This document shows positions 1 through 64,000 of a stretch of DNA of 64,000 nt, piece after piece. Origin of the DNA: Parerythrobacter aestuarii (lineage in GTDB: Bacteria > Pseudomonadota > Alphaproteobacteria > Sphingomonadales > Sphingomonadaceae). The stretch's first letter is position 1; every line of letters begins with the position of its first letter. The notes under the pieces were generated by a model. The model was given only the letters and a program-made list of their open reading frames with translations. It ran no database searches and was not told the origin of the DNA. The DNA lies in assembly GCF_030140925.1 (NCBI RefSeq), contig NZ_JARBWD010000001.1:1612001-1676000 (forward strand). The letters run 5' to 3'. The position numbers and the translations under genes are program-made.

Positions 1-272
1 CCATCGGCCTTCTGCCAGGCACCCATCACAAAGGGATCGTTGACCGAGGTGCAGACGATCTCGTCAATACCCTTGGCTTTCAGTTCGGCGGCTTTCTCGA
101 CGTAACCCGGCAGGTGCTTGGCCGAGCAGGTCGGGGTGAATGCGCCGGGGACAGCGAACAGCGCCACCTTCTTGCCGGCGAAATAATCACCCGACTGGAC
201 CTGTTCCGGCCCGGCCTCTGTCGGCTTGACGAGAGTGACGTTGGGAAGCGTATCGCCCTTGGAAATCGACAT
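1..272 (-). CDS. Peroxiredoxin, Prx5/redoxin type (C-terminus beyond window)
   Basis: Reading the minus strand from the ATG at 272 gives MSISKGDTLPNV and then the peroxiredoxin active-site block PGAFTPTCSAKHLPGY, with the peroxidatic cysteine at residue 49. The PGAFTPTCS signature is that of Prx5-like thiol peroxidases, which reduce hydrogen peroxide and alkyl hydroperoxides in the cytoplasm at the expense of thioredoxin or glutaredoxin. Only about 90 residues are inside the window, so the presence of a resolving cysteine or a fused glutaredoxin domain cannot be judged. The family call is firm; the electron donor is unknown. Confidence 0.9.
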   Translation of the reverse strand, partial: MSISKGDTLPNVTLVKPTEAGPEQVQSGDYFAGKKVALFAVPGAFTPTCSAKHLPGYVEKAAELKAKGIDEIVCTSVNDPFVMGAWQKAD

Positions 273-392
273 GTCGGCTGCATCCTTTGTTGCTGGAGGG
301 ATTTCGTGTCCCTCCACATAGGCTGCAATTGGCTGGGCGCAATGGCCTTGCTGCTGCTGCGATGATGGTGAATTCCGGTTCACCAATGAAGT

Positions 393-407
393 TTAAGAAC
401 GGGTAAA
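393..407. promoter_or_regulatory. Possible CtrA-like box (imperfect)
   Basis: TTAA at 393-396 and TAAA at 404-407 are separated by exactly 7 bases. The alphaproteobacterial CtrA box is TTAA-N7-TTAA, so the second half has one mismatch. It lies about 60 bases before the secreted-protein gene at 465. Such sites occur by chance, so this is only a candidate. Confidence 0.2.
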
Positions 408-464
408 TCGGCTCGGTCAGTTTCCCATGCGCGAACGAGGGGGTTCGCCGGGGAGAACGACATA

Positions 465-941
465 ATGACTGCAACGGGGTTCAGGGCTGCGCTTGCGCTC
501 GCAGCCATCGCGGCGAGCTTGCCTCTGGCGGCGCCGGCACAGGCGCAATTTTCATCAGGCGATGCGGAGGCCATTCGCAAGCTGGACATCATGCTGATGG
601 TCAGTTCGCTCAGGTGCCGGTTTGGCGAAGACAATTTTCAGGCGGATTACGCGCGTTTTTCAGCCAAACACTTGCCGGCTTTGAATGCCGCGTACCAGTC
701 GCTTCACGGCGACCTTGCGCGGCAATACGGAGCCAAGCGTGCCAAGCTCATGCTCGACAAGATCAGCGTTAGCATGGCCAATCGCTACGGGCAGGGACAT
801 CCCTGGCTCGATTGCGCGGCGCTCAAGACAACGACGCGAGAGCTGGCTGATCGACCGGCAGGTGCAGAGTTGCATGTCTCTGCGCAACATCTGTTGGCAG
901 ACCGCCCATCTGGTGCGCCAATGCTTGCGGCGCGCAAGTAG
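465..941 (+). CDS. Small secreted/periplasmic protein of unknown function
   Basis: 158 residues. Residues 1-28 form a clear Sec signal peptide: a short basic start, a hydrophobic Ala/Leu stretch, and an AQA-type cleavage site near residue 27. The mature part is mostly alpha-helical with two cysteines (in SLRCRFG and LDCAAL) that could form a disulfide. I do not recognise a named family; similar small secreted proteins are common in sphingomonads. It stands alone, with a purine-rich GGGGAGA ribosome site before the ATG, and is separated from ahcY by a 132-base regulatory stretch. Signal peptide certain, function unknown. Confidence 0.7.
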   Translation: MTATGFRAALALAAIAASLPLAAPAQAQFSSGDAEAIRKLDIMLMVSSLRCRFGEDNFQADYARFSAKHLPALNAAYQSLHGDLARQYGAKRAKLMLDKISVSMANRYGQGHPWLDCAALKTTTRELADRPAGAELHVSAQHLLADRPSGAPMLAARK

Positions 942-955
942 GCTCTGGCAAGATC

Positions 956-975
956 ATATAAAGATATCTTTATAT
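956..975. promoter_or_regulatory. 20-bp perfect palindrome upstream of ahcY (SahR-type operator candidate)
   Basis: The sequence ATATAAAGAT followed by its exact reverse complement forms an uninterrupted 20-bp palindrome about 100 bases before the ahcY start. It is AT-rich in a GC-rich genome. Methionine-cycle genes in Proteobacteria are often controlled by the ArsR-family S-adenosylhomocysteine sensor SahR, which binds AT-rich palindromes upstream of ahcY. The palindrome is directly visible; the regulator assignment is inference. Confidence 0.6.
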
Positions 976-999
976 TTGCCCTTGGGCATGCAGGTCGCT

Positions 1000-1067
1000 A
1001 AGGCGCGCAGGATTGTTTTTGCGCGCCTTTCCCCGATGGGTGACAAGGCGCGCTTCCTCCAAAGGAG
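1000..1067 (+). promoter_or_regulatory. ahcY leader with mutually exclusive hairpins and a masked ribosome site
   Basis: Segment A (1000-1009, AAGGCGCGCA) is perfectly complementary over 10 bases to segment B (1020-1029). Segment C (1045-1053, AAGGCGCGC) repeats nine bases of A and can pair with B instead. Directly after C, CTCC (1057-1060) can fold over three A residues onto GGAG (1064-1067), which is the ahcY ribosome site six bases before the ATG. The arrangement is that of a switch with two alternative stems, though it does not match the SAH riboswitch consensus as I remember it. Whether it is a riboswitch, a protein-controlled attenuator or only a stable leader is open. Confidence 0.45.
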
Positions 1068-1073
1068 CCGTTC

Positions 1074-2483
1074 ATGTCTGCCCATGCTGCTTATGTCATC
1101 AAGGATATCGCGCTCGCCAAATATGGCCGCGACGAGATAGCCATTGCCGAAACTGAAATGCCCGGCCTGATGGCCCTGCGCGATGAATATGGCGAGGCGC
1201 AGCCGCTCAAGGGTGCCCGCATCACCGGCTCGCTGCATATGACGATCCAGACCGCCGTTCTGATCGAGACGTTGGTCGCATTGGGAGCCGAGGTCCGCTG
1301 GGCCACCTGCAACATTTTCTCGACGCAGGACCATGCAGCTGCAGCGATTGCTGATCAGGGCATTCCGGTGTTCGCGGTGAAGGGCGAGAGCCTGGCCGAC
1401 TATTGGGACTATGTCGGGCGCATTTTCGATTGGTCGACCAACGATGATCCCGACCGCACCGCCAACATCATCCTCGATGATGGCGGGGACGCCACCATGT
1501 TCGCGCTGTGGGGCCAGCGCCTCGAAGCAGGCGAAGAACTGCCTGAACCCGAAAATGCCGAGGAGATCGAATTCCAGCGTGCGCTCAAGGCGTTCGTGAA
1601 GGAGAAGCCGGGCTACCTTACCCGTTCGGTCAAGAACATCGTTGGCGTTTCTGAAGAAACCACCACCGGCGTCCACCGCCTTTATCACATCGCCAAGGAC
1701 GGCAAGCTACCGTTCCCCGCCATCAATGTGAACGACAGCGTGACCAAGTCGAAGTTCGACAACCTTTATGGCTGTCGCGAGTCGCTGGTCGACGCCATCC
1801 GCCGCGCCACCGACGTGATGCTTTCTGGCAAAGTCGCCTGCGTCGCGGGCTTCGGCGATGTCGGCAAGGGTTCGGCCCAGTCGCTCCGCAATGGCGGCGC
1901 GCGGGTGCTGGTGACGGAGATCGACCCGATCTGCGCGCTGCAGGCAGCCATGGATGGCTTCGAAGTCGTGACCATGGAAGACGCCGTGAAGGTCGCCGAC
2001 ATCTTCGTCACCGCTACCGGCAACGAGCACGTCATCACCGCCACCCACATGGAGGGAATGAAGGACAAGGCGATCGTCTGCAACATCGGCCACTTCGACA
2101 GCGAGATCCAGATCTCGGCGCTCAACAATTACGAATGGAACGAGCTCAAGCCGGGCACCGATGTCGTCAAGTTCCCTGACGGGAAGGAAATCATCGTTCT
2201 TGGCCAGGGTCGCCTCGTGAATCTTGCTTGCGCCACCGGCCACCCCAGCTTCGTTATGAGCTTCAGCTTTACCAACCAGACGCTGGCCCAGATCGAATTG
2301 TGGACCAGGGGCGACGAGTACAAGAACGACGTCTATGTCCTGCCCAAGCACCTCGATGAAAAGGTTGCGGCGCTGCACCTCGACAAGCTGGGTGTGAAGC
2401 TGACTCAGCTGAGCCAAAAGCAGGCCGACTATATCGGTGTCCCGGTGGCGGGTCCGTTCAAGCCGGACCACTATCGCTACTGA
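1074..2483 (+). CDS. ahcY: S-adenosylhomocysteine hydrolase (adenosylhomocysteinase)
   Basis: 469 residues. It hydrolyses S-adenosylhomocysteine to adenosine and homocysteine, clearing the inhibitory product of SAM-dependent methylation, as an NAD-containing cytoplasmic tetramer. Diagnostic parts are the N-terminal [19 protein letters not shown] block, the [15 protein letters not shown] segment, the NAD-binding loop [13 protein letters not shown], and the C-terminal KPDHYRY that contacts NAD of the neighbouring subunit. The length fits the longer bacterial form with an insert near residue 150. The ATG at 1074 has GGAG six bases upstream. The palindrome and the folded leader upstream suggest control by methionine-cycle metabolites; a strong terminator follows. 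Confidence 0.98.
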
Positions 2484-2510
2484 TTGCGCGCAAATCATCG
2501 AAAATTCGGA

Positions 2511-2538
2511 AAGGCCCCCGCAATTGCGGGGGCTTTTC
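2511..2538 (+). terminator. Rho-independent terminator of ahcY
   Basis: GCCCCCGC (2514-2521), an AATT loop, GCGGGGGC (2526-2533) and then TTTT. The perfect 8-bp GC stem plus T-run lies 28 bases after the ahcY stop and separates it from divL. Confidence 0.92.
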
Positions 2539-2589
2539 TGTTTCCGGCCAGTTGCATCGCATCGCTGCCCCGCATAGCTGCATAAGGAC

Positions 2590-4932
2590 ATGGAATTTAC
2601 GCCGACCCTCTTGGCTATGCTTGGGCTGTTGCTTGCCGCTTGGACGGCAGGTGCGGCTTGGCTAATGATCGCCGCCGGAGCGAAGGCGAAAGGCGCGGAA
2701 ACCAGTCGCAAGGCGGCGCGGCGCATGGCTCGGATGCTCGATGAAGCCCCGGCAATTCCCCTGCTGGTTCGGGCTGACGGCCGCATCGAAGGGTCTGAAC
2801 GGCTCGCGCATTGGCTCGGTTTCGAGCGTTTGCCGCAATTCATCAGCGAGCTGGCCGACGGTGAGGATCGCGGGCTGACCAAGGCGCAACTGGCAGAACT
2901 GAGTGAAAAGGTTCGCCGAGCGCAGAAGACGGCAGCTCCTTTCCGGATGAACCTTACTGTACCAGGCTCTCAACGCAGCCTAGCTTTGAGAGGGCAATTG
3001 GCTGATCCCCAGGTTTCGCCGGGCGGTGCAGCATTGGTGTGGGTGTTCGACTTCAGCGAAAGCGCGACAGAGCTGGGGAGGATGCGCGAAGAGTCGGCGC
3101 GCGCCAAAGGGGATTTTGCCGCCTTGGTCGGGTTGATCGAAGCAGCGCCGATGCCGATGTGGTTCAGGGGACCCGACACGAAGCTCCGGCTGGTAAACAG
3201 CGCCTATGTCACAGCCGTCGGGGCGAAGAATGCCGATACGGTGGTGACTGAGCAGGTGGAATTGATCGAACCCGTCGATGGCCTCACTGCGGCCCAGGTT
3301 TCCGGACAGGCAGCGCAGCAAAACCATCCGATCGAACGCATTGTCCAGGCTACGATCGGAGGGGAACGCCGCGCACTTAGAGTATCGGACTTGCCCTTGG
3401 GCGAGGAGGGTATCGCCGGCTATGCGGTCGATATCCAGGAGATGGAGGAACAGGCACGTGAGCACCGTGCCTATACAGAAGCCCAGCGTGGAATGATGGA
3501 TCGCCTTTCGGTCGGGGTGGCGCAGTTCAATGCCGAGCGCAAACTCACCTTCGCGAACCAGCCGTTCCGACGCATATTCGGCATGCGGCTCGGTATTGGC
3601 GGCGATGGTCTCACGCTTGACCGCTTGCTGACCGAGGCTCGTGACGCAGGCAAGACACCGGAGGTCCGCGATTTCCCGGCCTGGCGGGCAGATCATTTGG
3701 AATGGTTTGGCGCGGGCGAAGCGCAAGAAGAGGCCTGGACGCTATCTGACGGTACGCATTTGCGCATAGTCGCCCAGCCGATGCCTGATGGCGGCTTGGC
3801 GGTCATCGCCGAGGACCGGACAGAGCAGCTGGCACTCTCGGCCACACGTGACACGTTACTGCGCACCCGAACCGCCACGCTCGACAGTCTCTTCGAAGCG
3901 CTGGCCGTATTCGCTCCAGACGGACATCTGCAGCTGTGGAATCGCAGTTTTGCCGGGACGTGGGGCGTGGAGCAGGAAACACTCGACGCGCACCCGCTGG
4001 TTGACGACCTGCTGGAAGAAATCGCCGGTAACCTCACACGTCCGAAACGGGTCAAGGTTATCGGAGAAGTGATCCGCTCAGCCACACTCGATCGCAAGGA
4101 ACAGGCCGGGCGTGTGTCGCTTGCCGATGGGCGGACGCTGGAGTTCGCGGGGATCCCGCTGCCGGATGGCAATGGCCTGCTGACGACGCTGGACGTGACG
4201 GCCAACGAACAAGCCGAAACGGCGCTGCGCGAGCGCAACCAGGCGCTCGAGCAGGCTGATGAAGTCAAGACCCGCTTCCTAGCCAACATGTCCTACGAAT
4301 TTCGCACTCCACTGACTTCGATTGGGGGGTTCGCAGAGCTCCTGCAGGAAGGCGTGGCAGGTGAATTGTCGGCCCAGGGCAAGGAATATGCTGCCGCCAT
4401 ACTCGAATCGGTCGCCCGGCTGACTGACCAGGTCGAGAATGTACTCGACCTTTCACAGAGCGAAGCGGGGTTGATGCCGATCCAGAAGGAGAAGCTGGAA
4501 CTGCAGTCTTTTGTCACCCGTGTCGTGCGCGAGCGTGAACAGGAGATCGAAGCCAAGGGACTGACACTGGACCTTCGCGGCGGTGCCAACCTGAAGTTCG
4601 AAGTCGATCGGCGGCAGATGGCCCGGGCCATCGGGCATTTGCTCGACAATGCCATTGTCGCAACCGATCATGGTGGGAAAATCCTCGTCGATCTTTCCAA
4701 GAAACCCGAAGGAACGCGCATTGTTATTTCCGACAATGGCTGCGGCATGTCGCCAGATGAATTGCGCCGGGCGATGGAAGGCTTGAGGCTGAAGCCCGAT
4801 GGGTCCGGAATGGAGCGGCGGCAAGGTCTCGGCATCCCCTTGGCCCGGCAGCTGGTCGAAGCTCACGGCGGCGAGCTCACCATCCAGTCGCGCAAGAAGC
4901 TCGGCACAAGCGCCATGATACTGTTGCCGTGA
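2590..4932 (+). CDS. divL: DivL-like PAS-domain pseudo-histidine kinase (Tyr at the phosphoacceptor site)
   Basis: 780 residues. One N-terminal membrane helix (about residues 5-30) is followed by several PAS-like sensor segments (about 165-290, 300-400 and 430-520), a dimerisation helix, and a HATPase domain with a DNAIVATD N-box, DNGCGM G1 box and GLGIPLA G2 box. The H-box reads FLANMSYEFRTPL, so tyrosine (residue 569) replaces the usual phospho-accepting histidine. That substitution is the hallmark of Caulobacter DivL, which acts as an input to the CckA-ChpT-CtrA cell-cycle pathway rather than as a normal kinase. The neighbourhood (ahcY before, tsaE-amgK-murU-addB-addA after) matches alphaproteobacterial divL loci. 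Its stop overlaps tsaE by four bases. Confidence 0.88.
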   Translation: MEFTPTLLAMLGLLLAAWTAGAAWLMIAAGAKAKGAETSRKAARRMARMLDEAPAIPLLVRADGRIEGSERLAHWLGFERLPQFISELADGEDRGLTKAQLAELSEKVRRAQKTAAPFRMNLTVPGSQRSLALRGQLADPQVSPGGAALVWVFDFSESATELGRMREESARAKGDFAALVGLIEAAPMPMWFRGPDTKLRLVNSAYVTAVGAKNADTVVTEQVELIEPVDGLTAAQVSGQAAQQNHPIERIVQATIGGERRALRVSDLPLGEEGIAGYAVDIQEMEEQAREHRAYTEAQRGMMDRLSVGVAQFNAERKLTFANQPFRRIFGMRLGIGGDGLTLDRLLTEARDAGKTPEVRDFPAWRADHLEWFGAGEAQEEAWTLSDGTHLRIVAQPMPDGGLAVIAEDRTEQLALSATRDTLLRTRTATLDSLFEALAVFAPDGHLQLWNRSFAGTWGVEQETLDAHPLVDDLLEEIAGNLTRPKRVKVIGEVIRSATLDRKEQAGRVSLADGRTLEFAGIPLPDGNGLLTTLDVTANEQAETALRERNQALEQADEVKTRFLANMSYEFRTPLTSIGGFAELLQEGVAGELSAQGKEYAAAILESVARLTDQVENVLDLSQSEAGLMPIQKEKLELQSFVTRVVREREQEIEAKGLTLDLRGGANLKFEVDRRQMARAIGHLLDNAIVATDHGGKILVDLSKKPEGTRIVISDNGCGMSPDELRRAMEGLRLKPDGSGMERRQGLGIPLARQLVEAHGGELTIQSRKKLGTSAMILLP

Positions 4933-5366
4933 TTATCGACCTTCCGGATTTGCCCGCGATGAAGAGCTACGGGGCCCGTATTGCTGCCAAGCTCCAGCCA
5001 GGTGACATCGTGGCGCTGTCCGGAGGTTTGGGTGCGGGCAAGACGACACTGGCACGCGCCATCCTTGCGGCCCTCGGCCACCGGGGCGAAGTGCCATCGC
5101 CGACGTTTACGATCATCGAAACTTACGAAACACTCGCTCCGCCGATCGTCCACGCGGACTTCTATCGGCTGGAGACGCCGGGAGAAGCGGATGAGATCGG
5201 ATTGGACGATTACCGCCAAGGCGCTGTGCTGATCGCGGAATGGCCGGACAATGCTGGTGGTTTCACGAATGAGCCCGGTTGTCTTTCGCTGACGCTGGAA
5301 TTTGCGGAACAGGGGCGCAGGGCGATTGCCCTGGGTGGAACGGATTGGCTAGGGCGCATGCCATGA
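4929..5366 (+). CDS. tsaE: tRNA threonylcarbamoyladenosine biosynthesis ATPase TsaE
   Basis: 145 residues, starting with GTG inside the divL stop (GTGA overlap). It carries the Walker A loop GGLGAGKTTLAR near residue 35, the PSPTFTI switch segment, the HADFYRL block and the C-terminal EWPDN motif, all typical of the YjeE/TsaE family. TsaE is the ATPase partner of TsaB/TsaD that makes t6A37 in ANN-decoding tRNAs and is nearly universal in bacteria. Length is normal. It is translationally coupled to divL and to the following amgK. Confidence 0.96.
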   Translation: MIIDLPDLPAMKSYGARIAAKLQPGDIVALSGGLGAGKTTLARAILAALGHRGEVPSPTFTIIETYETLAPPIVHADFYRLETPGEADEIGLDDYRQGAVLIAEWPDNAGGFTNEPGCLSLTLEFAEQGRRAIALGGTDWLGRMP

Positions 5367-6364
5367 ACGATACGGCAAGTGTGCTGCCCGCAAGTGGTGC
5401 AGAGTTTCTCGCTTCAGCAGGTTGGGCCGGGTGCTTGGTCGACCCAATTCCCGGCGATGCCAGTTTCCGGCGCTATTTTCGTCTGCGTCGCGAAGGCGAG
5501 GGTGCCATGCTGATGCATGCACCTCCTCCACACGAAGATCCTAGGCCGTTCCTGGACGTTGCTCGGTGGCTGTCGGGCAAGGGGGCGAGGGCACCTGAGA
5601 TTTATGCCGCAAACGCGAGCCAGGGGTGGGTGCTCACAGAGGATTTCGGTACGGACCGCATGCGGGACTGGCTTGATGCCAACCCGCAAGGTGAAGAAGG
5701 GGCCTATTCGGCGGCCATCGATGCACTTGTGCCCTTGCATCGCGTCGAAGCGGGGCCATTCGCACCATATGACTGGGAAACGTATCAGCGCGAGGCCAAC
5801 CTCCTGACCGAGTGGTATGCGCCGGCGATGGGCCTTGAGGTCGATGCTGAAACCTATGGGCATGCTTGGCGAGAAGCGCTGAGTCCCTTGCTCGCGAGGC
5901 AAGGAAACGGGGTTACCGTGCTAAGGGATTATCATGCAGAGAATATCATGCTGCTCAAACCATCTGACGATGGTTCAGGCCAGCAGGGCCTGATAGATTT
6001 CCAGGACGCATTGGCCGGGCACCCGGCCTATGATCTCGTGTCACTATTGCAGGATGCCCGGCGCGACGTGGATCCCGCGCTCGAAGCGCGGATGCTGGAA
6101 CGGTACAAGGCACAAGCGAATGTGACTGATCATTTCGATGCCGACTACGCTCTGCTTGGCGCACAACGCAATGCCAAGATCGTTGGCATCTTCACGCGCC
6201 TCTACAAACGCGACGGCAAGCCGCGTTACCTCGATTTCATCCCGCGGGTCTGGGAAGCGATGGAGCGCGACTTGCAGCATCCCGCGCTGGGCCCAGTAGC
6301 TGCCTGGTTCGATCGCAATATCCCGCAGGAAGTTCGGAGAGATCTGGGCGGGAGGCCTGAGTGA
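5363..6364 (+). CDS. amgK: N-acetylmuramate/N-acetylglucosamine anomeric kinase (AmgK)
   Basis: 333 residues from the ATG at 5363, which overlaps the tsaE stop (ATGA). The protein has the aminoglycoside-phosphotransferase fold: GDASFRRYFR nucleotide-binding start, LTEDFG hinge, catalytic loop VLRDYHAENIML (Asp and Asn of the Brenner motif) and the metal-binding IDFQDA. In alphaproteobacteria and pseudomonads the phosphotransferase next to a MurU-like nucleotidyltransferase is AmgK, which phosphorylates C1 of MurNAc and GlcNAc in the MurNAc-recycling route that bypasses de novo MurA and is linked to fosfomycin tolerance. The gene pair here supports that over an antibiotic-modifying role. Confidence 0.88.
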   Translation: MNDTASVLPASGAEFLASAGWAGCLVDPIPGDASFRRYFRLRREGEGAMLMHAPPPHEDPRPFLDVARWLSGKGARAPEIYAANASQGWVLTEDFGTDRMRDWLDANPQGEEGAYSAAIDALVPLHRVEAGPFAPYDWETYQREANLLTEWYAPAMGLEVDAETYGHAWREALSPLLARQGNGVTVLRDYHAENIMLLKPSDDGSGQQGLIDFQDALAGHPAYDLVSLLQDARRDVDPALEARMLERYKAQANVTDHFDADYALLGAQRNAKIVGIFTRLYKRDGKPRYLDFIPRVWEAMERDLQHPALGPVAAWFDRNIPQEVRRDLGGRPE

Positions 6365-7077
6365 GCAAGCTCGTTTCAGACACCGCCATGGTCATGGCTG
6401 CCGGTATGGGCAAGCGAATGCGCCCGCTGACCGCGACTCAGCCAAAACCGATGGTGCGTGTGGCGGGCAAGCCGTTGATCGACCACACGCTCGACCGCAT
6501 CGCTGAGGCGGGGATCGCAAAAGCTGTCGTCAACGTCCACTACCTTGCCGATGCCATCGAGGCACATGTTCGGAACCGCAAGGCACCGTCAATCACGATC
6601 TCGGATGAGCGCGATGGATTGCTGGAAACCGGCGGCGGCATGATAAGGGCACAACCCCACTTGCCCGACCCCTTCTTCTGTCTCAATTCGGACAACATCT
6701 GGCTCGACGGGCCAAGGAATGCGTTTCATGAACTGTCTGCCCGCTGGGACCCGGCCGAAATGGATGCGCTCTTGTTGGTCGTCCCTCACTCGCGGGCAAT
6801 GAATTTTGGCGGCAAAGGCGATTTCCATCTCGATCCGCTTGGGCGCATCCGGCGGCGCCAGTCAGGCCGTATTGCGCCTTATATCTACACCGGCATCCAG
6901 ATCGTTTCGCACCGCCTTCTTCGCGATGCACCTGCTGGCAAATTTTCGACCAACGTGTTGTGGAACCGGGCGCTGGATGAGGGCAAGCTCTTCGCCCTGC
7001 CGTTTACCGGGCTGTGGTTCGAGGTTGGTACACCGGATGCGATCCGTCCCACCGAACTGGCTTTGACGAGTGGCTGA
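6361..7077 (+). CDS. murU: N-acetylmuramate-1-phosphate uridylyltransferase (MurU)
   Basis: 238 residues, GTG start overlapping the amgK stop by four bases. The N-terminus MVMAAGMGKRMRPLT and then KPMVRVAGKPLIDH are the nucleotide-binding signature of sugar-1-phosphate nucleotidyltransferases, with NSDNIW as the metal-binding segment. The size is that of short MurU rather than GlmU or RfbA. With AmgK it converts recycled MurNAc to UDP-MurNAc in the cytoplasm. The distinction from mannose-1-phosphate guanylyltransferase rests on adjacency to amgK. Confidence 0.88.
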   Translation: MSKLVSDTAMVMAAGMGKRMRPLTATQPKPMVRVAGKPLIDHTLDRIAEAGIAKAVVNVHYLADAIEAHVRNRKAPSITISDERDGLLETGGGMIRAQPHLPDPFFCLNSDNIWLDGPRNAFHELSARWDPAEMDALLLVVPHSRAMNFGGKGDFHLDPLGRIRRRQSGRIAPYIYTGIQIVSHRLLRDAPAGKFSTNVLWNRALDEGKLFALPFTGLWFEVGTPDAIRPTELALTSG

Positions 7078-10042
7078 CGCGCCCAGGCCTCAGGTCTACT
7101 CGATCGCCGCGGACCGTGGCTTTGTGGACGCGCTGGTGGCCGGGCTTGTCTCACGATACTCGAAAGAAGGGCTTGGCTTGGCCCGGTTGACGCTCCTGCT
7201 GCCGAGCACCCGCGCCATACGTACTGTCACCGAGGCTTTCATCCGCCAATTCGGCACCACCGGTGAAAGCGGTATGCTGATGCCGCGGATGGCCGTGGTT
7301 GGCGATCTCGATCTCGACGAGACTCTCGGCAGTCTCCTTGACCCATTGGGATCCGCAGACATCCCGGCAGCAGTGGATCCAATGTATCGCTGGCTGCGCA
7401 TTGCCGAACTCTTGCGCGAGACGTCGGGAGACACGGCACCCAAGGGCGCAGCGCTCTATGGCCTCGCGCGGGAAACCGTCCGAACGATGGACCGACTGCT
7501 GGTTGAAGACATCGGGCCGGAAGAGCTGCTGCAAGATCGAGTGCTGGACCAGTATTGGAACCTGGCCGGGCACTGGCAGGCTTCATTGCATCAGTTTGCG
7601 ACGGTCCAGAACCGTTGGCTCAAGGAACTTGATGCGAAGGGAGCGTTGGATGCTGCGGCGCGTCGAAACCGATTATTCGACCATACGGCTCGACGCTGGA
7701 AAGAGGCTCCGCCTGCCACCCCGATCGTCGCTGCCGGGGTGACGAGCGCTGCACCTGCGCTCGCACGCCTGCTGCGGGTGATCTCCGAATTGCCGGACGG
7801 GGCGGTGATCCTGCCCGATCTTGACCTGACGATGGACGACGAGGTGTGGGATGAACTGGGCTGTGCCGGTGCTCCTGTAGAACCGGGCGGACCGCCCTTT
7901 GCCAAGGGCGATGCAGTCACCCATCCGCAATATCACCTGAAGCTGTTGCTGAACCGGATGGGGATCGCGCGCGGCGAAGTACAACATTGGCATCGCAAAG
8001 GCACGGGCGCTGCGCGGCCCGAACGCAGCAAGGCAGTGAGTGCTGTCTTCCTTCCGCCAGAGGCAAGCAAGCGTTGGGTCTCGCTGAAGTCCGGAGAACG
8101 TCATCTCACCGGTATTCGGTTGCTGGAAACACCCAACCCGGAGGCCGAGGCGCAGGCGGTTGCACTGGCAGTCCGCGAAGCGCTGGAAGAACCCGAACGT
8201 CGCATTGCCATTGTCACCCCGGATCGCTCACTGGCCCGCCGGATCGTTCATCATCTGCAGCGGTGGAATATCGAAGCAGACGATTCCGCTGGTCGGCCTC
8301 TGTCGCAATCAACGGCGGGGCGGTTATTTCTGCTGTTGGCCGAACTTGTCGCCGAGCGCGCGGCACCGGTGCCACTGGTTGCGCTGCTGGGTCACCCCTT
8401 GGTGTGCCGCAACAATGACCGGCGCGAGTGGCTGCACTCCTTGCGGGCCTTCGAGCGGGAATTGCGGGGACCCCGCCCGAGGCCGGGGCTGGAAGCCCTG
8501 CGGGAGAAGGCCGGCGCAGCCAAGGTGAGCGAATGGTGGAGCGAGGCTGAAACGATTGTCGCGCAACTGCTTGAACTCCCTGATCCGATGCCGCTTGCCG
8601 ACTTGCTCGATATGCTTGTGGCTGCGGGAGAGGCTCTCTGCGGTTTGGACTTGTGGGGGCAGGAAGACGGCCGGGCGCTGTCGGCTTTCGTCGAGGATCT
8701 GCGAATGCAGGCGAGGGCTGTTGGGACGTCGATCGATCCGCAGGATCTCCACGGAATCCTGACAGAGGCCATGGATAGTCAAGCAGTTCGGCCGCCTTAT
8801 GGTGGGCATCCCCGCGTGGCGATCTACGGCCTGCTGGAAGCGCGTATGACGCGGGCGGACCTGGTCATCTGTGCCGGACTTAACGAGGGCAGCTGGCCCG
8901 CGCGGCCCACGGTCGATCCCTTGCTGGCACCGCAGGTGTTGCGCGCACTCGGGGTTCCGGGCGCGGATTTCCGCATCGGCCTGGCGGCCCATGACCTTGC
9001 CGGGGCGCTGGGCGCTCCCGAAGTGCTCCTCAGCCGCTCTGAGCGCGATGCAGAAGGACCGGCGCTGGCCTCACGCTTCTTGCTCCGGGTCAAGGCGCTA
9101 CTCGGCGATTTGCTTGAGATCTACGAGGAGAAGGACCTTCCCGCGCTGGCCGGTGCGCTTGACGATGCGGATCTGGTCGAACGCTATCCGCAGCCGAAGC
9201 CGTTGCCGACCGCGGAGCAACGACGCGAGCGCATTAGTGTCACCGCGCTCGACCGCCTGCGCTCGGATCCGTATCAGTTCTACGCTTCTTCGATTCTGCG
9301 TTTGAAAGAGATCGAGTTGCTCGATGCCGAGCCCACCCCGGCATGGCAGGGGCAGCTGGCGCATGACATCCTCGAGCACTGGCACGGCAATGGTGGTTCG
9401 CTCAACGAAATCGCGCGCGAAAAGCTGCGTGAAATGGATCACCATCCGCTGTCTCGCGCATTATGGGAACCGCGCTTGCTCAAGGGCTTGGAATGGGTGG
9501 AACAAGAGCTGGAAAGGGATCCCAACCGCACACCCGTCCTATGGGAGGAGTGGGGCGAAATCGAACATCGTGGAGTCACGATCTTCGGCCGCATCGACCG
9601 GCTCGACCGGCTCGATGACGGGACATTCGCGGTCGTTGATTACAAGACCGGGAAGCTACCAACGGGCAAGCAGGTCGAGAAAGGCTATTCCTTGCAGTTG
9701 GGTACTTTGGGCCTCCTGGTAGAGGAGGGCGGATTTGCCAACCATGATATCACCGGGTCAGCCAGCAAGTTTGAATACTGGTCGCTGTCCAAGGACAAGA
9801 AGAAGAGCAAGTCGGACAGCGATTTTGGTTTCGTCGAAACGCCTCTGAGAGTGGGACGGAAAAATTCAGGTATCCTCCCAGAAGACTTTCTTCCAATGAC
9901 CGTGACGTATCTCGACGAGGCCCTCAACCGTTGGATTCTCGGCAATGAGCCTTTCACCGCGCGGCTCAATCCGGACGCACCGAGATACGATACCTACGAC
10001 CAGCTGATGCGGCTCGATGAGTGGCAGGGGCGGGAGGAATGA
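7070..10042 (+). CDS. addB: Double-strand break repair protein AddB
   Basis: 990 residues, GTG start eight bases inside murU. AddB is the partner of AddA in the helicase-nuclease that processes double-strand ends for RecA loading. The C-terminal nuclease domain is visible: ILEHWHGN near 765, then FGRIDRLDRLDDGTFAVVDYKTGK, containing the D and D-x-K residues of the RecB-type PD-(D/E)XK fold. The N-terminal part (LLPSTRAIRTVTEAF) resembles the degenerate helicase half of alphaproteobacterial AddB, which lacks a normal Walker A. Length and position directly before addA fit. Confidence 0.95.
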   Translation: MADAPRPQVYSIAADRGFVDALVAGLVSRYSKEGLGLARLTLLLPSTRAIRTVTEAFIRQFGTTGESGMLMPRMAVVGDLDLDETLGSLLDPLGSADIPAAVDPMYRWLRIAELLRETSGDTAPKGAALYGLARETVRTMDRLLVEDIGPEELLQDRVLDQYWNLAGHWQASLHQFATVQNRWLKELDAKGALDAAARRNRLFDHTARRWKEAPPATPIVAAGVTSAAPALARLLRVISELPDGAVILPDLDLTMDDEVWDELGCAGAPVEPGGPPFAKGDAVTHPQYHLKLLLNRMGIARGEVQHWHRKGTGAARPERSKAVSAVFLPPEASKRWVSLKSGERHLTGIRLLETPNPEAEAQAVALAVREALEEPERRIAIVTPDRSLARRIVHHLQRWNIEADDSAGRPLSQSTAGRLFLLLAELVAERAAPVPLVALLGHPLVCRNNDRREWLHSLRAFERELRGPRPRPGLEALREKAGAAKVSEWWSEAETIVAQLLELPDPMPLADLLDMLVAAGEALCGLDLWGQEDGRALSAFVEDLRMQARAVGTSIDPQDLHGILTEAMDSQAVRPPYGGHPRVAIYGLLEARMTRADLVICAGLNEGSWPARPTVDPLLAPQVLRALGVPGADFRIGLAAHDLAGALGAPEVLLSRSERDAEGPALASRFLLRVKALLGDLLEIYEEKDLPALAGALDDADLVERYPQPKPLPTAEQRRERISVTALDRLRSDPYQFYASSILRLKEIELLDAEPTPAWQGQLAHDILEHWHGNGGSLNEIAREKLREMDHHPLSRALWEPRLLKGLEWVEQELERDPNRTPVLWEEWGEIEHRGVTIFGRIDRLDRLDDGTFAVVDYKTGKLPTGKQVEKGYSLQLGTLGLLVEEGGFANHDITGSASKFEYWSLSKDKKKSKSDSDFGFVETPLRVGRKNSGILPEDFLPMTVTYLDEALNRWILGNEPFTARLNPDAPRYDTYDQLMRLDEWQGREE

Positions 10043-13000
10043 GCGGCAAGCAGCTCGTTTACCCACTCAGGGACCAGCAGTCTGAAGCGGTCGAACCGCG
10101 TGACAGCGTGTGGCTTTCCGCCAGCGCTGGTACCGGCAAGACCCAGGTGCTTTCGGCCCGTGTCCTGCGACTACTACTGAAAGAGGACTGCGAGCCCGAA
10201 AGCATACTCTGCCTGACCTTCACCAAGGCAGGCGCGGCTGAGATGGCCACTCGCGTCAATGAAGTGCTGGCCAGCTGGGTGCGGATGGATGACGACGCAC
10301 TGAAGAAGGATCTTGAGGCCATCGGCGCGAGGTGCGGCCCTGAGGAGCAGGCCCGCGCTCGTACCCTGTTTGCGAAGGTGCTTGATTGCCTTGGTGGCGG
10401 CTTGCGGATCGATACCATCCACGCTTTCTCGCAGTGGATACTGGCAGCTTTTCCGGTGGAAGCAGAGCTTGTTCCGGGGACCAAGGCGATGGAGGATCGC
10501 GAGAAGGTCCTGTTGTTCCGCCAGGTGTTGTCCGAGTTGTTGCTGGAAGGCAATCCGGCCGACATGGAAGCGCTTGCCGACCTCTCGGTCAATCATGCCC
10601 CGGATGGTGCGAAAGGTTGGCTGATGCGCTGCGCCGAAGCGATCGAAGTTTGGACGGGCAGCAATGGCTGGGAGGAACCACGACCATTGCGCGAGCGGGT
10701 AATGAACTTGCTAGAGCTACCGGCGGACTTTGACGCCGCCCAACTCGCCCTGATGTGCACAGACGATGCGTTCGATGTGCAATCGCTCAAGAGGATTCGC
10801 GATTCCTACAAGGAGTGGGGGACGAAGAGTGGTCTCGAAATGGCAGGGTTCATTGACGAGTGGCTGACTCTGGCCCCGACCGAGCGCCTCGCAGCAATGG
10901 GTTTGCTGACCAAGAGTGTTCTGGTTGCGGATGGCAGCAAGATCAGGAGCTTCACGAATGTCCTGAAGGTTGACCCGGACATTGTATCTTTTGCGGACCG
11001 TGTATTCGATGCCTATTGGGAAGTTGTCGGTCGGCAAAACCTGTTGAGCCTCGCCGATCGCCTGACCCCTGCGCTCACGCTTGGTCGAAAATTCGCCCTG
11101 GCATGGGACGAGCGCAAGAAACGCGCCGGATTGATCGACTTCGATGACCAGATTCGTCGTGCGGCAGAGCTACTTGGTCGCGAAGGGCTGGGACAGTGGA
11201 TCAATTACAAGCTCGACCGGCAGTTCGATCATATCCTTGTCGACGAGGCGCAGGACACCAATGAAGCGCAATGGCAGATCATCCGAGCGCTCACCGGCGA
11301 ATTCTTCGCCGGTTATGGCCAGCACGACAACAAGGTGCGTACAATTTTCGTTGTCGGGGACTACAAACAGGCGATCTTTGGCTTCCAGGGGACCAGCCCG
11401 GAGAATTTCCGCCGCCAGAAGGAGATCTACCGGGCCGAGATTGAGGCCGCGATCAAGAACGCTCGCGAACTGGCTGAAGACGCGCGCACCAACATGCCCA
11501 TCGAGCTGCGTGAGCTGCGCGAACTCGGTTTGGGCCGTAGCTTCCGCACTGCGCAGAAAGTGCTCGATTTCGTAGATGCTGCGATCGACACGATTGGGCG
11601 CGATGCCATTGGCCTTGGCGACGGAGATGAGCGGCATGTCGGGGAAGATCGGCCCGGACTTGTTACCTTGTGGAACCCGGTTTTCAGCACGGAGGATCAG
11701 GGCAACGCCACTGATTCCGATGATGAGAGCTGGCTCACACCATCGGATCGGAGAATGGCAGACCGGATCGCTGAGCAGGTCACACTCTGGCTCAAGCAGG
11801 GCCACCCTCTCGCGAAGGGCGAACCGCGCAACGCCGGACCGGGCGACATCATGGTGCTGGTGCGCAAGCGGCGTGCGCTGGCTGGCCTGATCGTCGCTAG
11901 GCTCCATGCTGCGGGGGTGCCGGTGGCTGGCGTGGACCGCTTGCGGCTTGGTGCACCGCTTGCCGTCAAGGACCTTGTCGCCGCATTGCGCTTTGCCGCG
12001 CAACCGCTCGACGATCTCAACCTCGCCAACCTGCTGGTCTCGCCGCTTGGGGAGTGGTCGCAGGAAGACCTGCTCGAATATGGCGACCGTGCGGACAAGG
12101 TACGCTTGTGGGACCATCTGCGCAAACATGACGCGCCGTTCGTGATGGCCACCGTCGACCGGTTACGTGCACTGCTGGAGCGGGTCGATTTCGAGCCACC
12201 CGAGTCCTTGCTGCACTGGATGCTCACCGGCCCATGGCAAGGTCGGCGCAAGTTGGTGGCCCGACTGGGGCGCGAGGCCAACGATCCGATCGACGAATTG
12301 CTCAACGCCGCTTTCGCTTACTCCTCTGCACATACGGCAAGCCTGGCCGGTTTCATCCATTGGTTTGATGCCGGGGATGCCGACGTCAAGCGCGAATCCG
12401 GTGGTGACAATGACCTGGTCCGGGTGATGACCGTACATGGCTCGAAGGGCCTGCAGGCACCCATCGTCATCCTGGCGGATGCAGTCGGCAATCCCAAACC
12501 GGGGGACAATCTCTCGCTATCGTTGGAAGATGAGGGAAGCGGAGAGCAGGTCCCAGTCTTGCCTGTCGCCAAGAAAGAGCGTGTCGGTCGAATCCTGGAC
12601 CGTGCAGAAGCCATGACTGCGGCAGAGCTCGAGGAACACTGGCGGTTGCTCTATGTCGCCATGACCCGGGCAGAGGAAGCGCTTTATGTTGGCGGCGCAC
12701 TGGGCAAGCAGGAGAAAGAACCCGCGCCTGATAGCTGGTACGCCCGGCTCGAACCGCTGATGACAGGTGATGATCTTGCCGATGATATCTGGGGTGGCCG
12801 GCGCGAATGGGGCGCTCTCCCCGCGAAGGTTGCCGAGAGCAAGCAGGGGAAGGACGAGCAAAGAGTCTCCGTTCCCACCTGGGCCAGGACGCCGATCGGT
12901 CCGGAACCGCGCCCGCCGCGGCCGCTCGCGCCTTCCAATGCGGGGGAGGATCGCAGTGCCGATCCACCGCTGCCCCCGGATCAAGTCGTGAAGGCTGCGC

Positions 13001-13497
13001 GCCGAGGAGTGCTAATACATGGCCTACTCGAACGCTTGCCGGACGTGCCCGGCGGTGAGCGCTCAATCTGCGCGCGGGCTTGGCTGCAACGGCAGGCGGC
13101 GGAGCTTTCCGACCCTGAGCGGGATGAAATCTTGAGTAGCGCACTGACAGTCATCGAGGATTCGGAGTTCGCGGCGCTGTTCAGTGAAGAGGCGCTTGCG
13201 GAAGTGCCCCTGGCTGCGATTGTCGGGGGGCAGGTCATCGCCGGGAGTGCCGACCGTCTCCTCATCACTGCCGACGAAGTAACGGTGATCGACTTCAAGA
13301 CGGCCCGCCGCCCGCCGGCAACGCTCGATGCAGTCTCCGAACCGGTAATCAAGCAGATGGCGGCCTATGTCGCCGCGCTCGAAGTGATCTACCCCGGCAG
13401 GAGGGTGCGAGCGGGCGTCCTTTATACGCATACGCCGCAACTGTTCGTTCTGCCTGAAGCGACACTTGCGCCACACAAAGCGGCGTTGCAGACGTAG
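10039..13497 (+). CDS. addA: Double-strand break repair helicase-nuclease AddA
   Basis: 1152 residues from the ATG at 10039, overlapping the addB stop (ATGA). A UvrD-type superfamily 1 helicase: Walker A SASAGTGKTQVLSAR near residue 35, Walker B VDEAQDTNEAQW near 405, VGDYKQAIFGFQG, late motif VRVMTVHGSKGLQAPIV near 800 and LLYVAMTRAEEAL. The C-terminal nuclease has AGSADRLLI and VIDFKTARRP. AddAB replaces RecBCD in alphaproteobacteria: AddA supplies the motor and one of the two nuclease sites. The start at 10021 was rejected because the overlap start gives the canonical spacing. Confidence 0.96.
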   Translation: MSGKQLVYPLRDQQSEAVEPRDSVWLSASAGTGKTQVLSARVLRLLLKEDCEPESILCLTFTKAGAAEMATRVNEVLASWVRMDDDALKKDLEAIGARCGPEEQARARTLFAKVLDCLGGGLRIDTIHAFSQWILAAFPVEAELVPGTKAMEDREKVLLFRQVLSELLLEGNPADMEALADLSVNHAPDGAKGWLMRCAEAIEVWTGSNGWEEPRPLRERVMNLLELPADFDAAQLALMCTDDAFDVQSLKRIRDSYKEWGTKSGLEMAGFIDEWLTLAPTERLAAMGLLTKSVLVADGSKIRSFTNVLKVDPDIVSFADRVFDAYWEVVGRQNLLSLADRLTPALTLGRKFALAWDERKKRAGLIDFDDQIRRAAELLGREGLGQWINYKLDRQFDHILVDEAQDTNEAQWQIIRALTGEFFAGYGQHDNKVRTIFVVGDYKQAIFGFQGTSPENFRRQKEIYRAEIEAAIKNARELAEDARTNMPIELRELRELGLGRSFRTAQKVLDFVDAAIDTIGRDAIGLGDGDERHVGEDRPGLVTLWNPVFSTEDQGNATDSDDESWLTPSDRRMADRIAEQVTLWLKQGHPLAKGEPRNAGPGDIMVLVRKRRALAGLIVARLHAAGVPVAGVDRLRLGAPLAVKDLVAALRFAAQPLDDLNLANLLVSPLGEWSQEDLLEYGDRADKVRLWDHLRKHDAPFVMATVDRLRALLERVDFEPPESLLHWMLTGPWQGRRKLVARLGREANDPIDELLNAAFAYSSAHTASLAGFIHWFDAGDADVKRESGGDNDLVRVMTVHGSKGLQAPIVILADAVGNPKPGDNLSLSLEDEGSGEQVPVLPVAKKERVGRILDRAEAMTAAELEEHWRLLYVAMTRAEEALYVGGALGKQEKEPAPDSWYARLEPLMTGDDLADDIWGGRREWGALPAKVAESKQGKDEQRVSVPTWARTPIGPEPRPPRPLAPSNAGEDRSADPPLPPDQVVKAARRGVLIHGLLERLPDVPGGERSICARAWLQRQAAELSDPERDEILSSALTVIEDSEFAALFSEEALAEVPLAAIVGGQVIAGSADRLLITADEVTVIDFKTARRPPATLDAVSEPVIKQMAAYVAALEVIYPGRRVRAGVLYTHTPQLFVLPEATLAPHKAALQT

Positions 13498-13576
13498 CAG
13501 GAAAGTTTGTCACCGATCCTGTTGCGAGAGCGAAGCCAGCACCTAGATTGGTACCAACCAACAGGAGAATGCCACC

Positions 13577-13897
13577 ATGGCTACCGTCAATGTCACCGAT
13601 GCCAGCTTCAAGGCCGACGTCATCGATTCAGACAAGCCCGTCCTCGTCGATTTCTGGGCCGAATGGTGCGGCCCTTGCAAGATGATCGCACCCGCTTTGG
13701 AAGAGATCAGCGCTGAGCTCGCGGACCAGGTCACAATTGCCAAGATGGATATCATGGCCAACACCGACACGCCGAGCCAGCTGGGAGTCCAGGGAATTCC
13801 CTATCTTGCGCTTTACAAGGGTGGCGAGAAGATTGCCGAGTTGACCGGCGCACGGCCGAAGAGCCAGCTCAAGGCCTGGCTCGAAGGCGAACTCTGA
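13577..13897 (+). CDS. trxA: Thioredoxin 1
   Basis: 106 residues with the canonical active site WAEWCGPCKM (Cys at about 33 and 36), the cis-Pro segment GIPYLALYKGGEK, and length typical of Trx1. It is a cytoplasmic dithiol reductant for ribonucleotide reductase, methionine sulfoxide reductases and peroxiredoxins. An ACAGGAG ribosome site lies about 11 bases before the ATG. It is separated from addA by 79 bases, so it may have its own promoter while keeping the conserved addAB-trxA order. Confidence 0.97.
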   Translation: MATVNVTDASFKADVIDSDKPVLVDFWAEWCGPCKMIAPALEEISAELADQVTIAKMDIMANTDTPSQLGVQGIPYLALYKGGEKIAELTGARPKSQLKAWLEGEL

Positions 13898-13907
13898 GAA
13901 TTGAATT

Positions 13908-13931
13908 GTCCGGGTGGTCAGCCGCCCGGAC
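13908..13931. terminator. Hairpin between convergent trxA and IMPase gene
   Basis: GTCCGGGTGG (13908-13917), loop TCAG, CCGCCCGGAC (13922-13931): a 10-bp stem with one G-U type pair, placed exactly between the two convergent stops. AT-rich bases flank the trxA side, so it can act in both directions; there is no long T-run. Confidence 0.6.
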
Positions 13932-14730
13932 GATACCCCGACTGATCGAGCCGGCTGACGAATTCGTCCCACAGGGCGGAATTGGCGGCGGCGATCATCC
14001 CTTTGCGATTGCTGTCGACGCGATAGGACGAACCGTCTTGTCGTGCGCATTTGCCGCCGGCCTCGTTGAGGAACAAGCAACCTGCCGCATGGTCCCAGGC
14101 AAGGGTCCGCTCGTAGATAGCGATGTCGCGGTCGCCAAAGGTGACTTGCGGATATTCCTCTGCGGCGCAGCCGGGTGCGGTAGCCTTGCCGTAATGAGGT
14201 GCGATCTCGGCCTCGAAAAGCTCGCGTTGGTCCGGAGCCATGAAGCGCGTCATTGCTGACAGGAGAGGCGGGTCCTCTCCGCTAGCTGCCGCGCGTACTT
14301 TCTCGCCATCCACGGATGCGCCGCCGTCCTTGCGGGCAGTCAGCAGGCGCGGCCTGACAGGATCGTAAATCCAGCTGGCAATGGTTTCACCGCCATCGGC
14401 GAGCGCCAGCATGATCGCGAAATGCCCCGAACCTTTCGCAAAGTTCGAAGTCCCGTCAATCGGATCGATGATCCAGCACTGGTCCGACAGGCGATCAAGG
14501 ACAGACGAATCCGAGTGCGCTGCTTCTTCGCCTACTATCGCGATGCCGGGCTGTAGCTTTTCTAGCGCTTCGCTGAGGAACTCCTCCACCTCCCGATCTA
14601 CAATGGTTACGAGATCGCCTTTGGCTTTCTCTTCGATTTCGCTCTCCCGCAGGTTCTGCCACCGCGGCAGGATCGAACGTTCCGCTGCAAAGCGCATCAG
14701 CGCCAGGATTTCCTCGTCGAGTGCGCTCAT
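13918..14730 (-). CDS. Inositol monophosphatase family phosphatase
   Basis: 270 residues from the ATG at 14730. Metal-binding motifs of the IMPase/FBPase fold: VGEEAA (first Glu), DPIDGTSNF (Asp-x-x-Asp-Gly-Thr) and the late AWDHAAGCLFLNEAGG. These Mg-dependent enzymes dephosphorylate inositol phosphate, histidinol phosphate or 3'-phosphoadenosine nucleotides, and the sequence alone does not choose between them. It is encoded just downstream of argJ on the same strand (10-base gap), suggesting an operon and making a histidinol-phosphatase-like biosynthetic role conceivable. A second IMPase-family gene is at 62100. Confidence 0.85.
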   Translation of the reverse strand: MSALDEEILALMRFAAERSILPRWQNLRESEIEEKAKGDLVTIVDREVEEFLSEALEKLQPGIAIVGEEAAHSDSSVLDRLSDQCWIIDPIDGTSNFAKGSGHFAIMLALADGGETIASWIYDPVRPRLLTARKDGGASVDGEKVRAAASGEDPPLLSAMTRFMAPDQRELFEAEIAPHYGKATAPGCAAEEYPQVTFGDRDIAIYERTLAWDHAAGCLFLNEAGGKCARQDGSSYRVDSNRKGMIAAANSALWDEFVSRLDQSGYRPGG

Positions 14731-14740
14731 TGCTGCTCGC

Positions 14741-15967
14741 TCATGAGCGGTAATCGGCGTTGATGGCGATGTAGCCATGGGTGAGATCGCAGGTCCAAAC
14801 GGTCGCGCGACCGGCCCCCATACCCATTTCGATATCGATGGCGATGTCTTGCCCCTCAAGGTGCTTTGCCAAAGGGGTTTCGTCGAAATCGGGAAGGGGC
14901 TGCCCTTGTCTGGCTGCCCAATGCCCGCCGAACCCGATCGAAAGCAGGTCGCGGTCCGCCGGTTCACCAGCCTTGCCGACAGCCATGACGACACGCCCCC
15001 AGTTGGCATCCTCCCCGGCGATGGCAGTCTTCACGAGCGGGGAGTTGGCTACCGAAAGGCCGATCCGTTGTGCGCTTTCATCGGATACGGCTCCCGTCAC
15101 GCGAATTTCGATGAACTTGCTCGCCCCTTCACCATCGCGAACCACTAGCTGGGCGAGCTGACGGCAGACGTCTTCGAGCGCTGCGCCAAAGGCATCGGCA
15201 CCAGGATCATCGAAGGATGCCAGTGGCGGATTGCCGGCCTTGCCAGTCGCGAATACCATCACCGTATCGCTGGTTGAAGTGTCGCCATCCACAGTGATGC
15301 ACGAGTAGGTGCGGAGCTTTGCTCTTTCGAGCAGCTGTTGCAGGAAAGCGGGCGCGACCGCCGCATCGGTGAAGATGTATCCCAGCATTGTCGCCATGTC
15401 CGGCGCGATCATGCCGCTGCCCTTGATGATCCCGCAAAGCTCGACGCGAGTGCCTCCTAACATCGCGGAAGCATGGGCACCCTTGGGGAATGTATCGGTT
15501 GTCGAAATCGCCCGCGCTGCGTCCTCCCAATTGCACGGCTCTGCACGGAAAGCGGTGTCGAGGCCGGCATCTGCAACATCGATGGGTAGGGGGACACCGA
15601 TCACTCCGGTCGAAGACACGAAGACTTCGTCATTCGCACAACCAGCATGGCTTGCGACTTTGGCGATGATCCGTTCCACAGCTTCACGCCCACGATAGCC
15701 GGTAAATGCGTTGGAGTTTCCTGCGTTCACTACCTGGGCGCGGGCGCTGCCATGCTTCACTGACTCGCGACCGATTTCCACTTCACTGGAGGCACAGGCG
15801 CTCTTTGTGAACACTCCAGCCACAGAGGTGCCTTCTGTAAACTCGATCAGCGTCAGGTCGGCTCGGTCCCACCCCTTGTAGCCGGCGCGCACTGTTCGCA
15901 GTGTGACGCCTTCGATCGCTGGCATGTCTGGAAACGGGCGTGCGAGAGGGGATGTCTCAAGGTCCAT
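14741..15967 (-). CDS. argJ: Bifunctional ornithine acetyltransferase / N-acetylglutamate synthase
   Basis: 408 residues from the ATG at 15967 (MDLETSPLARPF). It contains the autocleavage motif KGSGMIAPDMATML, with Thr193 as the predicted new N-terminal nucleophile, preceded by NAGNSNAFTG and SSTGVIG. ArgJ transfers the acetyl group from N-acetylornithine to glutamate, closing the arginine cycle; some members also use acetyl-CoA. The C-terminus GYIAINADYRS is typical. An upstream in-frame start at 15988 exists but has no better ribosome site. It is divergent from a small secreted-protein gene. Confidence 0.96.
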   Translation of the reverse strand: MDLETSPLARPFPDMPAIEGVTLRTVRAGYKGWDRADLTLIEFTEGTSVAGVFTKSACASSEVEIGRESVKHGSARAQVVNAGNSNAFTGYRGREAVERIIAKVASHAGCANDEVFVSSTGVIGVPLPIDVADAGLDTAFRAEPCNWEDAARAISTTDTFPKGAHASAMLGGTRVELCGIIKGSGMIAPDMATMLGYIFTDAAVAPAFLQQLLERAKLRTYSCITVDGDTSTSDTVMVFATGKAGNPPLASFDDPGADAFGAALEDVCRQLAQLVVRDGEGASKFIEIRVTGAVSDESAQRIGLSVANSPLVKTAIAGEDANWGRVVMAVGKAGEPADRDLLSIGFGGHWAARQGQPLPDFDETPLAKHLEGQDIAIDIEMGMGAGRATVWTCDLTHGYIAINADYRS

Positions 15968-16051
15968 GCAATGCCCTCTACGGTGCAAGCTCCGCTGGGT
16001 AAATCACCAACGTGGCTGGACGACTGCTGGCGAAACCCCTATCTGGGGCTC

Positions 16052-16324
16052 ATGCGTCGCTATATCCTCACCTTGCTTGCGCTCCTGACCGGGCTTGCCG
16101 CTGTCGGCACGCCTGCCAGCGCCGCAATGGGTGATCTGCTTGGTTCGCAAGTTCAGGCCGGATCGCAGGACAAGTCCGACGAAAAGCGTGAGGAGTGCCG
16201 CTTGCGCAAGGAGCGCGAGCGTAATCCGACGAAGCGTGAAGATACGCGCGATTGCGCGCTCCCCAAGCCGGTGAGAGTTTACCTGCCGACGGTGATGTTC
16301 GGCAGCGACCGCGCCTACGAATAG
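16052..16324 (+). CDS. Small secreted basic protein of unknown function
   Basis: 90 residues from the ATG at 16052. MRRYILTLLALLTGLAAVGTPASAA is a clear signal peptide with an ASA-type cleavage site near residue 24. The mature part is very charged (many K, R, D and E) with two cysteines, in REECRLRK and RDCALPK, about 25 residues apart. I do not recognise the family. An in-frame start at 15971 would place the signal peptide internally, so the shorter form is preferred. A terminator follows directly, making this a single-gene unit between argJ and secA. Confidence 0.65.
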   Translation: MRRYILTLLALLTGLAAVGTPASAAMGDLLGSQVQAGSQDKSDEKREECRLRKERERNPTKREDTRDCALPKPVRVYLPTVMFGSDRAYE

Positions 16325-16353
16325 GGCACCTGTCCGACATTCCAGAATGCGAC

Positions 16354-16386
16354 CGCTCCCGCGCGCCTAGCCGGGAGCGATTTTCC
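16354..16386 (+). terminator. Rho-independent terminator before secA
   Basis: CGCTCCCG (16354-16361), ten-base loop, CGGGAGCG (16372-16379), then ATTTT. An 8-bp perfect stem plus short T-run, 30 bases after the small secreted-protein gene. Confidence 0.8.
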
Positions 16387-16414
16387 TATATCAGTCCCGT
16401 CAGGCATAATTCCA

Positions 16415-19168
16415 ATGATCAACAAGTTCATGAAATCGATCTTCGGCTCGTCGAATGATCGCTACGTCAAATCGATCGGCAAGGTCGTCGACCAGGTCAA
16501 CGCGCTGGAAGAGCAGGTCAAGGCGCTCAGCGACGATGAGCTCAAGGCTCAGACGCAGAAATTCCGCGACCAGCTCGCCGATGGCAAGACCCTCGATGAC
16601 ATCCTCCCCGAAGCCTTCGCTACCGTTCGAGAAGCTTCGATCCGCGTGCTCGGAATGCGGCACTTCGATGTCCAGCTGGTCGGCGGTGTCGTGCTTCACC
16701 GTGGCGAAATTTCCGAAATGAAGACAGGCGAAGGCAAGACCCTCGTCGCGACGCTAGCCACCTATCTCAATGCCATCGAGGGCAAGGGCGTGCATGTCGT
16801 CACTGTCAACGATTACCTCGCCCGGCGCGACGCTGAATGGATGGGGCAACTCTACAACTGGCTCGGGCTTACGGTTGGAGTGATCGTACCAAACCTTTCC
16901 GAGATGGAGCGTCGCGAAGCCTACAATTCCGACATTACCTACGGGACCAACAACGAATTCGGCTTCGACTACTTGCGCGACAATATGAAGCACGAGCGCA
17001 GTGCCATGGTGCAGCGACCCTTCAATTTCGCCATCGTTGACGAAGTTGACTCGATCCTGATCGACGAAGCACGCACGCCGCTGATCATCTCTGGCCCGAC
17101 CGAGGACAAGACCGATCTTTACGTAACTGTCGATGCAGTCGTGAAGCAGATCGACCCGGAGTGGTATGAGGCTGACGAGAAGACCAAGAACATCAATTGG
17201 ACCGAAGAAGGCAACGAGGCGGTCGAGCAGATGCTCAAGGACGCCGGCCTGCTGGAAACCGACAACCTTTACGATGTCGAAAATACGCAGGTGGTTCACC
17301 ACCTCGACCAGGCCCTCAAGGCCAACATCATGTTCAAGAAGGACACTGACTACATCGTAAAGGACGACAAGGTCGTCATCATCGATGAGTTCACGGGACG
17401 CATGATGGATGGACGGCGCTGGTCGAATGGCCTGCACCAGGCCGTCGAAGCCAAGGAAGGTGTGAAGATCGAGCCTGAAAACCAGACCATGGCTTCGATC
17501 ACCTTCCAGAACTATTTCCGCATGTATCCCAAGCTCGCCGGCATGACTGGTACCGCTGCGACGGAAGCCTCGGAATTCTGGGACATCTACAAGATGAATG
17601 TGGTCGAGATTCCGACCAATGTTCCGGTCCAGCGGATCGACGAAGAAGACGAGTTCTACAAGAACACGCAGGACAAGTTCCAGGCCATCGCCAAGGCGAT
17701 CGCTGAGAAGAGCCAGATCGGCCAGCCAGTGCTGGTCGGTACGGTCTCGATCGAGAAATCCGAGTTGCTCAGCCAGTTCCTCGACAAGGAGGGCGTCAAA
17801 CACGCCGTCCTCAACGCCCGCTTCCATGAGAGCGAAGCGCATATCGTAGCCCAGGCGGGCCGATTGGGAGCGGTCACCATCGCTACAAACATGGCCGGCC
17901 GCGGGACAGACATCCAGCTCGGCGGTAACGTCGAGTTCCGGATCGAGGACGAGCTCAAGGATCTGGAAGAGGGTCCCAAGCGTGAAGCGGCGATCGATCG
18001 CATCAAGGCTGAAGTGAAAGCTGAACGCGAGAAGGTTCTCGAGGCTGGCGGTCTGTTCGTCCTCGGTACTGAACGCCATGAATCCCGCCGCATCGACAAC
18101 CAGCTGCGCGGGCGCTCGGGCCGTCAGGGCGACCCGGGCCTCAGCCGCTTTTACCTCTGCCTGGAGGACGACTTGCTGCGCATCTTCGGGCCGGACACGC
18201 TGTTCGCCCGGATGATGAACTCCAACCTCGAGGATGGTGAGGCGATCGGTTCGAAATGGCTCAGCAAGGCTATCGAGACCGCCCAGAAGAAGGTTGAAGC
18301 GCGCAACTACGACATCCGCAAGCAGGTCGTCGAATTCGACGACGTGATGAATGACCAGCGCAAGGTCATCTACGAACAGCGCGCTGAGATCATGGACAGT
18401 GAAGCCGTGGACGACGTCGTGATCGACATGCGCCATGACACGGTCAACGGTCTTGTCATGACTGCCTGTCCTCCCGGTTCTTATCCTGAGCAATGGGATA
18501 TCGAAGGGCTCAAGGAACGGGTCGAAGAAGTCCTCGGCCTGACTCCTCCGATCGAAGCGTGGATGGAAGAGGAAGCGATCGAGCCAGAAGTCTTCGAAGA
18601 ACGCATTCGCTCCGAGGCGGACGCAATCATGGAAGCCAAGATCGCCGCAACCGACGCCGGTATGTGGAAGCGGGTGGAGAAGGGCATCCTGCTCGACCGG
18701 CTCGATCATCACTGGAAGGAACACCTCGCGACGCTCGACGCGCTGCGGCAGGTGGTGTTCCTGCGCGCCTATGCGCAAAAGCAGCCGATCAACGAGTACA
18801 AGCAGGAAGCGTTTGGCCTGTTCGAAGGAATGCTGGACAAGCTGCGCGAGGATATCACCAGTATCCTGATCAAGAGCGAGTTCCGCATGGCTGCACCGCC
18901 ACAGCAGGAGCTGCCGGATTTACCGGATTTCCTCACCGGCCATATCGATCCGTTGACCGGTCTCGACAACTCCAACGATGGTGATGGCTCTGCCAACAGG
19001 CCCGAACTGTTTGGAGCACTTGCCGGTTCGTCGCGTGCGGCCTTTGGTCCGGGCGGCGCTGCCACCGTGACCGATAACCCCTATGCGGGGCAGGAGATCA
19101 GCCGCAATGCGCCGTGTCCTTGCGGATCAGGAAACAAGTACAAGCATTGCCACGGAGCGGCAGTCTAA
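16415..19168 (+). CDS. secA: Protein translocase ATPase SecA
   Basis: 917 residues. SecA is the motor that drives preproteins through SecYEG. Visible parts: Walker [14 protein letters not shown] near residue 105, [36 protein letters not shown] (DEAD-like box), the [11 protein letters not shown] segment, [27 protein letters not shown] and [11 protein letters not shown], and the C-terminal zinc-binding tail [18 protein letters not shown] that binds SecB. The length is normal for alphaproteobacteria. Monocistronic appearance, with terminators or opposing genes on either side. Confidence 0.98.
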
Positions 19169-19184
19169 AGCGCTGCCTGCTCCG

Positions 19185-19790
19185 TCAGCGCGGCTGGCGG
19201 ACCATGGCTTCGAGCGGGGGCGATCCTTCCACGGAATGGATCATTTGCACCCGCTCGAAACCGCATGAGCCATAAAAGCCGCGATTGTCAGGGTTGGAAT
19301 TCTCGAGATAGGCCGGGACCCTCGCATCGTCGCAGGCGTCAAGCACAGGCTGGATGAGCTTGCGGCCAAGCCCCTTACCCTGTGCGCGCTGTCTCACGCC
19401 GATGGTAAAAAGATAGGCGTGGTCATAGCTGGGATGGTGAGATTCCATTGCCTCGACCGTGCGATTGATCCGGCGAAACCCGCCACGGCTGCTGCGCAAG
19501 CCCGCGAGCAGGACCGTTGGCATGGCGGCCAGGGGCAAGTCGCTGTTGCCACCCGGCAGCATCCACATCGCCGCGCCTTCGTCGCCGATCCGGTAGCAAA
19601 ATCCGCGGGGTGCGTAGAGATGCCGGGCTAGACCTTTGAAAGCGGTTCCCATCGCCTTCGTGTTGCCGAACAGCCAGCGGTTGAACGGATCGTTGGTGAA
19701 GGCATCTGTGGTAATGTCACCAAGCTGGTCTGCTTCGGGTTGCAGGACCCGGGTAAGCCCGTCGCCGAGCGTTATGTCGTCAGGTGTCAT
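19185..19790 (-). CDS. GNAT-family N-acetyltransferase
   Basis: 201 residues. The C-terminal half has the acetyl-CoA-binding motif A of GNAT enzymes, IGVRQRAQGKGLGRKLIQPVL (R-x-x-G-x-G/A form), followed by PAYLENSNPDNRGFYGSCGFERV, the usual beta-strand and helix of motif B. The N-terminal half (EADQLGDITTDAFTNDPFNRWLF) is of the type seen in small-molecule acetyltransferases. The substrate cannot be inferred. It converges on secA with only 16 bases between stops. Confidence 0.88.
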   Translation of the reverse strand: MTPDDITLGDGLTRVLQPEADQLGDITTDAFTNDPFNRWLFGNTKAMGTAFKGLARHLYAPRGFCYRIGDEGAAMWMLPGGNSDLPLAAMPTVLLAGLRSSRGGFRRINRTVEAMESHHPSYDHAYLFTIGVRQRAQGKGLGRKLIQPVLDACDDARVPAYLENSNPDNRGFYGSCGFERVQMIHSVEGSPPLEAMVRQPR

Positions 19791-19856
19791 TCCGTCCTCC
19801 CGCGCCGCGCGGCTTGTGGGCTAGCACTCGCGCCCCTGCACGTATAGGGACCGTGC

Positions 19857-20594
19857 ATGCCGCTGCTCGCTGCCGCTTTCCTCATCACAGCCATACTGTA
19901 TGCCAGCGTGGGGTTTGGCGGCGGTTCGACTTACAGCGCCCTGCTGGCGCTTGCCGGCTTCGACTATCGCCTTCTCCCGGTGCTGTCTCTCGTCTGCAAT
20001 ATCGCGGTGGTGGCGGGGAGCTCCGTGCGGTTCGCCCGGGCAGGCGTTACGCCGTGGAAAAGTGCCTTGGCCGTGACGGGCGTGGCTGCGCCCGCAGCCC
20101 TGCTGGGCGGTCTTACACCAATCGGAGAAGGGCAGTTCTTCCTGTTGCTGGGGAGTAGCCTGGTGCTGGCAGGCCTGGCGCTGTTTCTGCCGCACAGCTC
20201 CGTTGGAGCAGAGCCATCCCGGTTGGCCAAGGCGATGCCCTTGGTCGCGCTGCCACTGGGCTATCTGTCCGGTCTTGTCGGGATCGGCGGGGGTATCTTT
20301 CTCGCTCCGCTGCTGCACCTGACGCGCTGGAACGAAGCAAAGAGCATTGCAGCGACAGCGAGTCTCTTCATACTCATCAACTCGCTATTCGGTCTGATCG
20401 GTCAGTTGCTCAAGAATGGTCCGGATACGCTGGGATCAGCGGTCACGTTTGGCCTGCCGCTGATGATCGCAGTGGTCATCGGCGGCCAAATCGGGAGCCT
20501 GCTGGCGCTGAAAGTGTTCCCGGCCCGGGTCATCCGCTGGATGACGGCTGCGCTCACGATCTGGGTCGGATCGCGGCTCTTGCTGGGGCTTTAG
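19857..20594 (+). CDS. TSUP-family (TauE/SafE) permease
   Basis: 245 residues made almost entirely of hydrophobic helices (about eight), in two related halves. The N-terminus AAFLITAILYASVGFGGGSTYSALLAL and the second-half PLGYLSGLVGIGGGIFLAPLL carry the paired GxGGG motifs of TSUP transporters, which export sulfite, sulfoacetate or related organosulfur anions across the inner membrane. No sulfur-metabolism gene is adjacent, so the substrate is unknown. It is divergent from the GNAT gene across a 66-base gap that should hold both promoters. Confidence 0.88.
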   Translation: MPLLAAAFLITAILYASVGFGGGSTYSALLALAGFDYRLLPVLSLVCNIAVVAGSSVRFARAGVTPWKSALAVTGVAAPAALLGGLTPIGEGQFFLLLGSSLVLAGLALFLPHSSVGAEPSRLAKAMPLVALPLGYLSGLVGIGGGIFLAPLLHLTRWNEAKSIAATASLFILINSLFGLIGQLLKNGPDTLGSAVTFGLPLMIAVVIGGQIGSLLALKVFPARVIRWMTAALTIWVGSRLLLGL

Positions 20595-20601
20595 GAAAGA
20601 A

Positions 20602-20676
20602 TGGCTCCCCGAGTTGGATTCGAACCAACGACCAAGTGATTAACAGTCACCTACTCTACCGCTGAGCTATCGGGGA
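20602..20676 (-). tRNA. tRNA-Asn (anticodon GTT)
   Basis: Minus-strand cloverleaf with 7-bp acceptor stem TCCCCGA/TCGGGGA, D-arm AGCTCAGCGGTAGAGT, anticodon loop CTGTTAA reading GTT, T-arm GGTTCGAATCC, discriminator G and an encoded CCA end at 20602-20604. Confidence 0.97.
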
Positions 20677-20735
20677 GCAGCCCGTTTCCGAGCGAGCCGC
20701 GCGTATATGGAAGCCGATTCCGTTTGGCAAGCCCT

Positions 20736-21524
20736 TCAGGTGACGAATTGTTCGGCGACGATTCTTTCGTCCAGCGAATGCCCCGGATCGAACAGCAGAG
20801 TGAACTCCGAAGAGCGATCGATAGCGACGGAAACCTCCGCAACATCGCGATATTCACGCTGGTCGGCAACGGCCGCGACAGGGCGTTTGGCAGGCTCGAG
20901 TACGCGAAAGGTAATGTCGCTGTATTCGGGCAGGATCGCTCCTCGCCACCGGCGTGGGCGAAAGGCGCTGATCGGGGTGAGGGCAAGGACCTGCGAATCG
21001 AGCGGAAGGATCGGGCCGTTGGCGGACAGATTGTAAGCCGTCGAACCGACCGGTGTTGCAACCAGCACTCCATCGCAGACCAGCTCGGCAATGCGTACCT
21101 TGTCACCCACCAAGATTTCGATCTTGGCTGTCTGGCGCGTTTCACGCAGCAACGACACCTCATTGATCGCGAAGGTGGCATGTTGTCTGCCGTCTTGATC
21201 GGTCGCCACCATGCGCAGTGGCGCAACCGTTCGAGCAGAGGCACGGTTGATTGCGGCCAGCAAGTCGGCTCGTTTGCGTGGTCTGTTCATCAGGAACCCC
21301 ACAGTTCCGCGATTGATGCCATAGGCTGGCTTGACATCTCCAGCCTCAAGCATTGCATGCAGGGTCTGGAGCATGAAACCGTCGCCGCCGAGGACGACAA
21401 CAGCGTCGGCCTCCTCCAATGGCACGAATTGGAAATCTTGCGAAAGCTCTGCAGCCGCTTCCTGCGCGCGCTCGGTATCAGTCGCAAGCAGGGCCAGCGT
21501 TTTGATGTGATGATCCTTGGCCAA
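20736..21524 (-). CDS. nadK: NAD kinase
   Basis: 262 residues. It phosphorylates NAD to NADP with ATP or polyphosphate. The signature VVVLGGDGFMLQTLH near residue 42 is the GGDG catalytic loop, and GINRGTVGFLMN follows at the expected distance. Further conserved blocks are VCDGVLVATPVGSTAYNLSANGPIL, the NAD-binding loop, and the C-terminal beta-sandwich. Length is normal for the short bacterial form. It is divergent from the EAL gene and ends 60 bases from tRNA-Asn. Confidence 0.97.
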   Translation of the reverse strand: MAKDHHIKTLALLATDTERAQEAAAELSQDFQFVPLEEADAVVVLGGDGFMLQTLHAMLEAGDVKPAYGINRGTVGFLMNRPRKRADLLAAINRASARTVAPLRMVATDQDGRQHATFAINEVSLLRETRQTAKIEILVGDKVRIAELVCDGVLVATPVGSTAYNLSANGPILPLDSQVLALTPISAFRPRRWRGAILPEYSDITFRVLEPAKRPVAAVADQREYRDVAEVSVAIDRSSEFTLLFDPGHSLDERIVAEQFVT

Positions 21525-21643
21525 GCTGCCCCTCCCGGTTGTGCAACCGCGCCCTAACTATGAAGGACCGTGCCATTTGGCAACGCTCGCGGATTGGCAC
21601 GAGATTTCCTGACCGCTGCCGGTTAGGAAAGGGGGTGTCCGAA

Positions 21644-22435
21644 ATGAACCTCCTCGACCCACAGCTGGCCCGTGTGCTCGATCACTCACCTGATCTTGCC
21701 GCCGCGATCGGGCGTGGCGAGATCGAGACTGTGTATCAGCCTCAATATGGCTTGCCGGCCGAACAGGTGATCGGGGCTGAGGCGCTTGCCCGTTGGCAGC
21801 ACCCTGACCTGGGCGAGATAGGTGCGGGACCTTTGTTCGCCATCGCGGCGGAACAGGGAGCCAGGATTCGCCTGTCGCAACATATTGTCGACAATGCCTT
21901 CGCGGAGTTCGCCCGTTGGCCGGGGCAATTCCGCCTGTCCGTCAATGTCCTGCCGGAGGAAGTGGCGGCACCAGACTTTGCACCTGCGTTTCTTGCCCGT
22001 GTGAACGCATCGGGCATTGATCCTCGCAGGCTCACGCTTGAGATAACCGAAGAAGTCCTGCTGGGAGAACTCGCACGAGTGGCTGTCTCGCTTGATACGC
22101 TGCGCGAAGCCGGCCTCAGGATCGCTCTCGACGATTTCGGTGCAGGATTCTGCAACTTCCGGTATCTCAAGATCCTGCCGCTGGACTATCTCAAGCTCGA
22201 CCGCTCGATGGTCGACGGCATCGCCGCCGATGCGCGCGACCTTGCCGTGCTGCGCGGTATCATTGCAATGGCCAGCGCCCTGGACCTGCGTGTTATCGCC
22301 GAGGGGATCGAGACTGAACGGCAATTGGCGATTGTGACGCAGGAAGGATGCGACACTTTCCAGGGTTTCCTGCGCGCTGCGCCGATGCCAGCGGAGCGGT
22401 TTCGGGCCTTGCTTGAGGATCAGCTGGCGGTTTGA
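21644..22435 (+). CDS. EAL-domain cyclic-di-GMP phosphodiesterase (stand-alone)
   Basis: 263 residues from the ATG at 21644, preceded by a purine-rich AAAGGGGG. Essentially a single EAL domain with the catalytic set apparently complete: GAEALARW, SVNVLPEE (Asn), LTLEITEEV (Glu), LDDFGAGF (Asp-Asp), LKLDRSMV (Lys) and IAEGIET (Glu). It should hydrolyse cyclic di-GMP to pGpG and so favour motility over biofilm. There is no GGDEF, PAS, receiver or membrane segment, so control must come from expression or a partner protein. An upstream in-frame start at 21539 adds an unconserved leader. Confidence 0.9.
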   Translation: MNLLDPQLARVLDHSPDLAAAIGRGEIETVYQPQYGLPAEQVIGAEALARWQHPDLGEIGAGPLFAIAAEQGARIRLSQHIVDNAFAEFARWPGQFRLSVNVLPEEVAAPDFAPAFLARVNASGIDPRRLTLEITEEVLLGELARVAVSLDTLREAGLRIALDDFGAGFCNFRYLKILPLDYLKLDRSMVDGIAADARDLAVLRGIIAMASALDLRVIAEGIETERQLAIVTQEGCDTFQGFLRAAPMPAERFRALLEDQLAV

Positions 22436-25400
22436 GCCTTGCGATACCTGCGCACAACGCCGCTCAGGCCCTTGGTCAGCTGGAACAGGCCATTGAGGCG
22501 GCTCTGCGGATCGCCCCAGGCCCGGTTGATGACCAGTTTCATGTCGGGGCGCAGTTTGGCGGTGCCTTTGAGCCTGTCGACATAGGCAATAAGGCCGGGA
22601 CCGTCGGGGAAATCGTCCTTATGGAAGGTCACCAGCGTACCCTTCGCGCCAACATCGATCTTGGCGATATTTGCAGTGATTGCCTGGTGCTTGATCTCGA
22701 TCAGTCGGACAAGGTTCGCGGTGGCTTCGGGTAAGGGGCCGAAGCGATCGATCATCTCGGCCGCCAATGCTTCGATCTCGGCCTTATCCTGGGCCTGGTT
22801 CAGGCGGCGATAAAGCGCCATGCGAACAGCGAGGTCAGGGATGTACTCCTCCGAAATCATGATCGGCGCGTCGACGGTGATTTGCGGGCTGAGCGGATCG
22901 CGATCTTCAAGCAGCCCGGCGTCACCGGCCTTGGCGGCGAGGATCGCTTCCTCCAGCATCGACTGGTAAAGTTCGAACCCGACCTCGCGGATATGGCCCG
23001 ACTGCTCGTCGCCCAGCAGGTTGCCGGCACCGCGAATGTCGAGATCGTGGCTGGCGAGCTGGAACCCGGCACCCAGCGAATCGAGATCGCCCAGAACCTT
23101 GAGCCGCTTCTCCGCGACTTCGCTCAGCTGGGTGTCGGCGGCGTAGGTGAGATAAGCGTAGGCGCGCAGCTTCGAGCGCCCAACACGCCCCCGGAGCTGA
23201 TATAGCTGCGCGAGGCCGAAAATGTCGGCGCGGTGAATGATAATGGTGTTGGCATTGGGCAGGTCGAGCCCGCTTTCGACGATGGTAGTGGAGAGCAGCA
23301 CCTCGTACTTGCCCTCGTAGAAGGCGCTCATGCGCTTTTCGATCTCGCCAGCGCCCATCTGGCCATGCGCCGAGATTGCCTTGATCTCTGGCACATTGTC
23401 TCGCAGCCATTGTTCCACGCCTTCCATGTCGGAAATGCGAGGCACGACGATGAAGCTCTGCCCACCGCGATGATGTTCGCGCAGCAAGGCCTCGCGCATT
23501 ACCATGTCGTCCCATTCCATCACGTAGGTCCGGACCGCCAGGCGATCGACCGGCGGTGTCTGGATTGTGGAGAGTTCTCGCAATCCTGTCATCGCCATTT
23601 GTAGCGTGCGTGGGATCGGAGTTGCCGTAAGCGTCAGCATGTGAACATCCGCGCGCAATTGCTTGAGCTTCTCCTTGTGGGTCACTCCGAAGCGCTGTTC
23701 TTCGTCGACGATGACGAGGCCGAGGTTCTTGAACTCGGTCGATTTGCCCAGGATTGCATGAGTGCCGACGACGATATCCATATCGCCGTTCTTCAGGCCT
23801 TCGCGCGTGTCGCTGACTTCCTTGGCCGGGACGAGCCGGCTCAGGCGGCCAACCTTGAGGGGGAAACCGGCAAAACGTTCGGAGAAATTCTCGAAATGCT
23901 GGCGCGCCAGGAGGGTCGTAGGAGCTACAACGGCGACTTGCTGCCCGTTCATGGCGGCGACGAAGGCAGCGCGCAGGGCCACCTCGGTCTTGCCGAAGCC
24001 GACATCGCCGCAAACGAGCCGGTCCATTGGCTTGCCGCTCTCGAGGTCGCGCAGGACGTCGGCGATGGCCTGGTCCTGGTCGTCGGTTTCTTCCCACGGG
24101 AAGCGCTCGACGAACTGGTTGAAGGAGGATTCGTCGGTTGCGAGCACCGGAGCCTTGCGCAGGGCGCGGAGTGCGGCGGTCTTCATCAGCTCGCCGGCAA
24201 TTTCGCGGATCCGCTCGCGCATGGCGGCGCGGCGTCTTTGCCATGCTTCCCCGCCGAGGCGATCGAGCATCGCTGCATCTTCGGATGAGCCATAGCGACT
24301 GAGGACATCGATGTTCTCGACCGGGATGTAGAGCTTGTCACCGCCCTTGTATTCCAGCATCACGCAGTCGTGTTGGCTCTTGCCGACGGCGATGGGCTCA
24401 AGACCCAGGTACTTGCCGATCCCATGCTCGACATGGACCACCAGGTCACCGCGGTTCAATGTTTGAAGTTCGGCAAGGAACGCATCGGAATCCTTGCGTT
24501 TTTTCTTTCTGCGAACAAGGCGGTCGCCGAGCAGGTCCTGCTCGGTCAGCAACTCCATCTGGTCATTGGCAAAGCCGGTCTCGACCGGCAGGACCAGCGC
24601 GACAGGTGTACCTTTGGCGGACAGCCCAATTGCTTCCTGCCAGCTGTCCGCCAACTTGGTTTCGCAACCCGCCTCCGAGAGGATTGATGCGATGCGGCTG
24701 CGGCTGCCGGTTGAATAGGCAGCAAGGAGCGGACGCTTGCCCTGGTTTGCCAGTCCTTTGAGATGTTTGGCAGCGACTTCGTAGATGTTGTCACCGCGCC
24801 CGCGTTCAGGCGTGAAATCGCGCGCAGAGGCAAACCCGAAGTCGACTACGGTTTCGCTTTCAGGCTCGGCAAAGAGGGTGGTGCGGTGCGCCGGGGCCTG
24901 CTCCAGCAGGTCTCGCCATTCGTCTTGGGCCAGGTAGAGCGCCTGCGGATCGAGCGGGCGATAGCCTCCTTTGGCCTGCCCGGTCGCGTTGCTACGGCTT
25001 TCGCGATAGTCGGTGATATCCTTGAGACGTTCTTCGACCGCGCTGGTGGCGGCGCCATCGACGACTACCAGGTCATCTGCCCCGAGATGGTCGAACAGCG
25101 TCACTAGCCGGTCTTCGAACAGCGGCAGCCAGTGCTCCATCCCGGCAAGACGGCGTCCATCACTCACAGCTTCGTAGAGCGGGTCCTGCGTCGCCGCTGC
25201 ACCGAACAGCTCGCGGTACCGCCCGCGAAATCGCTTGATGCTGTCTTCGTCGAGCAAGGCTTCACTGGCGGGCAGCAGGAGGTGCGATCCGATGACCTCG
25301 GTGCTCATTTGCGTCGAGGGATCGAACAACCGCAGGCTCTCAAGCTCGTCGCCGAAGAAATCGAGCCGCAGTCCCTGCTCCAGACCCGAGGGGAAAATAT

Positions 25401-25908
25401 CGACGATCGAGCCCCGAATGGCGTATTCGCCGCTGTCGACCACTGTGTCGACGCGCGAATAACCTTGACGGCGGAGCAGGGCGGAAAGGCGCTCCATCCC
25501 GATCTCGGTTCCGACGGCAAATTCGCGCACGCTCTCGCGGATACGGAACGGTGTCAGGGCTCGTTGCAGTGCAGCGTTGACGGTGGTGACGAGCAATTGC
25601 GCGCCGGCCTTGCCCGCTTGCAGGCGATGCAGTGCGGCGAGCCGCTTGGCGCTGACGCTCAGCGCAGGGCTGGCGCGGTCATACGGTAGGCAGTCCCAGG
25701 CCGGATACTCGATGACCTCGAGTTCGGGTGCGAAGTATTTGGCTGCCTCGGTGACGGCATGCATGGCTGCTTCGTCTGGGGCGATGAATACCGCTCGACC
25801 CTTTGCTGCTCGGGCAAGATCGCTCACCACCAGCGGCTGCGCACCGCGCGCGACCGAAGCGAGGGTAAGCTGCTTGTCGGCTTTCAGGATGCGGGAGAGA
25901 TCGGGCAT
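22420..25908 (-). CDS. mfd: Transcription-repair coupling factor Mfd
   Basis: 1162 residues. It displaces RNA polymerase stalled at lesions and recruits UvrA. The order of domains is as expected: N-terminal UvrB-like modules, the polymerase-binding CarD-like domain (LVVHVEHGIGKYLGLE near 505), translocase motifs CGDVGFGKTEVALRAAF (Walker A, near 650), VDEEQRFGVTHKEKL, TLTATPIPRTLQMA, LRGRVGRSKLRAYAYL, and the C-terminal TRCF domain. The 3' end overlaps the EAL gene by 16 bases in convergent orientation. It lies downstream of sdhE on the same strand but after a terminator. Confidence 0.98.
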   Translation of the reverse strand: MPDLSRILKADKQLTLASVARGAQPLVVSDLARAAKGRAVFIAPDEAAMHAVTEAAKYFAPELEVIEYPAWDCLPYDRASPALSVSAKRLAALHRLQAGKAGAQLLVTTVNAALQRALTPFRIRESVREFAVGTEIGMERLSALLRRQGYSRVDTVVDSGEYAIRGSIVDIFPSGLEQGLRLDFFGDELESLRLFDPSTQMSTEVIGSHLLLPASEALLDEDSIKRFRGRYRELFGAAATQDPLYEAVSDGRRLAGMEHWLPLFEDRLVTLFDHLGADDLVVVDGAATSAVEERLKDITDYRESRSNATGQAKGGYRPLDPQALYLAQDEWRDLLEQAPAHRTTLFAEPESETVVDFGFASARDFTPERGRGDNIYEVAAKHLKGLANQGKRPLLAAYSTGSRSRIASILSEAGCETKLADSWQEAIGLSAKGTPVALVLPVETGFANDQMELLTEQDLLGDRLVRRKKKRKDSDAFLAELQTLNRGDLVVHVEHGIGKYLGLEPIAVGKSQHDCVMLEYKGGDKLYIPVENIDVLSRYGSSEDAAMLDRLGGEAWQRRRAAMRERIREIAGELMKTAALRALRKAPVLATDESSFNQFVERFPWEETDDQDQAIADVLRDLESGKPMDRLVCGDVGFGKTEVALRAAFVAAMNGQQVAVVAPTTLLARQHFENFSERFAGFPLKVGRLSRLVPAKEVSDTREGLKNGDMDIVVGTHAILGKSTEFKNLGLVIVDEEQRFGVTHKEKLKQLRADVHMLTLTATPIPRTLQMAMTGLRELSTIQTPPVDRLAVRTYVMEWDDMVMREALLREHHRGGQSFIVVPRISDMEGVEQWLRDNVPEIKAISAHGQMGAGEIEKRMSAFYEGKYEVLLSTTIVESGLDLPNANTIIIHRADIFGLAQLYQLRGRVGRSKLRAYAYLTYAADTQLSEVAEKRLKVLGDLDSLGAGFQLASHDLDIRGAGNLLGDEQSGHIREVGFELYQSMLEEAILAAKAGDAGLLEDRDPLSPQITVDAPIMISEEYIPDLAVRMALYRRLNQAQDKAEIEALAAEMIDRFGPLPEATANLVRLIEIKHQAITANIAKIDVGAKGTLVTFHKDDFPDGPGLIAYVDRLKGTAKLRPDMKLVINRAWGDPQSRLNGLFQLTKGLSGVVRRYRKAQTAS

Positions 25909-25931
25909 CGAAACGGGCTTTCCTGCATACG

Positions 25932-25963
25932 CAAAAGCCCCCTTCCGAGTTCGGGAGGGGGTG
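25932..25963 (-). terminator. Terminator between sdhE and mfd
   Basis: On the minus strand GCACCCCCTCCCGA pairs across a short loop with TCGGAAGGGGGC and is followed by TTTTG. It sits between the sdhE stop and the mfd start, so mfd probably has its own promoter or depends on read-through. Confidence 0.75.
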
Positions 25964-26026
25964 CAACGGATTGAATATGCGGCGGCGATAGCGGGTCCGA
26001 TGCGACCGCGCTACCCCGACCAAGGT

Positions 26027-26296
26027 TCAGCGTGGAATATCTACGTAATCGAGCTTGCGCATGGCATCCATCAGCGCACCGGCAAAGCTATCCGGCACCG
26101 GTTGTGTGCCGAGCGCCCACGCCATGATGTCGACGTCATCTTCATCGAGCAACGCTTCGAACCATGCCAGCTCGGTTTCGCTCCAGCCTGTGGCATAGCG
26201 ATCAAAGAACCCGCCGATCATGAAATCGGCCTCGCGTGTGCCGCGATGCCAGCCGCGAAACTTGGCCCGGGCGAGACGGGTGCTGAAGTCGGTCAT
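26027..26296 (-). CDS. sdhE: FAD assembly factor SdhE (succinate dehydrogenase assembly factor 2)
   Basis: 89 residues from the ATG at 26296. The helical DUF339/SdhE family is recognised by KFRGWHRGTREADFMIGGFFD, containing the conserved RG-x-x-E surface (here RGTRE) that promotes covalent flavinylation of SdhA and FrdA. Further blocks are ELAWFEALLDEDDVDIMAW. Length matches the family (about 85-95). Divergent from recG, a common alphaproteobacterial arrangement. Confidence 0.93.
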   Translation of the reverse strand: MTDFSTRLARAKFRGWHRGTREADFMIGGFFDRYATGWSETELAWFEALLDEDDVDIMAWALGTQPVPDSFAGALMDAMRKLDYVDIPR

Positions 26297-26349
26297 GCGG
26301 GCCGGGTAGGGCACTCGCAATGGGCGTGCAAGCGGCTATAGGTGCCATC

Positions 26350-28410
26350 ATGCGCCCGGATATCCTCAACCCGCTGTTTGCTGAGGTCGATACGCTCGAC
26401 GGCGTGGGGCCGAAGCTGAAGAAGCCGCTCGACAAGCTCGGTCTCACCCGGGTGCGCGATGTTGCCTACCACTTGCCCGACCGCTTCGTCACCCGGCGGG
26501 CGGTTCAGAACCTCGATGAAGCAGGCGAGGGTGAACAGATCGTCATTGCGCTTACCGCGACCGAGCACCGCCCATCGCGCAACAATCGCGGGCCGCACCG
26601 GGTGTTTGCGCAGGATGCGATCGGCAATATCTGCGCGCTGACCTATTTCGGGCGTGCCAGCTACACTGCCAAGAAGCTACTGCCGGTGGGCGAGCTGCGC
26701 TGGGTGGCGGGAAAACTGGAGCGCTATGGCGACATGCTGCAGATCGTCCATCCTGACCATGTGCTGGAGCAAGGCGGAGAGAGCCTGCAGCGATTGTGCG
26801 AGCCGGTCTATGCATTATCCGAAGGGCTTACCCAACCAAAGGTGGCGAGCCTGGTCGGACAAGCCCTGGGCAACCTACCACGGCTTCCCGAATGGATCGA
26901 ACCGGGCCAGTTCGAGAAGCAGCAATGGCCGGACTGGGCCGATGCGCTCAAGTTGGCGCACAAGTCCGAAAACGCGCTGGCACGCGATCGGCTTGCCTAT
27001 GATGAACTGCTCGCCAACAGCCTCGCGCTGATGCTGGTGCGGGCTGACAATCGCCAACGCAGGGGCAGGGCCTTGGTTGGCACTGGCCAACTGCGCAACA
27101 GGTTGCAACTGCCGTTCCCCCTTACGGGGGCGCAGAAGCGTTCAATTGCCGAGATCGAAGGCGACATGGCGCAGGAAGCGCCGATGCTGCGCCTGCTTCA
27201 AGGCGATGTCGGTGCGGGTAAGACTGTGGTCGCGCTCGAGGCCATGCTGGTCGCGGTCGAGGCCGGAGCGCAGGCGGCCTTGCTCGCCCCAACTGAAATC
27301 CTCGCCCGACAGCATTTCGAGACCCTGCGTGACATGGCTCGCCCGACGGGCGTGGAGGTTGCGCTGCTGACTGGCCGCGACAAGGGTCGGGCGCGCGAGA
27401 GTATCCTGATGGGCTTGCTCGACGGTTCGATCCAGATCGTGGTCGGCACACATGCGATCTTCCAGGATTCGGTGAACTATCGAGACCTTGGACTGGTGGT
27501 GATCGATGAGCAGCACCGCTTTGGTGTTGCCCAACGGTTGCAACTGGCTCGCAAGGGCAAGCGAACGCCGCATACGCTGGCTATGACCGCCACCCCAATC
27601 CCGCGCACGCTGACCCTCGCGCAATATGGCGAGATGGACGTCAGCAAGCTCGACGAAATGCCGCTCGGGCGTCAGGCCATCGATACCCGCGTTGTTGGGC
27701 AGGATCGGCTCGGCGAGGTCGTCGATGCAGTCGGGCGCCATATCGAAAGCGGCCAGCAGGCCTATTGGGTTTGCCCCATGGTGCATGACAGTGAGACCAC
27801 TGACCTCGCCGCGGCCGAAGCGCGCTATGCGGTATTGAGGGAACGGTTCGGTGACACCGTCGTGCTGGTCCATGGCCAATTGGAACCGGCGGCCAAGGAT
27901 GCCGCAATGGAGCGTTTCGCCAGCGGCCAGGCGAAATTGCTGGTTGCGACTACAGTCATCGAAGTCGGTGTCGATGTCCCAGCGGCTACGCTGATGGTGA
28001 TCGAGCAGGCAGAGCGTTTCGGCCTCGCCCAGTTGCACCAACTGCGCGGCCGAGTAGGGCGTGGATCGGAGAAGTCCGTCTGTCTTCTGCTACGTGGGGA
28101 GGCCCTGTCAGAAACCGGACGGAAGCGCCTTGCCCTGATGCGCGAAACGCAAGACGGGTTCCGTATTGCCGAGGAGGACCTCGCGCTTCGCGGCGGCGGC
28201 GAGTTGCTGGGCACGCGGCAATCGGGCGACACGCCGTTTCGGGTTGCGGACCTTGAGCAGATACAGCGTCTGCTACCGATCGCTCATGATGATGCCCGCC
28301 TGCTGATAGATCGCGATGGCGGCCTCAACTCGCACCGCGGTGAAGCAGCGAGAGTGCTACTTTACTTGTTCGACCGTGACTGGGGCGTACAGCTTTTGCG
28401 AGGAGGCTAG
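26350..28410 (+). CDS. recG: ATP-dependent DNA helicase RecG
   Basis: 686 residues from the ATG at 26350. RecG reverses stalled forks and migrates branched DNA. The N-terminal wedge (OB) domain contains DGVGPKLKKPLDKLGLTRVRD and a FGRASYTAKKLL segment. Motor motifs are GDVGAGKTVVALEAML (Walker A, about residue 292), VIDEQHRFGVAQR (DEQH box), MTATPIPRTLTLA, VATTVIEVGVDVP and QLRGRVGRGS. It is the last housekeeping gene before the thiopeptide cluster; the cluster leader begins at the base after its stop. Confidence 0.97.
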   Translation: MRPDILNPLFAEVDTLDGVGPKLKKPLDKLGLTRVRDVAYHLPDRFVTRRAVQNLDEAGEGEQIVIALTATEHRPSRNNRGPHRVFAQDAIGNICALTYFGRASYTAKKLLPVGELRWVAGKLERYGDMLQIVHPDHVLEQGGESLQRLCEPVYALSEGLTQPKVASLVGQALGNLPRLPEWIEPGQFEKQQWPDWADALKLAHKSENALARDRLAYDELLANSLALMLVRADNRQRRGRALVGTGQLRNRLQLPFPLTGAQKRSIAEIEGDMAQEAPMLRLLQGDVGAGKTVVALEAMLVAVEAGAQAALLAPTEILARQHFETLRDMARPTGVEVALLTGRDKGRARESILMGLLDGSIQIVVGTHAIFQDSVNYRDLGLVVIDEQHRFGVAQRLQLARKGKRTPHTLAMTATPIPRTLTLAQYGEMDVSKLDEMPLGRQAIDTRVVGQDRLGEVVDAVGRHIESGQQAYWVCPMVHDSETTDLAAAEARYAVLRERFGDTVVLVHGQLEPAAKDAAMERFASGQAKLLVATTVIEVGVDVPAATLMVIEQAERFGLAQLHQLRGRVGRGSEKSVCLLLRGEALSETGRKRLALMRETQDGFRIAEEDLALRGGGELLGTRQSGDTPFRVADLEQIQRLLPIAHDDARLLIDRDGGLNSHRGEAARVLLYLFDRDWGVQLLRGG

Positions 28411-28425
28411 CCAAATCAAATTTGG
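28411..28425. promoter_or_regulatory. Inverted repeat directly after recG
   Basis: CCAAAT and ATTTGG separated by CAA: a 6-bp dyad starting at the first base after the recG stop. Too weak for a terminator; it is the first of three dyads in the AT-rich leader of the thiopeptide cluster and may be an operator. Confidence 0.35.
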
Positions 28426-28459
28426 GGACGCGATTTGTCGAATATTTCGGATACACGTC

Positions 28460-28493
28460 GATAACGAATTCGCGTTATTCCGATATGATAACG
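28460..28493. promoter_or_regulatory. Repeated GATAACG boxes upstream of the precursor gene
   Basis: GATAACG occurs at 28460-28466 and 28487-28493 as a 27-base-spaced direct repeat, with the inverted copy CGTTAT at 28473-28478 making a dyad with the first. The stretch is strikingly AT-rich compared with the rest of the window. Such clustered half-sites are typical of transcription-factor binding regions, but the factor is unknown. Confidence 0.4.
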
Positions 28494-28544
28494 GATATTC
28501 ACTCCGCTAAACGAGATCAGTACAAGACATGAATTCAACATCGA

Positions 28545-28567
28545 TAGATTGACGGACGATCAATCTA
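28545..28567. promoter_or_regulatory. Perfect 8-bp dyad upstream of the thiopeptide precursor
   Basis: TAGATTGA (28545-28552), a 7-base spacer, TCAATCTA (28560-28567). The dyad covers TTGACG (28549-28554), a good -35 element, with TATACA at 28569-28574 as a poorly spaced (14-base) -10 candidate. A dimeric regulator bound here would sit on the promoter. It lies about 90 bases before the precursor ATG. Confidence 0.5.
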
Positions 28568-28658
28568 CTATACAAGGTCACCCATCCAAGGCGGCAGGTT
28601 CTTAATAATTGGGGCTTGTCAGTGAGAAAAAATGCCTTGGTAAGGAGTGGTGACGAAG

Positions 28659-28841
28659 ATGAAAAAGATGTCAGTGAATTTCGACGACTTTGATCTTGGC
28701 GAACTCGATGCATTCGATGTCGATGTGGTTGAAACCTCGGCCGGCGCTGCCCGGGCTGAGACGGCCGCTTCATGCATTATTTTCTCGTGCAATGGATGCA
28801 GCTGCTCTTGTGATGGTGAGGAGCCCGACAAGGTAGCCTGA
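28659..28841 (+). CDS. Thiopeptide precursor peptide (TbtA-like)
   Basis: 60 residues from the ATG at 28659, with AAGGAG at 28642-28647. GTG codons at 28647 and 28650 overlap or abut that ribosome site, so the ATG is preferred. The leader (1-37) is acidic and helical with repeated FD motifs (NFDDFDLGELDAFDVDVVE), like thiopeptide leaders, and ends ETAA. The predicted core (38-51) is SCIIFSCNGCSCSC: five cysteines for thiazoles and four serines for dehydroalanine. Spacing matches the GE2270/thiomuracin cores, with Ser1 and Ser11 aligned and CSCS at core positions 10-13, which would give a 29-membered ring. A nine-residue acidic tail (DGEEPDKVA) follows, which classic thiopeptides lack. Genes for all classic thiopeptide core enzymes follow, and no LanC or LanM is present, so a lanthipeptide is unlikely. 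Confidence 0.9.
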   Translation: MKKMSVNFDDFDLGELDAFDVDVVETSAGAARAETAASCIIFSCNGCSCSCDGEEPDKVA

Positions 28842-28848
28842 TCGGGGC

Positions 28849-28873
28849 GTGGCGGCAGCATTCATGCCGCCAC
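28849..28873 (+). terminator. Hairpin after the precursor gene (attenuator or processing site)
   Basis: GTGGCGGCA (28849-28857), seven-base loop, TGCCGCCAC (28865-28873): a perfect 9-bp GC-rich stem starting eight bases after the precursor stop. It is followed by pyrimidine-rich ATCTCCCTTCTT rather than a pure T-run. In RiPP operons such a stem commonly lets the precursor message exceed the enzyme message by partial termination or by protecting a processed 3' end. Confidence 0.7.
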
Positions 28874-29087
28874 ATCTCCCTTCTTGCATGGGTTGCCAGG
28901 TGATTCGAGTTGCCAAGTTGCGTGAAGGCGATTCCGAATTGTTTGGCGATTGTACCAAGCCGTTACGCGGCGCATGCTGGGAATCGACATTATTGATCCG
29001 ATGTTTCTCACCACATTTACTGGTTCATGGTGATCTGATGTGCACTGACAATGGATTTCCCGGATTCTTGGTGAACTGTAGCAGTTT
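28874..29087. other. Spacer between precursor and dehydratase genes
   Basis: About 210 bases of lower GC than the neighbours, with no obvious promoter or ribosome site. An open frame from ATG 28888 to TGA 29091 (67 codons, six cysteines) runs through it and overlaps the dehydratase GTG start as GTGA. Third-position GC in this frame is only about half, against a strongly GC-rich third position in nearby real genes, and there is no Shine-Dalgarno sequence. I treat it as probably non-coding but note the overlap. Confidence 0.5.
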
Positions 29088-31859
29088 GTGAATCAGCAAG
29101 AGATCCTGGCAAACCTTGGTGTCTCCAATTCCTATGTCGATCAGCGCTCTCCAGGCAAATTGACCTCGGATATGCAGGATGCAACTGCGCGAAATTTCGT
29201 TGAAGATCAGTCTGCTTTGGCGGCGCGCTCCGCAGTCACGGTAGCGCCCCATCTATTCGTCCGGCTTGCTGGCCTCCCCATTTCCCACTCCTTGCTGACC
29301 GATCACACGGCAGCAAGAGCGCTCTTGCTGGTCGAAGAAGCGGATCTGGAAAGAATGCATGCTGTCGCGGCTGCCTGTTCCAGGTTGGAAGTCCTGGTGC
29401 CCAGCGGTTTTGAAGCGAGTCCGGAGATTGGCCGTGGGCTCATCACCATCAAACGCGATCTCTTCAACCATCGGGCTCTTCGACGCGAGAGGAACCGAGC
29501 CGCGGTAGATTGGCTCGGCTCAAGCGATCGACAACTTATTGATACGGCTTATCAAGCGATCGAGGACTCCGAAGCAACGCGAACACAATACGAGCGGGCA
29601 CATGAAGAAGAGAGGCTGCGGACGCGCATTGCCGCGCTGAATGGCACTGCAGATGGTCGCCTGGGCGCAGGTCTCGCGGTGATCAACCCTGCTCTCTACG
29701 ACGTTCTTGAAGCTGCGAGGGCGGATCGAACTGGCTTAACCGACAAGGAGTTCAACCAACTTACCTCGACCGCCATGCGATATCTTCTTCGCGCCTCCCG
29801 GAAAACCAGTCCCATCGCCACATTTGGTCCCGTTTGGACGGCAGGATGGGAGGGGGAATACACGGTTGGGCAAGGCATCGGCGCACCCGAGCTTATTAGC
29901 TGTACCAGGAAGGTACGCTCCGCTTTGCTCCAGCGGCTCATGCAACACCTTCTGATCGATTGGGAAAATTTGGCTGGTGACGCGCCAGTCGCACTCAACC
30001 GGTCATTGAGCTTTAGCGAAGAAGGGGCTTGGGATTGGTGGAAGCGTCGCTTTGATGAAGCACCCAATGCCATACTGTCAGGCGCGCAACTCGAGCGAGT
30101 TTCCGGTCGGTCCGGAGCGATCTCGGCGATAGCGAGGGTTTTTGGATCGCATGGCCACGGTTTCATGACCGTCGCTGAACTTCGACAGGTCCTAGGGACT
30201 GCAGGCGGCGAGCATGTGAGTGATCGAATGGAGAAGGCCCTCCGATCTGCGTGGCAATCCCAACTCCTGGTTCCGATGCTCCATGACCATCAGGATGGCC
30301 TCGCTTGGGCGCGCGCAGCGACGAAACTACTTGCCCCGCACCTGGCATCAGCCATCGGCCCCAGGATCGAGGCACTTTGCGAATTGAGCGTTGACGAAGA
30401 CCTACCGACGCGCGTTCTCGTGAGAGAATACCAAGAGGAATTCGCAGGGCTGCACGAGGCTGCCGGTATTCAGGGTAGCGAAGCGGTCCGGTCGATACTG
30501 ACGGTCGACGCGCGAGCTGGGGGATTGGGCGATCGCCATCCCCGTCTGCCCGGTTCTTTGATCGCCACGTTGACGTCGCTGTGTCGTGCCATGCCTGCGC
30601 TAGCGGCCGACACGCCGAGTGCTCAGATGTTGGCCGGGATGCGCCGTCTCTTCGATGATCGGAACCCACGTGGTTCGGAAGGCAAGGAGCCGCTGTCTTC
30701 ATTCGTGCAAGCATATTTCGATGCTGGAGGGGAAACCCAGTCGGAGATTCTTCAGCGCGCGATGGGGATGCCCGGAGCCACTGGTGAATTCGACCCGGAT
30801 CCGATAAATCGTGGCGGTGCAAGGTTTCTCGATGATCTCGCTGCAGAGGCACGATCTTGCGAGGAAATCCGGTTGTCCTCTGGTGAACTTGAGAGTTTCT
30901 CCGACAAGACAAGTGGGCACGATTTCGACTACGTATCGCTGCAGTTCCATATCCAGTCGATTGGGGGAGGGAAGACCTTCGTCCTCAATCAGATATTCCC
31001 CGGGGCATGCTCGACATTGACCCGTTTCCTTCCTCGGAAAAAGGCCCCAGAGCAAAGCGATTACCTACGCAGAACACTCGGTCCACGCATTCCGTTTGAG
31101 ATAAATGCCGCCTTCGGATTCAACGCAAGTGCGCATCCCGATCTCGTGGACCTTGCCCTTTCCATTCCGCCAATTCCCGACTGCAGCGAACGTGAATTGA
31201 TCGATATCAAGTCTTTGTGGGTTGAGCGGGGCAGCCGTCCGGACGAGTTGCGTGTAAGAGGTCCCGAAGGACAAGAATACGCTCCCATATTCGTTGCTGC
31301 GCTCAATCCCATGTCTTTGCCAAAACAGTATCAGGCATTGCATGCGCTTTGCGTAAATCACTGGCGACATTCGGGGCTTTCAACTTCGATCATTCGTCGC
31401 GCCATGGAGGGTTTTGACGGTTTCTGTGCGCTTGCGCGGGTAAGTATCGATGATGTGATCGTCTTGCGTCGAACCTGGCTGGTGTCAGTTGAAGAGCTGC
31501 CCGATGTGGAAATCGGGTCAGCGGATTTTTTCCGGGCATTCAATACTTGGGCCGATCAAAAAGGCCTGCCGGTGCATCTGTTCTACCAAGCCAATGCCTT
31601 TCCCATGCCAGGAGACGAAAGGCCATTGGATCGACCCCACAATCGAAAGAAGCCCCGCCTGTACAAACCCATGCCGCTCGATCGCAATTGCGCCCTCGGA
31701 GTTGAACTGTTCCAACAGGCCGCCAGGAAATCGACTCTGGGATTGCTGCTGTGTGAGGCTTTGCCGTCGCCAACGGATGGAAGCTACACGTGCGGCGGGG
31801 AACCTGTGGCGGCGGAACTGGCGGTTGAGATCACCTGCCACAGGTTGATCGATGATTGA
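29088..31859 (+). CDS. Split LanB dehydratase, glutamylation subunit (TbtB-like)
   Basis: 923 residues, GTG start. LanB-type dehydratases use glutamyl-tRNA to glutamylate Ser/Thr of the precursor before elimination to dehydroalanine. The family start PHLFVRLAGLP is at about residue 54, RKTSPIATFGPVW (the usual R-x-TPFG-like block) near 237, and the late region RTLGPRIPFEINAAFGFNA to LNPMSLPKQYQALHALC also fits. The protein ends without the roughly 300-residue elimination domain, which is encoded separately at 37693, as in thiopeptide systems. The first 53 residues are an unusual extension; an alternative start is ATG 29173, also without a clear ribosome site. It overlaps the next gene by eight bases. 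Confidence 0.85.
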   Translation: MNQQEILANLGVSNSYVDQRSPGKLTSDMQDATARNFVEDQSALAARSAVTVAPHLFVRLAGLPISHSLLTDHTAARALLLVEEADLERMHAVAAACSRLEVLVPSGFEASPEIGRGLITIKRDLFNHRALRRERNRAAVDWLGSSDRQLIDTAYQAIEDSEATRTQYERAHEEERLRTRIAALNGTADGRLGAGLAVINPALYDVLEAARADRTGLTDKEFNQLTSTAMRYLLRASRKTSPIATFGPVWTAGWEGEYTVGQGIGAPELISCTRKVRSALLQRLMQHLLIDWENLAGDAPVALNRSLSFSEEGAWDWWKRRFDEAPNAILSGAQLERVSGRSGAISAIARVFGSHGHGFMTVAELRQVLGTAGGEHVSDRMEKALRSAWQSQLLVPMLHDHQDGLAWARAATKLLAPHLASAIGPRIEALCELSVDEDLPTRVLVREYQEEFAGLHEAAGIQGSEAVRSILTVDARAGGLGDRHPRLPGSLIATLTSLCRAMPALAADTPSAQMLAGMRRLFDDRNPRGSEGKEPLSSFVQAYFDAGGETQSEILQRAMGMPGATGEFDPDPINRGGARFLDDLAAEARSCEEIRLSSGELESFSDKTSGHDFDYVSLQFHIQSIGGGKTFVLNQIFPGACSTLTRFLPRKKAPEQSDYLRRTLGPRIPFEINAAFGFNASAHPDLVDLALSIPPIPDCSERELIDIKSLWVERGSRPDELRVRGPEGQEYAPIFVAALNPMSLPKQYQALHALCVNHWRHSGLSTSIIRRAMEGFDGFCALARVSIDDVIVLRRTWLVSVEELPDVEIGSADFFRAFNTWADQKGLPVHLFYQANAFPMPGDERPLDRPHNRKKPRLYKPMPLDRNCALGVELFQQAARKSTLGLLLCEALPSPTDGSYTCGGEPVAAELAVEITCHRLIDD

Positions 31860-32808
31860 GTACGGCCTCCGCGTCGGTTTTCCCGATCCAACCGATTGGG
31901 GTTCAGGAGTCTCGCTGTTGTGGGAGGCGCTGACCTGCTGTTCCACTGAGACAGGTTTTACCTTTGCCTTGAGTCTGTGTCCCGAACGGAAGAATTCAGT
32001 GCTCGTCGGTGTTCGCGGAGCATTCGAATGGTTGGAACTTGAAGAGCGTATCGAGAAAGCCGCACAAAGCTCAGGTCTAGCGGTGCAACTGGAACGCGGC
32101 ACCTTTCACAGTCAAATCCCTCTCGGCTTGCCGAAACTTGCAAGCGTTCGTGATGATTTTCGAGAGGCTATGTTCGGCAATTTGTCCTGCCTGATGAAAG
32201 GTCATCCCCAGGACGCGCCCTCTCGTCTCATCGCCGTAGGCGAAACATTCCTGTTGCTTGACCGTATCGATTGGGCGGACGGTCTGCGCTTGTGGCCATT
32301 ATCACTGATAGGGCAAGTTTGGGCATTTGAACGGACGGGGGGAAGCGCGGTACAACCGGCGTTTCAAGCGGCAGAGCGGTTGATCCCGGTTCTTGCTGCG
32401 TCAGAAAAGACGCATGGGCTTTTCCAGCACGACACGACGCTGCCCGAGCATTTGGCCGCACGCCTCAGTTGCCTCCAGACTGCCTATAAGGGAGTCTGCA
32501 CTTTGGTTGCCGAAATCGCACCAGCCGAGCGCGACCGCCTGAGCGAAAGTGCCGGGACTTTGCTGGCCGATATCCTGTCCGCAACCCACACGGCTGACGA
32601 AGCTCGCCGCACAGCCGCCCATCCCAATCACATGGCATACAGGATTTTCATGAGTTTGATCTACGACCTGGCTCCCCTCATTGCGCTACCCACTACGCGC
32701 CGGATCATGATTTTTCGGGCCACTATTGAGCTTTTGCGGCGGCATTATCCGTCCGTGATGACAAATGTGTTCGAGAGCGGAAACCAGTTGAGGCAGCCAA
32801 GCCTGTGA
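31852..32808 (+). CDS. Divergent small LanB-like protein, candidate [4+2] pyridine synthase (TbtD-like)
   Basis: 318 residues. Position in a thiopeptide operon and size match TbtD/PbtD enzymes, which join two dehydroalanines in a formal aza-[4+2] cycloaddition, closing the macrocycle and expelling the leader as a carboxamide. Sequence support is weak but present: the C-terminal HPNHMAYRIFMSLIYDLAP resembles the HM-x-x-NRL end of the thiopeptide-type bacteriocin biosynthesis domain seen plainly in the protein at 37693, and SQIPLGLPKLASVRDDFREAMFG resembles the mid-domain. No other cluster gene could do this step. The ATG overlaps the dehydratase stop by eight bases. Assignment is by elimination and context. 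Confidence 0.55.
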   Translation: MIEYGLRVGFPDPTDWGSGVSLLWEALTCCSTETGFTFALSLCPERKNSVLVGVRGAFEWLELEERIEKAAQSSGLAVQLERGTFHSQIPLGLPKLASVRDDFREAMFGNLSCLMKGHPQDAPSRLIAVGETFLLLDRIDWADGLRLWPLSLIGQVWAFERTGGSAVQPAFQAAERLIPVLAASEKTHGLFQHDTTLPEHLAARLSCLQTAYKGVCTLVAEIAPAERDRLSESAGTLLADILSATHTADEARRTAAHPNHMAYRIFMSLIYDLAPLIALPTTRRIMIFRATIELLRRHYPSVMTNVFESGNQLRQPSL

Positions 32809-34403
32809 CCGGTATCGAACCGTCCCGTCTCAAACCGTCGGTGATCTGGCGGCGAACGAACGCAGGTATCCTTGTCGAGCATGGACGCAGAAGTTTCGAG
32901 ATGCGTGGAAGCAGCAAGGTTTTTTCAGCTGTTACGCGCCTCCTCGGGTTACTGGATGGAACCCGCTCAATCGACGAAATCCACCAAGGCATTCCCGAGC
33001 CGGTTCAGAGCTTGCTCGATCGTTTGGTAGTCGAACTCACAAGCCGGAACATGCTTACGGCGAGCGGTGAGGTTCCGGCAGAATGCCGTCAGGTGCCCAA
33101 TGAAGTCGTCCGTCTGGTCCAGGACAGGTGCGAAGACTGGCAAAGCGCTCTCACGAGTTGGTGCAAGCAAGACGTGAGAATTTTTGCGCCGGGCGAACTG
33201 ACCGAGAAGATTGGGCGCTATTGCACCGGCTTGGGCGTACATTCTGTGCAGGGCTGCGAGCCCGATGGTCAACAGTTGTCCCAGCAAAAACCGCTATGGA
33301 TCTGGGTCGCGACAAATTCATCGGACGCGCATCGAGCGTTGGAAGTCGGAGACTGCGCCGGTGTAGTAGGCGCGGCCATGCGGGGGCCGTTGGCAGCCTT
33401 GCTATCGGGAGAACACAACAGGCTGGCGCATTTGCCCGCATTGCTGGACAAACTTCCAGACCTTGACGAGGGCTTGAGTGAAGCGGTCGTCAGCGGATTC
33501 TGCGCATTGCTTGCTCATGAGGCGCTACAGCTACATTTGCAGCCATTTCAGGATGAAGACGGCCGACAGGCCAATGAGATGCGGCTGTTCCGGCGCGACG
33601 GTTCGGTGCGGAGGTTACAGTTGGATGCAGCACTGCTGTCATCAGGGCCGTTTGACGTTGACAGCGCATCGCTTGCAGCGATCCCGCAGGCCGAAGGTCA
33701 CCTTGCGCCCTTGTTCGATCGCGATACGCGTCTAATGAGTTGGACTGATGATCGCACCCCCGGGGTGCCCTTTCCGCTCTTTCATCGCAGTCTTGCCTTG
33801 GCGCAGTTCGGTGTGGCGGAGCACGATTCAAAATCGGTCTGTGAATGGGGTCTGACACCGGAAGAGGCGGAAAATCGCGCGATCCGGAGTGCGTTGCTGG
33901 AGATTGCCCGACGGAGCGAAACTCATCCTGTTCCAGATAGTTATTCGCCCCTGCTGGTCGAAGCTGATGAGAGCGACGCGCTACACATGGCTCGTGCCCT
34001 GCTGGCTGCACAGGATCATAAGTTGTGGAATCGCTCGAACCAGACACGCGTTGAACTGGACCAGGGCTGTGACGCCGAGCTTGATGCAATGGTGAGGCTT
34101 GCCCGGCTTTTTGCTGGAGGCCGCATGCCAAAACTGTTCGTCGGGTCGGATCCGCATAAGGCGGCATTCGTAGGCACGGCGGAGATTGCCGAACGATCAG
34201 CCAGCCGATTGTCCACGACAAGAGATCGCGCGCTCTACGAGGCAATCGGGACAATTTTGAGCAGCGTCCAACGGGGCACTGAGCTGGAGGACTGTCTTCC
34301 AGACAAATTGGTTGGGGAGGGGGGAGAGTCTACTTTCGTACCTAACGACGTGCTTGAATTCAGCAACTATGGCTTCGCGGTTGGTCGCGTGCGGTTCGGG
34401 TAG
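32805..34403 (+). CDS. RRE-containing leader-binding protein, ocin-ThiF-like (TbtF-like)
   Basis: 532 residues, GTG start overlapping the previous stop by four bases. The N-terminus (RLKPSVIWRRTNAGILVEHGRRSFEMRG to LLGLLDGTRSIDEIHQGIPE) has the winged-helix RiPP recognition element pattern that binds the leader and presents the core to the cyclodehydratase. The rest resembles the degenerate ThiF/E1-like partner proteins of thiazole systems, with no nucleotide-binding GxGxxG, so it is not expected to be catalytic. It directly precedes the YcaO gene, the usual F-G arrangement. The family call rests on the N-terminal pattern, length and context. Confidence 0.75.
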   Translation: MTGIEPSRLKPSVIWRRTNAGILVEHGRRSFEMRGSSKVFSAVTRLLGLLDGTRSIDEIHQGIPEPVQSLLDRLVVELTSRNMLTASGEVPAECRQVPNEVVRLVQDRCEDWQSALTSWCKQDVRIFAPGELTEKIGRYCTGLGVHSVQGCEPDGQQLSQQKPLWIWVATNSSDAHRALEVGDCAGVVGAAMRGPLAALLSGEHNRLAHLPALLDKLPDLDEGLSEAVVSGFCALLAHEALQLHLQPFQDEDGRQANEMRLFRRDGSVRRLQLDAALLSSGPFDVDSASLAAIPQAEGHLAPLFDRDTRLMSWTDDRTPGVPFPLFHRSLALAQFGVAEHDSKSVCEWGLTPEEAENRAIRSALLEIARRSETHPVPDSYSPLLVEADESDALHMARALLAAQDHKLWNRSNQTRVELDQGCDAELDAMVRLARLFAGGRMPKLFVGSDPHKAAFVGTAEIAERSASRLSTTRDRALYEAIGTILSSVQRGTELEDCLPDKLVGEGGESTFVPNDVLEFSNYGFAVGRVRFG

Positions 34404-34408
34404 TTGCA

Positions 34409-36229
34409 TTGGGCCTGCAGGATGAAGATCGAATGGCGGTTATCGGACGGGCCGTCGCGCCGGGTCAAAGGCTTTGCTTTGCTCACTTGGCCGATCATTC
34501 GAGTTTGCAGGACATGGTTGCGGAAGCGCGGGAGCAGGGTGAAACGACCCTGTTGGTGGCTGGCGATCAACGCGATGTGTGGATTATCCCGGCGATCACC
34601 CAATCGGCTTGTTTTCATTGCTTTGAGCTCTGGCGATATCAAGACAAGCTACTCGAAACGCCGGTATCCTGGTCTGGCGACGATCAACTTGGCTGGTGCC
34701 GCTTGCCCGAAGCAGCACAGGCTTTCGTCGACATGGCAATAGCTACCTATCCGTCGCAAAGTCCGGAATCGGCGGCGAATGCGCGCCATTGCGATCTTGT
34801 TTCCCGGACCGTGGAGGATCACCGTCTCCTGCGGCATCCATCGTGCCGGCTTTGTGCGGCAAGCAACAAGCTAGAAGTGCCACCGCCGGCGTCCAGCACG
34901 TTTGACGAGTCCGGCCAATCAGCCTTTGAACGCGCGCTGAGTCTGGGACACTTGCAGGTCATCCTTCGCGAACGAATATTCGATGTCGAGCACGGGATTG
35001 TGAGATCTCTCACCCGCCAGAGCGGTAGCAGGATTATCCCGGTCGCTTCCGTCAATGGATACAACTACTCCGGCCCTGGATCGGCCACATGGAGCTTTGG
35101 TCGAACAGGCCACTGCAACACCGATTGGACCGTCGCATGTTTAGAGGCGGTCGAACGGTTGTCCGGGTTGAGGCCGGTTCGCGGGCGGCGCACGGTCAGG
35201 GGATCTTTTGAAGAGCTTTCCGACAGCGCCGTCGACCCTCGGCTGTTCCTGTTGCCCGAGCCTCCCGGGCCAGATGAAGACGGTTCGGTGTTTTCACCCT
35301 TTTCGCCCGAGATACGGTATGATTGGTGCGAAGGCTTCTCTGTCGCGCGGGCTGGACCCGTCCATGTCCCTCTGCAGCTGGCATATTATGGCATGGCAAA
35401 GTCCGAGATTGCCGGCGGTATTTTCGTTGATGAGAACTCGAACGGTTGTTCGCTTGGTGGATCGATCCTGGAAGCGGCCTTCCACGGCCTGCTGGAGCTG
35501 CTCGAGCGAGACGCGTTCCTGCGACATTATTATGCCGATGCAGTGGTGCCGACATTTCCCGCAGAGGCATTCTCAGATCCGTTCATCGATGGCCTTGCTG
35601 CGCGAATTCGCGCGGACGGCTATGAGATCGATTTTCTGCAATTGCCTACGGGCACTTTGGCTTGCGCGATTGCGGCGCGAATTCGCCACGAAGCGAGCAC
35701 CACGGGACCAGCCCTGGCTTTTGCTGCGGGTGCGCATCTTTCGCCCACGCGCGCAGCGCGGGCAGCGGCATGCGAAGTCGCGTCGAACATTGCTTCCCCT
35801 TCATCGGAAACCCTTGCCGAAAATCGCCAGCGAGGATTGCAGCTGTTGAATGCGCCGCATGAAGTTAAAACGATGAAGGACCATGGATTGCAGGGTTGGC
35901 CGAACGATGCATTCGACATGCGTGACTTTCGTACACGGACCGGAAGCGGCTTGAACCCGTCTTCACTTGATATTGGGCTGAGTGAGGCGTTCCATTCGTT
36001 GACCGACTCACTCGCAGGCAGCGGCATTGATGTCATCGTCGTCGATCAAAGCCATCCCAACCTGGTCAAAAGTGGGCTGCATTGCGTTAAGGTGCTTGCA
36101 CCCGGGCTATTGCCAATGACCTTCGGTCATCGCCGCCGCCGCTTGAATGCCAAGGCATTGGCGCGGCTTCCTCTGGATGATGCAAGGGTGACGGATCCAA
36201 GAACCGTTCGCCCGCATCTGTTCCAATAG
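34409..36229 (+). CDS. YcaO-domain azoline cyclodehydratase (TbtG-like)
   Basis: Up to 606 residues; the ATG at 34433 behind GCAGGA gives 598 and may be the true start, since the TTG at 34409 has no ribosome site. YcaO enzymes activate backbone amides with ATP to make thiazolines from cysteine. Diagnostic: GRTGHCNTDWTVACLEAVERLSG near 240 and SNGCSLGGSILEAAFHGL then ELLERDAF near 345, holding the ATP-binding glutamates. The N-terminal third has two CxxC motifs (CFHC near 68, CRLC near 146), probably a structural zinc site of the fused cyclodehydratase half. The C-terminus is RTVRPHLFQ and not the PxPxP tail common in azoline-forming YcaO proteins. Confidence 0.88.
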   Translation: MGLQDEDRMAVIGRAVAPGQRLCFAHLADHSSLQDMVAEAREQGETTLLVAGDQRDVWIIPAITQSACFHCFELWRYQDKLLETPVSWSGDDQLGWCRLPEAAQAFVDMAIATYPSQSPESAANARHCDLVSRTVEDHRLLRHPSCRLCAASNKLEVPPPASSTFDESGQSAFERALSLGHLQVILRERIFDVEHGIVRSLTRQSGSRIIPVASVNGYNYSGPGSATWSFGRTGHCNTDWTVACLEAVERLSGLRPVRGRRTVRGSFEELSDSAVDPRLFLLPEPPGPDEDGSVFSPFSPEIRYDWCEGFSVARAGPVHVPLQLAYYGMAKSEIAGGIFVDENSNGCSLGGSILEAAFHGLLELLERDAFLRHYYADAVVPTFPAEAFSDPFIDGLAARIRADGYEIDFLQLPTGTLACAIAARIRHEASTTGPALAFAAGAHLSPTRAARAAACEVASNIASPSSETLAENRQRGLQLLNAPHEVKTMKDHGLQGWPNDAFDMRDFRTRTGSGLNPSSLDIGLSEAFHSLTDSLAGSGIDVIVVDQSHPNLVKSGLHCVKVLAPGLLPMTFGHRRRRLNAKALARLPLDDARVTDPRTVRPHLFQ

Positions 36230-36230
36230 A

Positions 36231-37688
36231 ATGACTGTGCGCGACCTATCAAAGCAGGAGGCCATTCAGGCGGTTGCCGCCTATATCGTCGCAACCTGTG
36301 AACGCAGGTTGGAGTTGCAAGGCTACAAATGGGATGAAATTCGCGCTCTTACCTTGGGAGAGACGCCTCCTTCCACAGCGCGACCCAATGGTCCGCTTCA
36401 GCCTTCTGAAAGGGGGTGGGAGCGGTTCCTGCCTGGGGGCAATCCTGTCGAAGGATGGGCCATCGCCCGCAATTCAGAGGGAAGTCTGGCCGAAATACTC
36501 AGCCTTAGCTGTATGCCGCTTCGGTTCGAACCATCCAACGCTTCGCTTTTTCACAGAGGCATCGCATCGGCCGGGGCAACATATCCGATAGACGTGCGGC
36601 TGGATATTTCTGGTCTGGTAGGAGATAGTTTCTGGCTTCAACTCGATCCGTACCAGTCTTGCCTGTTGCAGACCGGGCAATCGGTGGGGACCGATGCTGC
36701 CTCCGGCGAGGTTCGGATCGTGCTGAGCGGCGACCTTCGCAAATGCCTTCACCCGTATGGCGACATGAGCGCCAATCTGGCGGCATTTGAAGCTGGTATG
36801 ATCGCGCACCAGATATTGTCGTTCGCACAGGCATTTGGCTGGCACGCCGAGGCGTACCTCGTTGGCGACGCGCATAAGGCAAGGCGAGAGCTTGGCATCG
36901 GGACGCCCGACCTTTGGCCGCTGCTCCAATTGCATATTTCCACTGGGGCAGACGAACCTGGAAAAGGCTTGAATCGTGGGATGTTTCAACCCTCGGGGAT
37001 GCCGTCGAGCGATTTGTCTGGAGCCAATTTCCCATTCCTGGAACGCTACCGTCATGCTTGTGAATGTCGCGCGTCTCGGATGGAGAACCTCAAGCTCGCC
37101 GCAACGCGGCTGGGTCTAGGTCGTTACCACTCGCGCGATGAACTGCGGAACCTTTGCCTGCGCCGAACCTCGGGAGCATTGTCCGGCAACGGTCGTCCCG
37201 ACGAGGTGTGGTCCAACGACGAGATATCCGGGATTATCGATCATCTTTCCACCTCGATGGCCGCAGGTCCATGCGAACAAATGGCACGACTTTCGTCCGT
37301 CCATCTCTCGTTTCGTGTATCAGAGACCACAATTCGCTCGATCCAGTGGGAGCCCTCGACGGGCGAGTTTCTTGAGCGGCCGACAATGCCCGGCGAGATG
37401 GCGGCGCTGGAAGGCATGCAAGCAAGTTTCATCGCTACTTTCGCGATCGATGATACCGAAATGCTGTGCGAGGTCGGACCACGCGGTCATCTGGCATCGA
37501 CTATCTTGGTGGGCTTGCTTGTCCAAATGGTGTCTTTGGCCGCTACATCATTGGGGCGAGATGCACGGGCTATCGGGGCGTATGACGGCACTGCGGCAAA
37601 CTGTCTCTTCTCCTTCGACCGACGGGCACTTTTGCAGGTCAAGGCCAGCCGATCGGTAAGGCCGAATCCTTCTTTTGTGATCGGGTAG
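36231..37688 (+). CDS. SagB-type FMN azoline dehydrogenase (TbtE-like)
   Basis: 485 residues. It belongs to the nitroreductase-fold SagB family that oxidises thiazolines to thiazoles with FMN. The best signature is FHRGIASAGATYPIDVRL near residue 105, corresponding to the R-x-x-PSAGA-x-YP FMN-binding block, followed by SFWLQLDPYQSCL and a long C-terminal domain. The N-terminal 100 residues are an accessory region usual in TbtE-like proteins. It begins one base after the YcaO stop, which suits the joint cyclise-then-oxidise work of the two enzymes. The family is fairly clear; catalytic residues cannot be assigned by eye. Confidence 0.8.
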   Translation: MTVRDLSKQEAIQAVAAYIVATCERRLELQGYKWDEIRALTLGETPPSTARPNGPLQPSERGWERFLPGGNPVEGWAIARNSEGSLAEILSLSCMPLRFEPSNASLFHRGIASAGATYPIDVRLDISGLVGDSFWLQLDPYQSCLLQTGQSVGTDAASGEVRIVLSGDLRKCLHPYGDMSANLAAFEAGMIAHQILSFAQAFGWHAEAYLVGDAHKARRELGIGTPDLWPLLQLHISTGADEPGKGLNRGMFQPSGMPSSDLSGANFPFLERYRHACECRASRMENLKLAATRLGLGRYHSRDELRNLCLRRTSGALSGNGRPDEVWSNDEISGIIDHLSTSMAAGPCEQMARLSSVHLSFRVSETTIRSIQWEPSTGEFLERPTMPGEMAALEGMQASFIATFAIDDTEMLCEVGPRGHLASTILVGLLVQMVSLAATSLGRDARAIGAYDGTAANCLFSFDRRALLQVKASRSVRPNPSFVIG

Positions 37689-37692
37689 GGCG

Positions 37693-38727
37693 ATGACAAA
37701 GCCTCGCGAGGCATATCCCGAGACCGGCTCACTCCTCACAAGCGACCTTCCTCCGGTCGATGGCTGGTCGGCGTGGCATGTCTTCCTCTATGATTTCGGG
37801 GAGCAGGATGCCTTCCTTCACGAAGTCGTTGCGCCCCTGCTCGAAGGGATGAAAGCTCGGCAAGGCGAGACCTTCCGCTGGTTCTACATCCGCTACTGGG
37901 AAAATGGCTCACACCTACGCTTGCGCTTCCGGCACCTCGGCAGGAGCGATTTTGAAGACATCGGCAGGCAATTGCTTGCTTCAGTCGAGCGGTTTGCAGG
38001 CACACCAAGCGCAAGTATGCTCCAGGCATCCGCATCGCCATCTGCCGGAGGTTCGGGTGGTCCTGAGATACCAGTGCTCTTTCCGGCCGGGACAGTTGCG
38101 GAGATTGCCTACGAGCCGGAAACACGGCGCTATGGTGGCCGGCAATGCATTCGGGGGTGCGAAGATGCCTTCGAAGTGTCCAGCTCGATAGCCCTGCACT
38201 TTCTGGGGAGCGACCGGGCCACTGCAGCGGGACGGCGTGGGCTGGGGCTCTTGCTGACTGCCATTGGTGCGGCAATGGCGACCTCGAACGAGATGGAACT
38301 GTCCGCCTTCATGGCAGAAACACAATCGACATGGGCGCACTACCTTGGCGATCTGGTCTCCGGTACATCATCGCCGCACAGTCGTGCTCCGCGCTCACAG
38401 GAGATCGCACACCACGTGCTTTCCCTCGCATTGGCATCGCGCGAAGGCCAAATCCCTAATGACCCGCTTGCTGGGCAATGGACCGACCTGCTTGTCGCTG
38501 AGAAGGAACGAATGACAGCCCTGCATGTGCTGGGCGCGCTGGTTTGCCCAAGGACAGGGGCTGTAACGCGGTCAGATCATGATCGGGACCGGGCGATCGC
38601 GAGCATATTCTCATCCTACAACCACATGATGATGAACCGGCTGGGGATCACACCAGCGCTGGAGTATGAGTTTGCCTCTCTGCTGGCAGAAGCTCTGGCA
38701 AGCAGTCCTTCTTTGAGTGAGAACTGA
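37693..38727 (+). CDS. LanB elimination-domain protein, thiopeptide-type (TbtC-like)
   Basis: 344 residues. A textbook stand-alone SpaB C-terminal / thiopeptide-type bacteriocin biosynthesis domain: WHVFLYDFG, then RWFYIRYWENGSHLRLRF near 62, IAYEPETRRYGG near 139, SSSIALHFL, and the closing SYNHMMMNRLGI near 309. In split LanB systems this subunit eliminates glutamate from glutamylated Ser/Thr to give dehydroalanine, working with the large subunit at 29088. Its gene is last in the operon, far from its partner. It ends 24 bases before a convergent phosphatase gene, which marks the cluster boundary. Confidence 0.87.
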   Translation: MTKPREAYPETGSLLTSDLPPVDGWSAWHVFLYDFGEQDAFLHEVVAPLLEGMKARQGETFRWFYIRYWENGSHLRLRFRHLGRSDFEDIGRQLLASVERFAGTPSASMLQASASPSAGGSGGPEIPVLFPAGTVAEIAYEPETRRYGGRQCIRGCEDAFEVSSSIALHFLGSDRATAAGRRGLGLLLTAIGAAMATSNEMELSAFMAETQSTWAHYLGDLVSGTSSPHSRAPRSQEIAHHVLSLALASREGQIPNDPLAGQWTDLLVAEKERMTALHVLGALVCPRTGAVTRSDHDRDRAIASIFSSYNHMMMNRLGITPALEYEFASLLAEALASSPSLSEN

Positions 38728-38750
38728 ATGCTGGCTCCTCGGCGGTTGAG

Positions 38751-39224
38751 CTAAAGCTCAGAGCGGAAAGACCGGACCAGCGCCTGCGCAGCCATCCAGA
38801 CGTCTTCCCATGTGTCTGCGAAGTTCTCTTCGCCGCCATAGTAGGGGTCCGCCACCGCTGCACCTTCACGGCCCGGAACCATATCCATCAGAAGCGCGAC
38901 GTGTGCCTCATGGTCGCCGGGTGCAATGCGCCGGATATTTGGCAAGTTCGAATGGTCCAGCGCGAGGATGTGGGTGAAGCGGGTGAAATCCGCTGCCTGG
39001 ATCTGTCGGCCCCGATAATGGGCAATTTCTATGCCATGCCTGGCAGCGGTGCGGATGCTTCGAACATCGGGTGGTTCGCCGACATGATAGGCTGCGGTTC
39101 CGGCACTGTCCGCCTCTGCGTCCAGACCGGCATCGGCCGCAGCCTTGCGAAAAGCGGCCTCGGCCAGCGGCGAACGGCAGATATTGCCGAGACAGACGAA
39201 CAGGACAGCGGGCGTGATGCTCAT
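38751..39224 (-). CDS. Low-molecular-weight protein tyrosine phosphatase
   Basis: 157 residues. The P-loop VCLGNICRSPLAE gives the CX5R signature with nucleophile Cys11 and Arg17, and the general-acid aspartate is in VADPYYGG. These cytoplasmic enzymes dephosphorylate phosphotyrosine, and some bacterial members regulate polysaccharide export, but no export genes or tyrosine kinase lie nearby. The ATG overlaps the stop of the upstream ABC1-kinase gene (ATGA), so the two are coupled. It is an ordinary chromosomal gene on the right side of the thiopeptide cluster. Confidence 0.93.
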   Translation of the reverse strand: MSITPAVLFVCLGNICRSPLAEAAFRKAAADAGLDAEADSAGTAAYHVGEPPDVRSIRTAARHGIEIAHYRGRQIQAADFTRFTHILALDHSNLPNIRRIAPGDHEAHVALLMDMVPGREGAAVADPYYGGEENFADTWEDVWMAAQALVRSFRSEL

Positions 39225-40555
39225 GCGGTTTCTGCTAGCACATCTTCGACCGCTGCGCGGACATTGACGACAGCCTTGAGCCTTGCCCCGAGCAGCGCCG
39301 TTCCGCTGACCTTGCGTTGGACGAACAACGTTTCCGCCGGCGGCAGGTGCCAGCTCTGACGGTCCTGGGCGATGGCTATGCCTTCGTCGCGCAGCAGCGG
39401 GACGAAGGACCGGTCGCCGAAGTCGAAATCGGCATCGCGGCTCATTTCGGTCACGATGATGTCGATCATCCGGTCGATCCGCTCAGGATGGCGCTCGAGC
39501 ACGGGTTCGTTGATGAAACCGGCAGCGAGCGCCTCCTGTTGCACTGCAATCGGATCTTGCCGCAATCCGGCTTCCACCAAGCGGCGGTAGGCCGCCCCCA
39601 CTGCCGGATCGACTGCGCGGGTCGCCCCGAAATCCAGCAGCACAACCTTGCCGCTGGCCCTGTGGTAGCGGAAGTTGGCAAAGTTGGGATCGGTCTGCAT
39701 CACACCGAATTCGAAAAGTTCGCGGGTGACCAGCCGGATCAGCCGCTCAAACACTTCGTTGCGTAGGACCTGTGGTTCGTGTTCGAGCGATTCGATGGGG
39801 ATGCCTTCCTCGAAGCTCATGGCCAGGATGCGGTCGCGGGTCAGGCCTTCGTGGAGCCTGGGGACAATGAATTCGGGCCGGTCCACCAGCCGCTCGCGAT
39901 AGAGCCGCATCTGCTCGCCTTCGCGGCGGTAGTCGGCCTCTTCGTGCAATTGCTCCTTGGAGGCCTTGAGCAAGGGCGCGGCGTCCAGCTCCTTCGGCAA
40001 GAGACCCGAGACCCGCAGCAGGGTCGCGACATTATCTACGTCGCTGTCAATGCTCTGCGCCACGCCGGGATACTGCACCTTGATCGCCAGCAACTCGCCC
40101 TCACGGGTCAGCGCGCGGTGGACCTGTCCGATACTGGCCGCTGCGATCGGGCGCGGCTCGAAACGGCGGAATTGCTTGCGCCAGTCCTTGCCCCATTCGC
40201 TGGACAAGACTTTGTCGAGTTGGGCAGGTGGCATGAAATTGGCCTGGTCGCGCAAGGTCGAAAGGATCTGTGACAGCTCGGCAGGGAGCATGTCGCCCGC
40301 ATCCATGCTGATCATCTGCCCCAGCTTCATGGCTGCACCGCGCAGGTGTGCAAGTCTCTCGGTCAGGCGCCTCGCATTGCCTGGCGTCAGTACCAGCTCT
40401 TCGAAGCGAGGGCGCTCTCCAGCTGCCAGCCGCTTGGCGCCTTCGCCCAATACAGAACCCGCGACGCCGCCGGCCAATCGGCCAAAGCCGGCCAGACGTG
40501 AAAGTCGCCCGCTGGGAACCGCGCGGTGGCGCGAAGGATTGTCAGTGTCGGACAT
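39221..40555 (-). CDS. ABC1/UbiB-family atypical kinase
   Basis: 444 residues from the ATG at 40555. Family motifs are clear: MKLGQMISMDAGDMLP (the KxGQ motif), AAASIGQVHRAL (alanine-rich loop replacing the P-loop), LAIKVQYPG (ATP lysine), MQTDPNFANFRYH and VLLDFGATRAVDP (the DFG-like metal motif). ABC1/UbiB proteins support ubiquinone biosynthesis or mitochondrial-type lipid homeostasis. The lack of a C-terminal membrane helix and the absence of other ubi genes suggest the ADCK-like soluble branch rather than UbiB itself. Coupled to the phosphatase gene. Confidence 0.88.
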   Translation of the reverse strand: MSDTDNPSRHRAVPSGRLSRLAGFGRLAGGVAGSVLGEGAKRLAAGERPRFEELVLTPGNARRLTERLAHLRGAAMKLGQMISMDAGDMLPAELSQILSTLRDQANFMPPAQLDKVLSSEWGKDWRKQFRRFEPRPIAAASIGQVHRALTREGELLAIKVQYPGVAQSIDSDVDNVATLLRVSGLLPKELDAAPLLKASKEQLHEEADYRREGEQMRLYRERLVDRPEFIVPRLHEGLTRDRILAMSFEEGIPIESLEHEPQVLRNEVFERLIRLVTRELFEFGVMQTDPNFANFRYHRASGKVVLLDFGATRAVDPAVGAAYRRLVEAGLRQDPIAVQQEALAAGFINEPVLERHPERIDRMIDIIVTEMSRDADFDFGDRSFVPLLRDEGIAIAQDRQSWHLPPAETLFVQRKVSGTALLGARLKAVVNVRAAVEDVLAETA

Positions 40556-40587
40556 TGAAGATCGCAAGCAACGGGGGAACGAAGATT

Positions 40588-41055
40588 ATGCAGGACAAAC
40601 CGGCCAAGCCGCCGAGCGTTCCGGGCATGGCAAAATGGCTTGGTTATGCCGGCCTGCTACCGCAACTGATCGCGCTGGTGCTTGTGGTCCGCGGTGGGGC
40701 GCTGGAATGGATCGCGCTGGCCTCTAGCTACGCCTACGCCGCGCTGATCTTCAGCTTCCTTGGCGGGGTCTGGTGGGGACAGGCCGTCACTACGTCCGAT
40801 TCGCCGAAATGGATTTACGGAGCTGCCGTGTTGCCCAGCCTGATCGGCTTGGCACTGTTCCTGCCGTGGACATTCGGCTCTGAATGGCCGGGGCCTTCGC
40901 TGTTGTGGCTTGGGCTAGCCATCGTGTTGTCGCCGCTAGTCGATCGCAAGCTGGGGTGGGGCGGCGGTGACTGGCTCACACTGCGCTGGCGGCTATCGCT
41001 CGGCCTTGGTGGGCTTAGCGTGGCGCTGGCACTGCTGGCAATGGAGCGGGCCTGA
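40588..41055 (+). CDS. DUF3429-like inner-membrane protein
   Basis: 155 residues from the ATG at 40588. Five predicted membrane helices, beginning with [18 protein letters not shown] and containing [12 protein letters not shown], a block typical of the DUF3429 family found in proteobacteria. No function is known. Divergent from the ABC1-kinase gene with 32 bases between the two starts, so the promoters must overlap the coding sequences or be shared. Confidence 0.75.
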
Positions 41056-41084
41056 CATCGCCGAAAGTTTTGAAACGGCGAAAC

Positions 41085-41161
41085 TGGTCGGGGAGAGAGG
41101 ATTCGAACCTCCGGCCCCTGCCTCCCGAAGACAGTGCTCTACCAGGCTGAGCTACTCCCCG
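41085..41161 (-). tRNA. tRNA-Pro (anticodon CGG)
   Basis: Minus-strand cloverleaf with acceptor CGGGGAG/CTCCCCG, D-arm AGCTCAGCCTGGTAGAGC, anticodon stem CTGTC/GGCAG enclosing TTCGGGA (anticodon CGG), T-arm AGGTTCGAATCCT, discriminator A and encoded CCA at 41085-41087. Confidence 0.96.
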
Positions 41162-41272
41162 ACCGTGTCGGTCCCGCCGGACAAAGTGCCGTGGCGGGTC
41201 GAGGCAAGGCGCGCCCTATAGGTGGGACAAGCCGGGGTGGCAAGCGGGCAATTGCGCGCCTATGGAAATTGC

Positions 41273-42229
41273 ATGGCCACTGCCTCTTCCCTGACCGATT
41301 CTTCGCCCGCGGCGCATCCTGAGCAGCAATATCTCGAGCTGATGCGCCAGATCTGGGAGCAGGGCAGCGAGCGGGTTGACCGCACCGGGGTCGGCACGCG
41401 CTCGGTGTTCGGCGCGCAGCTCCGATTCGACTTGGCCGGTGGCGCAATGCCGCTGCTCACCACCAAGCGGGTGTACTGGAAGACCGCCACGCGCGAGATG
41501 TTATGGTTCCTCACCGGCGATACCAATATTCGCCCGCTGGTGCTGCAAGGCGTGAAGATCTGGAACGAATGGCCGCATGCGCGTTACGTAAGAGAAACCG
41601 GCCAGGACATCGCGCTCGATGATTTCATCCAGCGGATCGCCGATGACGAGACCTTTGCCGAGCGCTGGGGGGATCTCGGCCCGGTCTATGGCAAGCAATG
41701 GGTCGACTGGCCGACATACCGCTATCGCAAGGACGGGCTCTACGAGAAGGGCAAAGGGATCAACCAGGTGGCCGATGTGGTCGAAAGCCTGCGCACCAAT
41801 CCCGGCAGTCGCCGCCATATCATCGAAGGCTGGAATGTCGCCGAGCTCGATCGCATGGCCTTGCCGCCGTGCCACAAGACTTACCAGTTTCATGTCGCCG
41901 GAGACCGGCTCAATTGCCTGCTCTACCAGCGTAGCTGCGATGTTGCGCTGGGGCTCCCGTTCAACCTTTGGTCGGCGGCGTTGCTCCAGCGGATGATTGC
42001 GCAGCAGACCGACCTCGAACCGGGCGAACTGGTGTGGATGGGGGGCGACACGCACCTCTATCTCAACCATGAGCACTTGATCACAGAACAGCTGGCGCGG
42101 GAACCGCAAGGGCATCCGGTGCTTGAGATGGTCAGGCGGCCGGCAAGCATTTTCGACTACGCAATCGACGATTTCGTAGTGCAAAATTACACGCCGCATG
42201 CCCCGATCAAGGCACCTGTTGCGGTCTGA
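41273..42229 (+). CDS. thyA: Thymidylate synthase
   Basis: 318 residues from the ATG at 41273. It methylates dUMP to dTMP with methylene-THF. The start RTGVGTRSVFGAQLRFDL and LLTTKRVYWK, the active-site segment LPPCHKTYQFHV (nucleophile Cys200), LYQRSCDVALGLPFNL and the C-terminal end APIKAPVAV (final residues closing the active site) are all conserved. The protein is about 50 residues longer than E. coli ThyA owing to an insert near 100-150, as in many alphaproteobacteria. A folate-cycle partner gene is at 49477. Confidence 0.97.
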   Translation: MATASSLTDSSPAAHPEQQYLELMRQIWEQGSERVDRTGVGTRSVFGAQLRFDLAGGAMPLLTTKRVYWKTATREMLWFLTGDTNIRPLVLQGVKIWNEWPHARYVRETGQDIALDDFIQRIADDETFAERWGDLGPVYGKQWVDWPTYRYRKDGLYEKGKGINQVADVVESLRTNPGSRRHIIEGWNVAELDRMALPPCHKTYQFHVAGDRLNCLLYQRSCDVALGLPFNLWSAALLQRMIAQQTDLEPGELVWMGGDTHLYLNHEHLITEQLAREPQGHPVLEMVRRPASIFDYAIDDFVVQNYTPHAPIKAPVAV

Positions 42230-42249
42230 GCCCTCGGGGGTGCATTTGC

Positions 42250-42278
42250 TTGACCGCAGGCCGCGCGCGCAATAAAAG
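42250..42278 (+). promoter_or_regulatory. Candidate promoter of the branched-chain dehydrogenase operon
   Basis: TTGACC (42250-42255), 17-base spacer, TAAAAG (42273-42278), about 55 bases before the E1 alpha ATG. The -35 is five of six to consensus and the -10 four of six. CGCGCAAT occurs twice around the -10, possibly a regulator half-site. Confidence 0.4.
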
Positions 42279-42332
42279 TACGCGCAATTGTAAGAATGCA
42301 TCTGCCGGTTTGGGCAGAGGGGAGAGCGCCAC

Positions 42333-43622
42333 ATGGCCGATCGGCCCGCGGGGTCCAACAAGCCCCATCTCGAATTGCACGTGCCCGAGCCGAAGTACCG
42401 GCCGGGTGACAAGGCCGACTTTTCCTATCTCGACATACCCGAGGCAGGGGCGCAGCCTCGGCCTGACGAAGCCTGCGACCCGCGTGAGACCACGCCGCTG
42501 GTGCATGACCTGATCCGTGTCCTGGGCGATGATGACAAGGCGCACGGGCCCTGGGATCCCAAGCTCGATCCGGACACGCTGCGCACAATGCTGCGGCATT
42601 TCTCCATGGTCCGCGCCTTCGATGAGCGCATGTTCCGCGGGCAGCGGCAGGGCAAGACCAGCTTCTACATGAAGTGTACCGGTGAGGAGGCGACCAGCGT
42701 CTCCGCCGCCATGGCGCTCGCCAGCGACGACATGGTGTTCCCGAGTTATCGCCAGCAGGGCATATTGATCGCGCGTGGCTACCCGCTGGTCGAGATGATC
42801 AACCAGATCTACTCGAACAAGGCCGACAAGCTGAAGGGCCGCCAGCTGCCGATCATGTATTCGAGCCGCGAGCACAGCTTCTTCTCGATTTCCGGCAACC
42901 TTGCGACCCAGCTGCCGCAGGCGGTCGGTTGGGCGATGGCGAGCGCTTCGAAGAACGACAGTCGCATCGCCGCGACCTGGGTGGGTGAGGGCTCGACCGC
43001 CGAGGGTGACTTCCACGCCGCCTGCACCTTCGCCACTGTCTACAACGCGCCGGTCATCTTCAACGTCGTGAACAACCAGTGGGCGATTTCGAGCTTTTCA
43101 GGGTTCGCCGGGGCGGAACGGACGACTTTTGCGGCGCGCGGCCTCGGCTATGGCATCGCCTCGCTTCGCGTCGACGGGAACGATCCGCTGGCGGTCTATG
43201 CTGCCGAACGCTGGGCCGCCAACCGCGCCCGCGCCAACGGGGGGCCGACGCTGATCGAGCACTTCACTTACCGTTCCGAGGGGCACTCGACTTCGGACGA
43301 TCCCAGCGCCTACCGCAGCGCGCAGGAGCGCGAGGAATGGCCGCTGGGCGATCCGATCAACCGGCTCAAGAAACATCTCATCGCCATCGGGGGGTGGGAT
43401 GAAGATCGACACGCGGCGATGGACCTCGAAGCCGCAGAATACGTAAAGACCACGACCAAGGAGGCCGAGAAGAACGGCATTCTAGGCCATGGCTTGCACC
43501 AGCCGTTCCGGACGATGTTCCAGGACGTATACGAAGAACTGCCCTGGCACCTTGAAGAGCAGGCCGCGCAGGCGCGCCGCGAGCGCGAGGTCAAATGGCC
43601 CGGAGAGGAGCCCTGGTCATGA
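42333..43622 (+). CDS. bkdA1: Branched-chain 2-oxoacid dehydrogenase E1 component, alpha subunit
   Basis: 429 residues, ATG with GGGGAGAG upstream. Thiamine-diphosphate motif GEGSTAEGDFHAA to NNQWAIS, and the phosphorylation-loop-like YRSEGHSTSDDPSAYR, which is characteristic of branched-chain rather than pyruvate E1 alpha. The 45-residue N-terminal extension is also usual for BCKDH. With E1 beta it decarboxylates the 2-oxoacids from valine, leucine and isoleucine, feeding acyl-CoA catabolism and branched fatty-acid primers. First gene of a three-gene operon. Confidence 0.93.
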   Translation: MADRPAGSNKPHLELHVPEPKYRPGDKADFSYLDIPEAGAQPRPDEACDPRETTPLVHDLIRVLGDDDKAHGPWDPKLDPDTLRTMLRHFSMVRAFDERMFRGQRQGKTSFYMKCTGEEATSVSAAMALASDDMVFPSYRQQGILIARGYPLVEMINQIYSNKADKLKGRQLPIMYSSREHSFFSISGNLATQLPQAVGWAMASASKNDSRIAATWVGEGSTAEGDFHAACTFATVYNAPVIFNVVNNQWAISSFSGFAGAERTTFAARGLGYGIASLRVDGNDPLAVYAAERWAANRARANGGPTLIEHFTYRSEGHSTSDDPSAYRSAQEREEWPLGDPINRLKKHLIAIGGWDEDRHAAMDLEAAEYVKTTTKEAEKNGILGHGLHQPFRTMFQDVYEELPWHLEEQAAQARREREVKWPGEEPWS

Positions 43623-44674
43623 GCGACGTGAAGGAACAGGCTGTGGCGAAAGCGGGCACCGAGCGGCGGCTCAACATGATCGAGGCGATCAATGACGCGC
43701 TCGACATCATGCTGGAGCGCGATCCGAACGTTATCATCATGGGCGAGGACGTGGGCTACTTTGGCGGCGTGTTCCGCGCCACGGCTCACCTGCAAGAGAA
43801 ATATGGCAAGAACCGCGTCTTTGACACGCCAATTTCCGAATGCGGCATTATCGGCGCCGCGGTGGGGATGGGGGCTTATGGCCTGCGCCCGGTGCCGGAA
43901 ATCCAGTTTGCCGACTACATCTATCCCGGGCTCGACCAGCTGATCTCCGAAGCGGCGCGGCTGCGCTATCGCTCGGCCTGCGACTATATCGCGCCGATGA
44001 CCGTGCGGTCGCCCTTTGGCGGCGGCATCTTCGGCGGCCAGACCCACAGCCAGAGCCCGGAGGCGCTGTTCACCCATGTGGCGGGCCTCAAGACAGTGAT
44101 CCCATCGACACCCTATGATGCGAAGGGCCTGCTGATCAGCTGCATCGAAGATGATGATCCGGTCATCTTTTTCGAGCCAAAGCGCATCTATAACGGTCCG
44201 TTCTCAGGATATTACGACAAGCCGGTCGAGCCGTGGAAAAAGCACCAGGACAGCGCTGTGCCGGAAGGGCACTACACAATCCCGCTGGGGAAGGCGCGGG
44301 TGGTGACCGAGGGCGAGCAGCTGACCGTGCTTGCTTATGGCACCATGGTCCATGTGGCCGAGGCGGTCTGCCGCGAGAAAGGCGTCGATGCCGAAATTCT
44401 CGACCTGCGCACGTTGGTCCCGCTCGATATCGAAGCTATCGAAGCCTCTGTCGCGAAGACCGGCAGGTGCATGATCGTGCATGAGGCCACCCGCACCTCC
44501 GGCTTCGGCGCGGAGCTTTCCGCCCTTGTACAGGAACGCTGCTTCTATCACCTCGAAGCCCCGATCGAACGTGTGACCGGTTTCGACACTCCCTATCCGC
44601 ACAGCCTCGAGTGGGCCTATTTCCCTGGCCCGATCCGCATCGGTGAGGCCATCGACAAGCTTTTGAAGGACTAA
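43619..44674 (+). CDS. bkdA2: Branched-chain 2-oxoacid dehydrogenase E1 component, beta subunit
   Basis: 351 residues from the ATG at 43619, which overlaps the E1 alpha stop (ATGA). Transketolase-like E1 beta: MIEAINDALDIMLERDPNVIIMGEDVGYFGGVFRAT, then FDTPISECGIIGAAVGMGAYGLRPVPEIQFADY, RSPFGGGIFGGQTHSQSPE and LRTLVPLDIEAIEASVAKTGR. The FGGVFRAT and GGQTHSQSPE forms fit BCKDH E1 beta. It completes the alpha2beta2 thiamine enzyme with the preceding gene. Confidence 0.94.
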   Translation: MSDVKEQAVAKAGTERRLNMIEAINDALDIMLERDPNVIIMGEDVGYFGGVFRATAHLQEKYGKNRVFDTPISECGIIGAAVGMGAYGLRPVPEIQFADYIYPGLDQLISEAARLRYRSACDYIAPMTVRSPFGGGIFGGQTHSQSPEALFTHVAGLKTVIPSTPYDAKGLLISCIEDDDPVIFFEPKRIYNGPFSGYYDKPVEPWKKHQDSAVPEGHYTIPLGKARVVTEGEQLTVLAYGTMVHVAEAVCREKGVDAEILDLRTLVPLDIEAIEASVAKTGRCMIVHEATRTSGFGAELSALVQERCFYHLEAPIERVTGFDTPYPHSLEWAYFPGPIRIGEAIDKLLKD

Positions 44675-44678
44675 CCCC

Positions 44679-45941
44679 ATGGCAAAGTTTGTATTCAACA
44701 TGCCTGATGTGGGCGAAGGTGTTGCCGAGGCTGAAATCGTCGAGTGGCACGTCAAGGTCGGCGACACGGTGTCGGAAGACCAGCATCTGGTCGATGTGAT
44801 GACCGACAAGGCAACGATCGATATCGAGAGCCCGGTCGACGGCAAGGTACTCGAAATCGCCGGCGAGCCAGGCGATGTGGTGTCGGTCGGCGCAATGCTG
44901 CTGGTGATCGAAGTCGAGGGTGAAGTTCCCGAAGAGGTCGAAGAAGCCAGCGCGGCAGTTGCGGATGAGGCTCCTGCGCCTGAACCGGTGTCTGCGCCCG
45001 CTCCAGAACCGGTACCTGCGCCAGCACCCGTACCGAGCCCGGCACCCGCACCGGCAGCGGCGCAGAAGGTTGAGAGCAAGGTCCTCGCCTCCCCCGCCGT
45101 CCGCGCCCGCGCCAGGGATCTCGGCATCGACCTCGGCGATGTTAAGCCCGCTGAAGACGGCCGTATCCGCCACAGCGATCTCGACGCGTACCTGTCCTAC
45201 ACCGGCGGTTTCAGCGCAGCAGCGCCGACGCGCGGCGACGAAGAGATCAAAGTCATCGGCATGCGCCGCCGCATTGCCGAGAACATGGCCGCAGCCAAGC
45301 GCCACATCCCGCATTTCACCTATGTCGAGGAATGCGACGTCACCGATCTTGAGGCCATGCGGGCCCAGCTCAACGCCAATCGCGGAGAAAAGCCCAAGCT
45401 GACGATCCTGCCGCTGCTGATCACGGCGATCTGCAAGACATTGCCGGATTTCCCGATGATCAATGCCCGCTACGACGACGAGGGCGACGTAGTGACACGG
45501 CACGGTGCGGTGCACATGGGCATGGCGGCGCAAACCGACGCGGGACTGATGGTCCCGGTCATTCGCAACGCCCAGTCGCACAATATCTGGCAGCTCGCCA
45601 ACGAGATCGCTCGGCTTGCCGAGGCGGCGCGAACCGGCAAGGCCAAGTCGGAAGAACTGTCCGGGGGTACTCTTACCGTTACGTCACTCGGCCCGCTGGG
45701 CGGGGTTGCCACGACCCCGGTCATCAACCGGCCCGAAGTCGCGATCATCGGCCCCAACCGGATTATCGAGCGCCCGATGTTCGTGCCTGATGGCATGGGC
45801 GGCGAGCGGATCGCGAAGCGCAAGCTGATGAATATCTCGATCAGCTGCGACCACCGCGTGGTTGATGGCTATGATGCTGCGAGCTTCATCCAGGCGCTCA
45901 AGCGACTGACAGAGGCTCCGGCGCTGATTCTTGCGGTTTGA
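44679..45941 (+). CDS. bkdB: Branched-chain 2-oxoacid dehydrogenase E2 (lipoyl acyltransferase)
   Basis: 420 residues. One N-terminal lipoyl domain with MTDKATIDIESP (lipoyl lysine about 44), a long Ala/Pro/Glu linker (about 88-125), the peripheral subunit-binding domain VLASPAVRARARDLGIDL, and a catalytic core ending DHRVVDGYDAASF with the His and Asp of the acyltransferase site. The core of the dehydrogenase complex; E3 (dihydrolipoamide dehydrogenase) is not encoded in the window, so it must be supplied from elsewhere. Confidence 0.94.
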   Translation: MAKFVFNMPDVGEGVAEAEIVEWHVKVGDTVSEDQHLVDVMTDKATIDIESPVDGKVLEIAGEPGDVVSVGAMLLVIEVEGEVPEEVEEASAAVADEAPAPEPVSAPAPEPVPAPAPVPSPAPAPAAAQKVESKVLASPAVRARARDLGIDLGDVKPAEDGRIRHSDLDAYLSYTGGFSAAAPTRGDEEIKVIGMRRRIAENMAAAKRHIPHFTYVEECDVTDLEAMRAQLNANRGEKPKLTILPLLITAICKTLPDFPMINARYDDEGDVVTRHGAVHMGMAAQTDAGLMVPVIRNAQSHNIWQLANEIARLAEAARTGKAKSEELSGGTLTVTSLGPLGGVATTPVINRPEVAIIGPNRIIERPMFVPDGMGGERIAKRKLMNISISCDHRVVDGYDAASFIQALKRLTEAPALILAV

Positions 45942-46385
45942 TCAGCGCACGATCGCGCTGTAGCTGAACACTCCACGGCCAAGGGCAGCCTGCGCGTTAC
46001 TGACTTGCCAGCGCAAGTGCGTCACGTCCTCGGGACTGGCTTTGCGTGATCCAGTTCGCAGTTTGGTGAGATGGCCCCAGCTCTTGCCGCCATCGATCGA
46101 CACTTCGGGTTCGTGTCCACCGCTGCGCTGGTAAGCGAGGTCGCGCGGCACACGGCTCGAAACGGTGAAGCTGTCACTGCGCCCTGCTGCGCTCCAGTTG
46201 AGCATGAGGACAACCGAATCGCCCCGTCGCAGCTCGTAGGCCGGCTCCAGCGCACGCACTATTCGATTGCCGTCGCGTTCGGCACGTTCGATGTAGACTG
46301 ACCGCTCGATTTCGATCCCGGCTTGTGCTGCAACTGCACCTGCGGCGAGGCTGGCGATACTCATGAACAGCATCAATGTACGCAC
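45942..46385 (-). CDS. Secreted protein of unknown function
   Basis: 147 residues. Signal peptide MRTLMLFMSIASLAAGAVAAQA with cleavage near 22. The mature part looks beta-rich (VYIERAERDGNRIVRALEP, DSVVLMLNWSAAG, SFTVSSRVPRDLAYQ), suggesting an immunoglobulin-like or DUF11-like fold in the periplasm or envelope. No cysteines or catalytic motif visible. It ends at the base after the E2 stop in convergent orientation. Promoter must lie in 46386-46563, which also holds a TTAA-N7-GTAA CtrA-like half match. Function not recognised. Confidence 0.65.
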   Translation of the reverse strand: MRTLMLFMSIASLAAGAVAAQAGIEIERSVYIERAERDGNRIVRALEPAYELRRGDSVVLMLNWSAAGRSDSFTVSSRVPRDLAYQRSGGHEPEVSIDGGKSWGHLTKLRTGSRKASPEDVTHLRWQVSNAQAALGRGVFSYSAIVR

Positions 46386-46563
46386 GGCCTACCCCCCGTT
46401 TGCCAGCGAATTGCGGTGCTTCGTGAAGTGCCGGAAAGAGCCGAATATATGGTTAACGGGTCAGTAAATTTCCGGCCTGAGAAATTTGCGTTCAATCCTT
46501 GTTGACAGCCTTGGGAGCCTGCCCTAATTGCGCCGCTCCCAAGAGGCGCTGACGCGCAAATGC

Positions 46564-46640
46564 GCGGGTGTAGCTCAGTTGGTTAGAGTATCGGCCTGTC
46601 ACGCCGAGGGTCGCGGGTTCGAGTCCCGTCACTCGCGCCA
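46564..46640 (+). tRNA. tRNA-Asp (anticodon GTC)
   Basis: Acceptor GCGGGTG/CACTCGC with one G-U pair, D-arm AGCTCAGTTGGTTAGAGT, anticodon stem CGGCC/..GCCG enclosing TGTCAC (anticodon GTC), T-arm GCGGGTTCGAGTCCCGT, discriminator G and encoded CCA at 46638-46640. Confidence 0.96.
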
Positions 46641-46776
46641 CTTGGGACCTAACCCTTCATTCTGAAGTCCCGGCCGCAGCTCCTTGCAGCTTGCGACCGT
46701 GCTAGCAATTCTATCCTTGAGCTTTGCCGCGTGTCGGGCAAGTGTCGCCAACAACGCGATACAGGGAGAGAATGCC

Positions 46777-47751
46777 ATGAAGACTGCCATCACCGAAATG
46801 TTCGGAATCAAGCACCCCATTATCCAGGGCGGGATGCACTACGTGGGGTTCGCCGAGATGGCAGCGGCGGTCTCCAATGCGGGCGGGCTGGGGATCATTA
46901 CGGGCCTGACGCTGGGTACCCCGGAAAAGCTCGCCAATGAGATCGCCAAGTGCAAGGACATGACCGACAAGCCGTTCGGTGTGAACCTGACCTTCCTGCC
47001 CAGCCTGACCCCGCCGGACTATCCCGGCCTGGTCAAGGCGATCATCGATGGCGGCGTCAAGGCGGTGGAGACTGCCGGCCGCAACCCGGTACAGGTGATG
47101 CCCGCGTTGAAGGATGCGGGGATCAAGGTGATCCACAAATGCACCAGCGTGCGCCACAGCCTGAAAGCGCAGGAGATCGGCTGCGATGCCGTTTCGGTGG
47201 ATGGTTTCGAATGCGGCGGACATCCGGGCGAGGATGATATCCCGAACTTCATCCTGCTGCCCCGCGCGGCCGACGAGTTGGAAATTCCTTTCGTTTCCTC
47301 GGGCGGCATGGCCGATGGGCGCAGCCTCGTCGCTTCGCTCGCCATGGGTGCAGCAGGCATGAACATGGGCACGCGCTTTATCGCCACCAAGGAAGCGCCG
47401 GTGCACGAGAACGTGAAGAAGGCCATCGTCGCCGCCAGCGAACTCGACACTCGACTCGTCATGCGTCCGCTGCGCAATACCGAGCGGGTGATGACAAATG
47501 ATGCGGTCGAGGAACTGCTCAAGATCGAGAAAGAGAAGGGCGACGATCTCAAGTTCGAGGACATTATCGAACAGGTCGCCGGGATCTATCCGCGCATCAT
47601 GACCGAAGGCGACATGGATGCGGGCGCGTGGAGCTGTGGCATGGTTGCCGGGCTGATCCATGACATCCCGACCTGCCAGGAACTGATCGACGGGATCATG
47701 CAGCAGGCCGAGGACATTATTGCCCGGATGAACAGGCTGCAGGCGGGCTAA
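46777..47751 (+). CDS. Nitronate monooxygenase (2-nitropropane dioxygenase family)
   Basis: 324 residues from the ATG at 46777, with AGGGAGAG just upstream. An FMN-binding TIM barrel: IKHPIIQGGMHYVGFAEMAAAVSNAGGLG at the N-terminus, FGVNLTFLPS, VSVDGFECGGHPGE and FVSSGGMADGRSLVASLAMGAAGMNMGTRF as the FMN-phosphate loop. Family members oxidise nitronates such as propionate-3-nitronate; some related enzymes are enoyl reductases (FabK-like), so the exact reaction is not certain. Upstream in-frame codons to 46684 overlap non-conserved sequence and are not used. Confidence 0.88.
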   Translation: MKTAITEMFGIKHPIIQGGMHYVGFAEMAAAVSNAGGLGIITGLTLGTPEKLANEIAKCKDMTDKPFGVNLTFLPSLTPPDYPGLVKAIIDGGVKAVETAGRNPVQVMPALKDAGIKVIHKCTSVRHSLKAQEIGCDAVSVDGFECGGHPGEDDIPNFILLPRAADELEIPFVSSGGMADGRSLVASLAMGAAGMNMGTRFIATKEAPVHENVKKAIVAASELDTRLVMRPLRNTERVMTNDAVEELLKIEKEKGDDLKFEDIIEQVAGIYPRIMTEGDMDAGAWSCGMVAGLIHDIPTCQELIDGIMQQAEDIIARMNRLQAG

Positions 47752-49202
47752 TTCCTCGTCAGCGAGGAGAGCCGTTCAAGGTTCGCCTCGTGTTCCTCCT
47801 TGGTGATCCGGTAGCGGCTGATGGCAAAGATCATTGACAGCCATAGTAGCAGCAGGCTGGGAGCGTAGAGCGCGCCCAGCCACCACAGTGTGTCGGCCGG
47901 AACGTCCGCAGCGTTCTCCTGGCCCTGCGGGAAAGACACTGCCGACAGGATCAGCCCGCCGATAAAGGAACCAAGCCCGACCGTGCATTTGCGGGTGAAG
48001 GTCACCGCAGCATAAAACACGCCCTCTGAGCGGCGGCCGGTGCGCAGCTCGCTGCTTTCAACGAGATCTGCGATCATCGAATAAAGGACAGCCTGCAAAG
48101 CAATGATAAGGCTCAGGTCGAACAGGTTGATTGCTGCCACCAGCGGAAACAGGATCGGGTCCCCATTGTCCGGCATTAGGTCGAACAGGCGCAGGATCAC
48201 CGGCATTGGCGCAACGGTGAAGGCGACGAGGCCCATGATGACGACGGCCTTCTTCTTGCCCCACCAACGCACAGTTCTGGGCGCAATGAAAAAGCCGACA
48301 ATGGCCGAGAAGAAGACCGACGCGGTCCAGAGGAACTGCTGGAAGCTGGAAAAGCCCCAGAAGTATGTCAGGATGGTGAAGGCCAGCGCGGCAGCGAGAC
48401 CGGTCGCGATCGAACCCAGCATCGTCGCCACAAACAGCGCCAGGAAGCTCTTTTCGCGGAGGGTTTCGAACATTTCGCCAAACAGCTTGCGCAGGGAGAA
48501 GGCGCTCTTTTCTGGCGGCTGCCGCAGCTGCGGAATATTTCGGTGTGTGAAAAGCGACGACACAACGATGGCGGTGAACATCAGCGCAGAGGCAATAACA
48601 CCATAGGTTGCATAGCCATCGCGGTTGAGGATGCCGAGCTTGTAGGTCGCGGTTGGAACCAGCAGCGCGCCAAACATCAGGACCGTCATGGCATTGCCGC
48701 CGATCCAGCCGAACATGATGCGGTAGCTCTGCAGGCTGGCGCGTTCCTGGTAGTCGGAGGAGAGCTCGGGCAGAAGTGCGGCGCTGGGTGTTTCGTAGAA
48801 AGTGATAAAGGTGCGGATTAGCACCGCAAGACCGAGCAGATACACGAACAGCTCGCCCTGGCTCCAGTCGGGTGGGTTCCACAAGAGGTAGTAGCTGGCG
48901 GCGACAGGGATAGCTGAAGCATACATGAAAGGGTGTCTGCGGCCCCACCGTGAATGCAGGTTGTCGGACCAATAGCCCACCAACGGGTCGCTGATGGCAT
49001 CGAGCACCAGCGCAATGAGGATGGCGAGGCCGACTAGGCCTGGTTCAAGGCCCACCACCGTGCCGTAGAACAGCAGGAGGAAGTAATTGAACCCCCCGTC
49101 CTTGACCCCGAAGGCGACCGAGCCAAATCCATAAGCGAGCTTGGTTCCGATGCCCGGAGCATCGGCCGCGCGATCAGGCGAAGCGGTTGGTTGTGCAGCC
49201 AG
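47748..49202 (-). CDS. GPH-type MFS sugar/cation symporter, apparent CTG start
   Basis: 484 residues if started at CTG 49202. The membrane protein has about 12 helices and the GPH/melibiose-symporter signature DAISDPLVGYWSDNLHSRWGRRHPFM. The first in-frame GTG (49058) would delete the first helix, KLAYGFGSVAFGVKDGGFNYFLLLFYG, which is strongly conserved in this family. Between the in-frame TAG and 49058 there is no ATG, GTG or TTG. A strong AAGGGAGAG ends six bases before CTG 49202. The start is therefore probably CTG, giving a normal family length. Substrate unknown. The 3' end overlaps the monooxygenase stop by a few bases. Confidence 0.85.
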   Translation of the reverse strand: MAAQPTASPDRAADAPGIGTKLAYGFGSVAFGVKDGGFNYFLLLFYGTVVGLEPGLVGLAILIALVLDAISDPLVGYWSDNLHSRWGRRHPFMYASAIPVAASYYLLWNPPDWSQGELFVYLLGLAVLIRTFITFYETPSAALLPELSSDYQERASLQSYRIMFGWIGGNAMTVLMFGALLVPTATYKLGILNRDGYATYGVIASALMFTAIVVSSLFTHRNIPQLRQPPEKSAFSLRKLFGEMFETLREKSFLALFVATMLGSIATGLAAALAFTILTYFWGFSSFQQFLWTASVFFSAIVGFFIAPRTVRWWGKKKAVVIMGLVAFTVAPMPVILRLFDLMPDNGDPILFPLVAAINLFDLSLIIALQAVLYSMIADLVESSELRTGRRSEGVFYAAVTFTRKCTVGLGSFIGGLILSAVSFPQGQENAADVPADTLWWLGALYAPSLLLLWLSMIFAISRYRITKEEHEANLERLSSLTRN

Positions 49203-49264
49203 CTTTGTCTCTCCCTTATAGGGAGGCTAGCCGGTTGCAGGGCGGCGTCAACAACGCTGGTCGA

Positions 49265-49480
49265 TTACTTTGCGCTTCCTGTCTCCATCCACACCAGGAA
49301 GTGCCGCAGCGGTAGTAGCCAGATCACGCCGAGAACGAGGTAGACTATGGTTTGGAACGCCACATGCCAGTCGCCGATCAGCTCCGGCACATAGCGCGCA
49401 ATGACCAGGGCATAGGCGACGAGCGCGACGATCAGGATAAGGATCCCGACGGGAATGCGCCAGGTTGGCTCAGTTCTCAT
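49265..49480 (-). CDS. DUF2842 family small membrane protein
   Basis: 71 residues: RTEPTWRIPVGILILIVALVAYALVIARYV, then a second helix TIVYLVLGVIWLLPLRHFLVWMETG. The RxxP...W/G-TWRIP start and the LPLR-x-x-x-x-WMETG end match the alphaproteobacterial DUF2842 family, two-helix inner-membrane proteins without known function. The ATG overlaps the stop of the formyl-THF cyclo-ligase gene by four bases, so they form one transcript. Confidence 0.85.
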   Translation of the reverse strand: MRTEPTWRIPVGILILIVALVAYALVIARYVPELIGDWHVAFQTIVYLVLGVIWLLPLRHFLVWMETGSAK

Positions 49481-50091
49481 GCAAAAGGTCCGTATATCCG
49501 GGTCGGCGTGATAACTGCATCGAGCTGCTGGTCATGCGGTTCGAGAGGAAGGGATTCCACCAGCTGGACATCCCACGCAAGACCGACCTTGGTCTTGCCC
49601 GGATGGGCATCAAGCCAGCGATCGTAATGCCCACCGCCCTGGCCCAGCCGATGCCCATCGGCAGTAAATCCGACCAATGGCATGAACAGGACATCCGGCT
49701 CCATCGTTTCGGCATCGGGGGCCGGCTGCATGATTCCGAAAGGGCCTTTTGCAAGATCGCTTGCGCCGAATGGATCAGTATGAGTCGCGAACTCCATCGT
49801 GGAATCGCGCTGGGCAAAGCGGGGCAGGACAATCGCATGACCTCGCTCGTAAAAGAACTTTGCATAGGACGCCGTCGGCGCTTCATCCGGGGTAGAGTGA
49901 TAGAGCCCGATGACCGCATCATCGGCAATCATCGCAAGCAAGGGAGCGGGTGGCCGATTGAACAGAAGCGCGCGGATAGCCTTAGGCTGCGCTCCTACAT
50001 GGTCGCGCCGGAACTGGCGCAGTGATTTCCGGAGCTCTTGCTTGTCCTGCACTGAGTACTCTCTCCGAAAATCGAGTGGCGGAACCACCAT
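49477..50091 (-). CDS. 5-formyltetrahydrofolate cyclo-ligase
   Basis: 204 residues. It converts 5-formyl-THF to methenyl-THF with ATP, recovering storage folate. The N-terminal KQELRKSLRQFRRDHV, the PLVGFTADGHRLGQGGGHYDRWL nucleotide and folate-binding block near 145, and VGLAWDVQLVESLPLEPHDQQLDAVITP are all typical. Gene order zapA - structured RNA - this gene repeats the proteobacterial zapA-ssrS-fau arrangement. Coupled to the DUF2842 gene downstream. Confidence 0.95.
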   Translation of the reverse strand: MVVPPLDFRREYSVQDKQELRKSLRQFRRDHVGAQPKAIRALLFNRPPAPLLAMIADDAVIGLYHSTPDEAPTASYAKFFYERGHAIVLPRFAQRDSTMEFATHTDPFGASDLAKGPFGIMQPAPDAETMEPDVLFMPLVGFTADGHRLGQGGGHYDRWLDAHPGKTKVGLAWDVQLVESLPLEPHDQQLDAVITPTRIYGPFA

Positions 50092-50102
50092 GGGTCGTTG
50101 CC

Positions 50103-50255
50103 CGAGAAATCCTCTGACGCCTAAACGTCAGGTGGGCGCCGTTTACCCTGGTCCCCAGGACGAACCCGTTAACCAGGGCAGGGACAGCTCCCTAGGATTG
50201 CTTATAGCCTCAGGGATATTCAAACGGCTCGTGCCGGGCAGTCCCGCCGCCTGGC
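50103..50255 (-). ncRNA. ssrS: Probable 6S RNA
   Basis: The 167-base space between zapA and the cyclo-ligase gene is the standard location of ssrS. On the minus strand GCCGTTT (50228-50222) pairs with AAACGGC (50144-50138); inside, CCCTGGT pairs with ACCAGGG, and TCCCT/AGGGA form a further helix, giving a long, interrupted rod with an open centre as in 6S RNA. Outside, CAGG...GGG pairs with CCC.CCTG. A CTGACG/CGTCAG hairpin (50114-50131) follows at the 3' end, perhaps a terminator. 6S RNA binds the housekeeping polymerase in stationary phase. Ends are approximate. Confidence 0.65.
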
Positions 50256-50258
50256 TAT

Positions 50259-50897
50259 TTAGGATGGAGTGCTCGACGTCTCAAGTTTGGCGACGCAGTT
50301 TTCTAGCAATTCGGCAAACCGTTCGAGTGAGGGGGCGAGATCGGGATCCGTCATTGCTGCTGTCGGATTGGGGAAACTCTGCCGCTCGCTACTGGCAGGA
50401 AGTTCCGCAAGACGCTGTTCAAACGTATCCCTCTCCCGCTTGGCGGTCGCAAGTTCCGCATCCAGGCGAGACTTTTCCGCGTCAGCTTCCATAACGGCGA
50501 TCTTGAACCGCTCGTTGTCCGCTGCGAGGTCATTATACTTGTTCGCTTCTTGCTGGTTGGCCGATTGAAGCCTGTCGAGTTCGCGTTCCAGGTCGGCGAC
50601 GCGCACCTTGAGCTTTTCCGCCTGACTGACGGCAAGATCTGCCTCCCGCTTTGCGTTCGCGACATGGGTATCTGTGGCGGCCAGGTCTGCTGCGGCCTTT
50701 TCGGCAGTCAGCTGCGCGCGGTGGAGATCATCTGCCAGCTGCAGCGTGGCAAACAGGAGATTTTGCGAATAACGCGGCGCGAGCTGCTGAAATTTGGCGT
50801 CAATCTGTGCGCCGAGATTCTGGATATGCGGTTCGTCACCGGGTTGGCAGGCGATGGCAAAGGTTCGCCCACCGACCGTAAGATTGAGTGTGTTCAT
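50259..50897 (-). CDS. zapA: Cell-division protein ZapA with extended coiled coil
   Basis: 212 residues, about twice the usual ZapA length. The first 60 residues are the ZapA head (LNLTVGGRTFAIACQPGDEPHIQNLGAQIDAKF, then FATLQLADDL), which binds FtsZ and bundles protofilaments. Residues 65-175 form a long uninterrupted coiled coil rich in Ala, Glu, Lys and Gln, followed by a Pro-rich hinge and a short C-terminal helix. The extended coil may span further between filaments or engage a ZapB-like partner. Its ATG overlaps the stop of a small coiled-coil gene. Confidence 0.88.
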   Translation of the reverse strand: MNTLNLTVGGRTFAIACQPGDEPHIQNLGAQIDAKFQQLAPRYSQNLLFATLQLADDLHRAQLTAEKAAADLAATDTHVANAKREADLAVSQAEKLKVRVADLERELDRLQSANQQEANKYNDLAADNERFKIAVMEADAEKSRLDAELATAKRERDTFEQRLAELPASSERQSFPNPTAAMTDPDLAPSLERFAELLENCVAKLETSSTPS

Positions 50898-51115
50898 CCT
50901 TCGAGTTTCCCGATGATCTCATCGAGGCGCTTCAGCTCGTTCAGCACTGTTTCCCGAAGTTCCTCGTGCCGCACGACCAGCTGCGAAACATTGGGCGGCA
51001 TCGGGGCTGGTGTGGCTGTCTGAGCCGCCGGAGGCTCGCGATCGGCGATCTCGGCAATTCGCGCCAAAGCCCGCTCGATACGTTGCACTGCAGTCTCGAT
51101 CCGATTGCCGTCCAT
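50894..51115 (-). CDS. Small coiled-coil protein upstream of zapA
   Basis: 73 residues from the ATG at 51115 (85 if the TTG at 51151 is used). Two helices rich in Glu, Arg and Leu (RIETAVQRIERALARIAEIADRE and VRHEELRETVLNELKRLDEII), joined by an Ala/Pro linker, of the DUF4164-like kind seen before zapA in alphaproteobacteria. It overlaps zapA by four bases, suggesting the two proteins act together at the divisome. The function is not established. Confidence 0.7.
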   Translation of the reverse strand: MDGNRIETAVQRIERALARIAEIADREPPAAQTATPAPMPPNVSQLVVRHEELRETVLNELKRLDEIIGKLEG

Positions 51116-51312
51116 ACTCCGTGATTTACCGCTATTATCTTGGATAGGCAAAGCCTTGGGTGGGGCTGTTGATAACTGGCCTGAACGATGCGACGCGAAG
51201 TAGCTGTTTGGGGACCGCTACCGCACCTGTCCTTGACCTTGCCCGGTGCCTCCGCGAAGGGTTCCGGCGCAGCGAATCGCCCTGCTACCTAGCTTGCCGG
51301 AGCCACTTGCCC

Positions 51313-53292
51313 ATGAGCGTCGATCCCACCCGCCTTGCCCCGATGGCCAATGCTATCAGGGCGCTATCCATGGATGCGGTGCAGGCAGCGAATTCCGGTC
51401 ACCCCGGAATGCCAATGGGCATGGCCGATGTGGCGACAGTCTTGTGGTCCAGCTACCTGAAGTTCGATCCTTCGGCCCCTGACTGGGCCGACCGCGATCG
51501 CTTTGTGCTGAGCGCAGGTCATGGCTCGATGCTGATCTACAGCCTGCTGCACCTGTCGGGCTATGCCGCGCCGACGATGGATGACATCCGCAATTTCCGA
51601 CAACTGGGCAGTCCCTGTGCCGGCCACCCCGAAAACTTCCTGCTGCCGGGCGTCGAATGCACCACGGGTCCGCTCGGCCAGGGCCTGGCGATGGCCGTTG
51701 GCATGGCGATGGCCGAGCGCCACCTCAATGCCACTTTCGGAGACGAACTGGTTGATCACCGCACCTGGGTGATCGCTGGTGATGGCTGCTTGATGGAAGG
51801 GATCAATCACGAGGCCATCGGTCTCGCCGGACACCTGAAGCTCGGGCAGCTCAACGTATTGTGGGATGACAACGCGATCACAATCGACGGTGCGACCGAT
51901 CTTTCAACGAGCGAGAATATCCGCGCCCGCTATGAAGCGACCGGATGGCATGTTGCCGAATGCGATGGGCATGATTTCGAAGATATTGCTCGAGCAATGG
52001 ATGAAGCGATCGCCGACGAACGACCTTCGCTGATCGCGTGCCGTACGATCATCGGCAAAGGGGCACCCAACAAGCAGGGCACCAGCGCAACGCACGGAGC
52101 CCCGCTTGGGCCGGATGAGATCGCGGCGGCGCGCGCGACGCTAGGGTGGGAATCGGAGCCGTTCGTCATTCCCGACGGCATTATGGGAGCATGGCGCTCG
52201 ATCGGTGATCGTGGACGCGACGCCCATTCCGAATGGGCCGGACGCTTGGCCGCTAGCGATCACATGGATGAATTCAACCGTCGGATGGCCGGTATCCTGC
52301 CCGAAGGCGAAGCGATGGAAGCCTATATTGCGGGCTTGATCGCCGAGCCGGTGAAGGTGGCGACCCGCAAGGCCAGCGAGATGGCACTGGCGCAGATCAA
52401 TCCGCTGTTGCCGGAAACCATCGGCGGCAGCGCCGACCTGACCGGTTCCAACAACACCAAGGCGGGCGGTATCGAGCCCTTCACGGCTGACAATTACAGT
52501 GGTCGTTACGTCTATTGGGGCATTCGTGAGTTCGGCATGGCCGCGGCGATGAACGGGATGGCGCTGCATGGCGGAGTGATTCCTTACGGCGGTACGTTCC
52601 TTGTCTTCACGGACTACGCTCGAGGCGCGATCCGCCTTTCCGCGCTTCAACAAGTGCGGGCAATCTACGTCATGACTCACGACAGCATCGGCCTTGGGGA
52701 AGACGGGCCGACCCACCAGCCGGTCGAGCATCTGGCTTCGCTGCGGGCCATGCCGAATGTGCTGGTCATGCGTCCGGCCGATGCAGTCGAGACGGCGGAA
52801 TGCTGGGCCATCGCGCTCAAGCAGTCGGACCGGCCTTCGATCCTCGCGCTCAGCCGCCAAGGCCTGCCGCAGATGCGGCTTGAGGCGATCGACGGCGTGC
52901 TTAGCACCAAGGGCGGCTACCGCATCAAGGTTGCAGAGAACGACCGCAAGGTTGTGTTGGTGGCAACTGGCTCGGAACTGCACATTGCCGCAGAATGTGC
53001 TGCGAGACTTGAAGAACAGGGCATCGGTGCGGATGTCGTTTCGATGGTCTGCACAGAACTGTTCGACGAACAAGACGAAACATATCGCGGGGATATCCTT
53101 CCCGCTGACGTGCTCAAGGTCTCCATCGAGGCAGGAACGACATTCGGTTGGGATCGGTATGTCGGATCGGACGGCCTGAAGATTGGTCTCGATCGCTTCG
53201 GCGCATCGGCACCGACAGAACAATTGTTCGAGAAATTCGGTTTCACAGCGGATGCCATCGTTCCGCAAATCACAGAAAAATTGAACGGATAA
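51313..53292 (+). CDS. tkt: Transketolase
   Basis: 659 residues from the ATG at 51313. It transfers two-carbon ketol units in the pentose-phosphate pathway with thiamine diphosphate. Motifs: ANSGHPGMPMGMADV, the thiamine motif GDGCLMEGINHEAIGLAGHL to WDDN, GPLGQGLAMAVGMA, and the second domain REFGMAAAMNGMALHGG and HDSIGLGEDGPTHQPVEHL. First of a run of central-carbon genes (tkt, gap, pgk, later fda). Start 51160 would add an unconserved 51-residue leader. Confidence 0.97.
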   Translation: MSVDPTRLAPMANAIRALSMDAVQAANSGHPGMPMGMADVATVLWSSYLKFDPSAPDWADRDRFVLSAGHGSMLIYSLLHLSGYAAPTMDDIRNFRQLGSPCAGHPENFLLPGVECTTGPLGQGLAMAVGMAMAERHLNATFGDELVDHRTWVIAGDGCLMEGINHEAIGLAGHLKLGQLNVLWDDNAITIDGATDLSTSENIRARYEATGWHVAECDGHDFEDIARAMDEAIADERPSLIACRTIIGKGAPNKQGTSATHGAPLGPDEIAAARATLGWESEPFVIPDGIMGAWRSIGDRGRDAHSEWAGRLAASDHMDEFNRRMAGILPEGEAMEAYIAGLIAEPVKVATRKASEMALAQINPLLPETIGGSADLTGSNNTKAGGIEPFTADNYSGRYVYWGIREFGMAAAMNGMALHGGVIPYGGTFLVFTDYARGAIRLSALQQVRAIYVMTHDSIGLGEDGPTHQPVEHLASLRAMPNVLVMRPADAVETAECWAIALKQSDRPSILALSRQGLPQMRLEAIDGVLSTKGGYRIKVAENDRKVVLVATGSELHIAAECAARLEEQGIGADVVSMVCTELFDEQDETYRGDILPADVLKVSIEAGTTFGWDRYVGSDGLKIGLDRFGASAPTEQLFEKFGFTADAIVPQITEKLNG

Positions 53293-53305
53293 GCAGGAGT
53301 TTATC

Positions 53306-54313
53306 ATGGCCACCAAAGTTGCCATCAACGGTTTCGGACGTATCGGACGCCTTGTCGCGCGCGCTATCCTTGAGCGCACGGATCACGACCTCGACCTCGT
53401 TTCGATCAATGACCTGGCTGACACCAAGTCTAACGCGCTGCTGTTCCAGTACGACAGCACTCATGGCCGTTTCCCCGGTACGGTCGAGGTTGGGGACAAC
53501 GCGATCATCGTGAATGGCAAGAGCATTGCGGTTACCAGCGAGCGTGACCCTGGCAACTTGCCGCACGCAGCGCAGGGCATCGATATCGTTCTCGAGTGCA
53601 CGGGCTTTTTCCAAAGCCATGAAGCAGCCGAACCGCACATCAAGGCTGGTGCCAAGCGTGTGCTCATCTCTGCCCCGGCCAAGAATGTCTCGGCCACCAT
53701 TGTCTATGGTGTGAACCATGACACGCTGACCAGCGACGACATAATCGTCTCCAATGCCAGCTGCACCACCAACTGCCTCTCCCCTATGGCGAAGGTGCTG
53801 CATGAGACGGTCGGCATCGAGCGCGGATTCATGACCACCATCCACAGCTACACCAACGATCAGCGGATGCTCGATCAGATGCATGGCGACATGCGTCGTG
53901 CCCGTGGCGGTGCGCAGAACATGATCCCGACCACCACCGGTGCAGCCCGCGCGGTCGGCCTTGTCCTGCCCGAACTGGCCGGCAAGCTCGACGGCAGTTC
54001 GGTTCGCGTGCCGACGCCGAATGTTTCGCTGGTCGATCTCGTCTTCACCCCCGGTCGCGACACCACGGCGGAAGAACTCAACGCCGCGCTCAAGGCCGCT
54101 GCGGAGGGCAAGATGAAAGGCGTGCTCGACTATACCGACCAGCCGCTCGTCAGCAGCGACTTCAACCACTATCCGGCCAGCTCGACAATCGACAGCCTCG
54201 AGACTTCGGTCATGGAAGGCAAGCTGTGCCGCGTCGTCAGCTGGTATGACAACGAATGGGGTTTCTCCAACCGCATGATTGACACCACCGGCGTGATGGC
54301 GGGGCTGCTCTAG
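53306..54313 (+). CDS. gap: Glyceraldehyde-3-phosphate dehydrogenase, type I
   Basis: 335 residues. NAD-binding start KVAINGFGRIGRLVARA, catalytic SNASCTTNCLSP with Cys153, HSYTNDQRMLDQMHGDMRRARG, and the C-terminal WYDNEWGFSNRM. It oxidises glyceraldehyde 3-phosphate to 1,3-bisphosphoglycerate, feeding the Pgk encoded next. CAGGAG lies about six bases upstream; the gene is 14 bases after tkt, so they are probably cotranscribed. Confidence 0.98.
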   Translation: MATKVAINGFGRIGRLVARAILERTDHDLDLVSINDLADTKSNALLFQYDSTHGRFPGTVEVGDNAIIVNGKSIAVTSERDPGNLPHAAQGIDIVLECTGFFQSHEAAEPHIKAGAKRVLISAPAKNVSATIVYGVNHDTLTSDDIIVSNASCTTNCLSPMAKVLHETVGIERGFMTTIHSYTNDQRMLDQMHGDMRRARGGAQNMIPTTTGAARAVGLVLPELAGKLDGSSVRVPTPNVSLVDLVFTPGRDTTAEELNAALKAAAEGKMKGVLDYTDQPLVSSDFNHYPASSTIDSLETSVMEGKLCRVVSWYDNEWGFSNRMIDTTGVMAGLL

Positions 54314-54327
54314 GTACGCATCCGACA

Positions 54328-54394
54328 TTCGTACGTGCTGAGCCTGTTGAAGCGCGGTTGTGCCAACACCCTTCGACAGGCTCAGGGCGAACGG
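54328..54394. repeat. REP-like imperfect palindrome between gap and pgk
   Basis: CTGAGCCTGTTGAAG (54338-54352) and CTTCGACAGGCTCAG (54371-54385) form 15-base inverted arms with one mismatch, flanked by TTCGTACGTG and GGCGAACGG. The CTGAGCCTGTCGAAG / GACAGGCTCAG module is a common dispersed intergenic repeat of sphingomonads. It is a hairpin at the RNA level and may stabilise the gap 3' end. Confidence 0.75.
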
Positions 54395-54407
54395 CTAAGT
54401 AGGTGAT

Positions 54408-55604
54408 ATGAGCATATTCAAGACCCTTGACGACCTTGGCGACATCACCGGCAAGGTCGCGCTGGTGCGCGTCGACCTGAACCTGCCGATGAAGGACGGC
54501 TCGGCCACCGATTTGACTCGGGTCGAGGCGGTCAAGCCGACCATCCTTGAGTTGGCAGACCGCGGAGCAAAGGTGCTCTTGCTGGCTCATTTCGGCCGTC
54601 CGAAGGGTGCAAGGCATTCGACCATGTCCACCAGCATGGTCCAGGGCGATGTCGAGAAAGTGCTCGATCGTGAAATCATGTTCATTCCCGAGGTGATGGG
54701 ACCGGTAGTCGAACAGGCTATCGGCATCCTTTCTGACGGGGATATCGGCTTGCTCGACAACGTCCGTTTCTGGCCGGGTGAGGAAGCCAACGACCCGGAT
54801 TTCGCCAGAGGCATTGCGGCGCATGGGGACTTTTACGTCAATGACGCGTTTTCCGCTGCCCACCGTGCGCATGCTTCGACCGAAGGCCTAGCCCATTGCT
54901 TGCCAGCCTATGCCGGCAGGGCAATGGAAAGGGAGCTCAAGGCGCTTGACGCGGCGCTGGGCAATCCGGAGCCGCCGGTTGCCGCCGTTGTAGGCGGTGC
55001 CAAGGTCTCTACCAAGCTTGACGTGCTGAAGAACCTCGTTGGCCGCGTGCATCATCTGATCATCGGCGGCGGCATGGCCAACACCTTCCTCGCCGCGCGC
55101 GGGGTCGATGTCGGCAAGAGCCTTTGCGAGCACGATCTGGCCGACACTGCCAACGCCATCATGGACGAAGCCGACCACGCCGGGTGCACAGTGCATTTGC
55201 CCTATGATGTTGTGGTGGCGAAAGAGTTTGCCGCCAATCCACCTTCTGTCCGCACTTGCAATGTGCATGAAGTTGGTGCCGACGAGATGATCCTCGATGT
55301 CGGTCCGCAAGCGGTCGAGGCCTTGGGTGACGTTCTCAAGACCTGCCGCACGCTGGTGTGGAACGGACCGATGGGCGCGTTCGAGATTGAACCCTTCGAT
55401 GCCGCCACGGTGGCTCTCGCTAAGACCGTTGCTGCCCTGACGCAGGACGGTTCGTTGATCTCGGTCGCAGGCGGCGGTGATACCGTTGCCGCGCTGGCGC
55501 ATGCCGGTGTGACAGATGATGTGACCTACATCTCGACAGCGGGCGGCGCTTTCCTCGAATGGATGGAAGGCAAGGAGCTGCCAGGGGTCAAGGCGCTGGG
55601 ATGA
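54408..55604 (+). CDS. pgk: Phosphoglycerate kinase
   Basis: 398 residues. It makes ATP from 1,3-bisphosphoglycerate. Conserved: [14 protein letters not shown] near 17, [65 protein letters not shown] and the nucleotide loop [12 protein letters not shown]. Separated from gap by a REP-like repeat but in the usual glycolytic order. The next gene overlaps its stop. Confidence 0.98.
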
Positions 55605-56686
55605 TCCGCTGGCTTGCAGCCATGTTCTTACTCGCGGCGGCGGGGCCGCTTGCAGCAGCCGACGAGGACTACCAATCCTTCGGCGAATTCCTTGAGCAGT
55701 TCCGGAAGGAGAGCGGCACACCGTCGCTCAGCGCCGTCATCATTCGCAACGACGAAGTCGTGTGGGAAGGCTACTTCGGGACCTATGACGATGAGGGCGA
55801 GCTGCCCACCGTCGCCGAGACAACCTACAAGATTGCTTCGGTCACCAAGCCGATCGTTGCGACGGCGCTCTATTCAGAGGCTTTCGCGGGCAGGCTCAAC
55901 TTGGATATGCCCATGTCGAGCGACGGGCGCTGGCGCGAAATCTGCGAGTATTTTGTCACAACACCTATTCCCTTCATGAAAGGCGGGATTGATCCCCATG
56001 GCAATCCGATCCCGCCGATGCAGTGCGACAAACCAACAACGCTGCGTGAACTGCTGGATATGCGGGCCAATGGTGATGCTTTCGTCTATAATCCGATTGC
56101 CTTCGCCAGGATTGATCGTGCTCTGCCCCACGATCGTTCGCGTACATTGCGGGACATAGTGCGGGAACGTGTCGTCGATTACTCGCTGGGGCTCGATTAC
56201 GATGTAGCGCTTGGCTGGCGTGATCCGTTCGGTGGGTCGGCCTTGCGGTATTTGGCGGAACCCTTCCACGTGGTGGACGGGAAGGCTGTAAAGCAACCTC
56301 TGCCGGACGACGACTTTCGTGCTGCGGCAGGGATCATCGCCAGCCCAAGGGCGATTGCCGAGATCGACATTTTCTTTGATCAGGGGCGTATCCTGGGCAG
56401 CGGACCGCTGCGCAAACGACTCGTTGAAATGGCGATTGGACCGCTAGGAGACTATCGCGCAGGATGGTGGCTGGAGGACTGGGAAGGCAAGCGCCTGATG
56501 TGGCATTCCGGATGGAACGAGAAGCAGTATTCAGCGCTCTATCTAAAGGTCCCGGAGGAAAGGCTCACTTTGATTGTCATGGCTAACACTGAGGCAATTT
56601 ATTGGGGTAACTCGCTGGTGAAGGCCGAAGTGGTCAATAGCCCGATAGCGGCGCGCTTCCTGGAAGGTTTTGCGAGGTCGGAATGA
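55601..56686 (+). CDS. Serine hydrolase of the beta-lactamase/DD-peptidase fold, exported
   Basis: 361 residues from the ATG at 55601, overlapping the pgk stop (ATGA). Signal peptide [20 protein letters not shown]. The catalytic triad motifs of class C-like enzymes are readable: [10 protein letters not shown] (SxxK), [11 protein letters not shown] (Y-x-N-like) and LMWHSGWNE (the HxG equivalent of KTG). Typical of periplasmic esterases, DD-peptidases or beta-lactamase-like proteins; the precise activity is not predictable. It is embedded in the glycolytic operon without an evident metabolic link. Confidence 0.85.
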
Positions 56687-57144
56687 GTGAGAACGAAGCG
56701 GTCGGTGCCACCGGCGGGTTGCAGCCCGTCACGGAAGGCGAATGGGCAGGGTGGTCGACCTGGCAAAGCGATGCTTTTGAACAGCGCGCCGGTCCGTTTT
56801 ACGAGAAGCTGGAGGCTGATGGATCACGCGTGGCCGCATTCCGTGCAGAGGGACGGCACATGAATGGTGCGGGTTTTATGCATGGCGGTTGCCTGATGAC
56901 CTTTGCAGATTCTGCGATCTTCACGATTGCGAGCGCCGAGATGGCGGATTCGCACGGTGTGACCATGAACCTGTCGGGCGATTTCCTCGATGCAGCGCGC
57001 GAAGGCCAGTTAATGGAGGCACGCGGTGAAGTGACGCGAGGAGGAGGCAAGACGATCTACGTTCGCGGTCTCGTGACAGCCGATAAGCAGCCGGTGTTGA
57101 GTTTCACCGGCATCATCCGCAAGGTCGGGCCGCGCAAGAGCTGA
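56683..57144 (+). CDS. PaaI-like hotdog thioesterase
   Basis: 153 residues; the ATG overlaps the hydrolase stop (ATGA). The hotdog-fold core GRHMNGAGFMHGGCLMTFADSAIFTIA has the HGG-x-x-x-x-x-D active-site segment of PaaI-type acyl-CoA thioesterases, followed by VTMNLSGDFLDAAREGQLMEARGEVTRGG. Such enzymes hydrolyse aryl- or acyl-CoA esters as housekeeping quality control. Substrate unknown. Confidence 0.88.
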   Translation: MSENEAVGATGGLQPVTEGEWAGWSTWQSDAFEQRAGPFYEKLEADGSRVAAFRAEGRHMNGAGFMHGGCLMTFADSAIFTIASAEMADSHGVTMNLSGDFLDAAREGQLMEARGEVTRGGGKTIYVRGLVTADKQPVLSFTGIIRKVGPRKS

Positions 57145-57146
57145 CC

Positions 57147-57794
57147 ATGGCAGAGACCCGCCGCCTTTTCTCGACTCCGTTCGTCATCGACACACTGCAG
57201 AGTGAGGAAGGCATTGGGATGCTTCGGCAGGCGATCGAAGACGAGCATGCGCGCGACTGTCAGGGTATCAGCATTTCGAACATCGGCGGATGGCATTCAA
57301 ACACACGGATGCTCGAGTGGGGCGGTGAAGCGGCGCGTGCGCTGGTCTACAAGGCCATGACAATGGCCGATACCCAGACGTTGGACATCAAAAGCCAGCA
57401 AGAAAGCCGCTTTGGCTGGGTCCCGGAACTGTGGGCCAATGTTTCGACCAGGGGCAACGCCAACCAGTATCACTTCCACCCGGGCAGCTTCTGGTCAGTG
57501 GTTGCCTATGTCGATGATGGCTACAAGGGCAGCGACGATCCGGCGCTCGGCGGTGAGCTGCAATTGCTCGATCCACGCATGCCGATGGTTCGAATGACTG
57601 CGCCGGACTTGCGATTGCTCGATGTGGACGGCCAGGTTCAGTTGAACGAGATTCCTATCCGCCCGAAGACGGGGATGATCGTGATGTTTCCCAGTTGGCT
57701 GCAGCATGCGGTGCGCCCGTTTTATGGCGAAGGCACGCGGATTTCGATCGCGATCAACCTCGTCCCGGCGTTGAAAGCGCAAAACCTGGCTTAA
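57147..57794 (+). CDS. Putative 2-oxoglutarate/Fe(II) oxygenase, TIGR02466-like
   Basis: 215 residues. A jelly-roll protein with the metal-binding set in order: NQYHFHPGSFWS (HxH-like pair), WLQHAVRPFYGEG (distal His) and RISIAINLV (Arg for 2-oxoglutarate). LWANVSTRGNANQYHFHPG is the characteristic block of the TIGR02466 family, which is related to phytanoyl/prolyl hydroxylase-like enzymes. Substrate unknown. Two bases after the thioesterase gene, in the same transcript. Confidence 0.8.
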   Translation: MAETRRLFSTPFVIDTLQSEEGIGMLRQAIEDEHARDCQGISISNIGGWHSNTRMLEWGGEAARALVYKAMTMADTQTLDIKSQQESRFGWVPELWANVSTRGNANQYHFHPGSFWSVVAYVDDGYKGSDDPALGGELQLLDPRMPMVRMTAPDLRLLDVDGQVQLNEIPIRPKTGMIVMFPSWLQHAVRPFYGEGTRISIAINLVPALKAQNLA

Positions 57795-57830
57795 GGACGT
57801 TGCCCCGAGAGCAGGCTCTGGCTAAGGGCG

Positions 57831-57848
57831 CGTGCATACCTATGCACG
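57831..57848. promoter_or_regulatory. Perfect dyad upstream of fda
   Basis: CGTGCATA (57831-57838), CC, TATGCACG (57841-57848): 8-bp perfect arms 28 bases before the fda ATG. It is an operator-like or early-leader hairpin element; its position close to the ribosome site would suit repression. Confidence 0.45.
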
Positions 57849-57876
57849 GCTACGAGATCGAGGGATTAGCACTGCC

Positions 57877-58764
57877 ATGAACACCGAACAGATGACCGCC
57901 AAGATCGCCACCGGGAACGGCTTTATTGCTGCGCTCGACCAATCGGGTGGCTCAACTCCCAAGGCACTGCGCGGCTATGGCGTGGAAGATAGCGAATGGT
58001 CCGGCGACGATGAAATGTTCGCTGAGATCCACAAGATGCGTAGCCGCGTGATCACGGCACCCAGTTTCGGCAACGGCAAGGTCATCGGGGCGATCCTGTT
58101 CGAGAAGACCATGGACGGCGAAGTCGATGGCAAGCCGGCCCCTGACGCGCTTAAGGATCGTGGTGTGGTTCCGTTCATCAAAGTCGACCAGGGCCTCGAG
58201 GACGAGGCGAATGGCGTGCAGATGATGAAGCCGCTCGACAAGCTGCCCGCGCTGCTGGAAAAGGCGGTTGCCAAGGGGATGTTCGGGACAAAAATGCGCT
58301 CGGTCATCAAGTCGGCCAACGCCGGGGGCATCGCCGCAATCGTCGCACAGCAATTCGAGGTCGGCAAGCAGATCCTCGATGCCGGACTCGTGCCGATGCT
58401 GGAGCCGGAATATGACATCACCGCTGCCGACCGCGCTGAAGGCGAGCAGGTCCTGCTGGCGGAGATCATGAAGGGACTCGATGCCCTGGGCGACCGCATG
58501 GTCATGCTCAAGCTGTCCATCCCGGTCGAGCCTGGCCTTTATACGCCCGCAATCAACCATCCGAACGTGCTGCGCGTAGTGGCACTCTCGGGCGGCTATT
58601 CGACTGACGATGCCTGCGAACACCTGGCAAAGAACCCCGGCATGATCGCGAGCTTCAGCCGCGGCTTGCTGCAGGACTTGCGCAAGGGCCAGTCGGACGA
58701 CGAGTTCGATGCAGCACTGGGCGGTGCGATTGACCAGATCTGCACCGCTTCTATGGCGGGTTGA
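57877..58764 (+). CDS. fda: Class I fructose-bisphosphate aldolase
   Basis: 295 residues from the ATG at 57877. A TIM barrel starting GFIAALDQSGGSTPKALRGYG, with the KVDQGLE and KMRSVIKSAN segments that surround the Schiff-base lysine of class I aldolases, and the late MLKLSIPVEPGLYTP block. It cleaves fructose 1,6-bisphosphate into triose phosphates, completing the tkt-gap-pgk-fda set. An upstream frame from 57832 runs through the regulatory dyad and is rejected. Confidence 0.94.
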   Translation: MNTEQMTAKIATGNGFIAALDQSGGSTPKALRGYGVEDSEWSGDDEMFAEIHKMRSRVITAPSFGNGKVIGAILFEKTMDGEVDGKPAPDALKDRGVVPFIKVDQGLEDEANGVQMMKPLDKLPALLEKAVAKGMFGTKMRSVIKSANAGGIAAIVAQQFEVGKQILDAGLVPMLEPEYDITAADRAEGEQVLLAEIMKGLDALGDRMVMLKLSIPVEPGLYTPAINHPNVLRVVALSGGYSTDDACEHLAKNPGMIASFSRGLLQDLRKGQSDDEFDAALGGAIDQICTASMAG

Positions 58765-58784
58765 GACTAGTCGAGCCGGGTCGG

Positions 58785-59267
58785 ATGCCTGACGTCCGGG
58801 AGCTCCATTACTTCCGTGGTCTAGCCCCCATGATGTGGGTGCTGTTCGGGCTATCGATCATAGAGATTGGTGTCGTTCACTTGCTCGTAGCGCTCAGCTG
58901 GCCATGGATCGGATGGCCCTTGTCGATTGTATCGATCCTGGGCGCGATCTGGCTGGTATTCTTTATCCGCTCGCTCCGGAGGACCCCGCATCTTGCCGAG
59001 ACCGATCGTCTGTTGCTCCGGCTCGGCACGCTCAAAACCGTTGAGGTAGCATATGCTCAGATTAGCTGTTGGACTGGAAGCTGGGAATCCGGTGCGCACA
59101 AATCCAAAGGTTCGCTGAACCTGGCCGCAATTGCCTATCCCAATCGGGCGATCCATTTGAAAGTACCGCTCAAAGGTGGAAAAAACCGAGTGTTCGTGCG
59201 CTTCGATGCGCCGGACGATTTTGACCAGCTGATGTCGCAACACGGCATTCTGCATTGCGGCGATTGA
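58785..59267 (+). CDS. Membrane protein with cytoplasmic tail, unknown
   Basis: 160 residues from the ATG at 58785 (a TTG at 58761 is possible). Two adjacent transmembrane helices (MMWVLFGLSIIEIGVVHLLVAL and WIGWPLSIVSILGAIWLVFFI) are followed by a soluble beta-rich tail of about 90 residues. No recognised motif; similar two-helix proteins of unknown function are common in sphingomonads. It sits between fda and thiE. Confidence 0.65.
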   Translation: MPDVRELHYFRGLAPMMWVLFGLSIIEIGVVHLLVALSWPWIGWPLSIVSILGAIWLVFFIRSLRRTPHLAETDRLLLRLGTLKTVEVAYAQISCWTGSWESGAHKSKGSLNLAAIAYPNRAIHLKVPLKGGKNRVFVRFDAPDDFDQLMSQHGILHCGD

Positions 59268-59305
59268 GACTGTCATTAGAGCATCGGTGGCGCTAACGGA
59301 ACGCC

Positions 59306-59935
59306 ATGAGCGAAACCGAAATCCCGACGCAGCTTTACTTGGTTTCACCGCTGGATGTCAGCGGTGACTTTCCCTCCCGGCTCGAACGTGCATTTGATGC
59401 GGGGGAGGGTTTGGTTACAGCGTTCCAGTTCCGTGTGAAGGATATCGACCAGCACGAAGCTGCCAGGCTGGCCGAGCCGCTACAGGCAATCTGTGCCACC
59501 CATGACGTGGCTTTCATCGTCAATGACAGCATTGCGCTGGCAAAGCGGCTCAAGGCGGACGGGGTTCACCTTGGGCAAGAAGATGGCTCGCCGAAGGAAG
59601 CGCGCGAGCAGCTTGGACGGGAAGCGCAGATCGGGGTTACGTGCCATGCTTCGCGGCATCTTGCGATGGAGGCCGGGGAAGCTGGAGCCGACTATGTGGC
59701 GTTTGGCGCTTTCTTTCCTTCTGCCACGAAGGAAACCAAGCATCAGCCAGAGCCGGAGATCCTGCAGTGGTGGTCGAATTTGTTCGAGATTCCCTGTGTA
59801 GCTATTGGAGGGATAACCCCCGAGAACTGCACTCCACTAGTCGACGCCGGTGCCGATTTCCTAGCCGTCTCCGGTGCTGTCTGGAACGGAGACGAAGCAG
59901 AGGTGATCAGGAAATTCGCCAAAGTCCTGCGGTAA
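59306..59935 (+). CDS. thiE: Thiamine phosphate synthase (ThiE family)
   Basis: 209 residues. It joins hydroxymethylpyrimidine pyrophosphate and thiazole phosphate. LIVNDSIALAKRLKADGVHLGQEDG (substrate-binding VND and GVHLGQ-D blocks), IGVTCHASRHLAMEAGEAGADYVAFGAFFPSATK and VAIGGITPENCTPLVDAGADFLAVSGAVW are diagnostic. Other thiamine genes are not in the window, so the paralogue TenI-like role cannot be fully excluded, but the catalytic segments look complete. Confidence 0.9.
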   Translation: MSETEIPTQLYLVSPLDVSGDFPSRLERAFDAGEGLVTAFQFRVKDIDQHEAARLAEPLQAICATHDVAFIVNDSIALAKRLKADGVHLGQEDGSPKEAREQLGREAQIGVTCHASRHLAMEAGEAGADYVAFGAFFPSATKETKHQPEPEILQWWSNLFEIPCVAIGGITPENCTPLVDAGADFLAVSGAVWNGDEAEVIRKFAKVLR

Positions 59936-59951
59936 GTGCTAGAATGCGCGT

Positions 59952-60647
59952 ATGAATTTCATTGATCGCCTGCTCACTATCGTCATCACCGCAACTGTCA
60001 CCTCCATGATCTGGATCGTGGCAGGTGGTAGCTTGATGGAAATGGCCTCCAGTGACAGCCAGATCCAATCGACGCGCCCGGCAGCAGCTGCGCCCAGCCC
60101 GCAAGCCAGCCTGGCCCGGAAACCGAGCGCAACTGAAGCGGCACCTTCGGTCGCCAGCGACGCGCCTTCGCTCGATATCGACGAATCTTCGCAGCCGACG
60201 GCGGGCGAATCCGCCAACCTGTTGATACCGGTGCTCAATGTTCGAGCATCCGATCTCACCGATACATTCAGCAATACCACCGATGGGGGTGTGCGACTGC
60301 ACGAAGCACTCGACATCATGGCACCTGTGGGCACCACCGTGGTCACAGCAGCACCGGGCACGATTGAGAAGCTGTACCAGTCCAGTGCCGGCGGCAAGAC
60401 GGTCTACGTTCGTTCAGCCGATGGCCGCACAATCCATTATTATGCACATATGGCCGAATACGCCGACGGATTGCGCGAAGGGCAGCGTGTCCGCCGTGGA
60501 CAAAGGCTTGGAACCGTCGGATCGACCGGGAATGCGAGCGATGAAGCCCCTCATTTGCATTTCGCCATCCTCCGCACGACGGAGGATGCGGAATGGTGGG
60601 AGCCAGCCAACGCCATTAACCCGTATCCCCTGCTGGCAGGAGAGTAG
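59952..60647 (+). CDS. M23-family metallopeptidase, membrane-anchored
   Basis: 231 residues. An N-terminal membrane helix, FIDRLLTIVITATVTSMIWIVAGG (possibly uncleaved), then an Ala/Pro/Ser linker to about 80 and a LytM domain: GVRLHEALDIMAPVGTTVVTAAPG (H-x-x-x-D zinc ligands) and APHLHFAILR (HxH). The zinc-binding set looks complete, so it is an active peptidoglycan endopeptidase or an EnvC-like activator. Position after thiE is not informative. Confidence 0.85.
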   Translation: MNFIDRLLTIVITATVTSMIWIVAGGSLMEMASSDSQIQSTRPAAAAPSPQASLARKPSATEAAPSVASDAPSLDIDESSQPTAGESANLLIPVLNVRASDLTDTFSNTTDGGVRLHEALDIMAPVGTTVVTAAPGTIEKLYQSSAGGKTVYVRSADGRTIHYYAHMAEYADGLREGQRVRRGQRLGTVGSTGNASDEAPHLHFAILRTTEDAEWWEPANAINPYPLLAGE

Positions 60648-60650
60648 GCC

Positions 60651-61013
60651 CTATTGCAGTGGACCCGTCCTGACGCAACGAACCCGGCTAAGTGATCCGT
60701 CGGCATTCTTGAGCCTAAGCATACCCGTGCCTTGTCGCTTGTATTGTTCGTCCTTGAGTGGACCCCGAGTGAAGACAAGGTCGTCCCCTGTCATGAGATA
60801 GGTCCCGGAGCCCTTCGGGCTGAGATAGCGAGAGGCGTTCTTGATGGAGAACTTCTTGTCAATCGGCACCCAGGCGCTGCCACCGGCATCCCCGGGCAGC
60901 GAGCATTGGTAGCGGCCAACGGGCAAGGTCTTGAGTGGCCCGTCGGCCAGCACCGGCGAGGCTGCGCCGGCCAGTGCGGCGCCACCTGCAACGATAATTG
61001 CCAGTCGTTTCAT
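60651..61013 (-). CDS. Secreted protein of unknown function
   Basis: 120 residues from the ATG at 61013. Signal peptide MKRLAIIVAGGAALAGAASPVLA, then a beta-rich domain starting LPVGRYQCSLPGDAGGSAW with two cysteines (YQCS and VRCVR) likely bridged. No recognised family. Convergent with the M23 gene, with stops only four bases apart, and divergent from efp. Confidence 0.7.
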   Translation of the reverse strand: MKRLAIIVAGGAALAGAASPVLADGPLKTLPVGRYQCSLPGDAGGSAWVPIDKKFSIKNASRYLSPKGSGTYLMTGDDLVFTRGPLKDEQYKRQGTGMLRLKNADGSLSRVRCVRTGPLQ

Positions 61014-61143
61014 AGGGAGTAGTCCTAGCATGGCGGCCCGCTTAGCTCCACTAACCTTGCTCCTCCCTTAGCGCCAAGCTAAAGGGCGCTGCCAACAGCT
61101 GCGCCAAGGTGCGGCAATCACACCCTTACAAGGCTCTTGTCTC

Positions 61144-61707
61144 ATGAAAATCAGCGGCGTGGACATCCGTCCCGGCAACATTCTCGAATATGAAGGCGGC
61201 ATCTGGAAGGTTGCCAAGATCCAGCATACCCAGCCGGGCAAGGGCGGGGCCTATATGCAGGTTGAAATGAAAAACCTGCAAGATGGCCGCAAGACCAACG
61301 TGCGTTTTCGCAGCGCGGATACGGTTGAGAAAGTACGTTTGGATACCAAGGAATACCAATTCCTCTACGAGGATGGCGACATGCTGGTGTTCATGGAACA
61401 GGAAACCTACGAACAGATCTACCTCCCGAGCGACCTGTTGGGTGATGCACGACCATTCTTGCAGGACGGCATGCAAGTGCAGCTCGAACTGTGGGAAGAA
61501 AAGCCGATCAGCGTGCAGCTGCCGCAACAGGTCGAGGCCGATATCGTCGAAGCCGATGCGGTGGTGAAAGGCCAGACCGCATCTTCCAGTTACAAGCCGG
61601 CCGTGCTGGACAATGGGGTCCGCATCATGGTTCCGCCACATATCGAGAGTGGCACACGCATCGTTGTCGACGTCTACGAACAGACGTATGTCGGCAAGGC
61701 AAGCTAA
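61144..61707 (+). CDS. efp: Elongation factor P
   Basis: 187 residues: the three-domain EF-P that rescues ribosomes stalled on polyprolines. [23 protein letters not shown] then [17 protein letters not shown], with the modifiable lysine at residue 33 in the KGG tip loop, and the C-terminal VVPP-like [26 protein letters not shown]. No epmA/epmB-type modification genes are present in the window. Together with the IMPase gene 400 bases downstream it keeps the alphaproteobacterial efp-suhB order. Confidence 0.97.
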
Positions 61708-61732
61708 CGCACGGCCCTAGAAGGGGAAAGCA

Positions 61733-62080
61733 ATGGGCACCCATCCGAAACTTGAGAAGATCAACCTCGACAAGAGTTACATCCTGGGGGTGATCTACGA
61801 TGATGAATCGCTGACGCTGGAAATGGATTTCCGGCTTGAAGCGGACCATCCGGAGTTCAAGGCCCCCGAAGCCGGGCAGGATGGTTGCTATCGACAGGGC
61901 TTTGTTCGTTTCTCCGACATGGATGATTTGCGCCTGCGCAAGACCAAGGTCGAAGAAGGCAAGAACGTCGATCTCAGCATCATCAATGCGGCGACGATCG
62001 ATGCCGACTATGCCTTTATCGACAGCGGTTGGGGCGAAATCGAATTGACGGCGCAATCGATCCAGATCGCGTTCGACTGA
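61733..62080 (+). CDS. Small conserved protein of unknown function
   Basis: 115 residues, acidic, with a predicted beta-rich fold (YILGVIYDDESLTLEMDFRLEADHP, then ADYAFIDSGWGEIELTAQSIQIAFD). No recognised motif or signal peptide, so cytoplasmic. AAGGGGAAAG precedes the ATG. It lies between efp and the IMPase gene on the same strand, with about 20 bases on each side, and is probably cotranscribed. Confidence 0.65.
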   Translation: MGTHPKLEKINLDKSYILGVIYDDESLTLEMDFRLEADHPEFKAPEAGQDGCYRQGFVRFSDMDDLRLRKTKVEEGKNVDLSIINAATIDADYAFIDSGWGEIELTAQSIQIAFD

Positions 62081-62099
62081 CACAGAAAGAATTTGAGTA

Positions 62100-62918
62100 A
62101 TGGCAGCCCTATCGGGTCTCATTCGCGTCATGGAAAAGGCTGCCCGCAAGGCGGGTGGCAAGCTGCGGCGTGACTTCGGCGAAGTCGAACATCTGCAGGT
62201 AAGCCGCAAAGGCCCTGCGGACTTCGTCTCAAAGGCAGATCGTATCGCTGAGCGGACGATCTATGACGAGTTGATTCATGCCCGCCCCGACTGGGGATTC
62301 GTGCTGGAAGAAGCAGGCATAATCGAAGGTGATCCGAACAAGCCGCGCTGGATCATCGATCCGCTCGATGGGACCAGTAATTTCCTGCATGGAATTCCGC
62401 ATTTCGCAATCAGTATTGCAGTACAGGAACCCAAACTCGACGGTTCGGGCTGGGGCGAGGTAACTGCGGCGCTAATCTACCAGCCGATCACAGATGAGAC
62501 ATACTGGGCTGAGAAAACTCGCGGTGCCTGGCTCCATGACGGACGCCTGCGCGTTTCCGCGCGACGCACCCTTCCGGAGGCTCTGGTTGCAACAGGCATC
62601 CCGTTCCAGGGACATGGCGACTTCGCAGAATGGAGCCGCATTTTCGGAGCGATCGGCCCGGAAGTGGCCGGAATTCGCCGCTTCGGTGCGGCCTCGCTCG
62701 ATCTCGCGTGGCTTGCTGCCGGCCGGTTCGACGGTTTCTGGGAGAGTGGCCTCAATGATTGGGATACTGCCGCCGGCTGCCTGATCGTGCGGGAAGCAGG
62801 CGGCTTTGTCAGCGATTTCCGTGGCCGATCGCAGCCCATTCATTCGGCGCAGGTTCTGGCGGCCAATGATGCGTTGCACTCGAAGCTGCACAAACTTCTC
62901 GCTAATGCGCTGAAGTAG
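62100..62918 (+). CDS. suhB: Inositol monophosphatase family protein (SuhB-like)
   Basis: 272 residues. Metal-binding blocks FVLEEAGIIEG, IIDPLDGTSNFLHGIPHFAISIA and WDTAAGCLIVREAGG are those of IMPase/SuhB. In E. coli SuhB hydrolyses inositol phosphate and is also a cofactor of NusA-dependent rRNA antitermination. Its location downstream of efp is the alphaproteobacterial suhB context. It differs from the IMPase at 13918, so the two paralogues probably serve different substrates. Confidence 0.9.
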   Translation: MAALSGLIRVMEKAARKAGGKLRRDFGEVEHLQVSRKGPADFVSKADRIAERTIYDELIHARPDWGFVLEEAGIIEGDPNKPRWIIDPLDGTSNFLHGIPHFAISIAVQEPKLDGSGWGEVTAALIYQPITDETYWAEKTRGAWLHDGRLRVSARRTLPEALVATGIPFQGHGDFAEWSRIFGAIGPEVAGIRRFGAASLDLAWLAAGRFDGFWESGLNDWDTAAGCLIVREAGGFVSDFRGRSQPIHSAQVLAANDALHSKLHKLLANALK

Positions 62919-62970
62919 ACTACTTGCAGCCGAGGGCCGGCAGCGCTATCCGCCGCCCTCCTGGAAGCGT

Positions 62971-63055
62971 GCCCCTGTGGCGGAATTGGTAGACGCGCTC
63001 GACTCAAAATCGAGTTTCTAACGAAGTGCCGGTTCGAGTCCGGCCAGGGGTACCA
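62971..63055 (+). tRNA. tRNA-Leu (anticodon CAA)
   Basis: 85-base class II tRNA with a long variable arm. Acceptor GCCCCTG/CAGGGGT, D-arm GGCGGAATTGGTAGAC, anticodon stem CTCGA/TCGAG around CTCAAAA (CAA), T-arm CCGGTTCGAGTCCGG, discriminator A and encoded CCA at 63053-63055. Confidence 0.97.
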
Positions 63056-63179
63056 ATCCGACAATCCCTTACCTGGCAACTTGGCCTTGTAACCTGTCGT
63101 GTCTCCTGCACGAATAGCGACGGGTTGAACGCGGCGTGGCAAGCGCACACAATGCCCGCCGCAAACAGGGGATTGCACA

Positions 63180-63764
63180 ATGACCTTCACACCTCGCGGG
63201 GCCGCCAAGGCTGTGGCCTGGGCTCTGCTGGCAACCGTCGCTACTCAGATATTCTACATGGCGGTGGTTGCGCCGACGGACGATGCGCTGTTGCGCAAGG
63301 CAACCTGGACGGCAGAGATGGCGCTGTTCTCGCTCGTCTTCGTAGCATCGCTTCCACTGGCTGGACGGAGCAAGGCACCGCTTGTCTGGTCAACCGTTGC
63401 CTTGGCAGGCGTGGTCAATGTCATCCAAGTGGGAATGGGGCTCGCTGAGTTCGGCCCGGCTCGTGAGGCAGCCGATGAACACGTATTCCGGACAGTTCTC
63501 AACGGCGCCTTCTTCCTCTATTTTCACGGAAAGGCGATGATGGGTCTCGCTGCGGTCGGGGTTGGCCTCGCAGCTATTCGGCAATCGAACACCACTGTGA
63601 GGATTATTGGTGGATTGTCGTTCCTGTCCGGTGCCGCTGCTGTCGTGCTTAATCTCTATAGTATGGCGAACGGGATGGACATCGTGTTTGCAGCGGGAGC
63701 GGCAGGTACGGTTGCGACAGCGTTCTTCGCCTTGATCGTTCTTGTAGGTAAGAATGAACCATAA
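63180..63764 (+). CDS. Multi-pass membrane protein of unknown function
   Basis: 194 residues, about six hydrophobic helices (AVAWALLATVATQIFYMAVV, ALFSLVFVASLPLAG, VWSTVALAGVVNVIQVGMGL, AFFLYFHGKAMMGLAAVGVGLAAI, SFLSGAAAVVLNLYSM and VFAAGAAGTVATAFFALIVLV). No recognised motif. It stands alone between tRNA-Leu and the permease start; no operon partner. Confidence 0.65.
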   Translation: MTFTPRGAAKAVAWALLATVATQIFYMAVVAPTDDALLRKATWTAEMALFSLVFVASLPLAGRSKAPLVWSTVALAGVVNVIQVGMGLAEFGPAREAADEHVFRTVLNGAFFLYFHGKAMMGLAAVGVGLAAIRQSNTTVRIIGGLSFLSGAAAVVLNLYSMANGMDIVFAAGAAGTVATAFFALIVLVGKNEP

Positions 63765-63870
63765 ATATCTGAATGGGATAGAAAAAATGGCATAGCCCAC
63801 AGGATAAGCGAGGCCCCGGAAGAGATTACCGTTTGCGTCCTCCGAATGAGACGGTAACCTGTGCCTGGCT

Positions 63871-64000
63871 ATGATCGAGGCACCTTCCTTTCATGCGATA
63901 GCTGCCATGGTCGTAACGATCGCGATGTTCGTGGCCTTCGTTCGCGGCAAAATGTCGATCGAGATCATCTCGCTGCTCACCATCGCCGTTATTGCCGTCG
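63871..64000 (+). CDS. SLC13/DASS-type permease, N-terminus only (cut by window edge)
   Basis: The ATG at 63871 opens MIEAPSFHAIAAMVVTIAMFVAFVRGKMSIEIISLLTIAVIAV, running off the window. A hydrophobic first helix, then MSIEIISLL and a second helix, is the usual start of SLC13-like sodium/anion permeases with TrkA-C domains. Only 43 residues are seen, so the family call is provisional. Confidence 0.6.
   Translation, partial: MIEAPSFHAIAAMVVTIAMFVAFVRGKMSIEIISLLTIAVIAV

Follow-up and report, generated by a model that had tools for sequence, protein, structure and literature searches.

A sphingomonad-lineage thiopeptide-type operon with a very divergent candidate ring-closing enzyme and a predicted chemistry

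Thiopeptides are ring-shaped antibiotics mainly from Gram-positive bacteria, and the seven genes described here lie in a Gram-negative sphingomonad, which raises the question of whether they make up a complete pathway of this kind. The window analyzed is a stretch of 64,000 nucleotides (contig 1, bases 1612001-1676000) from a genome of 3.02 Mb with a stated completeness of 100%. We consider it very probable that the seven genes form a complete thiopeptide-type operon, which would turn the precursor peptide A into a pyridine-centred macrocycle by way of a very divergent candidate ring-closing enzyme.

Table 1. Features of the operon and its flanks, in window positions.
Feature	Position	Strand	Evidence
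recG	26320-28410	+	NF008164, 940 bits over cut-off
Island	28411..38750	.	missing in congeners, where recG directly adjoins the phosphatase gene
A, precursor peptide, 60 aa	28659..28841	+	NF033400 thiazolyl_B and two L004 homologues
Intercistronic hairpin 3' of the A stop	28849..28873	+	folding versus shuffles
B, LanB-type glutamylation protein	29172..31859	+	PF04738
C, divergent pyridine ([4+2]) synthase candidate, 318 aa	31852..32808	+	hhalign, fold, residues
D, leader-binding protein with N-terminal RRE	32805..34403	+	PbtF RRE profile match
E, YcaO azoline-forming cyclodehydratase	34409..36229	+	PF02624
F, SagB-type azoline dehydrogenase	36231..37688	+	TIGR03605
G, LanB-type glutamate elimination protein	37693..38727	+	PF14028, TIGR03891
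Low-molecular-weight phosphatase gene	38751-39224	-	PF01451

The seven genes and their family assignments

Genes A to G lie between recG and a low-molecular-weight phosphatase gene, all on one strand and with open frames, just as the first-pass annotation had described them, and the two flanks it had named are borne out by NF008164 and PF01451. B overlaps C and C overlaps D, with D/E, E/F and F/G spaced by 5, 1 and 4 bases, respectively. The sole spaced pair is A and B, at 246 bases to the GTG at 29088, where the B frame opens, or 330 to the ATG at 29172, the probable start of B since that of its relative in an uncultured Erythrobacter (CANKYI010000001, loci L004/L037) aligns there. No transporter, regulator or immunity gene was found within the island. 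Elsewhere in the window, a 6S RNA gene was seen at 50078-50247 on the minus strand (52.7 bits).

The gap between A and B holds a strong hairpin, and the region 28836-28890 folds at -27.9 kcal/mol (z -3.70, with 0 of 200 shuffles equal or better). Its stem, GTGGCGGCA, is identical after the second L004 precursor, A2, with a different loop, and a long hairpin of another kind follows A1. Since there is no terminator-like site or T-run in 28400-29200, the element likely serves in RNA processing or mRNA stability rather than in termination.

Just three proteins, B, E and G, score above a curated Pfam or NCBIfam cut-off. A, D and F were placed on weaker or comparative grounds, and C from its fold and profile. 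B scores 38.2 bits with PF04738 (cut-off 28), and its four-row profile searched against PDB retrieved 6ec7 (E 6.7e-38), which we take to be TbtB, and then the goadsporin LanB 9jhq (E 5.4e-24). G scores 125 bits with PF14028 and 83.8 with TIGR03891 (cut-off 48.45), its FIRYWE, RRYGG and HMxxNRLG-type segments are invariant in 9/9 homologues, and 10 of its 18 non-self database matches are PF14028-PF00881 fusions. Together, B and G represent the split LanB dehydratase found in thiopeptide pathways. E reaches 206 bits with PF02624, over the cut-off, and 180.5 bits (E 4.4e-53) with TIGR03604, below the cut-off of 219. Its partner in the thiopeptide scheme, a leader-binding RRE protein, is D, whose four-row profile matched the PbtF chain 8t19 over the first 86 positions (E 1.9e-6). 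D further gave a PHP_C match below cut-off that covers 17 residues (E 8e-4); an AF2 model of D was unusable (pLDDT 35) and was discarded. F, the SagB-type dehydrogenase of the set, matches TIGR03605 at 37.2 bits (E 2e-9), below the cut-off of 78.4, and gave nothing significant with PF00881 (E 0.34).

The gene-by-gene interpretation of the first-pass annotation stands, with A, B and D to G placed by HMM or profile and C by fold, rather than the set proving unplaceable in such searches. Among the models it had proposed, PF04738, TIGR03891 and PF02624 confirm the split LanB and YcaO calls, and the SagB call holds at a score under the cut-off. D had been called RRE/ocin-ThiF-like, of which the RRE part is upheld and the ocin-ThiF family is not, TIGR03693 giving 9.9 bits (E 0.19) against a cut-off of 561.9.

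Related clusters and the origin of the operon

The cluster in the window is no isolated oddity: counting it, at least five are seen in sphingomonads. That of the uncultured Erythrobacter has the order A1, A2, B, C, D, E, F, G, with enzymes 50-61% identical to those in the window. For each difference at codon position 1, the six enzymes show 1.6-2.1 at position 3 and A about four, a bias indicative of long-standing selection on the proteins, though not of selection on activity in this particular host. Scanned neighbours of this cluster encode a TonB-dependent receptor, S51 and M14 peptidases, DUF819, GST and a LysR regulator; two further neighbours were without match.

More distant sets occur in genomes G367 (L025/L038) and G232 (L024/L039) and in Erythrobacter crassostrea WH158 (L005/L063). 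These share a precursor, a LanB glutamylation protein, a pyridine synthase, a YcaO protein and an elimination protein, and their leaders end in PETGA before Ser1. In L024, the B-type LanB protein and the pyridine synthase are fused in one open frame (14385-18626, minus strand). A second YcaO gene, accompanied by TfuA and ABC ATPase genes, is present in L005 (5452-9950) and in L024 (reverse strand, 1-2313), and L005 additionally encodes JAB and ThiS-rhodanese-ThiF proteins; these extra genes suggest thioamidated thiopeptides.

TonB-dependent receptor genes were also noted near two clusters, at L037 2613-5996 (-) and L038 3493-6381 (+). This nearness may be chance because such genes are numerous, the window's genome having 23 PF00593 matches, none of them inside the window.

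In a midpoint-rooted tree of 25 elimination proteins, four of them long-branch rows, 12 rows, 5 of them from known sphingomonads, formed one group (support 95/98) apart from 10 PF14028-PF00881 fusions, the named ones being from Hamadaea, Streptomyces, Catellatospora and Paenibacillus. G-type proteins are found in 4 of 396 genomes of the order, this one included, and within the genus in this genome alone out of five. NF045556, the TbtD/PbtD pyridine-synthase equivalog, matched in 2/397 genomes of the family and 1/398 of the phylum; the match in this genome is to the N-terminus of G, not to C, leaving a synthase in 1/397 and 0/398. G367 is missing among the family matches and may lie outside the 397-genome sample. 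A scan of genome contigs yielded 13 loci (two alphaproteobacterial) from 54 stretches, and a plasmid search with E returned 49 records, all below 60% identity.

The site itself is empty in congeners: between matched ends, recG and the phosphatase gene are 7 (G398), 18 (G396) and 16 (G389) bases apart, and the contig of a fourth congener, G397, stops shortly after recG. The recG match of G396 (L031 1501-3580) includes one TAA in the aligned stretch. GC content in 2-kb windows is 0.555-0.582 over the island and 0.610-0.632 in the adjoining windows, with some distant parts of the window down to 0.578, and GC3 is 0.56-0.63 in the seven island genes versus 0.67-0.82 in five flanking genes. The island ends (28409-28470 and 38726-38800) share no word of at least 6 bases. 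Gain of the operon here is likelier than its loss in three congeners, and this species probably acquired it horizontally.

Precursor, candidate pyridine synthase and predicted product

Counted from a GTG at 28650, A is 63 aa in the protein database. It has an acidic leader followed by a core, S1-CIIFSCNGCSCSCDGEEPDKVA, and so shows the thiopeptide arrangement of a leader and a Ser/Cys-rich core opening with Ser. Its match to NF033400 thiazolyl_B (27.2 bits, E 2.7e-6) is below the cut-off of 30, which two of the six sphingomonad precursors exceed (L005/L063 at 55 bits and L024/L039 at 64); the other three score 24.5, 23.6 and, for L025/L038, 24.2. At least five Cys in the last 25 residues occur in 3 of the 385 window ORFs of 40-90 aa, A included, and A alone among these three has, by eye, an acidic leader. 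A homologue search in 5.8 billion proteins returned only the window's own protein. The frame is retained in two copies in the L004 cluster, at 76-78% identity, and differences from one copy fall at 52.6% of third, 12.3% of first and 14.0% of second codon positions. The claimed precursor is thus intact in a relative that retains the enzymes, and not absent or broken there.

C had been the weakest gene call, a "candidate [4+2] enzyme", and is now backed by profile, fold and a catalytic residue. It has no match in Pfam or NCBIfam and none with NF045556 at E up to 1; as such, we name it a divergent pyridine synthase by fold, outside that equivalog. The C profile matches the synthase fold in PDB but relies on two added relatives, as does the alignment behind its AF2 model, and a PDB search with its own three-sequence profile matched no chain. 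With hhalign, C against synthases gave a modest probability of 64%, falling to 24% (local) or 51% (global) when a third synthase was added. Foldseek aligned C to PbtD and TbtD with TM-scores of 0.42-0.59 and an rmsd of 9-12, LanB dehydratases following close behind in E-value, and identity in the structure alignments is about 10-15%. C contains Arg264 and Tyr271, and its conserved Tyr agrees with the catalytic Tyr expected of a thiopeptide [4+2] homologue, albeit with modest scores overall; the WxxGPH segment present in PbtD, TbtD and three sphingomonad synthases is missing from C. A 29% match to C in a relative (L003) was dropped, its ORF resembling an ordinary oxidoreductase by eye.

The choice of serines for ring closure can be approached from the cores, SCIIFSCNGCSCSCDGEEPDKVA in the window, SCVIFSCNGCSCACFGEE (A1) and SCVIFSCNGCSCSCFGEEQR (A2) in L004, SSGISSCNSCSSCGSSSCVALN in L039 and SSGISSCNSSSCCLSTSTCQLT in L063. 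A further core, SCCHNGSSCSGSTQTEITPG in L038 (reverse strand 9976-10179), differs from the others; with residue 8 or 10 as its second Ser, its ring would have 20 or 26 atoms. Ser11 is present in 5 of the 6 cores, preceded in each by Cys or Ser. We took the ring size for Ser1 and SerX as 3X-4, which matches the 14- and 17-atom pyritide rings described in the available part of PMC9247985 and gives 29 for Ser11. Closure at Ser13 (35-membered) or Ser6 (14-membered) instead strikes us as rather unlikely. The Cys12-Ser13-Cys14 pattern of the window core is the same as Cys10-Ser11-Cys12, and rings of 14-68 members are possible for enzymes of this type according to the same excerpt of PMC9247985, but L004 A1 has Ala at position 13, whereas Ser11 is so widely retained, and Ser6 comes directly after a Phe in the cores of the window and L004, which would leave it without a preceding azole.

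Taking thiomuracin and lactazole as models, we infer the chemical steps, the choice of Ser1 and Ser11, the pyridine product and its role as follows. The RRE of D would bind the acidic leader and offer the core to E, which would cyclise the five Cys of A, and F would oxidise the resulting azolines to thiazoles. B would add Glu from Glu-tRNA to Ser, and G would eliminate it to leave dehydroalanines, of which C would couple Dha1 and Dha11 by a formal [4+2] cycloaddition and expel the leader as an amide. The product would carry a hydrophilic tail on a 29-membered ring, and its likeliest role is that of an antibacterial translation inhibitor. Thiopeptides of this ring size bind EF-Tu, and the single EF-Tu of this genome over cut-off shows no conspicuous change of its own relative to three congeners and looks ordinary. 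The predicted [M+H]+ of the product is 2159.70 with all four Ser dehydrated, or else 2177.71 or 2195.72, each for the untrimmed tail, and 1649.42-1685.44 for a tail cut back after GEE. These masses presume the loss of leader-NH2 and water, as given for lactazole in the accessible text of PMC7210931.

Comparison with known pathways and alternative readings

The first-pass annotation had equated the operon with TbtA-G. Seven equivalent proteins do exist between the window and the thiomuracin/GE2270 systems (Tbt, Pbt), with B resembling 6ec7, D the PbtF RRE and C the PbtD/TbtD fold, and the 29-membered ring predicted here is also the ring size of thiomuracin. In contrast, the Tbt gene order differs, C is far from PbtD/TbtD in sequence, and the window has no tailoring genes. 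Lactazole (LazA-F, Streptomyces lactacystinaeus) has the same five enzyme roles, its gene order A-F matches that of the window, and it also carries a C-terminal tail. It differs in that the functions of LazF are divided here between F and G, C has diverged beyond the reach of the pyridine-synthase model, the window core is rich in Cys and has a 9-residue tail, and the host is an alphaproteobacterium. In its protein set, the operon is no less close to lactazole than to thiomuracin. The Laz roles, as stated in the accessible text of PMC7210931, are glutamylation (LazB), putative pyridine synthase (LazC), RRE (LazD), YcaO (LazE) and dehydrogenase plus elimination (LazF).

Pyritide clusters, as described in the available part of PMC9247985, pair a split LanB with a [4+2] enzyme, and their leader ends in EVGA before Ser1; MroB, MroC and MroD suffice there without azole enzymes, unlike the window, where genes D, E and F are present. 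A goadsporin-like pathway would instead yield a linear thiazole/dehydroalanine peptide without a pyridine, with C in another role, such as that of a scaffold or of a further elimination-type subunit. Goadsporin clusters have a split LanB, YcaO and dehydrogenase in common with the window, the B profile also retrieves the goadsporin LanB, and no family model recognises C. Yet they are described, in the excerpt of PMC4603692, as lacking a [4+2] protein, for which C is a candidate here, and we hold this reading very unlikely. The cluster could also be a recent acquisition that is silent or decaying and product-less in this host, given its occurrence in one of five genomes of the genus, the island's lack of transporter, regulator and immunity genes, and a simple sigma-70 scan that found no promoter-like site on the plus strand in 28400-29200. 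All seven frames are open, however, and the third-position bias relative to L004 argues for long selection on the proteins, if not on activity in this host; we hold a silent or decaying cluster highly improbable. The preferred reading remains a thiopeptide-type operon acting on A.

More speculatively, sphingomonads may hold a thiopeptide lineage of their own, with a pared-down synthase that current models overlook. The 29-membered, charged-tail products of this lineage would be weapons against Gram-negatives, entering through TonB-dependent receptors, rather than against Gram-positives. We regard this as quite unlikely; entry of a thiopeptide through siderophore receptors is described in the available part of PMC10128021.

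If the operon works, C, only 10-15% identical to solved synthases, would help reveal the residues needed for the [4+2] reaction, and, as NF045556 misses C outright, surveys keyed on that model would undercount such proteobacterial clusters. With so few genes, cell-free reconstitution would be within reach. A working operon would make thiopeptide chemistry native to a group of alphaproteobacteria, in which a single family has several types of core and thioamidation-type genes adjoin two of its clusters.
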